DNA of 64,000 bases from Symbiodinium sp. CCMP2592 (Eukaryota > Sar > Dinophyceae > Suessiales > Symbiodiniaceae), in contig CAJNDT010000942.1 in the NCBI GenBank assembly GCA_905221615.1, positions 1-64,000 on the forward strand. The letters are read 5' to 3'. Below are positions 1 to 64,000 of the stretch, in pieces. Numbering within the stretch: position 1 is the stretch's first letter; the number at the start of each line of letters is the position of its first letter. Position numbers and translations under genes: made by a program. Below the pieces are notes generated by a model. That model searched no databases. It was not told the origin of the DNA and worked only from the letters and a program-made list of their open reading frames with translations.

Positions 1-704
1 ATCCTCGAGATTCTCTATGGCTGCCGCAATTGCGAACTTGCTCATCTCTGGATTGGCTAAGATCATGATGTACCTGAGCTGGAAGGCTTCGGGAAAGCAA
101 TGCTACTCAGCGTAAACAAACATCACAATAAGACTGCTGCTGCTAGAGCTGATGACTGCAAGAAAAATAAGAACAGGAATAAGAAAAGGACTAAGACTCA
201 GAATAACAACATGAATACGAATGCGAATCAGAATGAATAAGAAAATCAATAAGAGTAAGAGTAGTAACAGTGGTTAACAATAACAATACGACTTACACTT
301 GTTATTGTGCTGATGTTTATCCTTAGGAATCTTATTCTTGCTTTTTAGTATTATTGGTATTGAGGTGAGGTGAGGTGAGGTAAGGTGAGCATCGACCGAG
401 GCAACGACCAGCAACGAGGTGTAGTAGGTATTGTTATTATTGATATGATTCATGTATTTAGGTATGTCTTGCTTTCGCTACAACAACGATCATAACAAAG
501 CTAACAATAATACTGAGAAGAACGGTAGAAACAGTAGTAACAACAAAAAGAAATAAACACGATGATATTAAGGTCTCGGGTTTAGGGGTTGTCACTCTCT
601 GGGTCCACAGGTTTGCTTAGGTCCTCACCCCACCAACAAGATTTGCCGGAGTGATAGAGTGTCGCGGGTCTGGGCTTGGGGATCCGACTCCACGGTTTAG
701 TTTT
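1..704. other. Gene-free AT-leaning sequence with a GAGGT tandem run
   Basis: No reading frame of useful length or recognisable motif was seen. The first 560 bases are rich in short AAT/AAG-type words, and positions 361-389 hold a short GAGGT tandem run. Nothing here suggests an RNA gene. Confidence 0.6.
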
Positions 705-757
705 GTTTAGGGTTTAGGGTTTAAGGGTTTAGGGTTTAGGGTTTAGGGTTTAGGGTC
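705..757 (+). repeat. TTTAGGG telomere-type tract
   Basis: About six TTTAGGG heptamers in a row, with slips, inside ordinary sequence. It is interstitial because unique sequence lies on both sides. TTTAGGG is the plant-type telomere repeat and is also reported in dinoflagellates. Confidence 0.85.
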
Positions 758-869
758 AAGGATTTCTTGGCCAAGGAACTCCCAGTCGGCATCGACTGCC
801 TGAAGGATGCGGGCCCCTGAGAGTCTTCGTCCCGCGTTGTCCTGGACATGGAGCGTTCTAAAACCAGGC

Positions 870-976
870 CTACTATTTGCTTAAGAACCCCCAAAAAATA
901 AATAATATATTCCTTATGGGGGTAATATAGGGATTATTATTTGTATTTTTTGGGGGGTTTCTTAAGCAAATAGTAG
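870..976. repeat. Hairpin element (family P1), near-perfect inverted repeat
   Basis: Two arms of about 40 bases facing each other: the left begins CTACTATTTGCTTAAG and the right ends with its reverse complement. A 107-bp foldback of MITE size with no coding capacity. Only one copy of this family was seen in the window. Confidence 0.8.
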
Positions 977-1606
977 AGGCAGCACAAGCCCGGAAGTTCA
1001 GAGTTCAGGGTGACTTGAGAAGTGAGCAGTTCTGGACAGCGTGTTCTGGTACTTGGTCCGGCGTGGATGTTGACCTCCCCATGCTGAGTTACGCGGGGGC
1101 CTATAGGCCTTATGTTTAGCGTAAGGTTGCAGGGGCCGATCCATCATGGCTCTGGGTTGCAGGGCCAAGTTGGTGCCAGCAGGTAAGGCAACTTTCCCGG
1201 CAAGCCACAACCTTCAGAATCTTGCTATGTCGATTGCTAGATTATACCAAAGAGTTCCTCTGACTTGCCGGCAGACCTCTCTCGTTTGATCAGGACACAT
1301 GGCGTGCTCTCAAGATTCCTGGGGTTAGGGCTCAAAGGCTTGAGGGTTTGGCTCTTTGCGGGGTTTAGGAAGAAGGTCTGCCAACGGGCGTCAGCACCCT
1401 GGAATATCTTCATGCTCGAGCCACTCGGTTGACGTGGTTCGACTAACATGGGGGCCTCAACAATGGCTGCCCTTTAAGGGTTCTACAACGAAGGCTCAAT
1501 AATCAGGGTTTTTAAAGCTTAGGGTTACTATAGCGGCCTCAATGCTTGTTTAAAAGGTCTTGGGATATCGTATTTAGGGTTTAGGGTTTAGGTAGGGGCC
1601 CCAACA

Positions 1607-1701
1607 AGCACATAAGCACAAATTAGGATAGGGATATCCCATATAAACCCCTTTATAATGGGTAGGGATATCCCATATAAAATGCTTATGCTTATGTGCT
1701 T
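1607..1701. repeat. Hairpin element (family P2)
   Basis: The left end AAGCACATAAGCA is mirrored by the right end. The interior carries a direct repeat of TAGGGATATCCCATATAAA, itself containing the palindrome GGGATATCCC. No coding capacity. Confidence 0.65.
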
Positions 1702-3671
1702 CCTGGGTCTCTAATTAGGGTCAGGCTGCGCAAGACGGTCAACCTCAACTCGCAAACCTCTTACAGAACTACTACAGATCCCTGTAAAGAACACTTGAGA
1801 ACGAACCCGAACTGCTGTTTTTTCCAAAGAAAACCCACGAAGGTCCAGCTGCACCCGGATCATCCAGGGCTCGAGCCCATTTCCTCCAACCTTGTTTAGG
1901 GTGCATGGGGCCATGGGTTTGGGGGTTTAGAGTGCATGGGGCTATGGGCAATCGGGTTTCTCGAGAGCTTAAGGGTTTTATAAGGTAGGCTTGCAGGGCT
2001 TGCACATAGGGCTTGTAGGGTTTGAGGACCATACGGCAGAGAGTTTTGGGCTTGGGGTTTAGGTAGCATGTGAAGGGGCTTGGACAGCAATTTTCCGGAA
2101 TGTTCATGTATTTGCTCTTTGTGTCGTTGGATAACGCACAGGTACTGGTACAGCACAAGTCTTCAGACGGTCAGCAGACAGGGAGAGACAGCATCGCTGA
2201 AGCCGAAACGGTGCGAGCGCCCGCGCCTGAACGAGAAGCCGCACCATCGCCTCCATCACCTGACCCCCCAGCCACTTCGAGTCTTCATCCTACACCGCAT
2301 TTTTTTTCCTTTATGGGCCTTTTTGCGACTGGACGAGTCTCTAGCCAACATAGTTTAGGGTTTAGGGCTCAGGGTTTCTACGTTCAGAACTCTCTGAGAC
2401 ATTGCCGTGGAACAGCAGCAGCGACCGACAACCTTTAGACCGAAACCCTGAAGCCCCAAAGCCCCGAAGCCCAAACCCCTGAAACAGTAAGTCCTAAAAC
2501 CTCGACGTCCCACGGCCAAGAAGATGAAACCTCAATACCGAAACTCTAAACCCCAAACAGCATCAAAAACCCAAAAGCTGAAACCTAAACTGCTTCCGCG
2601 AAGAGGTCCGCTTGCCTGATCCTGGTATTGCAGGTACCGATCGACGTCCAAGACCTCCACTTTGGCATCGTCAACAATGGCCTCAACACTTAGGGTTTAG
2701 GCTTTAAGTGGGGTTTGGGGCTTTAGGGTTCCAGGTTTAAGATTAGGACTTTCGGGCTCTAGGTTTTAAGGCGCAGTGCTTTAGGGCACCAATGCTGTCC
2801 TCGTAGTCGCCAGTGCAGAAGTAGGTCTCGTTGTGAAGGACGCACCGGTTCAGCTGCTCGCACGTCCTCCCCAGCGGCCTGACGCTCCAGCCTTAACGCC
2901 CTTAACTTAAGCGATCAGAAACCATTCCGTGCCATTCACATGACCCAGTTCTAAAAGAGGCACAGGCCTTGGGCATGCCGAGTTGCCTGCACAGGGCCGC
3001 AAGTTTTGGGGGTCGGGTGCGGGCGTTTAGGTGTTTAGGGATTTGGGGGTTTTGGGGATCAGGGCTTGGCTTCGGGGTCGTTTAGGGTTGAGGGTTGAGG
3101 GTTACTGTAGGCTTTCGGGCGTCTGCGAGTTTAGGGTCGAAGTTCCCATAGCTCTGTGGTCGGAGCTGCTGCAAATTGCACTGACGGACACAGGCGCTAG
3201 GCCCGCGAGGCCCGAGCCTGCCCGGGAGATGTCGCAGGCGCAAGTTTCCGGGCAGAAGTGCTCCACGGTCTTGAAGTCCCTGCAGCCGTGGCAAGAATCT
3301 TGGGAGATTTGTCCCTGGCTTTGCAGCTGGCTTCTGCAAAACGACCAGCATCGGGCCAAGCAACTCCGGAAACTGCCAAACAGACACCGACAAGACATTG
3401 GCCACATGCAAGCCCGCGCAACATGGCGCAAGCAGCCACTTAAAAAGCATTCCCGGTTGCCTTACCCTGCTTCAACGGCTCTGGGTCTGTGAAATTTTGC
3501 CTGATACAATGAAACCCCAAACATTACAACCTCAAACCCCGAAGCCCCAGACCCTGAAACCCACAAGCAAAACCAAGCGCAAGCAAAGGAGCCAGTCGAA
3601 GTGCTGACTCCACCCGAAACAACTCCCCCAGGCAACATTCCTCAGCTCCCGGCTTCGGGAGGACACTCTTA

Positions 3672-3783
3672 GAGGCCGAGGGGACTTAGTAAGTAGGTTA
3701 CAAGTAGGGTTATAAGTACCCTAAATGAAGTTACCCCAATTACAACCCTACTTATAACCTACTTACTAAGTCCCCCGGGCCTC
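3672..3783. repeat. Hairpin element (family P3, copy a)
   Basis: Arms beginning GGGGACTTAGTAAGTAGG face each other across about 20 bases. The palindrome extends a little into GC-rich flanks (GAGGCC and GGCCTC). A second copy lies at 10,139-10,258, showing a dispersed family. Confidence 0.85.
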
Positions 3784-3903
3784 CAAGCTCAGAAGCTCGG
3801 GGTTGGTAGGGTTTTGTGGTTTACGAGCTTGGGTGCTGGGGGCCTTGGGCTTCAGGACTCAGGGCCGTGAGTGCTGTGCAGGGTTTTGGGTGCACAGGGA
3901 ACT

Positions 3904-3988
3904 CCAGAAAGTTGGAATATGGCTTCATGGTGGGATACCCTATAATTTACCATAGAAGGATTAGGATAATCATATTCCAACTTTCTGG
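3904..3988. repeat. Hairpin element (family P4, copy a)
   Basis: The ends CCAGAAAGTTGGAATATG and its reverse complement flank an interior with GGATACCCTATAATTTACC. The same ends and interior recur at 9,943-10,027. Confidence 0.85.
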
Positions 3989-4178
3989 CTTTTACCTTAG
4001 GGTGCTGGTCCAAGGTTCATCGCTGTCAGGTTGTCTCCAAAAGCACAGCCGTGGTCCCACATAGCCTGTAACAAGGCAAATTGCATGTAGGCGTCTATGC
4101 GTGCATGTATGTGCGTATGCTCGTAACCTATCAGCTTATACCGTCTCAATGCTCGTGTCTCTAACGCGCTCTCTCCCG

Positions 4179-4180
<2 letters not shown>

Positions 4181-4239
<59 letters not shown>
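4181..4239. repeat. (CT)n(AT)n microsatellite
   Basis: About 40 bases of CT dinucleotides run directly into about 20 bases of AT dinucleotides. Confidence 0.95.
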
Positions 4240-5202
4240 CAAGCTCCATCGCAGACCCCAAACCATGAAAATGCAAAATCCTGAATCACACTGCCTCTTG
4301 GTCCCTTTCAGATGCCTAGAAAGAACGGACACATCCTGAAACCGGGCCTAACCGCAAACTCCAAACCCTAAACCCTCAACCCTCAACTAGAGTGAGCCAC
4401 AGGCGCTTGGGTTCCAAGAGCTCCCCCAGATGGGAGTTAGGATTAGGGGGACCCTTGGGGATAAAGACCCTCTCAATAAGGTCCCTTTTAAGAGAGCCAG
4501 AAGTAGGGTTCAGAAGGGGTCTCTCAAATAGTACTACCTACCAGAGCCCCCGACCCAGATTCGAGCCAGAAACCGGTCGATAAAGCTTCGGCTGTGCGAG
4601 CCACCACACAAGTCTCGGACAAACCAAAAACCCGACACGTGCGCTGGCTCAGTTGAGCAATAGCAAATGCCACAACACAACCGTTAACTCCAAAGACTAA
4701 ACCCGCAACCCTGAACCTCAAACCCTAAGCACTGATGGAACCCTAAAGCGTAGCCTGGGCCAGCAGCAACGCCTCGTTCTTCCCTCGCAGCTCCCCAGGC
4801 AACTGGCCGAACGCCTTCTCGGTTCAGGATTTGGGGTTAAGGGTTTAGGGTTTAGGGTTCAGGATTTGGGGTTCGGGATGGCAGAGCGCACAGCTGTTAA
4901 GGAGGGGCGATTCGCTTAGGGCTTCTGGCGTTTTCGCGCGTTAGTTAGGCTGTCGTTCATGCGGCCCTATCAGGTTTTGTGAAGATTCTATACGGGGTCT
5001 GCTCAAGCAGGAAGTTGTTCAGGGGGGCTGGCGAGGTTAGGATTGAAAATGCGTTTTTTGATTATGGGGCTGAAACCTCAAGGTTTGAGAAAGCCCCAGA
5101 AAGGTTTTCATAAACACATCCTAGACAAGAAACCTTCCTAAGACCTCTTTAAAAAAAGCCTCGGAGGCCCTTCAGAAAGCCCAACGATCCTGAACAAGAG
5201 CC

Positions 5203-5314
5203 ATATATGGGAGTTTCCGAAAATTAGGGATACCTTGCTAGGGGTCCTTATAACAAGGATCCTACTTTTGGGGGTACTATGTTAGGGTCCCCTGTTTTCG
5301 GAAACTCCCATATA
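5203..5314. repeat. Hairpin element (family PAL-1, copy a)
   Basis: Ends TGGGAGTTTCCGAAAA and reverse complement, with interior GGATCCTAC. This is the most complete member of a family of about 110 bp with five copies in the window. Confidence 0.85.
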
Positions 5315-5847
5315 ATGAAAGCTCTAATAGCAAGCCCCTCTGAAGCCGGTGGCCTGGATGGAAGCCACCCAGCTTGCCCAAGCCGGCCTCAGATACAACC
5401 CGCAACCGCTTCTTAGGGCCGCTCGCGTTAGGGCGGCGCGATTTCCGTTTAGGGTTTAGGGTTTAGGCCACCAGGGAGGGCTTAGGGTGTAGGGCCTTAG
5501 GTTTAGGACTTCGGGCTCACGGTTTAAAGCTTCCTCCTCGGTTCTTTGTTTTTGAAGGCACCCTTCCTCCACTTTGCAGGGCTTAGGACCTGGAACTGCT
5601 TCCATATTGGGAAATAGTCCGAAACGATTGTCGAAGCGGGTGGGCCGCCGTGGGATGTCAGCAACGGATGATGGTGTCTGGAGTTTCGGACAGTTTAGGG
5701 TTTCAGGCTTTCGGGTTTAGGAAGTTTGCGGAACAGCCATACCATGCTTCAGAAGCAATGAAGTCGGACTCTTGATCTTGAGACTATGCGGTCGGCATCC
5801 TCTGAAGCCATTGCTCAAAAAGCAAACCCGAAATTACCACTACCACT

Positions 5848-5948
5848 CCCGTTTCCGAAAATAGGGGACCCTAATATCGAACCCCAAATAGTAGGATCCT
5901 TAGTATAAGGACCCCCCAAGATAAGGTACCCCTAATTTTCGGAAACTC
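5848..5948. repeat. Hairpin element (family PAL-1, copy b)
   Basis: GTTTCCGAAAATAGGGGACC at the left, TTTTCGGAAACTC at the right, and GTAGGATCCTTA in the middle. Same family as 5,203-5,314. Confidence 0.8.
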
Positions 5949-7447
5949 TAAACCCCTATAGAGCCCCTTAAAGGAACCCTTATAGTACCCTTATGGTAAC
6001 CCTTTAAAGGACCCCCAAATAAGGTACCCCCTATTTTCTGGGCCAGAAGCTCTTGCCGGAGTTCTTCAGCTTCAGGCTCAACGCACGTCCGGGCTGCGAG
6101 AATCTCCTGGTTCTTTCTTTTTTTTTTAAAGTTGATGTGCCCTTCTTTCTGCAAAGCGGCGCTGGCCATGGTTCTTTCAGGGAAGGAGGGATTTTTTCGG
6201 GTTTTTAGGGGTCAGGGGTTCGGGGTTTAGAGTTTAAGAGTTTAGGGGCTCGGGTTGCATGTGAGGGATGGGAAGTTGCTGGTAGGCCTAAGTTTCGGGT
6301 TTAGGAACCTCCGAGCTCCCAACAAGATTGTGTCGGAAGAGGTGGCAACCTCGCAGCCGAAAACCCTGAAGCCCCAAAGCCCCGAATTACTGTAGAAGCC
6401 TAGATAACTACCAATGCTCTTCCTTAGGGCTCCGCATTAGACTTGTACTAGACCATACCCCAAAGCTCTATTCTAACTCTGAGGGCCCCCACCTAAACCC
6501 TAAACCCTGGACCTTAAATCCTAAACCCTAAACCCCAAACCCTAAACCCACGTTAAGCACAGCGCACAGGGCTCTCCTGAAACTCCGACTTCCGCCAGCA
6601 GGGCCGACCAGGTCCCACGGGACAGCCCTGGGCCCCGAAGGAGGCGCTCTCTGCTTGGAGGCTAGGGTTCAAGGTTTTTTTTGAACTCCTTTTCTGTGGT
6701 GCCCGGGAGTCTAGGGTGTAGGGTTTAGGGTTTAGGAGGTTGATGTTTATGGGTTGCGGTTTAGGTTCAGGGTTTTCAGGCTTAGGGTTTAGGGTCTCAG
6801 GTTTAGGGTTTAGAGTTACAGGTAAGGTAGCTATATTCAGAAGTGGGTTCGAGCTACACGGGCTACCGAAAGGAACACTATCAAAACTGTAAGGGTACTT
6901 CGCTGTATCTCTAGGACAAGATCCAGATCAGGGCTTATTTAGGATTCATTGCTGCTGATCTTCTGGTTTAGGCAGAGCGACGCTCTGAAAAGAAAGGTTA
7001 CTCCACCGAGTTTAAGATATAATTTCCTTGGGCGCTCAAAGGAGCAAGGAGAAGAAACTAGTTTGAAAAGCCTCGTCCCTCAACCGAACCCTAAAATCCT
7101 AAACCCCTAAAGCCTGAACCCTAATCATCATGGCCTCCACGTTGCTCAACTTGCCAGCTGGGTCCCAACATTCGCAGGTGTCCTTACGATCACCGAGTCT
7201 CCAAGCCCTCTTATTTGGGGAAGATACGTTAATTCTTGTGATTGTGTATTGCCTTGCTACATATTGGATAATATATTGTGTCACAGATTGCTATATGTAT
7301 AACTACAAGATACTATGTCTAGCTTACTGTGATTTAGCACCTTGTTGAGAGAAGCGGGCTCTGAAGTCCACATACGGGTTTGGGTTTCTTGTTTCTTGCG
7401 AGGCATAGGGTGGTGGGGCTTCATGCGTTTGTTGAGCTCTATGGCCT

Positions 7448-7477
7448 AATGTAGGAACCTGATTAAGATTTAGGGGT
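7448..7477. repeat. Half copy of hairpin family P6
   Basis: The words TAATGTAGGAACCTGATTAAG match the arm of the full P6 hairpin at 9,319-9,431. The second arm is missing here. Confidence 0.6.
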
Positions 7478-7591
7478 TTAGGGTTTAGGGCTCCTGCCCG
7501 GCAGTGGATTCACGGGTGTTGGGCTTCTGAAATGGTTCCTTTCTGTACAGTCAACGAGGGCTTGGCGTTGGGTGAGCCTTTCTTCAAGATT

Positions 7592-7696
7592 TGGAGGTTT
7601 CCGAAAATAGACGGACCCTAACATAATACCCAAATAATAGGATCCTTATAGACAAGGACACCAAAATAAGGTACCCCTAGTTTCGGAAACTCCCAG
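7592..7696. repeat. Hairpin element (family PAL-1, copy c)
   Basis: GGTTTCCGAAAATAG at the left and TTTCGGAAACTCCC at the right around TAGGATCCTTATA. Same family as 5,203-5,314. Confidence 0.8.
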
Positions 7697-7764
7697 ATCT
7701 ATGATTCATGGTGGTACGGCCCAGAGGCTGATGGGAGTTCAGGTTCCGGGCCTCAGGCTCCTGG

Positions 7765-7879
7765 GGTTCCCAGAGACTCCAATATCCCTTAATTAAGGAG
7801 TATACCTTCAGTTATAGTAGGATCCCTACTATGATTTAAGGTATATTGCGTAATTAAGGGATATTGGAGTCTCTGGGTT
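7765..7879. repeat. Hairpin element (family P5, copy a)
   Basis: Arms begin CCCAGAGACTCCAATATCCC and contain the palindrome CTTAATTAAG. A related copy lies at 16,050-16,160. Confidence 0.85.
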
Positions 7880-9318
7880 CACTGTCAGTCCTAGAATATG
7901 AAACAAGACCTCTTCCTGAGGTTGTTTGGCCCCAACTACAATCATGACAACCCTCCGGCGTAGCATACCTAGGAAGTCTCCGGATGCATGCAGATGCAAT
8001 GGACGTATCGTAGGCCGAACTCCGAAATGTCTATGTTGTAGCGGCTCTGCAATGCAGACAGCGAAGAGAAGCAGAAGGAAACCAACAAAAGCACGTTTAT
8101 TTGTGGTCCGCTTCGCAAGCTTTCATCAACTTCAGACCAAACCCCTAAACCCCTAAACCCCCAACCCCCAACCCCCAAACCCTAAACCCTACGCTCGAAG
8201 CTCCAAAGCGCAAGCTTTTTTGCGGCTCAGGGTCCGGGCAGAGCATGCGAGCCGTGTAGCCTTTTCCACCATCGTGGCCGAAGCCGGGCATCCTCGTCAC
8301 GGAAGTGCCTTGGCAAGAGCCAGGGCTTGGGGATGATCTAAAGGGTCCTTTCAAGGGTTCAAGGCCTTGAGGTTTCGAATTTAAGCTTAGGGTGTAATTA
8401 GAGGACTTTAGGGTTTAATGCAGGATAGGGCTTAGGTGCTGCAAAGATGTGCTCTGAGGGCTGACATTTCCGGCCGAGTCGCAGTACGGCCTGGCATCCG
8501 CACAGCCCGCGATGCTCTCATTCCCGATGACCTCCCGCAAGTAGTTCAGCATGGGCTCCTTTCGCGACCCAACGAAGGGCTCCTTTAAGGGTTCCTTTAC
8601 GGACTCCCGGAAGGGCTCCCCTAGAGGCCCAAAATGGCCCAAACAAGGAAGCAGCAAGAAGACCGAACTGAAGCAGCCCAGCGAGCCGAAACCCGGAACT
8701 CGGAATCCGACACCCTGAACCCTAATCCCGGAACCCTCAAATCCCGAGCCAGAAGTACTTTCGTATGCTTCCTGCTGAAGCTCGCCGACCTAAAGCTGGA
8801 TCGGAGGAACCCGAACCCAGAGACGCCAAAATTTTCTCAATTAAGGAATATGCCTTAAGTCTTTTGCAAGATCCCTAGTTTGAGTTCAGGTATATTCTAA
8901 CCAGTGATTTTGGGGGGTCCCTTGGCTCTTTAGCTCCTTATCTAGTAGGGATTATCATCATCCCTGGCTTCTTAGCTCCCCCAATATCATTGCCTAGTAT
9001 TCCCTAGTTAAGGAAACTTGGAGTGTCTCGGAAGCCTGATCGGACGAACCCGGATGGAGAGCTCAGAACGGCTCGAAGTCTGCAGCTTTTGGGGTGAGAA
9101 ACATTACAGGTTTAGGGTTTAGTGTTTAGGGCTTAAGGTTTAGGGTTTAGGGATTAAGGTTTAGGGTTTAGGGTCAGGACAAACCGAATACTTGTAGCAG
9201 GATCGTTAATATAAGAACATCGAAACAGGCTACACCTCATGTTCAGAACCCCCCCCCCCTTAGAAACAGTGCGCTGTGACTCCAAACCCCTAGGCCCGAT
9301 ACCCTGCACCCTGAACCC

Positions 9319-9431
9319 TAATGTAGGAACCTGATTAAGAAACCTTGGGCTTTTGGTAGGGTTCCTCATATGACTCGTACAATTTTGGGGGTTATAGGCC
9401 AAGGGTTTCTTAATCAGGTTCCTACATTATT
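9319..9431. repeat. Hairpin element (family P6)
   Basis: Arms of about 40 bases start TAATGTAGGAACCTGATTAA and mirror each other almost perfectly. Confidence 0.85.
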
Positions 9432-9810
9432 ATGAAGAGTATTCCTTGGGGTTCCTTACTATAACCATACTATACAGTTTGGGACCCTAAACCCGAACCT
9501 TAAGCCCTGTCACTCCTGGTCGCCGATGTCTGTACACTGAGGATTGAAGAAGTCTACAGTCTCCTCCAGCGATAGGATGGCTGAGTCGGAGAGGTCGCGC
9601 CTCTGAGACATCCGTGATTCGGGACTAAAGGGTTGAAACTAGGAGCTTTGGGAATCTGGGCTTCGAGGACTTAGGGGTGTAGGAGTTTAGGGTTTAGGGG
9701 GCAGATCAGGCGACGTAGGAAGCAATATTGACCCTAAACCCTAAACCCCTAAGCCTTAACCTACAGCTGCAGTTGCTAATTTTCGTCGGTAACTTGGAGC
9801 TCTAGCTGTA

Positions 9811-9911
9811 CCTCTAGTCTCCATTGTAGTTCCGTTTTTGGTTTTACCAATTTTATACTAAGGATCCTAAAAGGTAACCCCAAAAAAAGGAACTACAATG
9901 GAGACTGGAGG
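9811..9911. repeat. Hairpin element (family P7)
   Basis: CCTCTAGTCTCCATTGTAGT at the left is mirrored by the right arm ending GGAGACTGGAGG. It ends about 30 bases before the P4 copy at 9,943. Confidence 0.8.
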
Positions 9912-9942
9912 TTCGTAGAAGGATATTAACTTAAAGGGAACT

Positions 9943-10027
9943 CTAGAAAGTTGGAATATCTTTTCAGGGTAGGATACCCTATAATTTACCATAAAGGGTT
10001 TAGGATAATCATATTCCAACTTTCTGG
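9943..10027. repeat. Hairpin element (family P4, copy b)
   Basis: Same ends and interior as 3,904-3,988, with a few substitutions, including one in the terminal CCAGAAAG word. Confidence 0.85.
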
Positions 10028-10138
10028 CTTTTACGTTACGGGATTGACGGCATCCAGAGAGTCGCAAATCCAGCAACGCAACGCAAGGTGCACAACGCAA
10101 ACCAGGAGCCAACGGGGAAGTCGCTCAGTCACCACCTG

Positions 10139-10258
10139 CTTGGAAGGGCAGGGGACTTAGTAAATAGGTTATAAGTAGGGTTATAATTAGGGTAACTCCA
10201 TTTAAGGTACTTATAACCCTACTTAAAACCTACTTACTAAGTCCCCTGCCCCTCCAAG
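10139..10258. repeat. Hairpin element (family P3, copy b)
   Basis: GGGGACTTAGTAAATAGG at the left is mirrored at the right. The palindrome extends outward through GGGCA and TTGGA, so the true ends are longer than the core shared with 3,672-3,783. Confidence 0.85.
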
Positions 10259-10412
10259 TAGACCCTAAACCCTAAACCCCATAGATCCCTTTAAGGAACC
10301 CTATAGATCCCTTTAAGGATCCCTTTGAGGAAGGGAGTGGCAGGTTTCGGCCACTGCAAGCACTTCCCATGTCAGCTTGCCCTAGGAGTTGAGATGTGAA
10401 GGCCCGAGCTCT

Positions 10413-10538
10413 GGGTTTAGGGTTTAGGGTTTAGGGGTTTAGGGTTTAGGGTTTAGGGTTTAGGGTTTAGGGTTTAGGGTTTAGGGGTTTAGGGTTTAGG
10501 GTTTAGGGGTTTAGGGTTTAGGGTTTAGGGTTTAGGGA
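10413..10538 (+). repeat. Longest TTTAGGG array in the window
   Basis: About seventeen TTTAGGG units with a few 8-base slips (TTTAGGGG). Non-telomeric sequence lies on both sides, so this is an interstitial array, not a chromosome end. Confidence 0.95.
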
Positions 10539-13500
10539 GGGTAGGACCCGAAATAGACCCTGCGAGAATGCTCCTTCAACAAAACCGAATACGAACAACT
10601 GGTGCTCTCTGGGTATCTCGAAACTCTCCAGGTGGATAAGAGGCTGAAAAAAGACTCTGTAGAGATCCTCGCCGGCGGCCCAAAAAAACTGGGGCCCTGC
10701 TATTGAGGCTTTACACTAGCGTCCCTCATCGGTTCAGGGGGGATTTTGGCTTCAGGATTCATAGAATCTAGACGCCTGTACGGGTGTAGGGGTTGGATGG
10801 GTTTGGGTTTGCAAGGGATGTCCAGCGGGGCCCTCACCGGCCAAGGCGCACGTCTGGAAGCCAAACACTGTAGACCGCTCCGGCAAAAGCCGAATCCAGA
10901 GTTTTCTCGGCTTCAACGAAGGCTTGGGTCCTGCTTGGCACGTGTGCCATGCCATGCATCAGGACTCATCCAATCACACTACAAGGGTGGATGCGGGCCA
11001 AGTCACCGTATGCCGTCTGAGATGTCTCCCGTGACTGTTCCAGTAGTCGGCGCCATCAGGATCACGTTTCCTGTGCTGCGTGCAAAGCTTTGGTCTTTGC
11101 TACAGCCCGTCATGCTTAGATGCTGCTGGCGAGTTGCGCTTGTCTGCAGTCCAGACGAAATTCATGTTGCCACCACACATCGCTTGCGACACTTCTGTGA
11201 GAGTGGTAACCATTGGGGCCAGCATCAGAAAGAAGACCATGAAGGTGCCACCAGGAATCCTCAGCGAGACTACGGCGGACAAGAGCAAAGCACGAACAGA
11301 CTGGGACTCCAATGATGTGGAAATCGCTGAGTCGTGTTGGGTCACCGCCACATCAGCCACGGCTTTGGGCAAGCTTGCAAACAAGGCGCAAGCAACTGCT
11401 GATAAGCGACTTCACATCCGCACCTTGCTGTTTTGGATGAGCAGGTCTGGACGAAGAACTTCCCAGGCAATCTTGTCACAACAGCAGCATCTGCTGAAGC
11501 CTACCGACAAGTTCCTAACCAAAACGACGAGTTGCCCCGGAATCGAGGGAACGACTTCATAGGCAACGGGTCCATGCAATTCACCTGTCAGGGCCGCCGC
11601 AGCCATCTACGTAAGATGTCATCGCTGCAGATACGGCATGCCTTGAGGTTTTCCGTATTCCTGCAGTGTTGCCCTCTGACTTTTTGTGGCAGGATCTCAC
11701 TGTACCGTGAAAGTACTGAAGGGTGGAACGCAGATGGACCAGGATACAGCTTCCACTGGAGGCTGAGGTCCCTGTTCCAGAATAATGGCAGGGAGCTCAT
11801 CATGTCGTTTTTAGTCAAGCTAGACATTGTGATCACGGAAACGTCCCGTGATGCAAATGCCAAAATCCAGGGCTTACACATCGGATCACCCTAAACCTCG
11901 ATCTTACACCCTGGTTTCGAGTGTCCAGCTTTGATAACCGACACCATCACAAAAGCCCCGACGGTCGACGTGTCGACTGCGACACAGAGTCTAACCCTGA
12001 AAGCACAACTGCCCGAAGCAGCCTTCAAATTTACACCCTAAACGGCTCCCCGAAACCTTAAACTCTAAACTTCCAAAGACTTTAAACCTTAAGCCCTGAA
12101 CCCTAAACCCCAAACCTTGAACCCTAAGCTTAACCCTAAACCCTAAACCCTTAAACTGCCAGTGTCAGCCAAAGGCACCAGGTGGCGACCCGGAGTCGTA
12201 GCGAGCGCATCGAACAGCAAGTCCTCAGCTCGCGTCAGTGCTCCAAAGCCCAGTTAGGATTAGGGTTTCAAGGTGTAGGGTATCAGGGTTGAGGGTTTAG
12301 GGTTCAGGGTTCAGGGTTCAGGGTTTAGGATGAGGGTTTAGGGTCAGGGGCTTAGGGTTCAGTTCAAGAGTTTAGGCGTTGGGAGTCAGGGTTTAAGCTC
12401 AGCAGGGTTTAGGATTGAGGGTTTTTAAGTATGAGGGTTGCGGATGTGGGGACTAGTTCGCAGCCTGGCATCGTCAATATCCAGGATGATGCCGAGGGCA
12501 ACTGCCTCAGAGGCTGCCAGTGCACCCGATCAACTTTAAGCTTCCAACACCACTGGACCCCAACCCTTAACCCTAAAATCTGGAACTCCCAGGAAGCATC
12601 AGAGCTGAGGCAAAGACATTCAGGATCAGCTCGGTAACATTCACGGTGTACACCTTACCGCGACACACAGCCGAAGTTGGGTGAGGAGGTAATTCAGCCC
12701 CAAGACTCTCTAAGCCCGAAGGGTCCTGGGGTTTAGGGCATCAAAGCATAAACCAGTGTTACGGTCTGGGTGAAGGAGGAAGGCTAGGGACGACAAGATG
12801 TCCGAGAAGCGAGAAAGAATGTCCCGACGTAGATCAGCAGACAGGCTGCAAACAGCCTGACAGGGGAGTTTTCCAAGGGAGCAAACACATGTGACAGCAA
12901 GCGAAGCCAACACCGCTGAAGACAAGATCAAATGTCGCGGTTCGCAGACCGTCCCTGTACATGAGGTGGTCCTGAACCCGTTCGAGTGACGATCAATGTA
13001 CAGGTTTTACGGAAAGCGGGCACATGGAGCTTTCAAAGCCCAGGAATCGCTGAACCCTGACCTGCCTGTATGCCAAGAGGAAGCTGCTGATGACTTTGCG
13101 CCGGTACGGAATTGACAGAAACCTGCACTGACGGTCCGTGCATGCGCTGAGGCGGTCGACCAGAAGCACACACTGTCAGCAGCCACGGAATCAACAGGAT
13201 AACCCCCAAAACACGAAAACCCAAGGAGGCAATAGAAGAGCAGCATGGAAGCTCTGGAACCGATCCTAAAGCAACACAGATGTTCCCCGTCAGAGCTCCT
13301 GTAGTGCGTAACGAGGGTGAAGGGGTTCTCTCTGCTGATGATCTTGGTCGGTCCTCGGTTCACCAGACGCTTTTTTTGGGACTAGAGTTGAGGCCCAAAC
13401 CCGAAACCCTAAACACCAAACCCTAAAGTTCTCTAAACCCTAAACCCTAAACCCTAAACCCTAAACCCTAACCTAGGCCTTAAACGCTAAACGGTAAAGC

Positions 13501-14283
13501 CAAACAGACGAGGCGCCCCGAGGAAGCGCCATGATCCCGCGGTGCAGAGCCAGAGCATGATTGATCTGGCGTTGGGGCTTCTGGGGTGTATTGGTTTAGG
13601 GGTTCAGGAGTTCAGGAGGAGGAGGAGGGGAGGTCTGCATGCATTTTTGCTCCGGGCATGCTTGCAGCTTAATCGACGGACAAGAAACCAGAGCACTGCG
13701 AGTTCGTAGAGATTATCTTGGCATGGGTTTAGGCCCGTTTAGGGCTTCTGAGTGACTTTCGGGGTTCGGGGTTTGAGGCTTGAAGGCTTGGCCTCCTTGG
13801 CAACCATCAGGTACCAGCATACCAAAGCAACCAGACCTCACAAGCTGGTCATACAAAGCAGACAGCAGAGACTGCTAGATCATGCACATGCACAACAAGT
13901 GCAAACAAGCTGCATAGCATCTGCCCCGTGAAGACGGCCTCAAAGCCAACGGCGTCTGGCTTCACATACTTGCCTCGCACAGATTGGGCTGAGCAGAGGG
14001 AACATGCGGATGTGCGTCAAGATGGGGTCGTAATGACAAGCCAAGTGGCGAATGTTATCCAGCAGAGATACCTGCAGCCCGGAGATGTGCAATGACCTTA
14101 CAAAGGGCTCAGTTGACAAATGTGGGCAAGCAAACCAAACCAAGAATAAAGTTGTCATGCAAGCCACCACCAAGCTTAACGATTCTCACATAGTCTGACA
14201 CGAAACACTAAACCCCACAAAACCCACGGCATGAAACAGCTGCGGGCCAAGAAGCTTGTCAAGAGAGCACACCCGCTCCTAGT
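10539..14283. other. No recognisable gene; degenerate telomere-like words
   Basis: Several open frames of 100-190 codons occur between 10.7 and 13.4 kb, but they overlap on both strands, resemble no family I know, and show no consistent codon pattern. CCCTAAA-type words cluster at 12,030-12,150 and 12,290-12,420. I call no gene. Confidence 0.5.
13434..13472 (-). repeat. CCCTAAA tract
   Basis: About five consecutive CCCTAAA heptamers, opposite in orientation to the 10.4-kb array. Confidence 0.85.
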
Positions 14284-14410
14284 TCATGGTTGGGATAGGA
14301 TTAAAAATTCAGATTTCTATTCCCTATTGGGTATAAGTACCCATAAAAATATGTCGATTCCTTATTGGGTTTAAGTACCCATAAAGATGTAAAATGTTAC
14401 CCAACTATGA
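14284..14410. repeat. Hairpin element (family P8)
   Basis: The ends CATGGTTGGG and CCCAACTATG face each other. The interior repeats TTGGGTATAAGTACCCATAA twice, each a small palindrome around GTAC. Confidence 0.65.
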
Positions 14411-14450
14411 CAAAAACTCCGCGAGGGAAGTCTGAGACTGCGCGTCATAC

Positions 14451-14592
14451 TCGCTGAGGGCGTGTCCTTCGGCTTAGGGTTTATTAGGGGTACCTTATTT
14501 TGGGGTCTTTATAATAAGGATCCTACTATTTAGGGTACTAAATTCGGATCCCCTATGTTCGGAAACTCCCATATTCGCTGAGGGCGTGTCCT
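14451..14592. mobile_element. PAL-1 hairpin copy d flanked by an 18-bp direct repeat
   Basis: The sequence TCGCTGAGGGCGTGTCCT stands at 14,451-14,468 and again, identical, at 14,575-14,592. The 106 bases between them carry the PAL-1 interior (GGATCCTACTATTT) and the right end (CGGAAACTCCC); the left arm is incomplete. The flanking repeat looks like a long target-site duplication. Confidence 0.75.
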
Positions 14593-14630
14593 GCCACCAA
14601 GGCCCTGATTGACTTGGGTGGTTGTCAACA

Positions 14631-14703
14631 TTAGGGCCCCTTTCTGAATATCCTAAATCTTAGGTGCCGTATTATAATAGGAGCCCAAGAAGGGGACCCT
14701 AAT
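14631..14703. repeat. Hairpin element (family P9)
   Basis: TTAGGGCCCCTTTCT at the left is mirrored by AGAAGGGGACCCTAA at the right, with one mismatch in the core and a short loop region. Confidence 0.65.
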
Positions 14704-15640
14704 TTTGAACCCACTTCGAAAGACCCTGCTGGACGACACTCCAAACCTGAAGCTCCAAAGCGTATCGGATATCGGGTTTTGGGCTTCGGGTGCATCACAC
14801 TTTGATGACAACTTGGCTGCCTTCGCAATTCTGGAGACATGGGTTCACGAGCGCACCACTCCCCTCGTAGCCATCTACCGAGGCTTCGACCTCCTTCGTT
14901 CAACAAACGACGCGTCATGTAAGGGTTTTTTTGGGGGGGCACCTTTTTCCACCTAGGCGGTTAAGGTCGGCAGAACCCACACCGTGGAAGGCACAACTCA
15001 TGTAAGCGTTTGGGGGTTAGGGTTTTTGAGCCAGAGGCTTCGAGGCAAGTTGATAACTGGCCATCGTCCTGAGGAACGGCGCCAGCGGAGAGCATCCAGA
15101 ATCGACCTTTCGTCCACTTCAGGTTCCAGGAAGTTATACCAGGCGATGCCCACGAAGACGATCTGCCTGGGCGCGATGGCCAATCTGGAGATCTAGCCTT
15201 ACAGCTTCGAGCCTTCAAATTGGAGAGGCAAGAAAATGCCAGGAATGGCAGGGAGGCTACCTTGTCGCGGCGGTGCTGGTGGTAGCGCTAGCTACATCAA
15301 ACATGTTGTTGCTGGTAGTTATGGTGGTGCCGTGTTCTTGGCTACACAATGTCATAGTACATTTACGAAGTTTACAGTAAGGAACCCTAAGGAACAATGT
15401 TCGCAATTATTTTGGCTTCCTAAACCCTAAACCCTAAACCAGATTCTATAGTCTATCGTGTCTTTCTGGACTCAGGAGCATGATGACATTGACCACGGCC
15501 AGCACGAAGGTTTGACAAGAGCCCAGGGGACCTCGACAAAACGATCACACCACAGCAGTCCAAAGTCAAAACCCTAAGAGCACGCCTTCATGTCGCTAGG
15601 CGCAAACTCCTCAACCCCATAATACACCATCAAATCATTG

Positions 15641-15674
15641 ACCCTAAACCCTAAACCCTAAACCCTAAACCCTG
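15641..15674 (-). repeat. CCCTAAA tract
   Basis: Nearly five consecutive CCCTAAA units. Confidence 0.85.
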
Positions 15675-15801
15675 AGAGGGCTGTGAGTTTTTCTGAGGCT
15701 CGGGACCTAGAGCACCCGTGCCGATAAAGAGGAACAGATCCCACGTCGACTCGCCGAATCTGTAGTACTCCTGGGCTGTCTGCTGAACTGCTCTGGTCAC
15801 T

Positions 15802-15870
15802 ACCCTAAACCCTAAACCCCTAAACCCCTAAACCCTAAACCCCTAAACCCTAAACCCTAAACCCTAAACA
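15802..15870 (-). repeat. CCCTAAA tract with slips
   Basis: Nine or so CCCTAAA units, some lengthened to CCCCTAAA. Confidence 0.85.
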
Positions 15871-16049
15871 CTAACAGGTAGAGCGTGAGTCGTAGACGTC
15901 CTAAAGCCAAAGGCCGGGCATCTTTGGTTTGGGTGTCCAAGACTTTTTCGGTAATCGTGTCCTCCCAAGCACCACGAGAGATGCCGCGACCATTCGTGAC
16001 CCCAACACCAAGAACCCTGAAGCCGAGCTTGGGCGTGACGAGAAACGGA

Positions 16050-16160
16050 ACCCAGAGCCTCCAAAACCCCTTAATTAAGGAATATACCTTAAATCATATT
16101 AGGGATCCTATTATAATTTGAGGTATATTCCTTAATTAAGGGGTTTTGGAGGCTCTGGGA
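16050..16160. repeat. Hairpin element (family P5, copy b)
   Basis: Ends CCCAGAGCCTCCAAAA and reverse complement, inner palindrome CTTAATTAAG, then GGAATATACCTTAA on both arms. Same family as 7,765-7,879. Confidence 0.85.
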
Positions 16161-18469
16161 ACACCACAAGAAATATGACCTGCAAGACTGCGCAGTCCAT
16201 CTTTGGAGGATCAAAGCTCGACCGCCGTCTCGATAACTTGGACACTTCAGACTCAAACTCCTGCGCAGAAAGCACCAGAAGGCTGCAACTTCACACGCAG
16301 CACAAAGTGTCACACAGAGGTCGGCACTTGTAGCTTTTGCAACTTACACGAACATCATAGTACCCTATCATTACTGATCCGTAACCATAGTCTGACTATT
16401 GTCGTAAGGATACAGACCCCGGCCTTGCCGCTGATCGTGGGAAACTTCAGCGGGGAATCATTCTCATCATGTTCTGGCAGCAAAATCGTGGAGTGTTGGT
16501 AACATTTGCCCACTGCCACTACAGGGCGGCCCAAAGTCAAGCTCACGCTACTGCTTCCACCCTTCCACCCTTGACAGGATGTACTTTGCACAGGTAGCCT
16601 GAGATAATGATGCCAGCCTCCGCCAAACCTCATGTCGGAGCGAAAATGCAGAACAAGACTTCCACCAGGCGGACGCAGAAGCGCAACCCTGAAAAAAGCA
16701 AACGCTCCGTAAGGCAAATGCGCACTTGTGGAAAATGTTCGTCGACGTTGATCTCCAAAGATTCGCCACCGCGCTGCATAATGATAGCCTGGGCCGGACT
16801 CCGCAAAGCCGCACAAAGCAGTTCAAAGGGTCTAGGGTTTTGAGGAGGTTTAGGGCTTAGGTTTTTGAGGTTTAGGTTTAGGGTCTACGAGGTTTATGAG
16901 GTTTCGAGGTCCGTTTCGTGGTTGAAGCTCTCGACACGAATCACCCCTGCAGCGCCTTGACCAAGCGATCTAACTCGCTGATGCGGGCGTCGAGAAGTGG
17001 AACAGGCGAGACGCTCGCCTGGCGTCATCATACTCGCTAGAGAAAAACGAGTGAGCGAGCAAGCATGGGAAAGAGATGAAAGAGGGTGCGTTAATGCAAA
17101 GTGGAGTGGAAAAACATTCCTGCGAAACGCCCACTACCTGCTCACAGCAACCCACATCATGGCCTCCAGTTCAGCGAACCGCTCGTTGATCCGGTCCAGA
17201 ATTTCGACATCATTGAGCTCGCCTTTCTCCCAACGCAGAAGCCGTCTAGGCTTCGAAGTTTTTCTTAGACAGCAGCATGGACAAAGTCCCTTCTCGAAAG
17301 GGTGCTACTGCTCCGAAGCTGCAACAATGCAGACCGGAAAACTGCGCTACCCGTGGCTCTCAACACATGCTCCCTGAACATCCCTGAACCTACACTACTC
17401 CAATCTGCAATTTGCATACTAGTTACTAGACCATGCCTCACCCATCAAGTGCCACAAGAGTTCAGCAGTTCAGGACACACCACTAGGAAACACGATCTGC
17501 GAGCGATTTCACAAGCGGCCCGTGCCTGGTGGAAACACGGGGCTAGCTGCCATACTTCAGCACGAACCACAAACCGAACATCAACACGAATTGATTGCAA
17601 AGACGCTTAACTTGATATCTTCACGTTGATGAAGGCATCCTCATGCGGAAGGTGTTTGTTGCAAGGAACGCTGTCAGAGCGCTAGGCTAGATTGCAAGCC
17701 CTAAAATCGCAACGACTGTGAGCCGCAGAAGCTTTCACAAACCCTGAGTTGCTGCTCGAATCCTAAAGCTTGGAACCAGCAGTTGCATTATGTAAGCCAA
17801 TAACCCATGGTTTGAGTAAGTGGAGCCCTCGGCTTTGATCGTTATCATTCACTGCGTGAAACAGTTCGCGCAGGATGCTCGCACGGGAGGGCTGCAGCGC
17901 CCACAACGACAGGCAGACAGGCACGGAAAGGGACATCAAGCACCGAAACTGAAGCCGACTGAATGCAACAGCGCATCGTTCTAGGGTTGAGGGTGTATGG
18001 TCCGGTTTGGAGTTGGGGGTGATGGGGCATCCGATGGCTCGACTGCAGTACGTAACAATCTACCAGTTCTCAATCCCCACACTGAGTCGAGATCCCGGAA
18101 AACAGCAGAATACTCTGTCATTTTTCTGCTCAAGATCTCGGCTCTCGCGTCGTTGGGCCATCTCCAGCAGAAGGCAAGACCTGGCAAGAAATGCAGGTAA
18201 ACATCAGAGACTGATAAAGGACTTCATACACGGCAAACAAACTTACTGGCCTTCACAGTACTCGCCCTCCGTTCCCAAGCACGCCATATCAACTCCACGC
18301 CGCGACCCCGAATCCCACAGCGAAAACCACCACTGCAAACCCAAGGTTGATTAAAGCTGGGGGCCGACGGCCCAAAAGCATAAACCATAGAGACTTCACG
18401 CCAACCCTTAGCCCTAACCTTCCATATCCACTACAACAGAGAACCTGCAGATGTATGTGCGCGTATAGT

Positions 18470-18514
18470 GTATATATATATATGTACATATATATATATA
18501 TATATACATATATC
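18470..18514. repeat. AT-rich microsatellite
   Basis: Alternating TA dinucleotides broken by TGTACA and ACA interruptions. Confidence 0.9.
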
Positions 18515-19260
18515 TCTTGTGTTGCTTTTCCAAGTATACAGATTTTGGGCTCCCTACAGAAGTTTCGAGACCTTGACCGTTCAAGATCAGCAGTGCCTTC
18601 TCGGAACATGGCAGCGTGGTGTCACTGTCCGCCTTCACACTTGCAGGAGCAGGGTTGAGGGCTTGGGGCCTCTGGTTCTGCAGGACCAAAGGAGGTATAA
18701 CGTCGTGGTTGCAAGTTCTGTTTGCTTTACTGTAACTTTGGATGCCGAGCATGGTGCATTTCTGGATGTCCCGGCTGTGCTCTGTCTTAGGCTTCAGATG
18801 CTAGGATTTATAGCCCTACTTCCCCAAAAGAGCCCAGCACTGCCCGAAGACGTCCTTCAGTCGTAACCACAGTAGGTCTCAGGCAGATCGCAATTCGAGA
18901 TCACTTGAGAGGCAAGCCTCACTTCTGTATCGGGTGGCCAATTGAAGTCTTCATGATTTTATAGCTATGGTAGCTATGGCTCCGGGTTCAAGCCGCAAGC
19001 AAAGGTGCACAAGCGAGGTAGGACACCGGGGAAGGCACTTGTGGTACCGAGCGTCACATGACAAGCTGGATGAGCATACCGCACAGGCCCAAAACCCTAA
19101 ACCCAATAATCCTAAACCCTGAACCCCTCTAACCCAGCCACTTAAACCCAGGCCGAGACCATCAACCTCCTATCCTGTGTAAGGGGAGCCAGTGGCCTAG
19201 AAGCAATGACCAGGCACCCATCGTTCAGACATCCTTTCCTGGATGGATTAAGGTGCTTGG

Positions 19261-19318
19261 GACCCTAAACCCTAAACCCTGAACCCTTAACCCTAAACCC
19301 TAACTTTAAACCCTTAAC
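19261..19318 (-). repeat. Degenerate CCCTAAA tract
   Basis: CCCTAAA units mixed with CCCTGAA and CCCTTAA variants, showing decay. Confidence 0.75.
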
Positions 19319-20532
19319 CGATACTTTGGAGAAGTCGGAGAGCGGAAACCACATGGCCCTAGAGTTTGGGGAACGCGCCTGGGCGAATTTGCCGAAGCTC
19401 CTCCGGTGCCGTAAGCCTTAAACCTTACAGTAAGTGCCCTAGACCCTGAACCTTACCGCAAGTGCCCTAAACCCTAAGTGTCCTGGACCCTAAACCTTAA
19501 ACCCTAGCTGCCCCAATTGCCCTGAGTGCCCGAAGCCTTAAGTGCCCTTTAAACCCGAAGCCTAAGCCATAAACTCTCTAAAGAACGTGCCGGTAGCGCG
19601 GCCTCATCCGAGTCCGGCTCGAAGAAGTCCGGATCGGGCTGGGAACAAAGACGCACTCCACACTCGCAAGCCCAACGCCATAGGATAGTCTTGCATGCTA
19701 CATACTGTGAAACTGAAAACGTAGTCTGTTCTGTCCTACTATATTCTGCTTCATGTTGTCAGTATATCACGTCAGATAGCACTTCATATAGCCATTTAAC
19801 ATATATGTACTATATCATGTCATAGCACACTATCTTATATTATTGTGTGTTATATAACTCTATATAACTTCTTATGCAGAATATTGCACTTCAACCGGCC
19901 TGTGGTCGGTAGCGTCGCCGTCTAGGTTTGCCTGAGCGGAGAGCACGGATTGTCGGAGATGTGGATGCAAGGAGTGCACCGCGGAACTGTGCCAGGGACG
20001 AACCGACCAGAGTGGATCGAGCACCCAACCTGCAGCAAAATCCAGAAGTGACTCCACGTGCAAACTGCTGGCTGAACTGGGCGCTGCACTGCAGGAGTAC
20101 TCTGCCTCTATTCCAAACTCCTTCCCAGGACGGAGTCATATTTGGTGAAGAGCAGCTCGTAACAACAATGCTTGGGAAATCTTGCCCGATGCTGCCCAGA
20201 GTCCGCTTTCTTCGCTTTCGGAGTGCGCGGCAGCGGAAAGTCCTTGACGGCAGTCCATTGGCACAAGTACTGAGGATCCTTTTACTCTGACTGCATTTCT
20301 CTGTCTGAACGGATCCTCGAAACCTGCTCAGCCCGACGCCGACGCTCTAAACAGCTCAACCCTAACCAGATACCGTTCCAGAAATGCCAACACAGCAGCA
20401 TCCACTTCGACCTGACCCGCTTCGACATCCGCCTCGGCCTTAATCCATCAAGGGCATTTGGGGCGTTGTTTGGACATTTTGCCTCCCAGTTCGGGTTTAG
20501 GGCTCCCAGTTCACAAGCTGGTAACATAGCAA

Positions 20533-20533
<1 letters not shown>

Positions 20534-20564
<31 letters not shown>
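20534..20564. repeat. (AT)n microsatellite
   Basis: About 30 bases of pure alternating TA. Confidence 0.95.
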
Positions 20565-20566
<2 letters not shown>

Positions 20567-22238
20567 GACTTGTATATGGCATGCATAGGCTTCGGGCAAG
20601 CACGCAATAATGACACACTTCACAAACTACGAAAAGAAAATTACTGCAATAATCGATGTGCTTGTTTCCCGATGTTGCGGAATACATGGGGATAGGCCTA
20701 TTTCAAATGAGAACACATGGACGATTGTCGAGATGCGATGGCTGACTAGTCAACGCATTATATAGTTCTCACAAGAGTGCGTTGAACTCTTGTCAGCGGT
20801 TTTCTCGCAAGAAGACAGAACAATAGTATTTCACAGCAATCTCGAGCAACGATGTTGGCATCTCCGTCCCGAAGCTTCAGTGCAAAACCCTGTTTTAGGA
20901 GCGGCTGCAGGCATGCCCTCGCTCTGTGACGATAGCCCACTTGACTAATTCCTTAAAGTTGGCAGCCCTCTATGCAGCTTCAGGCACGCTAGTAGTTGCA
21001 CAGGAGCAAGGGACAGAAAAATCGACCCTAGGAAATAAGTTGTTGCCACGGAGATATTTAAAAACAGCAGGCACTAATTTCAGAGCTTGACGTCCGGAAC
21101 AGCAGGTAGTAATGACAATAAGAACAGCAGTAACAGGACAGCTTTGTAGCTCCCATTTCTGTAATGATACGTAGCGCAACCCCAAAACTCTAGTCTTTTG
21201 ATCGTTGCTCTGGGAAAGGTTCTGGAACCGAGCTCTCGAACTTCATTGGTAGCTCCGTTTAGGGCAATGGCCGGCTTTCGTCCCAGGAGGACCGGCAACA
21301 CCTTCAAATCATGTCATTCCAGGGCTTCTCAAAATTTACTGGCGCTTGTTATTAGGGCCTTAGTTTCTGTCTCTAAATTCCGCCGCTCGGGCTGGACGGT
21401 TGCCTGACATGCTCCTCTTTGCCAAGGGCCAAGGGTGTCTTGGCGCATGGCATTGGGCTGCTTCAGTTCGTCTTTGTCTGTTGCCGCTTCGGCCACGCAG
21501 GCTTACCTGATTTGTTCCGGAAGGACGTTGCCCTGTCATCCAAGACAATAGAACTCCGTCCTCTTGGGGAACGGTCGCGGCCAGGCTCGGCTCGTGGGTC
21601 CATGGCTCTGAGGAGCAACCTTGAGCTCCGCTACCACGTTAAAACCCAAACGCGCCTTGAGGCACACTTCTAGGTTTAGTACAAAGGAGGTGCAAGCCGA
21701 CTGACTGACTACGTCAAGCAAGACTACAGCAGTGGAAGCTAACAGCACTTTTACACCTTTCCTCGCAACCAACTGTTCACCACGCGCTTGTCACGCAGTG
21801 CAAGGCTTGAGCCAAGTGAAACGGGGCGCGGACAGAGACTTCAGCACACTCACTTCCGTGGCAAGTCCTAAGGACTCCTAACGGCTTCTCTGCACTGGTA
21901 ACTCTGCTCTATGGCCCAGGTGTTCCCCGGACTTCGTCTAGAGTCTAGAAGTCCGCTCTCACAGCAAACAAACTGAAAACACTCTGATGTTCATCATGCT
22001 TCAGGAAAACTTCAGGGAAAACACCGTTCTTCGTGAAAACTCGTGAGGAAAAACTCCGGTTGGACACGCTTCTGGTACTGATCACTTTCACCGCAAGGTG
22101 AGACAGGAAGCGTGAGCGCAGCGACCGACAGACAGACAACTTTTCCCTACTTGCTCTGCCCTCTTGGTTTGCCCAGGTCTCCGATGAGCGGTCCGAAGCT
22201 TGGTGCACTCCTCTCTTTGAAGCTGGCTTCCCCGGGGA

Positions 22239-22317
22239 ATTTATTTATATAAATCTCTAAATGCCTCTATCCCCGGCGTCCAGGCATAGAGGCATTTAAA
22301 GATTTATATAAATAAAT
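22239..22317. repeat. Hairpin element (family P10, copy a)
   Basis: The arms ATTTATTTATATAAATCT and TAAATGCCTC are mirrored around a GC-rich loop. The same AAATGCCTC core and AT-rich outer arms recur at 51,179-51,262, where they form the centre of a larger foldback. Confidence 0.8.
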
Positions 22318-23057
22318 CGTCTGTCCATCTTCCAAGTCTGGAGTCTGCGTCGCGGCTCGCTTCACGGAGGTTTCATCGCCCGGGCCCTGGTGCTCTCTTT
22401 GCTGCCTCCTCGAAGCCGGCTGGTTGGCATGCTTGTGCATTCGTCGCAGCTGGCACCTGCCCGAGCCCCCAGCTTTGAGGGGCGTCATGACGAGCGCCGA
22501 AGCACAATCGTTAGCGGTGCAGCTTATTCTCAGCCCTTTTTTGGCCTGAATGGGCCTCGTCGACTACGGCTGTAGCTCTCGGTCCCGACAAACTAACAAA
22601 CTACCAACTAGACAAAAGACTCGACAAAACGGTGAAACAGAGGGCGAAGCTCTACAAGGGCTGCGGCGCACAGGCTTTGCCGGTGGTAGCCGTTCAGCAA
22701 ACTACGGAGCCTCAGCGACCGGTCTGGAGCAACAAAGGGCCGTCACCCTGAGCCGCCCAAAACAACAGGTGGAGCCAAAACCAAGCTCCGGCAGCCGTTC
22801 TAGTCTCGCCAGACAACGGACAGCCCCTGTGTTTTGTTCCATCACGGTCGTGCACACCAAAATCCAAAAGTCCACGGCCATGGCGCAGGTGGCAGATGGA
22901 AATGGAGTGCAAGGAGTGCCGCAGGCAAGCAGCCCGTTCCGGCACACCTCCATAACCAAGGGAATCCAAAGGACCCATGGAGTGACAAACGCGAGACGCG
23001 GTCACTCTGCGACACTGGCAAACGGCGTGGGCCACACGCTCTCGGCAAAATTGCTGG
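22318..23057. other. Unassigned sequence ahead of a tandem repeat
   Basis: Open frames exist on both strands but none is recognisable. The stretch at 22,915-23,030 is similar to 23,815-23,935, so a longer duplicated unit may enclose the 369-bp tandem repeat. Confidence 0.4.
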
Positions 23058-23800
23058 CATGAACAACAACAGGGTGCTCGACCACGACACAGAGATGGCA
23101 AGTCCACTGCCGCCATAACCACATCAATGTCCCCAGCGTGAGCTGGAAGCCTGGGTCGGCTGCAAGGGCTGACAGAGATCACCGTGACGGCATTGACTTG
23201 CGGGTCTCGCACTTCCACAGCCTGGTGTGACCGCTTGGCGGGCATGGCAGGCTAGAAACGCCTGAAGGCGAAGTCCATGCGAGGAAGTGAAGGGCGAGCA
23301 ACGTATGTTGCAGGCGACAGCTGAAGCCAGCCATGATGCGAGGCACAGGTGTGCCTACCCAAAACCAGCCAAGGAAGCAATCCCACCCACCCCGAAGGAC
23401 AAATCCGATTCCCTCGACAGCGGGCATGAACAACGCCAGAATGCTCGACCACGACACTGGGAAGGCAAATCCGCTGCCGCCAAGACCACATCGATGCCAC
23501 CAGCCATGCTGGAACTCTGAGTCGACTGCAAGGGCCGGCAGAGATCACCGTGGCGGGCATTGCCTTGCGGGTCTCACACTTCCACAGGCTCGTGTGACTG
23601 TTTGTCGGCCATGGCAAGCTAGAAACGCCATTGAAGGCAAGATCCACACGGGGAAGTGAAGGGCGAGCAACGTATGTTGCAGGCAACGGCGAAAGACAGC
23701 CATGATGCGAGACACAGAGGTGCCTACCCAAAACCGGCCAAGGAAACAATTCCACCCCGAAGGGCAAACCGGACAGTGACGACCCGGCTGCAGAAAAGGA
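23058..23800. repeat. 369-bp tandem repeat, about two units
   Basis: The word GCTCGACCACGACAC occurs 369 bases apart (near 23,075 and 23,444), and GAAGTGAAGGGCGAGCAACG occurs at 23,284 and 23,653, also 369 apart. Divergence is moderate with small indels. A related fragment in reverse orientation lies at about 37,995-38,050. Open frames across it are probably by-products of the repeat. Confidence 0.8.
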
Positions 23801-24210
23801 ATGTAATGACCAGCGCCGCAGGCAGCAGCCCGCTCCAGCACACGCTTTCATAATTTCAACCGACCAAAGGGAAAACCCAGACCCCTTGGCGTGACAAGCG
23901 CGAGACTCAACCCGTTTGCGACACTGCCAAACGGCGTGGACACCACAGAGGGCTGCAAACGGCAAGGCGCGGCAGGAGGTGGGCGGGCTTCCTGCTTGTT
24001 GTGCTCGTCCTGCGGCCAGGTTATGGAGATCTTTCTGTGGTCCATTGGCTGAGGCGCGCCTGCGCGATTCGGACGCTGTGATCAGCTTCTCAGACGACGT
24101 CTATGCTTCTCTACGAGCGGAAGGTGCCTCGGCTGCGCTTTTCGTGTTAGAGTATCTTGGAGTAAGACTATAAAGGCATTAAGCCCTAAATCCTAGACCC
24201 TAGAAGGATA

Positions 24211-24333
24211 AGGGATGCTATTGCAGTTGATGAACAAAAATCCTGCATTACCCATTATAAGGAATATACCATAGTTCCCATAGTTTAGAGTCCTTAGAGT
24301 CATGTAGGATTTTGTCTATCAACAGTACCCTGC
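24211..24333. repeat. Hairpin element (family P11)
   Basis: TTGATGAACAAAAATCCTGC at the left is mirrored by AGGATTTTGTCTATCAA at the right. Arms are imperfect. Confidence 0.65.
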
Positions 24334-24338
24334 GAAAC

Positions 24339-24446
24339 CATATGGGAGTTTCCGAAAATAGGGGACCCTAATCTAGTACCCTAAGTAATCGGATCTCTGA
24401 TAACCTGGACCCCCAAAAAGGTACTTCTATTTTGGGAAAACTCAAA
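24339..24446. repeat. Hairpin element (family PAL-1, copy e)
   Basis: ATGGGAGTTTCCGAAAATAG at the left, TATTTTGGGAAAACTC at the right. The most diverged copy of the family. Confidence 0.75.
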
Positions 24447-24650
24447 ACTCCGCTATTCTTCCACCCTCTTGTACATAGAAACTCTGGAAGAATGGGCCTT
24501 TCGGGCCCAAAACACCCGAAACCGCTATTCCTCTCGATTGCCTGAAAAAAAAAGGCGACCGAGATGAATAGCCCTTTTCGGGCTCCAAAACGCCCTTAAA
24601 AGTAGACTCTTGCAGACCTGCCACAGCATCGCCGTCATACGCTGGTAGTC

Positions 24651-26312
24651 CAGAGGGGGGCCACTCAAGCGAAGCCAAAATTGCGAAGCTTGTTCGACCC
24701 CACAATTGGAGCCGCGTGTGCTGCAGTTGGTCCGCACCCAAAGTGGACATCGGCGGCACTGGTGGCCGAACAGGCGTTCCAGACACAGCAGCTAGAACAC
24801 TTCCACCTTTGAGCTGCAGGCGGACTTACAGGACAAACAGGATCTTGTCCAAACAGGTCAGTTGATGCTTTCTTGGCACAAGTACCTTCTAGGAGAACTC
24901 TCAACTCCTACCTTGCACAGGTGAGGCAGTGGCGCTTCACAGAAGTCCGCTACCAACAAAAACAGAGTGTGCATCTTTCACTTGACTGAAAACATTCGAA
25001 GCAAAACGAAACGAGACAAAACGAGTGCACTAACCTGATTCAAAAGCACTTCTAACAAATGAGGCAGACTGCAAAACACCAAAGATCAAATGACACTTTT
25101 TCCAAACAGAATCCTGCCCGAAATCAGAAAATACACGGATCTGTGTTGCGGGGGGGTAGCACGGGTCTGTGTTGCGCGGAGATGTAGAATTTGCTGAGCA
25201 ACAAAGTCCCTTGAAGCGCCTGTTGCGAGCGATGTTGTCCGTCCGTGCTGAGGCGCAAGATCTCCGAAGGCCGAGGTTTGTGTCAGCGGATGCAACCTCC
25301 TGCGCAAAGAGACACGCAACCATAAAGCAATTCATTGGTCTTAAGACCTTTTGTGAAGATGTAGCCACAATCATCTTCTTATCCAAGCATTGGGAAGAAT
25401 GGTGTTTGCTTTCAAAAGCTTTAAAAGACTCCGATTTCACGCTCGAACAGACTCAGAGAGCAAAAAGAAATTGAAGTAGAGGCGCAACTTCCGACAGCGA
25501 AAAGTGCAGTTCGGACTGTTCTTTTGAGGGAACGCAACAGCCGTTCCAGCAACAGCAAATGCAACCAGAAGCAAGGCAGAGCAAGGAATGTTGCAAATGG
25601 CTCTCTGCTAAGAGAGCAAAAAAAATCTGGCGAGAGCCAGGTGAGCCCATGTCGTGCATGAGGGGTTTTGGAGTTAAGCACCGTGCACAAATTCCGAACC
25701 GTCAGCCACACCTCTCGATACCATAACTCTACACAGCTCAAGAAGTCCTGTTCAGATCTGGTGGAGATACCTTCCAGAAAATTCCGCCGCTCTTGTATGA
25801 TCTGTTCCGGCCGACCTTCTCGATACCATAACTCTGCATGGCATGGCTTGATCTGCTCTGTTCAGAGATGCAGAGTCACCTCTGGAAAATTCCCTGTCTT
25901 TGTACGATCTCAAAGCTGCACAGTTATGGGGCTGTCGGGCGACCCCATTTTAAGGCCCGCAAAACACAAGCAATTCTGGCTTCGCCAGGTCGGCCCTCCA
26001 CAGTTGCACTCCGCTGGCTGCAGCACCATTAAGGGCAAGCAACACAGCTGCTTTGGACAAGTTCCGACCTTCCAAACGGTCCTCCACCAGACGCTCCCCA
26101 AAGTCAATACAATCAATGACATGCACAGCTGACGAGATTCAGCCGCTGTGGGTGCAGGAATCAAACTTGCGACCCCAAAAATGGGCCCAAGCCTAAGTCC
26201 GTGCATTCCACACTGCTACATCAAGGCGATCCGTGTGGAAAAATCATTCTCCAAGAACAAAAATTTCCAACAGACAGCTTGCCTGTGGAAGTGGTAGACA
26301 TGAGAGAACAGA
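24651..26312 (+). repeat. Left arm of a large nested inverted repeat
   Basis: About 1.66 kb whose reverse complement is found in two pieces, 28,522-29,320 and 35,534-36,549, separated by a later insertion. Shared words include CCACTCAAGCGAAGCC at the outer end and CACCGTGCACAAATTCCG in the middle. No protein family is recognisable; reading frames on both strands repeat with the unit. Confidence 0.85.
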
Positions 26313-28521
26313 GGCGGGCCACTCAAAGCGAAGCCAAAATTGCGAAGCTTGTTCGACCCCACAATTGCCGCGTGTGCTGCAGTTGGTCCGCACCCAAAGT
26401 GGACATCGGCGGCACTGGTGGCCGAACAGGCGTTCCAGACACAGCAGCTAGAACACTTCCACCTTTGAGCTGCAGGCGGACTTACCGGACAAACAGGATC
26501 TTGTCCAAACAGGTCAGTTGATGCTTTCTTGGCACAAGTACCTTCTAAGAAAACTCTCAACTCCTACCTTGCACAGGTGAGGCAGTGGCGCTTCACAGAA
26601 GTCCGCTACCAACAAAAACAGAGTGTGCATCTTTCACTTGACTGAAAAAAACATTCGAAGCAAAAACGAAACGAGACAAAACGAGTGCGCGTCTGTGTTG
26701 CGCGAAGATGTAGAATTTGCTGTGCAACAAAGTCCCTTTGTGTCCAACCGTGCTGAGGCGCAAGACCTCCGAAGGCGAAGTTTGTGACAGCAAGTGCAAA
26801 CTGCGCAAAGAGACACGCAACCAAAAAAAGCAATTTATTGGTCTTGATACCTTTTATTAAGATGTAGCCACACTCATCTTCTAATCCAAGCATCAGAAAG
26901 AATGGTGTTTGCTTACAAAAGTTTGAAAAAAGAAAAACCCGATTTGACGCTCGCACAGACTCAGAGAGCAAAGCCACGTCGTGCATGAGGGGTTTTGGAG
27001 TCAAGCACCGTGCACAAATTCCGAATCGTCAGCTACATCTCTCGAACACAACTCATACAGCTCAAGAAGTCCTGTTCGTGGAGATACCTTCCAGAAAATT
27101 CTGCTGCTCTTCTAAATTCTGTTCCGACCGACCTTCTCGATAGCATAACTCTGCATGGCATGGCTTGATCTGCTCTGTTCAGAAATGCAGAGTCACCTTT
27201 GAAAAATTCCCTGTCTTTGTATGATCTCAAAGCTGCACAGTTATGGGGCTGTCGGGCCCGCAAAAACATAAGCAATTCTGGCTTCACCAGGTCGGCTCTC
27301 CAGCTCGCAGTCGTCGAAAGACTTCAGCTTGCAGAGACTCTTACCAGAAAGAGCCGCGCCACGCCTGTCGGTGTCTGGTTAAAAAACTCCCAAACCCTTC
27401 ATGCACGACATGGACTCATCTGGCTCTTGCCAGATTTTTTTCTGGTTGCATTTGCTGTTGCTGGAACGGCTGTTTGCGTTCCCTCAAACAGTCCGAACTA
27501 CACTTTTCGCTGCCGGAAGTTGCGCCTCCACTTCAATTTCTTTTTGCTCTCTGAGTCTGCGAGCGTCAAATGGTTTTTTTTTTCAAACTTTTGCAAGCAA
27601 ACACCATTCTTTCCAATGCTTGGATTAGAAGATGATTGTTGCTACATCTTGATAAAAGGTATCAAGACCAATGAATTGCTTTTTTGGTTGCGTGTCTCTT
27701 TGCGCAGGTGCGGTCACTAACCTGATTCAAAAAAGCACTTCTAACATTTGAGCCGAAAAACACCAAAGATCAAATGACACTTTTTCCAAACAGGCGCAGA
27801 ATCCTGCTTGGGTCTGTAGCGCGGAGATGTGATGGAATTTGCTGAGCAACAAAGTCCCTTCAAGAGTTGCGATGTTGTCCGTCCGTGCTGAGGCGCAAGA
27901 TCTCCGAAGGGCCGAAGTTTGTGACAGCGGATGCACACACTCTGTTTTTAGCTGCTGTGTCTGGAACACCTGTTCGGCCACCAGTGCCGCCGATGTCCAC
28001 TTTGGGTGCGGACCAGCACACGCGGCTCCTGTCGAACAACTAAGCAATTTGGCTTCGCTTGAGTGGCCCCCCTCTGTTCTCTCCTGTCTTTCACTTCCAC
28101 AGGCGAGCTGTCTGTTGGAAATTCTTGTTCTTGGAGAATGATTTTTCCACACTGGATGCCTGCCTGATGTAGCAGTGTGTGTGGAATCCATGGGCTTGGC
28201 TTGGGCCCCAACATGCGAAATTCGCGACCCCAAAACAGGGGCCGTCAAGCGGCCCCGATTTTGGGGTCCTTTAGTTGCCAGTCAAAATATGTTAAAGGAG
28301 GCTGCATTTCGCGGCTCCTTTTCTGGGCCGCGAGACGGCCCCATTTTTGGGGTCGTAAGTTTGATTCCTGCACCCACAGCGGCTGAATCTCGTCAGCTGT
28401 GCATGTCATTGATTGTATTGACTTTAGGGAGCGTCTGGTGGAGGACCGTTTGGAAGGTCGGAACTTGTCCAAAGCAGCTGTGTTGCTTGCCCTTAATGGT
28501 GCTGCAGCCAGCGGAGTGCAA
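26313..28521. repeat. Loop of the inverted repeat, made of further partial copies
   Basis: 26,313 to about 27,020 is a shortened direct copy of the left arm. About 27,390-28,075 is another copy in reverse orientation. 28,076-28,521 resembles the inner end of the right arm. Together with the two full arms this gives at least four copies of one unit in alternating orientation, each with its own deletions. Confidence 0.75.
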
Positions 28522-28860
28522 CTGTTCTCTCATGTCTTTCACTTCCACAGGCAAGCTGTCTGTTGGAAATTCTTGTTCTTGGAGAATGATTTTTCCACAC
28601 TGGATGCCTGCCTGTGGGCGGGTCGCCTTGATGTAGCAGTGTGTGTGGAATGCACGGGCTTGGCTTGGGCCCCAACATGCGAAATTCGCGACCCCAAAAC
28701 AGGGGCCGCCAAGCGGCCCCGATTTTGGGGTCCTCTAGTTGCCAGTCAAAATATGTTAAAGGAGGTTGGCTGCATTTCGCGGCTCCTTTTCTGGGGCCGC
28801 GAGACGGCCCCATTTTTGGGGTCGCAAGTTTGATTCCTGCACCCACAGCGGCTGAATCTC
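28175..28860. repeat. Direct repeat (offset about 465 bp) with GC-rich hairpins
   Basis: The sequence starting near 28,190 recurs near 28,660. Each copy contains a strong hairpin of the type GACCCCAAAA-AGGGGCC facing its complement (about 28,220-28,265 and 28,688-28,732), followed by CGCGGCTCCTTTTCTGGG and GGCCCCATTTTTGGGGTCG. The internal palindromes are strong enough to fold as single strands. Confidence 0.7.
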
Positions 28861-29320
28861 GTCAGCTGTGCATGTCATTGATTGTATTGACTTTGGGGAG
28901 CGTCTGGTGGAGGACCGTTTGGAAGGTCGGAACTTGTCCAAAGCAGCTGTGTTGCTTGCCCTTAATGGTGCTGCAGCCAGCGGAGTGCAACTGTGGAGGG
29001 CCGACCTGGCGAAGCCAGAATTGCTTGTGTTTTGCGGGCCTTAAAATGGGGTCGCCCGACAGCCCCATAACTGTGCAGCTTTGAGATCGTACAAAGACAG
29101 GGAATTTTTCCAGAGGTGACTCTAGCATCTCTGAACAGAGCAGATCAAGCCATGCCATGCAGAGTTATGGTATCGAGAAGGTCGGCCGGAACAGATCATA
29201 CAAGAGCGGCGGAATTTTCTGGAAGGCATCTCCACCAGATCTGAACAGGACTTCTTGAGCTGTGTAGAGTTATGGTATCGAGAGGTGCGGCTGACGGCTC
29301 GGAATTTGTGCACGGTGCTT
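28522..29320 (-). repeat. Right arm of the inverted repeat, first part
   Basis: Reverse complement of the inner half of 24,651-26,312. It stops exactly at GGTGCTT, where the composite insertion begins, and resumes at 35,534. Confidence 0.85.
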
Positions 29321-29321
29321 A

Positions 29322-32178
29322 CAGGGGAGGCCCTTCGAGGCTTCCTACGATTCTGTAGGAAAAAAGAGCTCCTGCAAGTGGAGCTTCCCAGCGCAAAAAC
29401 AGCCCACGTACAGCAAGCAATCGAAACAGTTGAAGCTACAAGCTGAGATTAACATCTGCCAGTAGATGCCGCAAAATCCTCGCATCAGCGTGCCAGCATT
29501 TAGCCGCAGCAAACTTATCAAGAGCATTACCACAGGAGGGCGGCGAGCCTCATGTGCATCAGAGGTGAGCCTGTTTAACGTCTTTGGTCTCGACCCAAAC
29601 TGCAGATAGCAGACGTGCTTTTTGCAGCCTTACTTCAAAGCAGCAAATCCAAATGCAGCGCAAGATGTGCGATGGAACTGGGCCACACCTGCAGCCACTG
29701 TCCTGAACATCTTCTTCAGTTCCACTCTTCTCTGAAACATAATGCGCGAGCTGGAGAAACCATGGGAACCCACATGTACCCCACAGGGAACCGAGCTGAC
29801 ACACTGCAAGAGCCAAGGGAGCCCGCCCAGACCTTTGCGCAATATATGCTAGGAAAACCATGGGAACCCACTTGCAATGCTGCAAAAAGCAAGGAACCCA
29901 CACGGAACCCACCGTCGATGCTGTTAAACCATGGGAACCCATTAAAAATGCTGCAAAAAACTAGGAAACCCACAGGGAACCCAGCTGACATGCTGCAAAA
30001 GCCAAAAGAGCCTATTGGAAAACCATGGGAACCCACTTCAAATGCTGCAAAAACCCGGGAACCAAACAGAGAACCCACCGTATCGACGGTGAAAAACCAT
30101 GGGAGCCCACTTAAAAATGCTGCAAAAACTAGGGAACCCACAGGGAACCCACCGTCCATGCTGCAAAAACCATGGGAATCTTCAAGACAGCTAAGTGAAG
30201 AACATACACAGACCACCCGAAATGCTGCAAAAAACCAGGGAATCCTTTTGTTGCCCACCTGAAGTGTTGCAAAAAACAATGAAACCCACAGAGAATCCAC
30301 CGTCGATATTGTTAAAAACCATGGGAACCCACTTAAAAATGCTGCAAAAACTAGGGAACCCACAGGGAACCCACCGTCCATGCTGCAAAAACCATGGGAA
30401 TCTACAAGAAAGCTAAATGAAGAACATACACAGACCCACCCGAAATGCTGCAAAAAACAAGGGAACCCATATGTAGCCCACCTGAAGTGCTGCAAAAAAC
30501 AAGGGAACCCACGGGGAACCCACCCCATCTGCTGCAAAAACCAAGGGAACCCACTTACACACCCTTTGGGTAGTATAACACTATTAGAACGGTGGAAGGT
30601 CCCAGACATGCCGGAGTCAATCAAACTCAGTTGGCAGCTGAGTATTATACCACCGGCTTTGTCCTAAGGGTGAAATCATTTGCCCGCCACCTCTGGGCTC
30701 GTTCAGGTTCCCTCGTCTGTATCCTCACACCCTGCAGCATACAATCTCGAATCAAACTGCGGCGGATCAGTAGAGTCTGCCTGTCCTAGCTTTCTGCAAG
30801 CGGACAATTTCGGATCCAGATTTCCCATGCTGCGCGTTGCTCTACGTAAAAGACTACGGCGCTCAGCTTCGACCTTGCAACAGGCTCAACATTTCAGAAG
30901 CGAATGAGCATGATATGACGGGCTCATTCGTGCATTCGGAAAAACCTGCTAGATGTCAACAAAGAGTTTTGGCTGCCCACATGGACTACAGCAAGGCTCA
31001 CTTACTCATCCTAAACCCTACACCGCAACGCAACCACGTTTTGTGGCCTTCAGAAAAAGAAGGCTGGGATTACGTCAAAGCAAGGCTTCGTCACTGACTA
31101 GCCGGAAAGTTTACCAGCTGCTCAGGCAACAGTTTGGGCAATGCTCATACATTCACTGGCTCAGATGGCAGACCTCATTGCCAGATGGCAAACCCCACTC
31201 CGCAGAATCATCGCTTTTAGTGCCGGGCTCAAAGCCCGTAAAACATTCGTGCCCTGCCTCAGACAAGGCTTGCACACTGCTGAACCGCTCACGCTCAACC
31301 GAAGACGAAGAAGTTACTAGCTGCCACGCAACAGTTCGGGTCACAGCCAAGCTCTCTCACCCACTGCTTCGGCAGGGCTCGCACAGCTGACCACTCTGAG
31401 CGCCGGGCTCAAAGCCGTAAACATTCATTCCCTTGGAAAAGAAAGAGCGAAGCTTGGTCACTGCTCACCCGACACCGAAGAAGAATTTACGCGCTGCAGG
31501 GCAGCCGTTCGTCGCAGCAAAGCTCACTCACTCACACTCACTGACTCACGTACTAAAAGCTGGCAGAGCTTAGTCACTGCTCAACAGATACTCGCTGCTG
31601 GGGCAACAGTTCAACACCAGAGAAGCGACAGCGAAGCTCACTGACCGCTGATCACTCTCAGTGCCGGGTTCAATGCGCGTTAAAACATTCGCGCCATCGT
31701 GTGAGAAACGACAAGGGTTAATTACTGCGATTCAGAAAGCTGCCGTGCTACTGTTTTGGCCTGGGCAAGTTCAAACATCTACATTCGACGGGGCAGCAGA
31801 CAGAACCATGCCTTGCGAAGTCGTTTTTGCTCTGCTTTCAGGATCTTAGCGACTCTGCGCGCTTCTACCTGCTTTGGACGAAAGACAATCAAGACATCTT
31901 GTAGACACGCAGACAATACCACACCTTTGCATCCTGACGCTCCTGTCGCAGGCGGGCCAGACGGGCGGACAAAGTCTCCTAGCAACAGGCAGACGAGGAA
32001 GGACCATTTATTTACGAAGGACGTTCTACACTCCTGCGGCAACTCCACTCTTTGAGGGGGAGGAACAGGAGGTGCTTCCACGTCGGACATCGTTGCAACA
32101 CATGGGCCAAAAGAACGCTCGAATTACGGAGCCAATTCCGGAAGCTGTTCTCTAGGATGCTTGGAAGGGCCTCCTCTG
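29322..32178 (+). mobile_element. 2.86-kb TIR element, copy 1
   Basis: Imperfect terminal inverted repeats of about 28 bases. Its right end abuts TG, not TA, so this copy alone has no target duplication. The interior holds a minisatellite (about 29,755-30,560) and a longer stretch without recognisable genes. A short frame at the left end and long minus-strand frames over the minisatellite are not supported as genes. Confidence 0.75.
29755..30560. repeat. Minisatellite built on ACCATGGGAACCCAC / ATGCTGCAAAAA
   Basis: Two words alternate with variable spacing: a GGGAACCCA word, often preceded by CCATGG, and an ATGCTGCAAAAA word. The array has no stop codons in some frames, which creates a 302-codon minus-strand open frame of FPWFLQHF-like repeats. 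That frame is best explained by the repeat. Confidence 0.8.
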
Positions 32179-32671
32179 TGTGAGAAAGTTCTGTTTGCAA
32201 AGTTCACATGTTTGCGAGCGTTCCACTTGTTATTTTGAGTTTTGAAGGAACACCGGCAAAATGCAAAACAGAGCTGGCGAGGTTTATATACTGTTGCACG
32301 CAACGGCCAGCTGTGCACGCAGATGTGGCATCTGCTCGACGAAAAAACGGCATAACTGGGCCCCAGAAATGGCTCCCACATCTGAGCTCGAATCTGGGGC
32401 CTCGAATTGCGTGAGCTTGTATGTCCAACGAAGAAAGCCAAAATCGGGAGCCCCGTTTCGGTGCCCGGACTAGAGCTGCTTTTTGGAACCCGTTTCAGCT
32501 GGAAAACTGCACGGAAAAACAAAATTCCTTCCGCATGCTGTTTGGATCAACGTCCAAGAAAGCCAACATGCTGTGAAATGTGAGATACTTTTGGAAAATT
32601 TGCCAAACTTGCCATCGGCTGCCGTTTCAAGACAAGTGCTTCTGTTCTTGTTCGTACAAGATCTTTCCCGC
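32179..32671. other. 492-bp spacer between the two TIR element copies
   Basis: Begins TGTGAGAAAG and ends TTTCCCGCA, unrelated to the flanking copies and not found elsewhere in the window. No gene recognised. Because only the outer ends of the pair carry the TA duplication, this spacer probably moved together with both copies. Confidence 0.6.
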
Positions 32672-32672
32672 A

Positions 32673-35532
32673 CAGGGGAGGCCCTTCGAGGCTTCCTACG
32701 ATTCTGTAGGAAAAAAGAGCTCCTGCAAGTGGAGCTTCCCAGCGCAAAAACAGCCCACGTACAGCAAGCAATCGAAACAGTTGAAGCTACAAGCTGAGAT
32801 TAACATCTGCCAGTAGATGCCGCAAAATCCTCGCATCAGCGTGCCAGCATTTAGCCGCAGCAAACTTATCAAGAGCATTACCACAGGAGGGCGGCGAGCC
32901 TCATGTGCATCAGAGGTGAGCCTGTTTAACGTCTTTGGTCTCGACCCAAACTGCAGATAGCAGACGTGCTTTTTGCAGCCTTACTTCAAAGCAGCAAATC
33001 CAAATGCAGCGCAAGATGTGCGATGGAACTGGGCCACACCTGCAGCCACTGTCCTGAACATCTTCTTCAGTTCCACTCTTCTCTGAAACATAATGCGCGA
33101 GCTGGAGAAACCATGGGAACCCACATGTACCCCACAGGGAACCGAGCTGACACACTGCAAGAGCCAAGGGAGCCCGCCCAGACCTTTGCGCAATATATGC
33201 TAGGAAAACCATGGGAACCCACTTGCAATGCTGCAAAAAGCAAGGAACCCACACGGAACCCACCGTCGATGCTGTTAAACCATGGGAACCCATTAAAAAT
33301 GCTGCAAAAAACTAGGAAACCCACAGGGAACCCAGCTGACATGCTGCAAAAGCCAAAAGAGCCTATTGGAAAACCATGGGAACCCACTTCAAAATGCTGC
33401 AAAAACCAAGGAACCAAACAAAGAACCCACCGTATCGACGGTGAAAAACCATGGGAGCCCACTTAAAAATGCTGCAAAAACTAGGGAACCCACAGGGAAC
33501 CCACCGTCCATGCTGCAAAAACCATGGGAATCTACAAGACAGCTAAGTGAAGAACATACACAGACCACCCGAAATGCTGCAAAAAACCAGGGAACCCATA
33601 TGTTGCCCACCTGAAGTGTTGCAAAAAACAAGGGAACCCACAGAGAATCCACCGTCGATATTGTTAAAAACCATGGGAACCCACTTAAAAATGCTGCAAA
33701 AACTAGGGAACCCACAGGGAACCCACCGTCCATGCTGCAAAAACCATGGGAATCTACAAGAAAGCTAAATGAAGAACATACACAGACCCACCCGAAATGC
33801 TGCAAAAAACAAGGGAACCCATATGTAGCCCACCTGAAGTGCTGCAAAAAACAAGGGAACCCACAGGGAACCCACCCCATCTGCTGCAAAAACCAAGGGA
33901 ACCCACTTACACACCCTTTGGGTAGTATAACACTATTAGAACGGTGGAAGGTCCCAGACATGCCGGAGTCAATCAAACTCAGTTGGCAGCTGAGTATTAT
34001 ACCACCGGCTTTGTCCTAAGGGTGAAATCATTTGCCCGCCACCTCTGGGCTCGTTCAGGTTCCCTCGTCTGTATCCTCACACCCTGCAGCATACAATCTC
34101 GAATCAAACTGCGGCGGATCAGTAGAGTCTGCCTGTCCTAGCTTTCTGCAAGCGGACAATTTCGGATCCAGATTTCCCATGCTGCGCGTTGCTCTACGTA
34201 AAAGACTACGGCGCTCAGCTTCGACCTTGCAACAGGCTCAACATTTCAGAAGCGAATGAGCATGATATGACGGGCTCACATTCGTGCATTCGGAAAAACC
34301 TGCTAGATGTCAACAAAGAGTTTTGGCTGCCCACATGGACTACAGCAAGGCTCACTTACTCATCCTAAACCCTACACCGCAACGCAACCACGTTTTGTGG
34401 CCTTCAGAAAAAGAAGGCTGGGATTACGTCAAAGCAAGGCTTCGTCACTGACTAGCCGGAAAGTTTACCAGCTGCTCAGGCAACAGTTTGGGCAATGCTC
34501 ATACATTCACTGGCTCAGATGGCAGACCTCATTGCCAGATGGCAAACCCCACTCCGCAGAATCATCGCTTTTAGTGCCGGGCTCAAAGCCCGTAAAACAT
34601 TCGTGCCCTGCCTCAGACAAGGCTTGCACACTGCTGAACCGCTCACGCTCAACCGAAGACGAAGAAGTTACTAGCTGCCACGCAACAGTTCGGGTCACAG
34701 CCAAGCTCTCTCACCCACTGCTTCGGCAGGGCTCGCACAGCTGACCACTCTGAGCGCCGGGCTCAAAGCCGTAAACATTCATTCCCTTGGAAAAGAAAGA
34801 GCGAAGCTTGGTCACTGCTCACCCGACACCGAAGAAGAATTTACGCGCTGCAGGGCAGCCGTTCGTCGCAGCAAAGCTCACTCACTCACACTCACTGACT
34901 CACGTACTAAAAGCTGGCAGAGCTTAGTCACTGCTCAACAGATACTCGCTGCTGGGGCAACAGTTCAACACCAGAGAAGCGACAGCGAAGCTCACTGACC
35001 GCTGATCACTCTCAGTGCCGGGTTCAATGCGCGTTAAAACATTCGCGCCATCGTGTGAGAAACGACAAGGGTTAATTACTGCGATTCAGAAAGCTGCCGT
35101 GCTACTGTTTTGGCCTGGGCAAGTTCAAACATCTACATTCGACGGGGCAGCAGACAGAACCATGCCTTGCGAAGTCGTTTTTGCTCTGCTTTCAGGATCT
35201 TAGCGACTCTGCGCGCTTCTACCTGCTTTGGACGAAAGACAATCAAGACATCTTGTAGACACGCAGACAATACCACACCTTTGCATCCTGACGCTCCTGT
35301 CGCAGGCGGGCCAGACGGGCGGACAAAGTCTCCTAGCAACAGGCAGACGAGGAAGGACCATTTATTTACGAAGGACGTTCTACACTCCTGCGGCAACTCC
35401 ACTCTTTGAGGGGGAGGAACAGGAGGTGCTTCCACGTCGGACATCGTTGCAACACATGGGCCAAAAGAACGCTCGAATTACGGAGCCAATTCCGGAAGCT
35501 GTTCTCTAGGATGCTTGGAAGGGCCTCCTCTG
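32673..35532 (+). mobile_element. 2.86-kb TIR element, copy 2
   Basis: Nearly identical to copy 1; the offset grows from 3,351 to 3,354 bases through a few small indels, mostly in the minisatellite (about 33,106-33,915) and at 34,277. The high identity points to a recent duplication or simultaneous insertion. Confidence 0.75.
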
Positions 35533-35533
35533 T

Positions 35534-36549
35534 AACTCCAAAACCCCTCATGCACGACATGGGCTCACCTGGCTCTTGCCAGATTTTTTTGCTCTTTTAG
35601 CAGAGACCCATTTGTAACATTCCTTGCCTCTGCCTTGCTTCTGGTTGCATTTGCTGTTGCTGGAACGGCTGTTGCGTCCCCTCAAACAGTCCGAACTGCA
35701 CTTTTCGCTGCCGGAAGTTGCGCCTCTACTTCAATTTCTTTTTGCTCTCTGAGTCTGTGCGAGCGTCAAATCGGGTTTTTTTAAAAACTTTTGCAAGCAA
35801 ACACCATTCTTTCCAATGCTTGGATTAGAAGATGAGTGTGGCTACATCTTAATAAAAGGTATCAAGACCAATGAATTGCTTTTTTGTTTGCGTGTCTCTT
35901 TGCGCAGGTTGCATCCGCTGTCACAAACTTCGGCCTTCGGAGGTCTTGCGCCTCAGCACGGACGGACAACATCGCAACAGGCGCTTCAAAGGACTTTGTT
36001 GCTCAGCAAATTCCACCACATCTCCGCGCAACACAGACCCGTGCCACCCCCCCACAACACAGGTCCGTGTATTTTCTGATTTCGGACAGGATTCTGCGCC
36101 TGTTTGGAAAAAGTGTCATTTGATCTTTGGTGTTTTTCGGTCTGCCTCAAATGTTAGAAGTGCTTTTGAATCAGGTTAGTGACCGCACTCGTTTTGTCTC
36201 GTTTCGTTTTGCTTCGAATGTTTTCAGCTCAAGTGAAAGATGCACACTCTGTTTTTCTTGGAAGCGGACTTCGGCCTCGCCTGTGCAAGGTAGAAGTTAA
36301 GAGTTCTTCTGGAAGGCACCTGTGCCAAGAAAGCATCAAAGTTACCTGTTTGGACCAGATCCTATTTGTCCGAAAAGTCCGCCTGCAGCTCAAAGGTGGA
36401 AGTGTTCTAGCTGCTGTGTCTGGAACACCTGTTCGGCCACCAGTGCCGCCGATGTCCACTTTGGGTGCGGACCAACTGCAGCACACGCGGCTCCAATTGT
36501 GGGGTCGAACAAGCTAAGCAATTTGGCTTCGCTTGAGTGGCCCCCCTCT
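35534..36549 (-). repeat. Right arm of the inverted repeat, second part
   Basis: Continues the reverse complement of 24,651-26,312 from ACTCCAAAACCCCTCATGC to CTTGAGTGGCCCCCCTCTG. No gene recognised. Confidence 0.85.
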
Positions 36550-36959
36550 GTAGTGTTGCAGCTCTTCCTGACATGTGCTGTTCGGTCCTGGCGGAAACCG
36601 GACTCAACTGGGCGAGCTAGCAGAATCTGTTGTTGTTCCAACACCACAGCGACAGTGCGAGTGGCAGTCAGTACGCCTGACATTCGCACACGGTGGATAG
36701 GCTGCAACCTGCAAGGTGCGTTCTTTCGCCCTTGGACGAGATGTCAATTATCTTCCTGCCTGACGACATACGTTGTTGAGGTCTTCATTCTCTCTGCTGC
36801 CTTTGTCAAACCGGACAGACTGTACACTGTGAGCCGTGACTGATCCCGCTAAACTCAGTCGGGCCGTCACTGTCTCTTCATCAAGGGACTGGGGTTTTCC
36901 TTCGACGCTGACTCCGCCCCATGGCCGGTGTTGGGTCAGCACTTGTGCCATGCATCATG
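36550..36959. other. Unassigned sequence
   Basis: About 400 bases between the inverted repeat and the satellite. No recognisable reading frame, RNA or repeat. Confidence 0.5.
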
Positions 36960-37436
36960 GCGATACATGGTCACGCGCTCCGCGGCCCCCCCCCCTCCCC
37001 CCCCCAAAGGTCAATGGTCCGGATACAGGGTGGGACCTCCCTCCCCTGTGGTGTGGGGTGTGGGGTTCCCCTTCCCCCTGTGGGGTGGTTGTTTTGGGGT
37101 TTAGGGTTTAGATTAAGCTTTTGAGTGTTGGATTTACGGTTACAAGGTATAGCGCTTCGAGTCGACAAGGACTTAGGGAGGATTTGCGGTGTATGTTCTG
37201 CTTTAGGCTTAGAGCCTGCAGTTCGGCGGGGTTTATGGTTGGGTGTAGGGTTTGAAGTACAAGTTAAGGTTATTCAAAGCAGGGGCACGCGCTGCATTAT
37301 AGGGTTTACGGCTTGCTTGCGAAGAGCTTGCGTGCGAGCCCTGGCCGCGAGCACCACCCACCATCCAGAAATCCAGAACAGCTCCGACCCCTTTGCATAC
37401 GCCAGCCCCCCCCCCCCCCCACTCCTAGCAGACCAT

Positions 37437-37473
<37 letters not shown>

Positions 37474-38006
37474 CTGGGAACGCCAGACGCCTGACCATAC
37501 ATGGTCACGCGCTCCGCAGCCTCTCCCTCCCTCCCCTCCCAAAGGTCAATGGTCCGGATATAGGGTGGGGCGCCCCTCCTCCCCTGTGGTGTGGGGTGTG
37601 AGGTTCCTCTCCCCTTTGTGGGTGGTTGTGGGGTTTTGGGGTTTCGAGTTTGGCTTAAGCTTTTGAGTTTTGGGTTTGCGGCTACAAGGTATAAGGCTTC
37701 GAGTCGACAAGGGCTTAGGGAGGATTTGCGGTGTATGCTCTGCTTTAGGCTTAGAGCCTGCAGTTTGGTGGGGTTTAGGGTTGGATGTAGCGTTTTAAGT
37801 ACAAGTTAAGGTTGCTCAAAACCGGGGCACGCGCTGCGTCATAGGGTTTACGGCTTGCTTGCGAAGGGCTTGCGCGTGAGCCCTGGCCGCAGCTCCAACG
37901 GCCCCAACCCCTTTCCGCACACGCCACCCCCCCCCCCCCCACCCCTGTCAGACCATACCATTGGAGGGGGGGGGGGGCTGGGAACGCCAGACGCCTGACC
38001 ATACAT
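36960..38006. repeat. Satellite of about 540 bp, two units, with long G and C runs
   Basis: Unit 1 is about 36,960-37,494 and unit 2 about 37,495-38,006. Both carry GGTCACGCGCTCCGC, AGGTCAATGGTCCGGATA, CTACAAGGTATA or its variant, and CGGCTTGCTTGCGAAG. Each unit ends with a C run, the word CCATACCATTGG, and a G run; in unit 1 the G run is more than 30 bases long (about 37,443-37,473). Confidence 0.85.
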
Positions 38007-38164
38007 TGCCGTTGCTTGCAACATACGTTGCTCGTCCGTCACCTTCCGTTTTGACTACGCAAGTCGGCGGTGGACGTTCAGGGTGTAGCCGCCGCCACGG
38101 TCACGTCCCGGTCCAGGCCGGTGCCGCCGTCTACAAAGATGGCCAGCACCGCTGCAGGGCATCT

Positions 38165-38565
38165 TCCATCTCGTGCAAAAGCAATTCACCCCGCACATCG
38201 TCCGCAGCTTGCTTTTCCGGTCGCTTCTCACAGGAGCGGCGATCTTGGGCAACGGCAGCATGCTCGAGATCAAGGCGGACTGCTGGAGCAAGTCCCAAAG
38301 CGACAGCTCTTACCCCCTGGTCGCCACCTTCAACAGCCTGGGGTCCAGGGTCAATAGTATCGACTTCCGTGTCACCGCTCTGGAGAACACCACGGTGCCG
38401 AACATCGACTCCCGCGTCAACGCCCTAGAGAACACCACGGTGCCGAACAGAGAACACTACGGTGCCAAACATCGACTCTCGCGTCACCACAGCGGCGGGG
38501 TCGCCCCCACGGGGGACCTCACCGTCAACTTTCTGACAGTCACAAGCTACGTGGACACGTCCGAG
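38165..38565 (+). pseudogene. Fibre-like coiled repeat fragment, plus strand
   Basis: The plus-strand frame encodes short repeats of the type SRVNALENTTVPN with flanking heptad-like spacing, then a hydrophobic beta-like stretch ending in VTSYVDTSEL. This resembles the shaft of a trimeric viral or phage fibre. It faces the minus-strand fibre-like gene to its right, with a junction near 38,565. Frameshifts occur in the repeat part. Function as a fibre is inferred from repeat style only. Confidence 0.4.
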
Positions 38566-40784
38566 CTCCGGAGCTGCCCTCCGCCATGGCGGGATTGTTG
38601 GGGAAGTAACGGGCGTCCAGCGGCGCGAAGTTGTTGTTTGCCAGGTAGAAGAGGCTGTTGGCCCCCAGGGACGCCCGGAGCAGGATGGCCTTGATCATCG
38701 GGGGCGTCACGTTGGTGCGCACCAGGGACTCGAAGCTGTTGTTGGCGCTGACCGCGAAGTAGCGCGTGTCGGTCGATCTCGCTTTGCGTGCGCCCTGACG
38801 TCCAGTACTGGGTTAGAGTGGCTGTGAGGAGAGAATCCAGCTCCGTGCGGGGATAAAACGCAAGGAGCTTGCTGCTAGCCACGTAGGCCTGCGTCCCGGC
38901 CTGGTCGTAGTATAGCCGGAGAGATCCACGTTGCCCAGGGCGTTGGCTATCAGCTGGTCAGTCTCGGCCCGCGTGTAGAAGTCCAGCAGAGCAGTTATTA
39001 TCTTGCTGTCGACGACCCCGCTGACGGAGCTGTTGGTTGCGTAGTTGGCGAGCTCGCCGGCTACGAAGCTCGAAACCTCGCTTTGGTCCCAGTAGGGCAC
39101 CAGCTCCCCGGCGATCAGCGCCAGCACCTGGCCCTCCGTCCGATACTGGGACAAATCGAGCGCGTCGATGGCCGCCGTGATGGCGGCTCCGGTCTCGACC
39201 TGGGTGTAGGTCTCGCTCCGGGCGTAGGAGTCCGATTCGATGAGGATGGTGTCGTCCAGGTTTTGGAAGCTGGCGGTGAGGGCTCCGGCCACGGACAGGT
39301 TGCGCAGCACATTGTGCCCCGGAGCAAATTGAAGGTCGGCCCGCCGTTCCAGGTCTGCCCGTTGCTCAGGGTGACCGGCACCAGCGCAGCCGTGATGGCC
39401 GCTTGCACTTGAGCTATCGTCCAGTAGGGGCTCAGGTCGATCGTGGCCAGCCCCGCCGCGATGGCGCTGTCTGCGCCGACGTGTAGTAGCTCGCGAGCGC
39501 TGCCGCTATCGCGCACAACGGTCCCATAGGGCACCAGCGCATCGGCGATGGCCTGGGTCATCTGCAGCGTGGTGCTGTAGTTCAGGAGCTGGGTGTCGGT
39601 GTAAGTATTGGCCACCAATCTGGTCAACGCGCCCGCCTGGCCCGCGAACATTACCTGGGACCTGCTGGCCGGGACCAACCAAATCCGCAACTTGCACGCC
39701 ACCGCTCCCCTGAGCATTTTCTGGCAAATGACAATTGGACCCTGTCCTTCGCCTGCGATGCCCTCCTGCTCCCGAAGGCCAGCGAGTCCTGGGTGACGAC
39801 CCAGCTGGCGGCCTACTCAGACACCGCTGCGATGAACGCAGCCATCGCAGCGGCCCTGACAAATCACTTCACCAGGGCGGAGTCCACGGCAAACGTCGTG
39901 GCGGCCATCGGGTCGGCCCCGCCCAGGGTGGCCAGGAGCCCGTCGATGGCCGACTGCAGCGAGACCTGCAGGGAGGTGAGGTCCGAGGTGGTGGCGAAGG
40001 GCCCGGCATTCTGCAGTGCCAGGATGGCTGCATCGGCGGCGTCCAGCCGGCTGTCCTGCAGCGCTTGCCCGGCGTTATATGCGGCGCCGTGGTCAGGTCT
40101 CCTGCGGTCAGATAGCCGGCGCCCTGCAGAGCTGCAAGCAGCGCCTCGGCCGTCTTTTAGCGCCAGTGCGGCGTCGAACGCGCCCTGGGCACATAGCCCA
40201 ACAGCGCGTTTGCGATCTTGGTGTCCACGTCCAGCGGCGTGGTGCGCAGGGCCACGGCGGCCGTGAGGTCGCTGGTGCTGGCCATGGGGAGCAGGGCCGA
40301 TAAGTTGCGGCCACGGTGGCCAGCGTTGCATTGTTGGCACTGGTCACGGCGCTGTTCATCGCAGCCGTCGTGGGGTGGTTGGCCAGCTTGAGGTCCACGC
40401 TGGCCGGCGTGCTCTTAGAATCGACCTGGACCTGGAGAGCATCCAGGGCCGACTGGTTTGCCTTGGTGGCCAGGCCCTGGGTCAGGCTGGTGTTCACGGC
40501 CACGAGGCCGGAAGCGTTGGCGAGGATGGGCGAGGTCCGCGGCCAGAGCATAAGGGGTTAGATCGGGAGCTGCGGGCAGGGCGGACAGTTGGCCCTGCAG
40601 TGCCGCGATGGCGGCGGCGTTGACTCCGATGGCCGCGGTGTGTGCCGTGTGCTCGGTTTGCGGGGTATACGCTGTGAGCACCGTGGCGAGCTGTCCCGCG
40701 GATGCCTTGCAGCTCGATGACCGGTGGCTCCGTGACGCCGTCGTCGAGGATCCTCCCGGTCAGGGTGGAAGGGAATAGACTCAT
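38566..40784 (-). pseudogene. Decayed fibre-like repeat gene downstream of the capsid-like gene
   Basis: Starting at an ATG 51 bases after the capsid-like stop codon, the minus strand encodes a long Ala/Leu-rich protein of short repeats: YALAADLA, LATKANQSALDALQVQVDSK, YWTIAQVQAAITAALVP, and FYTRAETDQLIANALG. The YxTxxQVxxxIxxxL spacing is typical of trimeric fibre shafts of phages and viruses. The frame changes at least five times, often at G or C runs, and 39,605 to about 39,905 reads sensibly only on the plus strand, which indicates an internal inversion. It is a broken copy, or the assembly has errors. The attachment role is inferred. Confidence 0.5.
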
Positions 40785-40835
40785 TTACATCTAGTCCAAG
40801 ACGCTGAAAGCGCTGCCGGAGACCGTCACGATTTG

Positions 40836-41798
40836 CTACGAGAGCAGGTGGATGTAGATGCGCTGGACCCGGTCAGCTTGCATGTTCTTGAAGCTGAACC
40901 TCGCGAGGTCGCCGGAGCGCGTGCTGATGCCGCTGAGAGGGTGTTTCGGTACCCTTTCCACCGGGAAAGCGCAAATGAACTGGGTGTTGTTCCACAGATT
41001 GTCGGCGATTCGCATGTTCTTGATGCTCGAATCGTAGGTTCCGGCCAAAATCTCGAGGAAGTGGAAGTGCTCCGCGTCGCTGGCCATAGGGTATCTGGGG
41101 TACTGGAGCGCCTCCAATTGCATCTGGGACTCGAGGGAGTTCGCCGAGAACTGGCTGCCGTCGCCGGGGTGCTCGAAATTGGAGCACTCGCCGAGCAAAT
41201 CGTCCGCGTCCCGGAAGGTGACGAAGGCCCCGAGCAGCTTTGTGAAGCTTCTAGCCACCGTAACGTTGAAAGAAGTGCTGCCGGCGGGGATGCTGGAGAC
41301 CTGCGTGTGCATCGTGGGATACGCGAAGACGAGGCTGCGGCCCGAGAGGAGGATCTTTTGGTAGGACTCGTACAGGGCCGAGTCCAGGGTGACCTGGCTC
41401 GCGAGGACTCGCACGTTCTCGATGGTGTAGTCCGTCGACCCCGGGCGCAGGGCGTCGGCCGCCTCTGCAAACTCCAGCTCCAGCACCAAGTTCAACTGAG
41501 GGGGCAAGAACTTGCCGGCTTGGAACATCCCGATGAGCGTGGGCGCCGTCAGGACGTCCTTGAAGTTCTCCGCGGGGATGGGCGCCGGGGTGCCTCCCGC
41601 GAGCTCCCAGAAGCCCGTGATGCCCTTGTTTCTAAACCATTCGGCCGGTTTCAGTAGCGAGTACAGGTGGCAGCTGCGCCCGTACTCGGAGATGTCATCG
41701 CAGCGCTGGCCGTTCGCGAAGAGCTGGACCCGCCAAGCGCCATGAGTGCTCAAACTTCTGGGGGGAGTCTGTAGGTTAGCCGCGGTAGTTGTTGCCAT
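40836..41798 (-). CDS. Capsid-like protein (320 aa)
   Basis: An intact frame from ATG at 41,798 to TAG. I know no exact family. What can be seen: a beta-rich sequence with LPPQLNLVLELEF (about residues 98-110), then a central block TLDSALYESYQKILLSGRSL with YPTMHTQVSSIP, VTVARSFTKLLGAFVTF, and a C-terminal VPKHPLSGISTRSGDLARF. The last pattern (G-x-[NS]-T-[KR]-x-GD-L) resembles the second jelly roll of major capsid proteins of polinton-like viruses, and the FVTF block fits a beta-barrel strand. The fibre-like gene directly downstream on the same strand supports a virion role. Base composition is GC-rich, unlike the AT-rich block at 59-64 kb. Capsid function is an inference; another structural protein is possible. 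Confidence 0.5.
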   Translation of the reverse strand: MATTTAANLQTPPRSLSTHGAWRVQLFANGQRCDDISEYGRSCHLYSLLKPAEWFRNKGITGFWELAGGTPAPIPAENFKDVLTAPTLIGMFQAGKFLPPQLNLVLELEFAEAADALRPGSTDYTIENVRVLASQVTLDSALYESYQKILLSGRSLVFAYPTMHTQVSSIPAGSTSFNVTVARSFTKLLGAFVTFRDADDLLGECSNFEHPGDGSQFSANSLESQMQLEALQYPRYPMASDAEHFHFLEILAGTYDSSIKNMRIADNLWNNTQFICAFPVERVPKHPLSGISTRSGDLARFSFKNMQADRVQRIYIHLLS

Positions 41799-42390
41799 GA
41801 TTTACATTTCATGCATGCGTGCAATTTGCACACTGCTTTGTATCTGGCAGACTGTGGCGAAAGCTTGGCAAACGCATTGTGAAGACCCATCCAACTGCAG
41901 CTTCGAAGCGAGATGTTGTGGTATTCTTGATTTTGACATCATGCATGAGTGCTCGCAGTTTTCCACATGTTTTTTCAGGCAGTCTGAAGCACATTTTGAC
42001 AGAGGTCCTCTACATGAACAGTGGCTATTCTTTTGGGTCACTGCACAGGATCACGGACTTTCAGCGCGATTTTCTGTTGGACTGTGGTGTGGGGCAACTT
42101 TCTCCCATGTCTAGTGTCTGCGTGCGGATACTTCTGTCTGTTGTGTGGGGCGTAGGCACGTAGCGAACCCTGAACTGTATGTTTCACCTCGTGGTAGCTC
42201 GAGAAAGCAATTTGTCGTCACACATTCTGAAATATTTCATTTGTGTTTCGACCTTTTTGATTTACATGCTTTGCACTGTCATGCACGCATGGAATTGTGT
42301 GAAGCGATTACATCCGAAGTCGGGCATCAAGCTTGATTTTTAGAGGGGGGTAGCTGCCATAGGGGCGCCAGAGCACTCTGCGTTGGCTCT
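41799..42390. other. Unassigned spacer between the capsid-like gene and the retroelement
   Basis: No recognisable gene. GATTTACAT occurs just upstream of the capsid-like ATG (41,799-41,807) and again at about 42,258-42,266, both near ATGCA-rich words. Confidence 0.4.
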
Positions 42391-42456
42391 GTGGTCCCTT
42401 TTTCAGCTGCCGGCTGCGAGCTGCTGGCTGCAGAGCTGCTCCCTTCAGATCCCAGG

Positions 42457-43045
42457 TCAATGGCTCGAGCCTTCTTGTGGCTCCACCAAGTCCGGCGTGA
42501 TCGCCGGCTGGACTCTTTCGATGAGTCCTCGCTGGCCTCCGACGACATGGACCTGGAGGACACAAATGCTGGCCGCTTGGCTGACCATGCCGGCGGTGGT
42601 CTGGATCTTGCTGATCTTGCTGATGCTTTCGATGGTGCCTCAGACGGGGAACTCGTTCCGCTCTCTGCTGGAACTGCGGCTACGGACTACAACCATGACC
42701 AAGAAAACGCAGAGTTGTGGCGGCGGCTTGCAGCCTTGCATGCAGTCCCCAGTTTCGGGGTATCTGCAAGATGTCTTTGAGGACAGCAGTCTCCCTCCAG
42801 AGCCGGCCACGCGATCCCGCTCCTCCATGATGGCGACCACTTCTTCTCCGCGCACACCTACGATGCTGGAGACTCGCTTTGAGCTTTTGCAACGTGAGCT
42901 TCAGGATCTTCGCCTGTGCTTCCTCGACCGCGAGGTTCGTTGGCGATCGAGGTTTTCTGATCTTTCTTATGCTATGGGCTGCCTGCGCCTTGAACATGAT
43001 CGTCTTCGTGCCGAAGTGGCGCGCTTGAGTCGAGGCGGCCCGTGA
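42457..43045 (+). pseudogene. Acidic/coiled-coil ORF at the 5' side of the retroelement, one frameshift
   Basis: The first half (ATG at 42,457) encodes an acidic stretch with SSLASDDMDLEDTNA and DLADLADAFDGASDGE. The frame stops at 42,780, but the neighbouring frame continues with a clear amphipathic helix region, MLETRFELLQRELQDLRLCF and LRLEHDRLRAEVARLS, ending at 43,045. The two halves probably form one gene with a single frameshift before 42,780. Length and coiled coil would suit a structural or nucleic-acid-bridging accessory protein, but no family is recognised, and its membership in the retroelement is suggested only by strand and proximity. Confidence 0.4.
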
Positions 43046-44848
43046 TCTGAGCTTCTCTGAGAGGCTTCGGTTTTGTCAATGCGGGCTGTTTTGCTGAAGG
43101 TTGGCTGATGTCCCAGATGGTTGTCAGCTCTCTTCTGCATTCAACTTTTGCTTCAAGATTGTAGATCCAGCATTTGTCTCAATGCCACAAGCCGCTGGCC
43201 CAGCGGTGATCGAGTTGGCCCTGGGAGTCGCAAAACAATCAGACAAGAGTCGTCTCAGCTCCGTGCGGATGCCTTGTTCTGCTTGCAGCCCCTAGCCCGA
43301 CCCCCTTGGCATGCAAATTCTATCTTGCCCGTGCCGGCCGTTGGCTGAGACGCGGAGTCGGGACAGATTCATGATGCTCATGTCAATCACGCTCATGTTG
43401 TCACGCAGTCTCCTAGTCTGTGTAGAACTGCGTTGTCCTTTTCTGATCAGCCTCCGATGGATGTGCCGCGGCCTCGGGCTGATTCCAGCCTTCGGGGATC
43501 TTCCTATGACTCAATTTCGACTTCTGGTTCGGGTTCTTCTTTGCCGAGTGACAGCTCTGGGGATCCGACTGCATTTGTCCTTGTGCGAGTGCGCCCATAC
43601 TTCTTCCACATTGTCCCCCCCGGGCCTAGCACTCTCTTTGGGGCGGGGGTTTCTTGTGGAAAGGTGTGGACCCCGGGCGGCGGCACTAAGGGCTCTTGCC
43701 CGATGAGCACCCCCTTTCCTCCCCTCCCCTGTGCTAGGGCGACAGTGCCCTCTAGTATTCTGGCTCAACTGTTGTTGCAACTGATCCGGCGATGCCGACG
43801 TCTCCACCCATCATGGGCCTGAGGACATTCCGTGTATATGTGAGGTATTCCACGCTCATCATATGCAACTCCCTGGATTGCTACCTTTGTTATCGGCCTT
43901 GTTCCAGGGCTGCGCCTCTGTGCTGTTCATTGCCGCGGTGGTGTGCATGTTCATTTACTGTACCTGATTGGTGGCGTGCTCGCCCTCGGTGCTGGAACAG
44001 TGTTCCCTCGACACATGGCGCACGCCTTTGGGTCGCCTTGTGTGTGCCCTCTGTGAATGGAGCCTCGCTCCCTCGGCACTGGCCGCACGGTTCGCCCCCT
44101 TTCAACTCTTTGCGTCTGCTGCCGGTTACTTGGTGTGTTCTTTGGTGCATACAAGCATAAGTATTATCGGTTGGTGACGTCTGGCTTGGCCTCCTGCCTG
44201 CTATATCCCTGATCAAGGACTATGCCTCTCCGATTCTTGGGTTTGAAACATGTATCTTGGTATTCTACACCGTGACCTGTCTGCACTAGCTAGTTTTTCC
44301 CCCACTTGAACTCTGGGACGGAGGGAGGCGATGACGCTTGCGGAGCCCCCCTGAGATGTTGAGAGGGACGTGGGAGGTAGGCCGCACCGTAAGTGCTGGT
44401 CGACACTCACTCACTCACTCACTCACTCACTCACTTCCACATTGTCCGATTGCGACGCTTTGCCGCCTGCCGTCGGCCTTTTTGGAATGCTATCGTGCGA
44501 GGACATCTGGTCTCCTTCACGGCCAGCTACCGCTTCGCTTGGGCCCTTGTGTACCTGGACATGCAGGCTTGGATTGCACTGCTGGCAGCCGCGCGTACTA
44601 CTCATGTTCGCTTGAGGCGCTTCTTTAGGCTCTACCCGTAGATGCCGGATGCCCCTGTGTTTCCCGGCTCCCCCGGTTCTTTGGGGTTTAGGCTTTCCCC
44701 GCGTTTCGCTCCTCTGCGCAGTCCTCTTGACTGTAGCGGGGGACAGGAGAGGCCAAGAAGGACCGCGGATGTTGCGGCAAGTCAGTAATTTAAAAGAAGG
44801 TCGTCCGACTGATCCTTGTGCTCTCCATTTTGTGACATGTTACGATGA
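43046..44848. other. Long spacer upstream of the recombinase gene
   Basis: Several overlapping frames on both strands, none recognisable. A (CACT)n microsatellite lies at 44,405-44,437. It may hold the retroelement's promoter, a terminal repeat or the remains of another ORF; no long direct or inverted repeat partner was seen elsewhere in the window. Confidence 0.45.
44405..44437. repeat. (CACT)n microsatellite
   Basis: About eight consecutive ACTC units. Confidence 0.95.
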
Positions 44849-44905
44849 TTCCGAGTGATTCCCACTGCAACTGATACAGGTCAGCAGTTTTGTCCGAGCA
44901 CAGCC

Positions 44906-46933
44906 ATGTTTGGTAGACCCGATGCGTCACAGGGGTTTGGCCATGACGAGGAACCGTTCGATCAGGACGACTCCGATCGCAAGGATTATGTGAGCTCACC
45001 TTGGAACTCTGACTTTGGTGTGAGGTCTAATTCTGGAGAGGGTGAGAGAGATGAGTCATGGTCGCATGTGGAGCCGGTGGCTTCAGATGAGGCTCGTTGG
45101 TATCAGGATGCACGAGTCGACGATTCGGCTGAGCCGTGCCAGCCGAGTGCGAGCAAGTTTAGGAGGACCGCTTGGAAGGATCCCGCACCTGTGCACCCGG
45201 CAGTGGCACAGGCTCTCTTCGAAGAGAAGAGGAAGTCTTCGATCAGACTCCCTTGGGAGTCGGGCTTCGGCAAAGCAATTTTTGGGAGTGTCGGGAATCC
45301 GCTCGTGGCTCTTCCATTCCATCTCCCGACGATTGGGCGATCAGACATGTTTGCTCAGATTGCGGTATCTTCGTCTTCAGGTTCCGATCCAACTTGGTAC
45401 AAGGAAAACCCTTTTAGAGCCAAGCGACTTTTCGCCACGAGGATGGCGAGGTCGGAGGATCAGCTTCGTTCAGCTGCTCTGGCCCGAATTAAGGAGATCG
45501 TCTTGTACGATCCCAATGACTCTAAGCTGGGGCGATCGCTGTTGGAAACCAGTGGAATGCTTGTTCCAGAACACCAACTTGCCATGACCTTCATGGATGC
45601 TTTTGCCAGGAAGTCTACGAGTACTCTTTCCAAGAGATCATGTGATTACTTGAAGTTCTCCCGTTGGCAGGTCCAGGACAATCATGCCAGACCTTTGCGT
45701 GCTGTTGAGAATGACCTGTACCTTTATGTATGCTATCTGCGAGACGCAGAGTGTGCCCCTACGGCGCCTGCTGCATTCATTTCGTCATGGAGATTCTTTC
45801 ACTACATGACCGGCAGCAACGCTGTCCCTGACATCATGTCGCAGCGAGTTGAGGGTGCCGCGCACTCCTGCTATCTCAAGAAGGCTCCATTGAGACAGGC
45901 GCCGCCTCTGAAAGTTCCCATTGTCATGAGAATGGAGGTGATTGTCTTCGAAGGATCGGACTTGCACGCTACCATCGCGGGGTTCGCATTGTTCTGCTTA
46001 TTCTCGGTTGCCCGATGGTCCGACGCGGCCAAGGCTACCGATCTCACCATCGAGAACCACGGGGCCATGTGTCTTGTGGAGGCTGTTATGCTGGGTCACA
46101 AAACAGCCAAGCTTGCAGACGACCGGGCCACTTTCATGCCCCTCATCGCCCTCGGGCACACTTTCTCTTCGGAGCCGTGGGCCACGGCATGGATGTCGGC
46201 TCGAACTCGATCAGGAGTTGACGCCAAAACCATCATTATGCCAGCGTGGTCGGAACAAGCCGAGATGTGGCTGGATAGGCCCATGACTTCAGCAGAAGGG
46301 TGTGCGTGGCTTCAAGAGATTCTTGCGGTAGATGCTGATGAGTCTTGGAACCTCGACAGGGTCACGACTCATGCCTTGAAATCCACTCCGTTGTCCTGGG
46401 CCACAAAGAGCGGTCGCTTTGATAAGCACGAGAAGCGCATTTTGGGGCACCACTCTGCCCCCGACGAGCGGATGATCATCACCTACGGGAGAGATGTGAT
46501 GGCCCCCGTCTTGTCGAAGCTTCAGCATCTGATTGACTTGATCCGTACAGACAGGTTTGATCCAGACTTGTCCAGGTCTGAGAGGATGGCGAACATTGTG
46601 GAACGACTCCACGATGAGGATCGTCGGGTCGAAGACCTGAAAAGGTTTGACGATTCTGAACAGTCAGATGTATCATTTGAAGACCACGTCGGCATCGATG
46701 AGCCCCCCAGCCTGGTGCCAGGGATGTCTGATCGCCCTGAGCCGCCAGAGACTGGCACCTTCGTCCGGCATCGGATCTCATCCATTGTGCACGCTGTCAT
46801 GGTCCCTGCCTCGCTGCTGAGATGCGGGAGACCCCTGAACAGCAACTATGACGCGTGCAGTTTCGACCCCCAGCAGCCGCGCGAGGATATCTTCTGCGAA
46901 CAGTGCAGATTGGCGCGAGTCCAGGGGGATTAG
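44906..46933 (+). CDS. Tyrosine recombinase of a DIRS/Crypton-type element
   Basis: The first in-frame ATG is at 44,906; the frame itself is open from 44,849. The protein is about 675 aa. Numbering from 44,855, the N-terminal 140 residues are acidic and low in structure. Residues 240-350 look like a SAM-like DNA-binding domain. The catalytic domain follows: first Arg in FSVARWSD (R387), a Lys near HKTAK (417), the HxxK box THALK (H506, K509; Lys in place of the common Arg), LGHH (about H532), and the Tyr in TYGRDVM (Y544). This is the constellation of phage-type integrases as used by DIRS, Ngaro and Crypton elements to insert a circular DNA. A C-terminal tail with Cys residues (CSFD, CEQC) may bind zinc. 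It lies 132 bp upstream of the Gag-like gene and in the same frame, but other stops intervene. Confidence 0.85.
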   Translation: MFGRPDASQGFGHDEEPFDQDDSDRKDYVSSPWNSDFGVRSNSGEGERDESWSHVEPVASDEARWYQDARVDDSAEPCQPSASKFRRTAWKDPAPVHPAVAQALFEEKRKSSIRLPWESGFGKAIFGSVGNPLVALPFHLPTIGRSDMFAQIAVSSSSGSDPTWYKENPFRAKRLFATRMARSEDQLRSAALARIKEIVLYDPNDSKLGRSLLETSGMLVPEHQLAMTFMDAFARKSTSTLSKRSCDYLKFSRWQVQDNHARPLRAVENDLYLYVCYLRDAECAPTAPAAFISSWRFFHYMTGSNAVPDIMSQRVEGAAHSCYLKKAPLRQAPPLKVPIVMRMEVIVFEGSDLHATIAGFALFCLFSVARWSDAAKATDLTIENHGAMCLVEAVMLGHKTAKLADDRATFMPLIALGHTFSSEPWATAWMSARTRSGVDAKTIIMPAWSEQAEMWLDRPMTSAEGCAWLQEILAVDADESWNLDRVTTHALKSTPLSWATKSGRFDKHEKRILGHHSAPDERMIITYGRDVMAPVLSKLQHLIDLIRTDRFDPDLSRSERMANIVERLHDEDRRVEDLKRFDDSEQSDVSFEDHVGIDEPPSLVPGMSDRPEPPETGTFVRHRISSIVHAVMVPASLLRCGRPLNSNYDACSFDPQQPREDIFCEQCRLARVQGD

Positions 46934-47065
46934 ACACGGAAAGGTCGAGCAGAGACGCAAACATCGATGCTGCGCATCTGTGTTATAGCCTTGCTTGTTG
47001 CCTCCGTCGTGAGCCTTCACCTAGAGTGACGCGTTTTGTTCAAGCTTGATCCTCGGACGGACGCC

Positions 47066-48322
47066 ATGACTTCCACTCTGCTTGAGTCGGAAGCCGAGTT
47101 CTTGGCCAGAGCCAGAGAAATCGGTATGGATGATGCTTTCGTTAAGTCGCTTCAAGCCGCAGGGATCAAAACCTTTGGAAAGCTGGCGTACATCTGTGCT
47201 GTCAGCCCACAGAGTGGTGATGACACTCCTCTTATCCAGGCGGTACAGAAGATCCTGTCTCGCGACCTCACCCCGGGCGAGCTTCCTGACCTTCGACGAT
47301 TGTGGTTCGAGGCCAACACGTTTGCCTTGTCTGATCTCAAGTCACGGGTGGAACGATCTTCTCTTGATCCTCCTCGGGAGCTTCCTTTGGCCGAGCGCTT
47401 GACTCGCCTACAGAATCAAAAGGCTCGGCTATCAGGGATTGTGTTCACCGAACGGGTGGAACCGGCACATAGCCTCATCGACAAAATCCAATCCATGGTC
47501 GATTCCGGGACGCTCACATACCTACCGCCGCACAAGTGCCCATCCAGAGCGTTGGAAATTTCCAGTGACAAACCTTCTCAACAAGTTACGCTTGATGCTC
47601 AAGGCGGCTTGAAAATATCGAAGAAACACGCCGACCTGGAATGCGACGTTCGAGGAGAACTTCGACTTCGGGAGGCCTTCACCCGACGGGCGCTGGCCTT
47701 CGACCAAATCGGTCTCATGTCGTTTGCTGCCCACGAGGCGTGGCACACCTACTTGTTCGACTCAGTGACTCGTGACCCTCCACCTGGTCACAAGTTCACC
47801 AGCGTTGCTCAGGCTCTGAACGCTGACCGTGAGCTGTGGCAGATCCTTGCTCAAGAAAGTCGTGGCTCCATCAAGGTCATCGGGGGCGTCAAGCCCCCCT
47901 TGGATGTCTTCATCGAGCGCCTGCAAACCCATACTCGTGTCAATGTTTGCTTGGCCAACCTCCCGCAGGCCACCGGTGGAGGCAAAGGCGACAAGGGCGA
48001 TCGCGGTGGCAAGGCCGATGGCAAAGGTGACCGCGAAGGCAAGGGCCGTGGTGGTCGCGGCAAAGGTCGTGGCGACAAAGGCGGTCAGAAGCGCAAGTGG
48101 GATGATGCTCAAGTGGACCCCGAGATCCTGCAGCTGCTCAAGGAGATGCCGAAGGACTGTGTCTCGCGCATGCCCAAGACTCGCCAGTTCTTATGCGTGT
48201 TGTTTCAGCACGGCAAATGCCCTGATCAGTCCAAAGCCCGATGCGACCGTGGCTTGCACAATTGTTGGCATAAGGACTGCCTCAAGAAAGGAGTGCCGTA
48301 CTGCGAGTGCCGTCACTCTTGA
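47066..48322 (+). CDS. Gag-like nucleocapsid ORF, ending at a probable readthrough stop
   Basis: The ATG at 47,066 is preferred over the upstream TTG; about 418 aa. Helical region from residue 1 to about 300, then a basic Gly/Lys/Arg-rich linker (GKGDKGDRGGK, GGRGKGRGDKGG) typical of RNA-binding segments, then a Cys/His-rich end with spacing like C-x7-C ... GLHNCW-x3-C ... PYCECRH, a zinc-binding fold. Such an order (structural domain, basic linker, zinc knuckle) marks retroelement Gag proteins, which package the element RNA. The stop is TGA followed by CTAG, and the next long ORF continues in exactly the same frame. Confidence 0.75.
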   Translation: MTSTLLESEAEFLARAREIGMDDAFVKSLQAAGIKTFGKLAYICAVSPQSGDDTPLIQAVQKILSRDLTPGELPDLRRLWFEANTFALSDLKSRVERSSLDPPRELPLAERLTRLQNQKARLSGIVFTERVEPAHSLIDKIQSMVDSGTLTYLPPHKCPSRALEISSDKPSQQVTLDAQGGLKISKKHADLECDVRGELRLREAFTRRALAFDQIGLMSFAAHEAWHTYLFDSVTRDPPPGHKFTSVAQALNADRELWQILAQESRGSIKVIGGVKPPLDVFIERLQTHTRVNVCLANLPQATGGGKGDKGDRGGKADGKGDREGKGRGGRGKGRGDKGGQKRKWDDAQVDPEILQLLKEMPKDCVSRMPKTRQFLCVLFQHGKCPDQSKARCDRGLHNCWHKDCLKKGVPYCECRHS

Positions 48323-48346
48323 CTAGGCAGCTCAGGCCTGCCTACC
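48320..48346 (+). promoter_or_regulatory. Candidate stop-codon readthrough signal (TGA-CTA-G plus stem-loop)
   Basis: The codon at 48,320-48,322 is TGA and is followed by CTAG, the UGA-CUA-G context known to be leaky in several viruses and cellular genes. Two bases after the TGA, AGGCAG pairs with CTGCCT across a 7-base loop (48,325-48,343). Upstream and downstream frames coincide, and no ATG occurs before methyltransferase motif I in the downstream frame. Confidence 0.65.
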
Positions 48347-50656
48347 ACTGACGCCGCTCCCTTTGCAATTTTCGTCGAGCTGTGTTGTGGCTCGGCCTCT
48401 CTTTCACATGCTGCCGCCTCTCAGGGATGGCAGGTTTTTCCTATTGATCATCATGGAAACCGTTTTGAGCCCAAAGTGTCGTGCCTGCCCATCGATTTGG
48501 GCACACTTTCTTCGCACCGCTTGATCGACGATATGATTCATCAGCTCAGGCCCCTCTGGCTACACTTCGGATTGCCGTGTGGCACTGGAAGTCGCGCTCG
48601 TCAGCTGCCCATCAGTTCTGCGTTGCGGGCGCAGGGCGTGCCACAGCCCCGACCGCTCCGATCTGCCAAGTTCCCTCTGGGCTTACCTGATCTTAAGCCC
48701 CATGAACGCCTCCGGGTCGAGGCTGCCAACGCTGTGTATAGCACTTGTGTGCGGGCCCTGTTTGCTGCTTGGAAGGTCAACGCCTTGGTGACCATCGAAA
48801 ACCCTGCGCGGGCCTGGACATGGGCCGCTCTCGCTGCTTTGATCTGCCAGTTTGCACGGGACAATTCTTGTCCCGCCTTCGCTGATTGGTACTTCGAGCT
48901 TCAGGACGTGTCGCTCTCCCTTTGCATGTTTGGCGGAAATCGCCGCAAGGACACGCGCCTTCGCTGCACGCCGAAGGTCTTCGAGGTTCTTTCGGTCCCC
49001 TGCGACGGGAAGCATTCTCATGTTCCGTATGGGCAAAAGATGCGTATGGGTACTTGGGTCTTCGGTACATCGTCTCAAACGCAATACCCTCATGTCTTTT
49101 GCCGAAAGCTCGTACGGGCGGCATCTGCTGCTGTGAGTCCGGCTCTGTTCCGTGAGACCACTCGGCAATTCAGGTTGGACACGCTTGCTGCTGCCGGCGC
49201 CCAGACCCTAAAGCATGCCTCCCTGATCCCTGAGTTCCGTCAGATTGTTTGGGCCGACCGGGCGCCCAATCCCGATGCCAAACCTTTGCCCGACATGATG
49301 CCTCCCAAGGATGGCGCCTCGGCTGGATGCTCTGCTAGACCTTCATGGCCTGTGCTCCCTGGCCAGGCCCCTGTGGACTCTCCCGCTCCTCTCGATGCCC
49401 CTGCGGTCGAGAAGCTTGCTTGGTCGTTGCTCCAGCAGGAGACTTGCACGCAGGATGATGTTTTGCAACTTGTCAACCTCTTGGAGCCCTCTCTGCGCTC
49501 CCGCCGTGGGGCGACCGCTGAAGGCTTGGCATGGACTTGTGGTGCCTACGTTTTCTCTTCCCAGGTGGGCCTTCACAGTGTGTCTCGGTCTATGCCGCAC
49601 GTGTGCCGCCTTCTCGCGGCTACTGTTCAGCACTTCGCCCCGGGTGCCGTGTACACTTCTTTGGCCGTCTTCGACAACTTCTACGGCCCTGAACATGTTG
49701 ATGCTCACAACGACCACCAGTTCTACAATGTCATCATTCCGCTCTCCCGCTTTTCCAACGGCGGTGTGCGTGTGAAGGGTCAAACCTTGCCTGTTCATGC
49801 AGAGCCATGCTTGCTTCAGACCAGCTTGCCGCACAAGGCTATGCCGGCCCAGGGTCGCCGCACAGTCTTGGTGGCATTCACGGTTCGTGACTGGCGCAAT
49901 CTTCCGCCCCGTGATTTGGCGGTTCTTCGTGATCTGCACTTTGCCTGGCCCGGCCTCTCTGACTGCCCCTCCAATTTGGCGGGGGAAGGCGAGGTTGGAG
50001 GACCAGTCTTCACCCCGAGTCCCAGTAAGGCTTGGGGCGTGTATCACACGATGCAGGAACACTTTGATCTGGCAACCAAACTGGAGCATCCCGCTGAGTC
50101 GTCAAGCACCGTCCCCGATTGCATAAGAAGGGCGATATTCGACCTGGCTACCAAGGGCCCAGAGGAGATTGCGAAGATGAGGCATGAGACCCTTTCGAAC
50201 ATTGAGGCGAGGGCAAATGAGCTTGGGACCAGCGAAGACCACCCCATCACGGGTGGCAAGTGTCTTCAGCTCTTCCGAGAGTTGATCGAGGAAACTGGTT
50301 TTCCGGATAAGGAGGTCTGCCGCTTCATGGAAGAGGGAGTGTCTCTTGTAGGGGCCGAGGCTCCTTCTCCTTTGTTTCCGACCAGGCCCAAGCCCATGAG
50401 GGCCACTCCCGAGCAGCTTGATTCACAGGCCATTTGGAGGCGCCGTGAGCTCCTCTCAAAGCCGCCTCAAAAGTTGTCGCAGGAGGAGCTGACCATCTTG
50501 AATGATGAGACAGACGAAGAATGCCGATTGGGTTTTCTCGAGGGGCCGTTTGATTGCGAGGAGAAAGTGACAGAGAGGTTGGGAACCAGCCAGTGGACTC
50601 CAAGCCAAAGATTTTTGCTCTTGCAGGGAGAAGCGAGAAAAGCCGCGTGTTACTGA
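48323..50656 (+). CDS. Pol part: C5-methyltransferase-like plus 2OG/Fe(II) dioxygenase, leading to RT
   Basis: Open directly after the TGA of Gag, in frame. About 15 residues in comes methyltransferase motif I, FVELCCGSASLS, then PIDHH, the Pro-Cys loop GLPCGTGSRAR, the ENP box (TIENPARAW) and RRKDTRLR, an order matching cytosine-C5 methyltransferases; a methyltransferase domain is known in DIRS-type elements. Counting from 48,476, residues about 345-475 form a double-stranded-beta-helix dioxygenase: VYTSLAVFDNF, metal ligands H407-x-D409 in PEHVDAHND, GGVRV, distal H453 in LPHKA, and the 2-oxoglutarate Arg in GRRTVLVAF. The remaining 250 residues are a helical linker. The frame stops at 50,656; a one-base shift at an A4 run restores the start of a reverse transcriptase. 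The ORF probably modifies DNA bases of host or element. Confidence 0.75.
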   Translation, partial: LGSSGLPTTDAAPFAIFVELCCGSASLSHAAASQGWQVFPIDHHGNRFEPKVSCLPIDLGTLSSHRLIDDMIHQLRPLWLHFGLPCGTGSRARQLPISSALRAQGVPQPRPLRSAKFPLGLPDLKPHERLRVEAANAVYSTCVRALFAAWKVNALVTIENPARAWTWAALAALICQFARDNSCPAFADWYFELQDVSLSLCMFGGNRRKDTRLRCTPKVFEVLSVPCDGKHSHVPYGQKMRMGTWVFGTSSQTQYPHVFCRKLVRAASAAVSPALFRETTRQFRLDTLAAAGAQTLKHASLIPEFRQIVWADRAPNPDAKPLPDMMPPKDGASAGCSARPSWPVLPGQAPVDSPAPLDAPAVEKLAWSLLQQETCTQDDVLQLVNLLEPSLRSRRGATAEGLAWTCGAYVFSSQVGLHSVSRSMPHVCRLLAATVQHFAPGAVYTSLAVFDNFYGPEHVDAHNDHQFYNVIIPLSRFSNGGVRVKGQTLPVHAEPCLLQTSLPHKAMPAQGRRTVLVAFTVRDWRNLPPRDLAVLRDLHFAWPGLSDCPSNLAGEGEVGGPVFTPSPSKAWGVYHTMQEHFDLATKLEHPAESSSTVPDCIRRAIFDLATKGPEEIAKMRHETLSNIEARANELGTSEDHPITGGKCLQLFRELIEETGFPDKEVCRFMEEGVSLVGAEAPSPLFPTRPKPMRATPEQLDSQAIWRRRELLSKPPQKLSQEELTILNDETDEECRLGFLEGPFDCEEKVTERLGTSQWTPSQRFLLLQGEARKAACY

Positions 50657-50828
50657 CAACTTGAGGGACTCTGGCGTCAATGCGTCGTTCGGGTCCACAT
50701 CTCTGCTGCAGCTTCACGACCTGGATTTCGTCGCTTCTATGGCTCTCTTCGTCGCAAAGGTCTGGAGCGACAAGGAGAGGGTGCGTGTTTCCCTTCAGTC
50801 GGGTGAGGTCCTCGATAGAGTAGAGTAG
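50640..50828 (+). pseudogene. Truncated reverse transcriptase (fingers region only)
   Basis: In the frame one base off from the Pol ORF, KPRVTDNLRDSGVNASFGS followed by LLQLHDLDFVASMALFVAKV matches the start of RT domains of DIRS-type and related retroelements (the K-x-R-x-x-D-N-x-x-x-SG-x-N pattern of the fingers). The frame ends at TAG after about 62 codons, before the catalytic Asp motifs, where unrelated repeat sequence starts (about 50,835). The element is therefore 3' truncated and cannot make RT from this copy. Confidence 0.7.
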
Positions 50829-51178
50829 GATAGTTTTTTTTTCTCTCTCTGGGGAGGGTGTTCCAGTTCCCTACTCTGTAGTAGCTACGAGGCTAGTTTC
50901 TAGACATGGGGTAGAATTCGATACTCGGAGGGTCTGTCGATTTTGAGGGCTGGAGGCCGTACGGCTCGCAATCTTAGGGGCTCTAAAGTGCTTGCAAAAC
51001 GGGCGCGCGCGGCATCGGAGGCAGTTTGAAGACGCGAAGGGGGTTCGCGAGCTGTTCGGAGCTGTTTGGGAAGCGACGCGCGCTTATGCGCGCTCTGTTG
51101 GCGCGGGGACTTGGAAGCAGCTCGTAGGTCGCTCGCGAGCTGCTGGGCTGCAGCTCTACAGCCGGCCGGCTCGGAGGC

Positions 51179-51262
51179 TTTATTTTTTATATAAAACCTA
51201 AATGCCTCGATGCCAGACCCCGGGATTGAGGCATTTATTTTTTTTATAAAAATAAATCCTCC
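51179..51262. repeat. Hairpin element (family P10, copy b)
   Basis: TTTATTTTTTATATAAAACC and AAATGCCTC face GAGGCATTT and TTTATAAAAATAAA. Shares its core with 22,239-22,317. Confidence 0.8.
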
Positions 51263-51284
51263 GAGCCGCTCGTGAGCTGTTGGG

Positions 51285-51495
51285 CTGCAGCTCGTAAGTC
51301 GCTCGTCGGCTGCTGGGCTGCAGCTGGTAAGTCGCTCGTAGGTCGCTTGTGAGCTGCCGGCAAGTAGCTCGTGAGCTGCTGGCGAGTGCTCGTAAGTTGC
51401 CAGCAAGCAGCTCGTGAGCTGCTGGCGAGTGCTCGTAAGTTGCCAGCAAGCAGCTCGTAAGCTGCTGGCGAGTGCTCGTCAGCTGCTGGCAAGAG
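51285..51495. repeat. Tandem repeat of GCTGGCGAGTGCTCGTAAG units
   Basis: Units of about 45 bases built from GAGCTGCTGGCGAGTGCTCG and AAGTTGCCAGCAAGCAGC, each internally near-palindromic. A shorter array of the same words lies at about 51,945-52,075. Confidence 0.8.
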
Positions 51496-51717
51496 GCGCG
51501 CCCTTAAAGTTCCTCCAAAGCCCGTTTTGCAAAGACTTTAGAGCCCCTAAGATCGTCAGAGCTGCGGGCCGTAGGCCCGCGAATCGATAGTGCTCCAAAG
51601 TATCGAATTCTGACCTATGTCTCGAAGTAAGGCTTGTAGCTATCACAGAGTGGAGCGCTGGAACACCCTCCCCAGAGAGAGGCGCGCGAGTCTGTTCGGC
51701 GCGGAGGGCGTGGGAGT

Positions 51718-51950
51718 AGTTCGAGTTGCTGAGTTGCGGTTCAAGAGTCGCCGTGTTGCGGTTCAAGAGTTGCTGAGTTGCGGTTCAAGAGTCGCCGTGT
51801 TGCGGTTCAAGAGTTGCTGAGTTGCGGTTCAAGAGTCGCCGTGTTGCGGTTCAAGAGTCGCTGAGTTGCGGTTCGAAAGTCGCCGTGTTGCGGTTCAAGA
51901 GTCGCTGAGTTGCGGTTCAAGAGTCGCTGAGTTGCGGTTCGGAAGTCGCT
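51718..51950. repeat. 18-bp tandem repeat TTGCGGTTCAAGAGTCGC
   Basis: About a dozen copies, alternating GTCGCCGTG and GTTGCTGAG variants to give a 36-bp higher-order period. Confidence 0.9.
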
Positions 51951-52251
51951 CGTGAGCTGCTGGCGAGTGCTCGTAAGTTGCCAGTATGTAGCTCGTGAGC
52001 TGCTGGCGACTGCTCGTGAGTTGCCAGCAAGTAGCTCGTAAGCTGCTGGCGAGTGCTCGTCAGCTGCTGGCAAGTGGCGCGCCCTTAAAGTTCCTCTAAA
52101 GCCCGTTTTGCAAAGACTTTAGAGCCCCTAAGATCGTCAGAGCTGCGATTCGCGACAGTGCTCCAAAGTACCGAATTCTGACCTATGTCTCGAACTAAGG
52201 CTTGTAGCTATCACAGAGTGGAGTGCCGGAACACCTTCCCCAGAGAGAGCG

Positions 52252-52820
52252 AAAAAAGCTCTTTTTTTTACTTCCTCCGGGTACAAGCCAGAGGAATGAG
52301 AAGAATGACAAAAATGACAAGCTCCAGCCGCTCCGAAAAAAAATAAATAATTAAATAATTAAATATTGCCTCGATGCCTGGAAGGTCGAAGTTCGCGAAA
52401 AGCTCTATTTTTGACTTCCTCCGGGTACAAGCCAGAGGAATGACAAGAATGACAAAAATGACAAGCTCCAGCCGCTCCGAAAAAAATAAATAATTAAATA
52501 ATTAATTATTGCTTCGATGCCTGGAAGGTCGAAGTTCGCGAAAAAGCTCTTTTATTTACTTCCTCCGGGTAGAAGCCAAAGGAATGACAAGAATGACAAG
52601 TCCCAGCCGCCCCGAAAAAAATAAATACTTAAATAATCAATTATTGCCTCGACGCCTGGAAGGTCGAAGTTCGCGAAAAAGCTTTTTTTTTTTTTTTTTA
52701 CTTCCTCCGGGTACAAGCCGGAGGAATGACAGGAATGACAAAAATCACAAGCTCCAGCTGGCGCGAAAAAAAACTAATTAAATAATTAATTATTGCCTCG
52801 ATGCCTGGAAGATCGAAGTT
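52252..52820. repeat. Four tandem units of about 140 bp
   Basis: Each unit reads: T-rich run, ACTTCCTCCGGGTACAAGCC, GAATGACAAGAATGACA words, CAAGCTCCAGC, A-rich run, AATAATTAAATAATTAA, ATTGCCTCGATGCCTGGAAG and TCGAAGTTCGCG. Periods run from 136 to 142. The GACAAGAATGACA words recur in inverted form at 52,912-52,940 and 58,887-58,912. Confidence 0.85.
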
Positions 52821-53034
52821 GGTGATTCACTTCCAAGTTCGTGAAGTTCACTTCGAGTTAACTTCACGACGAATATTCATTAATTAATTATTTTTCGGGC
52901 CGGGTGGACCTTGTCATTCTTGTCATTCTTGTCATTTCGAGATGTTTTTTGCGGTAAAGCTTCTTGGCCCGCAGTTGGCCCGCAGTTGGACACACCCATG
53001 TATCAGTTTTTGACACATGCCTCCACCAAATTCA

Positions 53035-53655
53035 GGATGTCACGGAGGCAGCGGAAAGCCCGCTTCTCTCAGCGCTTCTCGGTGCTGCTCGGTCGCCCGA
53101 ACATAGGCTTGCGGAACATAAGCTGCGAGCGCCCACATGCGGCCCTCGTGCGGTTCCACCATGTGATAGCGCCGGGCGTCGAAGCTGACAGGTTTGTCGT
53201 GCATGTCCAGCCACCCCGCAGCTCTCGTTCCCCCTTTTTGTCGGCCAGCCAGGCCGTCGAGTCCCCTTCATCGTCTTCGATCTGAAATCCCCCAGACCCT
53301 GTGCATGATTCAAGTGCTCTGGCATGTTCTGAATGTCGCGGTGCAGGCCCATGCGCGGATTGAAGAGCACGGCGATGGACGTCCAGGTGCCGCTCGGAAA
53401 GCGGCTCTTAAGAAAGCAATTCACGGCCGCGCAGGCCTCCCGTAGGCCGTTGCATTGGAGACCCCGACCACCCCGCCGTGTCCGAACAGCCCCAGCGTAG
53501 CGTATCTCTCGACGCCCGCGGCCCCACCGCCCGGGTGCGGCCCCGGTGCTTCCAGTCCGCCGACCACAGGTCCAGCAGCCGCACGAGATTGGCTTCGCTG
53601 GGCTCCTCCGTGGTGTTCCGGCACGCCAAATCCATTTTTTTGACATTGACACCAT
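53035..53655 (-). pseudogene. Broken 2OG dioxygenase domain from another retroelement
   Basis: Minus-strand sequence in at least three successive frames gives, in order, EEPSEANLVRLLDLWSADWK, LFGHGGVVGVSNATAYG, FPSGTWTSIAVLFNPRMG with LHRDIQN (an HxD metal pair), then MHDKPVSFDARRYHMVEPHE with MWALAAYVPQAYV (distal His and a beta strand). It aligns in order with residues about 355-470 of the dioxygenase part of the Pol ORF at 48.3-50.7 kb (for example VYTSLAVFDNF and GPEHVDAHND), so the two are homologous, but strand, frame breaks and divergence show a separate, dead copy. No neighbouring RT or Gag was recognised. Confidence 0.65.
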
Positions 53656-54275
53656 TTATCACCCAAAAACACCCATGCCCCTAAAACACCATGCCGCACC
53701 CCAATTTTTTCGGATTTTGGACCCGCCCGGCGAGGGTGTGGCGCAACGACCCCCCAGCGCCGCCCGTTTTGCGAGACGACCACGCATGGATGCAACCCCG
53801 GATTTCGGAGTGCACCCTGCCTAGGTTTTGAACACGATTCCGTTCGAATCGCGGATTCCCTGCCGAATCGGTGCCGGCAAGCCCGGAACGTGGTCGGGGA
53901 GGGTTTAGGATGGGTCGAACACAGCCACACGGACTCGCCGGGCCTCACGCAGCGGGCGTGCTTCTGATTTTGGAGGTGCGCCCTGCCTATGTTTCGCGAA
54001 CCCTGCCGGGCCCGCCAAAAGCGGCACAGCCAGCCCCGAGAAGGCCCGTGCAGGGCAAACAAAAAGCTTCTTGGAAGCTTTGTGGCGAGCGCGCGATTTC
54101 GGCGGGTACGTCCCCCAGGTTCGGCCGAAGATTTCGTGGCTTCGGGCGCTGGCGGCGAGCCTGTGGGCCGTCACCGACTTGATCCGTGGGGGTTTAGGAT
54201 GAGCACGATTGGGGCCGTGGGCCTGTCGGCGAGACAGATCCTGGTGAGACAAGCGAGCAACGAGACAAAGCGGTT
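53656..54275. other. Unassigned GC-rich sequence
   Basis: Open frames on both strands, probably a by-product of high GC. No family recognised. Confidence 0.4.
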
Positions 54276-54536
54276 GTCTCAATGTCTCGTTTGTCTCCCT
54301 CGTCCTTCTGGAGGGCCGGGCTGGTAGAAGGCAGTTTGTCTTGCTTGTCTCCCTCGTCAGTCTGGGGGGCCGGGGTTGGTAGAAGCGAGTTTGTCTCAAT
54401 GTCTCGCTTGTCTCCTGGAAATGCCCGGCTGGTAGAAGGGAGTTTGTCTCAATGTCTCGTTTGTCTCCCTCGTCTCTCTGAAGGGCCGGGCTGATAGAAA
54501 GGGAGTTTATCTCAATGTCTCGCCTGTCTCGCCTCT
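54276..54536. repeat. Tandem repeat of 53-63 bp, about four and a half units
   Basis: Units start GTTTGTCTCAATGTCTCG, continue with TTGTCTCCCTCGT and end GGGCCGGGCTGGTAGAAGG. Not coding. Confidence 0.85.
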
Positions 54537-55259
54537 TTTTTGGGTGTCGGGGCGCAAGGGGGTTTGGCTCGGAGCGGCGGCATGTTCATGGATTTTTTGC
54601 TCGGTGATGTTATTTTTTAGCTTGGTAGCCGTAGTTTCGTTAGGCTCGCCGATTTTCGCAATACCATTTGGCTTGAATGCTTTCTTCTTATTTTTTGGGT
54701 GTGGTTTTTGGCTCAGGGCACCCTAACCTTGCGAATGCTTTGCCATGGGCCCTGCAACTTATTGTCGCCGCCGCCGTCACCGTCGTCACAGCGTCGTCCG
54801 AGCCGAGCGTCGTCCGTCGAGGTCATCGTCCGAGCCGAGTGCGCCATCGAGCGTCCGAGTGCGTCGTCGCCGCACCCGCTCAGTCTTGGGCGGGTTTTTT
54901 GAGCAGTCTTACAGGCTTCGTCAAAACACCCTGGGTATCCACCGGCCTTCTAAAACCACTCAAGCCTGGTTTCTTGTTTGCAGTCGCTTGTTTTGAGGGA
55001 TGTTCTTCTTCGGTGGTTATGATATCCATGACCATGAGGAACTGCAAATTTTACCCACCACAGCCTGTAAAAAGCTTGGTTTAAGATCAGCATGTGACAC
55101 TTCTGCAAGCGTGAAATCTGCAGTACATACACTGCGCAATCAGCCGCTGTGTGAGTTGATTGGCCAGAAGGAGCTACCTGGGAGCGGCAGACCTTCTTCT
55201 GGCTCAAATGAAGGTCTAACTTGCACGTCGTGCTTGAACACAGCAAGACATTGAAGCCA
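54537..55259. other. Unassigned spacer upstream of the kinase-like ORF
   Basis: Contains a short GTCGTCCGAGCCGAG repeat (about 54,782-54,860). A frame at 55,000-55,254 encodes 84 residues without recognisable motifs; it might be an upstream exon of the next gene. TTTTTGGCTCAGG at about 54,705 faintly resembles the end of the dinoflagellate spliced leader but is not convincing. Confidence 0.4.
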
Positions 55260-56612
55260 ATGCAGCCAATGCAATCAATTTTGTTCCATTGTCAACTGTC
55301 GCTTTCGCCTGGCTTAACTCCATCTGTCGTTGATAAAATGGCTTGGATGGCGTACATCTCTATTACTTCAATGCTGTTTGGAACGTTTGGCAAGGCTACG
55401 GTCTGTCCTTTGAGTTCATGCCAAGCATTGGATTCCTGGACGCAAGCTTGCTACCTGCGCCTGCACAAGCCATCGAAAGTTGTTGCCGGTGGGACAGCTT
55501 TCGTGACGTTTTGGGATTGTCCTTATTCGTTCCCCGTGGCGCTTCGCATGGCTCCAATCAGTCCAAAAGAGTGGCCGGTGGAAGAGCATTTGTACCAGTC
55601 GCAAAGCTTGCAAAGCCTTCAGCAGAAATTTCAGCAACCAATTTCACTTGAGGACGAGTGGGTGCATGCCAGCCTCTACTACAGCCTTCAAGCTACAGCA
55701 CCATCCGTGCGCAGATTTACAAACGACGTTGAAATCAAGAGTGAAGGGTTGTGGCGGCAGAGAGTCAGCACGACAAAGCTAATGTTTTTAGTCGTGCCAA
55801 TCGCAGCAGAGTGTGAGCTCTGCGTCGAGCATTCCGGCAGCCTGGAGGTGTTGAAGGCGAAGAATCAAGAGAGAACGGACCTTCAAGGCGCTCTTCGCTT
55901 GCGGGTTTCGGTCCTTCAAGAGTTCGCCCGTCTGGATCTTTCAGATTTAACGCATGCAGAGACAGTCCTCTTTATCTGGGGCTTCCTCACTGATATAGCA
56001 GTGATGGCCAGCATGGGCTTGTGCTTCGATTGCCATATGGGAAATATCGTGCTCAAACTCGACCAATACGGTAACAAAATATTCGCATGGCTGGACTTCG
56101 GAGGGCGGACTGGTGGCGAAATGTTTTTCAGACAGCTCACCGACACGCTCATGGCTGGTGTGGGTCGCCTACAGGAGCTTGGCGCAAATGCCACAGCGAA
56201 GTCGCTGTCCGAACTTGCCCGTTCGTTCTCGGCACACCCAGGGCTGGACCAGGTGGCTGAGCGAGCGCAGGAGATCCTGATCGAGACAGCGCCAGATTAC
56301 GGGTTTGCGACCCATGTACTTCAACGTGTGGGGCCCCTTCGTCCAGATCGGCTAATGAGCTTGCAAGAGAGACGTCCTCGCGCAGGCCATGTTCGACATG
56401 CGACAATGCCTTCTTTCGCAAGCATGTTGCATACTCACCACAAACCAAAAACGCTGGCTGAGAAGTCTGGTAGTATGGTTTTGTTTTGTCTGTCACCGTT
56501 CTCTGCTTCGGTGTTTCAGAAGTTGCAAGGTTTGAGACCGTTGCTCCAGGTGCTAAGACGTGTGTCTATGTACGCTGGAGGATTACAGATACCAGCCTTC
56601 GGCGTTCTGTGA
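55260..56612 (+). CDS. Protein-kinase-fold-like protein (about 450 aa), possible host gene
   Basis: The frame is open from 55,221; the first ATG is 55,260. Numbering from 55,221, residues 268-278 read CFDCHMGNIVL, a D-x-H-x-x-N loop as in the catalytic loop of ADCK/UbiB-type and aminoglycoside-phosphotransferase-type kinases, and residues 290-295 read WLDFGG, a DFG-type metal-binding motif. The hydrophobic stretch before the loop (ETVLFIWGFLTDIAVMASMG) fits the preceding helix. The N-terminal lobe is less clear: no glycine-rich loop or obvious Lys/Glu pair is evident. The C-terminal 150 residues are helical and unassigned. No intron is needed. The sequence is unlike its repeat neighbours and looks genuinely coding. 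Substrate is unknown; it could be an expressed gene, a retrocopy or a fragment. Confidence 0.5.
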   Translation: MQPMQSILFHCQLSLSPGLTPSVVDKMAWMAYISITSMLFGTFGKATVCPLSSCQALDSWTQACYLRLHKPSKVVAGGTAFVTFWDCPYSFPVALRMAPISPKEWPVEEHLYQSQSLQSLQQKFQQPISLEDEWVHASLYYSLQATAPSVRRFTNDVEIKSEGLWRQRVSTTKLMFLVVPIAAECELCVEHSGSLEVLKAKNQERTDLQGALRLRVSVLQEFARLDLSDLTHAETVLFIWGFLTDIAVMASMGLCFDCHMGNIVLKLDQYGNKIFAWLDFGGRTGGEMFFRQLTDTLMAGVGRLQELGANATAKSLSELARSFSAHPGLDQVAERAQEILIETAPDYGFATHVLQRVGPLRPDRLMSLQERRPRAGHVRHATMPSFASMLHTHHKPKTLAEKSGSMVLFCLSPFSASVFQKLQGLRPLLQVLRRVSMYAGGLQIPAFGVL

Positions 56613-57744
56613 GGCAAGACCTCTGAGCCCGTCGTCTGGGTGCGGGAGCTGGCCCGGAACAAGGACAGTGTTGTGAGCGCACCCGGTGTTAGCCCTGTCG
56701 TTGAGTTCTTGGCCGGCTTGGCGGGCCCTGGCGCGGGGTGTGGGCGAGGGGCTCCGGATTGCTGGAGTGTTTCTGAGCGTCGGCAGGGGCGGAGCATGAC
56801 ACGTCGGGGAGGCGGTTCGGGAGGCGGTTCGGGGCTGGGAGTTTGGACACCACTCGCCGCGCAGGATGGGACGGTCACCGCCAAGCTGAGGCCCAAGGAG
56901 GATTCCGATTGCCGGTCGTTTTGGAGGAGCGCCTCTGCGCAGATAAGGTCTCGTCAAGAGGGCGAGGATGAGCTCGAGCCGGCGTTCCAGGTGTCCCCTC
57001 AGGCCATCTTCGCCGAACCATGTCAAGTGGAAAGTGGAGTTGGCGATCGCGTGTCAGCAGGACCACCCAGGCTCGAGACTCAATAATGTGGACGATTTGA
57101 AAACAGACCCGGCCTCGGCATGTTTCCTTTGCTCATGGCCCGACATTTGCCCCAGTTCACGAGGCCATCAAGCAGAGGAAGTCTAACGCCCTACGAGACG
57201 TTGATCCTGATCAAATTGACGTATATCTCTACTCAAAAGAAGCGCGGAGCCCCAGACTGCTTTTTTCTGTTGGCTCATTCCTGGCTTCCGATTTTGGCAG
57301 GCTGGAGCGTGGCGACGCATCGAAGACGAATCGGAAGTCCTGCGTCGGGACACCACCAGGCCCAACCCTCGGCTCTGTGATCGGCCATTTGACTTCCACG
57401 TGACGGCAGCACTGCTAGGCTAGATTGCTACGGCTTTTTGCCGCGACCGGCAACTTGAAAGGCCGGGCGATGTGATTTGTGAAGGAATCGGAGAATCAGT
57501 GCTGTGCAGGCACCATCTGGCTCTGCATATCCTTTTGCACGGTCTCTCCCAGTTTCACATGTCAAGGTTTGCGATGTGCATCATGCCAGTCTTCGGTGTG
57601 GTCAGTTTTGCTGCAAGTGGCGGGCTTAGATCGGCGGCATTAGCGATCTAGGTCACTGCTGTAGTGAACTAGATGACTGCAGCCAAGATGTCCCTAATTC
57701 CTGGCCACACCACGTTTAAAGTTTAGATTAAGCTCTCGTGTCGT
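56613..57744. other. Unassigned sequence
   Basis: A plus-strand frame of 148 codons (56,640-57,086) and overlapping minus-strand frames are present, low in complexity (GGGSGGGSG-type) and unrecognised. I see no supported gene. Confidence 0.4.
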
Positions 57745-58811
57745 GCAGGTCCCCGGTTATCCCTAAGTCCGGCCCCTCAGCGCCCGAATCCTCCAGAACC
57801 CTGAACCTTACTAGGCTGCCCTGTGAGTGCCCTGCGGTGGCAAGGAGCCGACACAGTCGACCGCCGCCGTGAGCAGCGGATGAGCCCGGATGGTCCACCC
57901 TCCTTGCACAATTGTTTGGGTTACTTAGAGTCAGACAGCATCGTATCTAGATGCCTAGGCGACTTAGGGTCAGGGCCGGTTCAACACATACATGTAGTAA
58001 ACAAGCACTTCAAGTCTGCCTTGCAAGCAATATTTGGAATTTGTAAACAATCTCTGTTTGGAAACCCTAAATGCGTGGAAAAGGGCGTGAGTGGGGCAAG
58101 GAGGGCGACCCGGGGGCGAGGGCCCGGTCTGGCCAGTCTCGGAAGATCCCGATGCACGCTTGATGCGGGGACGCGGCCGACCGGCCGACGTTGCACAGCA
58201 TCGAGAGGGGTGCCACAAAAAACCACCGAAGGCCGTGGAGTGCAAGTGACTGCATCTGAGCGCGCAGCATGCTTGAGGGCTGAGTGAGTGTGTGTGTGTG
58301 TGTGTGTGTGTTCGTGCTTGTCGGTCAGTGGTTCTTTGTTTTTTTCCTGGGCCGGGGGGCGGGCTGGACCCGATGCCGAAGACGAGGCCATGAAGGAGTG
58401 TCATCGCCTGTGTAGTCGTTTTTTTCGAAGCAGCTGTTGTGCAGGTCCATCCGAGGAGAAGTTGTCGGGCCACAGAGTGGATGTTGGGTTCCACGGTTGT
58501 CCCTCAGTCCCGAACCTCCTTGAAGTCCGAACCCCCTAGAACCCCTAGCCCTTTAGGCTGCCCTGTGAGTGCCTTGCCATGAGTGCGTGTGCTTCCCCCG
58601 GTTGTTCCTAACTCCCGAACCCCAGCGCCCGAACCCCTAGAACCCTTAACCCCCCACTAGGCTGCCCCTGCGAGTGTCGTGCGAGTGGTGTGCGAGTGCC
58701 CTGCAAGCGCCTTGCGAGCGAGTTTGGGTTGTCCCTAACTCCCGAACCCCAGCACCCGAACCGCTAGAAACCCTTAATCCCCACTAGGCTGCCCTGTGAG
58801 TGCCCTGCGAC
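57745..58811. repeat. Dispersed repeat of about 92 bp, four copies
   Basis: Copies at about 57,745-57,838, 58,490-58,578, 58,585-58,676 and 58,720-58,811 share GGTTGTCCCTAACTCCCGAA, CAGCGCCCGAACCCCTAGAA and TAGGCTGCCCTGTGAGTGCC. Between the first two lies a (GT)n microsatellite (58,285-58,311) and unassigned sequence. Confidence 0.75.
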
Positions 58812-58839
58812 TTGCCGGGAATAGAGGCGAGGGGGATTG

Positions 58840-59050
58840 GTTAATTATTTATTTATAATCTATTTTTGGGCCGGCCTGGAGCGTGTCATTCTTGTCATTC
58901 TTGTCATTTCGAGATGCTGTCCGGTAAGGCTCCAAAACGCCGCGAATCGTAACCGTTTTCTGTGTCTTACCGCAACCTTCCGAAATGACAAGAATGACAA
59001 AAATGACAGGTCTCAGGGCCCCCCAAAAAATAAATAATCAAATAATTAAT
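58840..59050. repeat. Palindromic AT-ended element (MITE-like)
   Basis: The left arm runs from TTAATTATTTATTTATAATC through GGGCC and TGTCATTCTTGTCATTCTTG to TTTCGAGATG; the right arm mirrors it with GAATGACAAAAATGACAGG, GGGCCCCCC and AATTAATTAATT. Half copies lie at 59,110-59,222 and 52,885-52,950. The family borders the AT-rich virus-like block. Confidence 0.75.
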
Positions 59051-59222
59051 TAATTGGCTCCTCGGGGTGGAGTCCAAAAGTCATGCTACGACTTGCCGGG
59101 CATTGAGGCCAAATAATTAATTATTTTAATTATTTATTTTTTTTGGGGGCCCTTGAGACTTGTCATTCTCGTCATTCTTGTCATTTCGAGATGCTCTGCG
59201 GTAAGGCTCCCAAACAGCCACA

Positions 59223-59497
59223 GTTAGGGGGGGGGGCATCCCCCTTTTCCCATGCTACGCCCCAACGCCTCAACCGAAAAATCCCTGTACCCCACCCTAC
59301 ACTTTACAACTTTACCACCGAAAAACACCGAATTTGACATCCTCGCCTCACCCAATTTAACCAACAGTAAACCGAAAATTCCCAACATCTGAATCCCAAA
59401 CCAACTTTCAAAACCACCCCCTAACTCACAAACCCGAAATTCACGATTTTTTAAATTGAAAATTCTGCTCAATGTTCTTTGTCGTTGAATAGAATTA
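59223..59497. other. Edge of the AT-rich block with extreme strand asymmetry
   Basis: After a run of nine or ten G (about 59,227) the plus strand becomes nearly G-free: C, A and T only for long stretches, rich in CCGAAA, CCCAAA and ACCCC words. It separates GC-rich repeats on the left from the AT-rich genes on the right. It may be a terminal repeat of the element. A 100-codon minus-strand frame crosses it but is not convincing. Confidence 0.55.
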
Positions 59498-59737
59498 TCA
59501 TTGGTAATATTTGTACTTAACCTCATACAATTTGATTATGTCCTTCTGTAATGAAAACTGTTTATCTAAATATCTGATTTCTTTATCAAAATGTTCTTGC
59601 TCTTCTTTTTCTATTACGCATTTTTGCTTTATTTCTACAATCTTGCTTTCCCTGCTTTCATTGATGATTTCTAATTTTTTTAATTCGTGCTTTGCTACTC
59701 TGTATTGTATCTCAAACAGTTCGTCGTGAACGGTCAT
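59498..59737 (-). CDS. Small coiled-coil protein (79 aa)
   Basis: Nearly the whole protein is a charged amphipathic helix: ELFEIQYRVAKHELKKLEII, then EIKQKCVIEKEEQEHFDKEI and a Tyr/Lys-rich end. No catalytic motif. Its start is preceded by an AT-rich leader and a TTTTTAAAACTTTT motif (plus-strand reading), shared in position with its upstream neighbour 42 bp away. Compact spacing, composition and strand place it in the same element as the polymerase/helicase genes. It could be a scaffold or accessory factor; function unknown. Confidence 0.6.
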   Translation of the reverse strand: MTVHDELFEIQYRVAKHELKKLEIINESRESKIVEIKQKCVIEKEEQEHFDKEIRYLDKQFSLQKDIIKLYEVKYKYYQ

Positions 59738-59754
59738 ATATTATAAACTATATA

Positions 59755-59770
59755 TTTTTTAAAACTTTTA
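59755..59770 (-). promoter_or_regulatory. Candidate promoter motif upstream of the 79-aa gene
   Basis: TTTTTTAAAACTTTT (plus-strand reading) begins 18 bases before the ATG of the minus-strand gene, separated by an all-AT-rich leader. Nearly the same word at nearly the same distance precedes the 83-aa gene. Confidence 0.5.
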
Positions 59771-59779
59771 AAACTTTTT

Positions 59780-60031
59780 TTATACATAAACATCGCCGTC
59801 CTTTTTGATTTCGTAGTATTCCATCGTTGTTGGTTTTGGGTTTGTAATATCTCCGTTGTTTAGTTTTGTCAAATACGCTTTTCTTTTATTTTGATATGTT
59901 GTATCTTTTGATTTTGTTGTGGTGCTGGGGACTGGTGTAAATAGTTTGTTGTGTATTTCTTCTATTTTGTTATTAATATTTTCTAAGGTGTTGTTGATGT
60001 CGTTAAGTGTGTCTTCCAAACCTTCAGTCAT
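59780..60031 (-). CDS. Small coiled-coil protein (83 aa)
   Basis: The N-terminal half is a regular Leu/Ile heptad helix (EDTLNDINNTLENINNKIEE); after a Pro/Ser/Thr linker the C-terminal half is basic then aromatic (NKRKAYLTKLNNGD, MEYYEIKKDGDVYV). No known family. It starts 36 bp after the stop of the helicase-HNH reading frame and is followed 42 bp later by the 79-aa gene, all on one strand. The arrangement resembles compact viral genomes. Function unknown. Confidence 0.6.
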   Translation of the reverse strand: MTEGLEDTLNDINNTLENINNKIEEIHNKLFTPVPSTTTKSKDTTYQNKRKAYLTKLNNGDITNPKPTTMEYYEIKKDGDVYV

Positions 60032-60049
60032 ATAAAATACTAAACATTA

Positions 60050-60064
60050 TTTTTAAAACTTTTA
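60050..60064 (-). promoter_or_regulatory. Candidate promoter motif upstream of the 83-aa gene
   Basis: TTTTTAAAACTTTT (plus-strand reading) starts 19 bases before the ATG, with an AT-only leader, matching the motif before the 79-aa gene. Confidence 0.5.
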
Positions 60065-60067
60065 TTC

Positions 60068-60619
60068 TTAAAATTGTTCCTTATCGCTTGCCGCGCAGTT
60101 GCATTTCTTACAGTATGCTATGCAGTTGCTTATGGTATGACTCTGTGAATTATCTTTCCTTTGTGCTGTTAGATTCGTTGTTATGTTTCCGCTTTTTAAC
60201 TTAACATAAAATTCTACACTGCGCTTTTCACAGAAACCGTTTAACCTATCTAACATCCATTGGGCAGTTATGTAATTCTTATGGTCTATCTTTCTTTTGC
60301 CTGCCCTGTCCTGTTCTTTGTAGTTCTGCACCTTGCGCTCTAAATATTTAAAGATACATTGTTTATTAAATGTAGTATCTTTATTATCATCATACCTGTA
60401 AAGACTGACCTTATTTAAATCGGTTGCTCTCGTGATTGCCGTCCATAACCACTCCTTAGAAATATTGAAATGATGATAATCAAAGATTGTTATACCCGTG
60501 TTTATGCTGGAACCCTGCACGCTATGGCAGGTATAACAGTAACTAAATATAAAGTGCTTCCTTAAAACATCAATGGGTAGGGTTTGTATAAATCCTTCGT
60601 GTTCCTCTTTTAGTTTCAC
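60068..60619 (-). CDS. C-terminal part of the polymerase-helicase: helicase domain 2B and HNH-like zinc region
   Basis: Begins directly at a one-base frame break (GTG, no ATG). Residues 27-39 read YCYTCHSVQGSSI, the SF1B motif also written T-x-H-x-x-QG; residues 57-73 read WLWTAITRATDLNKVSL, motif VI with its Arg. These complete the Pif1/RecD-type helicase of the preceding frame. The tail (about residues 129-178) has a Cys, then NLTAQRKDN, H161 and SNCIAYCKKCNCAASDK, resembling the treble-clef core of HNH endonucleases, though one of the first pair of cysteines seems lost. HNH activity is therefore doubtful. The stop at 60,068 is 36 bp before the next gene. Confidence 0.7.
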   Translation of the reverse strand: MKLKEEHEGFIQTLPIDVLRKHFIFSYCYTCHSVQGSSINTGITIFDYHHFNISKEWLWTAITRATDLNKVSLYRYDDNKDTTFNKQCIFKYLERKVQNYKEQDRAGKRKIDHKNYITAQWMLDRLNGFCEKRSVEFYVKLKSGNITTNLTAQRKDNSQSHTISNCIAYCKKCNCAASDKEQF

Positions 60620-61806
60620 TTATCGCCGTTAATCTCATGAATAATGTATCTAAAATTAACTTGAAATTTATATTCGGTTGTTTTTAAATACTCCCTGCAT
60701 ATAACCACCTCGCCTATGTCATATTCGTTTTTGTGATTCTGGCACCTCCTTATTTCGTTGCTTACCTCCTTGCACGTATCGTTTAAGTATGCTATGTTGT
60801 TATTGTTTGTTTGTATGTCGTCGGTGTATTTGAAGTATTTTTCTATCAACTGTTTCGTTTTAACTTTGTTTATAAATATGTCGTCGTATATGTTTGCTAA
60901 TTTGTCTTTGTCCTCCTGAGTTGTTAACCGCTTACACTCCCGTAAATAAATATGATATTTAAATATTTTGTTTATGCAGTGGTTTGCATATACTTCGTGG
61001 TCGTGTAGGTTAGTTATTTCCGAAACGGGTTTTAACTGCTTACCGTCGCCGGTTGCCACCACCGTTAAATCCTTATGTGTTTCGACGAACTCCCTAATTT
61101 TATTCAAAACCCTTAACCCGTTAAAATAAATCTCGTCAAACACTATAACATCATAATTAGAATAGTCAAACTTTTCTAATTTTTCGTCGCCCACTGCTAT
61201 GGAAAAGAATTTGTTAATTGTCGTGGCATCCTTTCCGTATTTTTGAACCAGTTTATTAGTGGGACACACGAACAGCACTTTTAAACCTAAGTCCCTGATT
61301 TTTTCGCATATATAACTTTTACCAGAACCGGCATATTTCGCCCTAATCGTCACGTGCTTTACTGAAAAATATTCTCTATGATTTTCGTTGTGTCGTATTC
61401 GTTTTGTATGTCTATCTTCTTGTTTATATACACCGGTATTTTGATTCCTTTGTTTTTTTATGTGATAGTCCTCGCTGGGCATAATTATATCGTCGTTGCT
61501 TTTATTTACTCTCCATTGACCTATGCACTTTGTAGATTCCCCCGATTTAATTCCCAGTGCTTCTTTTGCTGTGGGCAGGTCTTCGGCGTTTATAACAAAT
61601 GCATCGGTTTTGACACTATAAGGTTTAACACCGCGTTTAAGTAATCTGTTATAACACTGATACATATTAAAGTTATGCTGTTGCAGTAGCACTTCCTTTA
61701 TATAAACGAACCCATTTGCCAATTTCGTGTTATCGGATATATTTACTATGTAATATGACTCACCATCTGATATTTCGTTCCATTCGGTGCATTCCTCGTC
61801 GTCCAT
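60616..61806 (-). CDS. Polymerase motif C plus SF1 (Pif1/RecD-like) helicase core
   Basis: The first 100 residues are the end of a family-B DNA polymerase: ANGFVYIKEVLLQQHNFNMY and SVKTDAF (residues 64-70), where the Asp fits motif C, then GQWRV and IIMPSE. The helicase follows: Walker A AGSGKSY (159-165, Lys163), VLFVCPTN (motif Ia), Walker B VIVFDEI (D224, E225), motif III VVATGDGKQLKPV (249-261) and a motif-IV-like region. It unwinds DNA with ATP, presumably at the fork of the element. The frame ends at TGA at 60,616, while the remaining motifs lie in the next frame. The open frame extends upstream of its first ATG (61,806), as expected if it is part of a longer fused protein. Confidence 0.85.
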   Translation of the reverse strand: MDDEECTEWNEISDGESYYIVNISDNTKLANGFVYIKEVLLQQHNFNMYQCYNRLLKRGVKPYSVKTDAFVINAEDLPTAKEALGIKSGESTKCIGQWRVNKSNDDIIMPSEDYHIKKQRNQNTGVYKQEDRHTKRIRHNENHREYFSVKHVTIRAKYAGSGKSYICEKIRDLGLKVLFVCPTNKLVQKYGKDATTINKFFSIAVGDEKLEKFDYSNYDVIVFDEIYFNGLRVLNKIREFVETHKDLTVVATGDGKQLKPVSEITNLHDHEVYANHCINKIFKYHIYLRECKRLTTQEDKDKLANIYDDIFINKVKTKQLIEKYFKYTDDIQTNNNNIAYLNDTCKEVSNEIRRCQNHKNEYDIGEVVICREYLKTTEYKFQVNFRYIIHEINGDK

Positions 61807-61832
61807 TTCATAAAACTTAACTTCTTCTTCTG

Positions 61833-61997
61833 TTAGTTTGTGTATTTTTCTCCGTATTTTTGTTGAAAATCCGATGCCTCCTTTAGATTTTTAAACAGTA
61901 TGCTTTTTTGGTCGGTGCTGTTGGTTCTTTCTAAAAGTCCAAAATTCACCACCGCCACCTGTTTTTTAATTGCCATGTCCTCCTCGTCGTTTTCACT
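61833..61997 (-). CDS. Middle segment of the polymerase (motif B), in its own frame
   Basis: A short open segment (ATG at 61,976, stop at 61,833, open further upstream) between the two larger frames. It encodes MAIKKQVAVVNFGLLERTNS, which has the K-x4-N-x2-GLL pattern expected of polymerase motif B. It joins to the frame before it near a T8 run (62,000-62,007, plus strand) and to the frame after it near T5 runs (about 61,841-61,865). By itself it is not a gene. Confidence 0.6.
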   Translation of the reverse strand, partial: SENDEEDMAIKKQVAVVNFGLLERTNSTDQKSILFKNLKEASDFQQKYGEKYTN

Positions 61998-63933
61998 TAT
62001 TTTTTTTGTCCCATAACTCCCCGACTATGTTTTTATAATTCACAGAATGCTGGAATGAAGGTTGTTTATAACTTATGGTTTTGATTTGTGATGCGTCCAA
62101 CTGCTTTAAATACAAACCGTATAAGAGACAAAACTTCTTGCTTAACATTATATTAATTTTCTCGCCCGTGTTCTGAACATAATATAAGGTGTAATCGTGC
62201 ATTTTGTTAAAATCCATTTGTTCTGTATATGGTTGCCACACGTCAAACTGATTAAAACCGAATGTCTCCACAATATCCATAAACGATTTAGTAAATGCTT
62301 TGGACATATCCAGTTCCACTTTCGGCATCGTATCCGAAAACTTATGTGATACAAACATACCTACAGGCACTATGGTTTTCGCCTCTTCGTATATATCTAT
62401 GTCCACTTGGTTATAAAACGGTTTATGAAGTGGATTAAACAAAGACTTATTAAAATCAAACATTGCTCTATTCATATTGTTATAGGTTTCTTCGTTGTCT
62501 ATTGCCATACATCCGTCCGACGATGTTTTTATCAAGTTCTGGGTTTTGACTATAAAGGTGGTTTTCTTCAATTTCATTCGTATCTCTGACACTATACCCG
62601 CTTGAAAACGAATTTTAGGTTCATATCCACCGCCCAGCGTTTGAAATAATATTTTTGTTAAGTTGTTGTCTTCGGGCACTAAGTATTTCGTTATAGGTTC
62701 TTTATCGTTGCTGACCAGTTTTAATATTTCGTAAGCATCCTTAATCATTATAAGTTGTGGCGGTTCTTCCTTTTCGTTTATGTGATAATCGGTAGATGCT
62801 GTAACTATGGGTTTTTTGCCTACATTGTCCAGTTTCTGCTGTATGCTTTTTAGGTTGTTGTTCATTGTGTAGATGTGATTGTTTTTCACAAAAGCATAGA
62901 AACATTTGAGTTTTTTGTTTGCCTCTTCCGGTTCGTGTCTGTATATAAGGTTTTCACAGCAGTCAAAAATTCGGGCAGGAATCCTGTAATGTTTAAAGAC
63001 TTTATCCATTTCATTAATGGTTGCCCCCCTGCTGTAAAAATCGTTTCTACCGATTATTTCCATAATCCTTTCCCTCGTTAGTCTGTCCCTTCTTTTATCA
63101 TTCATAAGACTGTCTTTATAAAAATCGCTTAAAGCATTAATCCAACATTGATTATCAACATGTTCGTTGTTGCTTATCGCTTCCTTTAGGTTGTATAAGT
63201 TATGATTAACAGGGGTGCTGACATAACGATGGTATATAGATATAAGGTTGATGTCGGTTAAACTTTCGTCCATAATGTTAAACTTCTCGCCTTTTTTATT
63301 GACTACCTCCACCTGTTGTATTTTAATTGCGTCAAACAGGTTGTCATAATATCGTGTTAAGTCATCCACCATTTCCTTAAAATCCTTGTCCTTGTTCAGC
63401 ACTTCTATTACCTTTTCAAATTCTTCATTTGCGTTTTCCTTTCTTTTGCTTACGAAGTCCTCTTTGGTTTCAAATCTGAAAATAAGATTTTTAACGAGTG
63501 CTTTATCAAAGTTTTTTGCTTTGATGGTCGCCTGTCTCATGTCAAAGTTTTCAATGTAAAAGGCCGTTTCAAATTTTTTAAAAGCGGGTTTCACCTTTTC
63601 GTTTCGCGGTTTCCTTGTGGTATAAAGTTGGAAATTTATTAAATATGTGTTTTGACTTTTGGTTTCCGCCAGACTTTCGTTTAATGGTTTTGCCTTTTTA
63701 GTTTTTGGTATGGTGTCCTTGTATTGCTTGAATGCTTTTTCATAGGTTTTTTTGTTCTTAGAGGTTAAACCTTTTATTAAATTCTCGGCGGTTGCTATGT
63801 TTCCGATTTTACGCTCCTGGTATAACTTGATGATTTCGTTAATTCTTTTTTGTGTGGTTTTGTTTGCTCCTTCTGCCACCTTGTCCTTTAATTTGTTAAG
63901 TTGGATGAGATTACTCCTAATAAACTTGCTCAT
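61993..63933 (-). CDS. Family-B DNA polymerase, N-terminal and motif A part (646 aa)
   Basis: ATG at 63,933 after an AT-only leader with TATA-like words. Residues 1-90 are basic and helical. Residues 255-370 hold NQCWINALSDFY, LTRERIMEII and NNHIYTMNNNLKSIQQKL, a layout I associate with virus- and transposon-type polymerases of the DNA_pol_B_2 class, where this area corresponds to an N-terminal or exonuclease-like region. Residues 480-530 (ETYNNMNRAMFDFN, DIDIYEEAKTIVPVGMF) lead into motif A, VELDMSKAFTKSFMDI (D542). Motifs B and C lie in the following frames. The polymerase would copy the element's own DNA. The frame ends at TGA after an A8 run. The gene is far richer in A+T than all sequence left of 59 kb. 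Confidence 0.8.
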   Translation of the reverse strand: MSKFIRSNLIQLNKLKDKVAEGANKTTQKRINEIIKLYQERKIGNIATAENLIKGLTSKNKKTYEKAFKQYKDTIPKTKKAKPLNESLAETKSQNTYLINFQLYTTRKPRNEKVKPAFKKFETAFYIENFDMRQATIKAKNFDKALVKNLIFRFETKEDFVSKRKENANEEFEKVIEVLNKDKDFKEMVDDLTRYYDNLFDAIKIQQVEVVNKKGEKFNIMDESLTDINLISIYHRYVSTPVNHNLYNLKEAISNNEHVDNQCWINALSDFYKDSLMNDKRRDRLTRERIMEIIGRNDFYSRGATINEMDKVFKHYRIPARIFDCCENLIYRHEPEEANKKLKCFYAFVKNNHIYTMNNNLKSIQQKLDNVGKKPIVTASTDYHINEKEEPPQLIMIKDAYEILKLVSNDKEPITKYLVPEDNNLTKILFQTLGGGYEPKIRFQAGIVSEIRMKLKKTTFIVKTQNLIKTSSDGCMAIDNEETYNNMNRAMFDFNKSLFNPLHKPFYNQVDIDIYEEAKTIVPVGMFVSHKFSDTMPKVELDMSKAFTKSFMDIVETFGFNQFDVWQPYTEQMDFNKMHDYTLYYVQNTGEKINIMLSKKFCLLYGLYLKQLDASQIKTISYKQPSFQHSVNYKNIVGELWDKKNK

Positions 63934-64000
63934 ACTATACCTTAGATATATAATTATATTAAATGTTTTTTCTTTAAGTAGTTTTCCAAAAAAACTTTTT
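63934..64000. other. AT-rich leader of the polymerase gene, cut by the window end
   Basis: AT-rich, with TATATAATTATATTAAATG (plus-strand reading) close to the start codon and a further AAAAAAACTTTTTT at the very end that resembles the promoter motif of the small genes at a longer distance. Confidence 0.4.

Follow-up and report, generated by a model that had tools for sequence, protein, structure and literature searches.

Results

A single in-frame UGA separates Gag and Pol

We found that, in DIRS-type retroelements of the dinoflagellate Symbiodinium sp. CCMP2592 (a strain named S. tridacnidorum in PMC8045281), the Gag-like and Pol open reading frames (ORFs) are separated by an in-frame TGA codon, which is present, with Pol in phase, in all 64 junctions read in the genome. 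Judging from the sequence comparisons below, programmed readthrough of this UGA appears to be the best explanation of the arrangement, with a probability that we put at about 0.76. The window referred to below is the whole stretch of 64,000 nucleotides that was analysed, and its relevant features, all on the + strand, are as follows.

44906-46933 (+): tyrosine-recombinase-like ORF, first ATG at 44906, stop TAG
47066-48322 (+): Gag-like ORF of 418 aa, ending in ECRHS before the TGA; 52 relatives
48191-48319 (+): C-terminal Cys/His zinc-finger-like region of Gag, from its motif, with EC.H directly before the stop
48249-48335 (+): 87-nt intron implied by gene model P0001, taken to be an artefact of annotation
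48320-48322 (+): in-frame stop TGA between Gag and Pol
48323-48328 (+): CTAGGC, the 3' context of the stop (UGA-CUAG)
48323-50656 (+): Pol ORF fragment with DNMT-like part, dioxygenase-like part and the start of the reverse transcriptase (RT); its end is frameshifted
48324-48344 (+): inverted repeat of 7 bp (48324-48330 with 48338-48344) and a 7-nt loop; not supported as a functional element
48347-49147 (+): cytosine-C5 methyltransferase-fold domain, Pol residues 9-275, from the predicted structure
48533-48535 (+): first in-frame ATG of Pol, codon 71
49630-49900 (+): dioxygenase-like segment, bounds approximate, from weak Tet_JBP matches in relatives
50640-50813 (+): remnant of the RT region in another frame, from tblastn

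The ORF listing places Gag (47030-48322, ATG at 47066) and Pol in one common frame, with the single TGA as their sole separator in the window. This agrees with the initial annotation, which had placed a Gag-like and a methyltransferase ORF in frame with one TGA between them, and CTAG directly 3' of it was likewise found, at 48323-48326. For one copy, a shared frame followed by 16 open codons has a chance probability of about 0.15, and TGACTAG occurs five times in the window against 5.3 expected. Since these chance figures are modest, a single copy proves little, and the case rests on other genomic copies. The window copy itself is dead: its RT is frameshifted and cut off, and tblastn revealed no further RT or RNase H match in the window beyond 50640-50813. 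The copy is truncated at its 3' side, and the repeats at 50843-52250 (an inverted repeat with 162-nt arms, two direct 205-nt copies and 22-nt tandem units) sit exactly where the Pol reading is cut off.

Identity of the ORFs

The Gag ORF has a C-terminal Cys/His finger, recognised by motif, and directly precedes Pol. Among 53 aligned Gag rows, 29 end within four residues of EC.H: nine with EC.HS (the window's Gag and its close relatives), 17 exactly at EC.H and three at 2-4 residues past it. The other 24 are truncated, divergent or changed in the last ligand. On this pattern the C-terminus may be read as a zinc finger. The structure model of Gag had a mean pLDDT of 80.7 and matched no PDB fold at E ≤ 0.001. 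Over 511 positions, the recombinase-like ORF upstream shares 36% identity with P0079, a gene model in which a Gag of this kind is present as well. The ORF contains ARWSDA, HALKST, GHHS and TYGRD, which we take to be candidate catalytic motifs of a tyrosine recombinase (YR).

The Pol ORF had been described as a methyltransferase/dioxygenase. Its methyltransferase part holds, with a predicted cytosine-C5 DNMT fold and relatives in which RT shares the ORF with DNMT (RVT_1 in 18 of 25 aligned proteins). The dioxygenase part comes down to a weak Tet_JBP match in two of the 25 (best E 0.039), absent from the window's own protein, and to an HVD...H...R pattern at 49630-49900 that is presumably dioxygenase-like; the confidence of the structure model is low across this segment. 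The DNMT domain in Pol is shared with the SymbioDIRS-Dnmt3 elements, and the union of RT and DNMT in one ORF is seen through the relatives, the window copy keeping a remnant only. Two Pol domain orders occur. The window lineage has the methyltransferase first, and the types of L021, L033, L034 and L036 (numbered loci of the genome search) have PCGT about 300 codons in; both orders show the same Gag-TGA-Pol arrangement.

Searches of Pfam and NCBIfam gave no match for the three window ORFs (recombinase-like, Gag and Pol), and Rfam at its gathering threshold and ARAGORN gave nothing over the window. No related locus was found when viral contigs and genome contigs were searched with proteins, alignments and patterns; three pattern matches in viral contigs were not relatives (best tblastn E 0.11 against 81 proteins), and phage records gave no match. 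Elsewhere in the window, a 424-codon open frame at 60616-61890 (-) matches the helicase family AAA_30 (E 2.6e-7) and, weakly, Viral_helicase1; it lies in a region (60001-64000) of 34-36% GC, much more AT-rich than the rest, and is possibly an inserted viral or mobile piece. A 321-codon open frame at 40836-41801 (-), in the GC-rich stretch at 38-42 kb, has no Pfam match, and 705-20000 holds many interstitial arrays of a 7-nt unit, TTTAGGG or a variant.

The stop and the frame are kept across genomic copies

The genome of the strain was searched with a Pol query (at least 69 matches) and a distant Gag query (at least 104 matches); these repeat counts are lower bounds. Among the 104 Gag matches, 30 loci, 11 short stretches and at least three more (L021, L022 and L027) were read at the DNA level. 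Nine rows were excluded before counting: L012, L016, L018, L020, L026, L029, L030 and L031, in which the first upstream in-frame stop had no Gag C-terminus before it or the match started inside Pol, and L044, a deletion. L009 was retained despite a Gag broken just upstream of the junction. This left 64 junctions, 63 from other copies and one from the window (L004), and the alignment of copies proposed with the initial annotation thus gave a clear outcome: TGA was kept in 64 of 64 with Pol in phase, and a sense codon at this position, which would have spoken against readthrough, occurred in none of them.

Copies within a family are near identical, and the 64 junctions comprise 44 distinct sequences. 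Clustering of the last 60 Gag residues at 80% identity gave 12 clusters; two of these consist of aberrant copies from the window family, which leaves about ten Gag clusters. Compared with the window, the Gag of eleven representatives is 29-65% identical over the aligned part, and Pol 28-61%. At least 100 Pol codons are open in 62 of the 64 junctions, the exceptions being L046 (end of the locus) and L068 (stop after 36 codons). The in-phase frame is the one that matches Pol proteins in all 17 chosen representatives, and in the 29 junctions checked the other two frames close before the Pol frame (for example, 31 and 19 codons versus 498). The open frame that holds the Gag match spans 383-473 codons in 103 of the 104 matches and 1387 codons in L044. 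The fused frame of L044 does not represent a sense codon at the junction, as an internal deletion removed both the junction and motif I; this natural deletion joins Gag to the middle of the DNMT in one open frame without a stop.

CTA follows the stop in several lineages

The triplet after TGA is CTA in 31 of the 64 junctions, CTC in nine, CAG and CCC in seven each, and others in ten. The +4 base is C in 54, A in seven and G in three, and the full CTAGGC is present in 12 copies. CTA occurs in four of ten clusters: the window with its 62% relatives, L034/L035, L036 with 14 others, and L075/L076. One cluster (L051 and nine others) has three different non-CTA contexts, and L017, an 83% copy, carries GTAG after the stop. 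Conservation of TGA-CTAG thus holds in part, the TGA in every copy and the CTAG only in some lineages. The contexts CAG, CCC, AAC, GAT, AAG and ATC are not, to our knowledge, known as leaky.

CTA accounts for about 5% of the leucine codons in Pol (38 of 705), and it is the first Pol codon in six of the eight families, assigned by hand, whose Pol starts with leucine (P 6e-7); with close pairs merged, the count is four of six (P 1e-4). Neither CTAGGC nor TGACTAGGC differs between the window lineage and the 61-62% lineage (Pol about 61% identical), where nearby synonymous sites are near saturation: for L004 against L015, the final 45 codons of Gag have 25.5 synonymous sites and 24 such differences, and codons 1-70 of Pol have 52.7 sites and 37 differences. 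The UGA-CUA/CGG context that characterises type II readthrough is found in the window lineage and not in every family, CGG following in 0 of 64. UGA-CUAG has been reported to give efficient readthrough in human-cell reporters (PMC4132726), and UGA-CUA alone about 1.5-2.9% (PMC11166343). A Gag:Pol ratio of about 20:1 calls for a rate of roughly the latter size (PMC2194720), and we infer by analogy that a similar rate may apply here.

The hairpin after the stop was also examined. The initial annotation had described a 6-bp stem with a 7-base loop; the loop is as described, the stem has 7 bp, and neither its significance nor its conservation was borne out. RNAfold favours a slightly different pairing from the 7-bp repeat, 13 of 200 shuffles folded equally well or better (z -1.6), and the other copies folded gave different predicted pairings, with a GC-rich hairpin of some kind adjoining the stop in most of them. 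Stem-loops of type II readthrough lie, in many cases, 6-12 nt downstream of the stop and are not required (PMC11166343); the window hairpin is 1 nt from the stop. On the z score and the lack of conserved pairing, the hairpin was rejected as a readthrough stimulus.

Purifying selection acts on Pol upstream of its first ATG

Motif I begins at Pol codon 17 (nt 48371), upstream of the first in-frame ATG at 48533, as had been claimed for the cofactor site. The predicted DNMT fold starts at residue 9 to 16 and its first strand occupies residues 16-20, so that a protein started at codon 71 would lose this strand. Several lineages have no early ATG: the first one is at codon 71 in the window lineage, at 199-200 in the 62% lineage, and in the L021 type mostly at 428 (five copies out of seven), L024 having it at 489 and L028 at 248. 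The chance of finding no Met before it is 0.3 for the window, 0.011 for L015, 0.0036 for L021 and 0.06-0.85 for the others tested; only L015 and L021 are therefore unusual.

Pol codons preceding the first ATG are under purifying selection. Over codons 1-70, dN is 0.18 and dS about 2 between L004 and L015, and among 93% copies dN is 0.00-0.013 and dS 0.12-0.19. Three L021-type pairs gave pre-ATG dN and dS of 0.007 and 0.012 (an uninformative pair), 0.011 and 0.068, and 0.019 and 0.092. Codon-usage log-odds were uninformative for the short pre-motif segment. As in type II readthrough, Pol is an in-frame, selected extension with no AUG of its own at the start.

Pol could instead be translated separately, by starting at a non-AUG codon, through internal ribosome entry, or from a shorter mRNA made by trans-splicing. 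The window has a CTG at Pol codon 6, and a Met start upstream of motif I occurs in ten of 24 listed Pol relatives (the misaligned row of P0012 was not counted). In some families the first ATG is early, at codon 14 in L034 and L035 and at codon 32 in the L036 family, and in the family of L065, L066, L068 and L072 an ATG immediately follows the TGA in two of the four copies. The other two, however, have AAG at that place. The two lineages compared share no near-cognate start within the 17 codons that lead to motif I, the CTG of the window aligning with CCG, and BLASTP similarity between the window Pol and P0078 extends back to Pol codon 5. Separate initiation, moreover, has no need of the phase of Gag, yet Pol is in phase in all 64 junctions. 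We regard this explanation as unlikely.

Gene models that skip the stop disagree with one another

A protein search that allowed 642-2042 aa, with the best 7995 candidates scored, gave five matches, each a gene model of this strain. In one of them, P0079, recombinase and Gag are combined and the protein stops at ECKH; the other four, P0001, P0078, P0080 and P0081, leave out the stop and so connect Gag with Pol. In public records, the element proteins P0001, P0026, P0030 and P0078 are labelled F25B4.6, a name apparently transferred from an unrelated gene.

The four joined models assume that a short intron over the stop is removed from some transcripts, producing Gag-Pol by alternative splicing. 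Drosophila copia sets its Gag:Pol ratio by splicing (PMC2194720), and this strain was annotated with the help of transcript data, additional dinoflagellate donors, GA among them, being permitted (PMC8045281). The four models, however, make the join at four different places. The P0001 donor is GT in only one of 13 copies, that of the window, and GC in ten, GA in one and TG in one; with GC and GA allowed, 12 of 13 copies would retain a usable donor there. Minor splice donors include GC. Given that and the acceptance of GA, the donor alone does not exclude splicing. The acceptor AG of P0001 is missing in four of the 13 copies (L008, L014, L015 and L019), and its removal of conserved zinc-finger-like residues also weighs against the model. 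The P0078 junction is a 24-nt stretch in L015 that can be read as GT...AG with its AG inside TGACTAG, and an in-phase GT...AG pair is common by chance, being available at 95.7% of 46 control positions. The P0001 and P0078 introns look like gene-finder repairs of the stop, and we consider splicing quite improbable as the source of Gag-Pol.

Stop codons elsewhere in the elements

Control stops were read at both ends of the elements. Ten Pol frames end in TGA (nine) or TAG (one), L005 and L008 ending early, and are followed by CGG in seven and by CGA, CCA and GAT in one each. Upstream, ORFs of 150 codons or more were sought within 1500 nt before Gag. The longest at each locus, which may not be YR in every case, ends in TGA at 28 of 29 loci and in TAG at one, with CTA after none; the YR-like ORF of the window itself ends in TAG. 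UGA itself is common in these elements, and CTA after UGA is not. Because neighbouring ORFs are also mostly TGA-ended, the identity of the stop is weak evidence and no sign of selection by itself, and it was dropped as such.

A general decoding of UGA as sense in this host, through a suppressor tRNA or selenocysteine insertion, is in keeping with UGA being the only stop that would be bypassed. The same codon, however, also terminates Pol and most upstream ORFs of the same elements, and the UGA in question comes where Gag finishes, behind its EC.H; the probability of this alternative is very small. A nonsense mutation, which the frameshifted and truncated RT of the decayed window copy might suggest, is refuted by the TGA in all 64 junctions, including seven copies with an open Pol of 1261-1265 codons.

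A further observation counts against readthrough at the Gag stop: UGA-CGG, a leaky-type context, ends Pol in seven of ten copies, where no readthrough is expected. The Pol TGA is followed by CGG in L007, L009-L012, L014 and L015, and by CGA in L006. As this context too is of the leaky type, Pol might have an extension past its own end stop.

Discussion

On the basis of the conserved junction, we propose programmed UGA readthrough as the way in which these elements express Pol. Termination at the UGA by most ribosomes would yield free Gag, in which the last EC.H ligands come right before the stop. A minority would insert an amino acid and continue in frame, yielding a Gag-Pol fusion that would carry DNMT, dioxygenase-like, RT and RNase H parts from the same mRNA as Gag. 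The fraction of readthrough would then set the Gag:Pol ratio. Read directly from the DNA are the UGA, the frame, the downstream context, the lack of an early ATG in several lineages and the purifying selection ahead of the first ATG; the bypass by ribosomes, its rate and the identity of the inserted residue belong to the inference.

UGA-CUA(G) would likely be the main stimulus in the window lineage and several others. Other families keep the UGA and the frame and differ in context, and so would need another stimulus, which suggests that a second one exists or that context matters less in this host. We lean towards the view that the whole dinoflagellate DIRS-type clade, with both Pol orders, relies on UGA readthrough, part of it through UGA-CUA(G) and the rest through a different stimulus. 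If so, it would be, within the literature searched, the first group of tyrosine-recombinase retrotransposons expressed by readthrough, and dinoflagellate ribosomes would tolerate programmed UGA bypass at large scale. No report of readthrough in YR retrotransposons or in dinoflagellates was recognised from titles and abstracts among the open-licence PMC papers listed, and the balance of Gag and Pol in DIRS-type elements is little described in the DIRS literature surveyed. If readthrough is right, about ten diverged families in one genome share the same in-frame UGA and offer natural 3'-context variants for measuring stop leakiness in an understudied eukaryote, and the gene models for these elements would be suggested to contain artificial introns.

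Expression of Pol by Gag/Pol readthrough is already a known kind of expression. In the gammaretrovirus MuLV, one in-frame stop between Gag and Pol sets their ratio, as proposed here (PMC2194720); that stop is UAG with a purine-rich spacer and a pseudoknot (type III, PMC11166343), unlike the UGA-CUA of type II. Closer in its stop codon is Tca2 of Candida albicans, in which Gag and Pol lie in one frame with UGA between them, as here. Tca2 is, however, an LTR element and not a YR element, has a predicted pseudoknot after the stop, and its stop flanks alone gave no readthrough in yeast, which calls for caution (PMC2194720). The readthrough genes OPRL1, OPRK1, MAPK10 and AQP4 have the same seven nucleotides, UGA-CUAG, as the window, and OPRL1 also conserves GC after CUAG, like the CUAGGC of the window lineage; these are vertebrate cellular genes, and the MAPK10 extension is 13 residues (PMC4132726).

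Among retroelements of this type, an overview of DIRS1 lists one ORF each for Gag, YR and Pol, those of Pol and YR overlapping (PMC3266345). The nearest known elements are SymbioDIRS-Dnmt3 (de Mendoza et al. 2018, PMC5890265), Symbiodinium elements of DIRS type with a separate tyrosine recombinase ORF, for which the YR-like ORF of the window is a candidate counterpart, and with DNMT and RT in one ORF and two Pol domain orders, as seen here. The main text of that paper does not contain the words 'gag', 'readthrough' or 'AlkB'. As far as that main text shows, the description of SymbioDIRS-Dnmt3 is extended here by a Gag ORF, an in-frame UGA and a dioxygenase-like segment.
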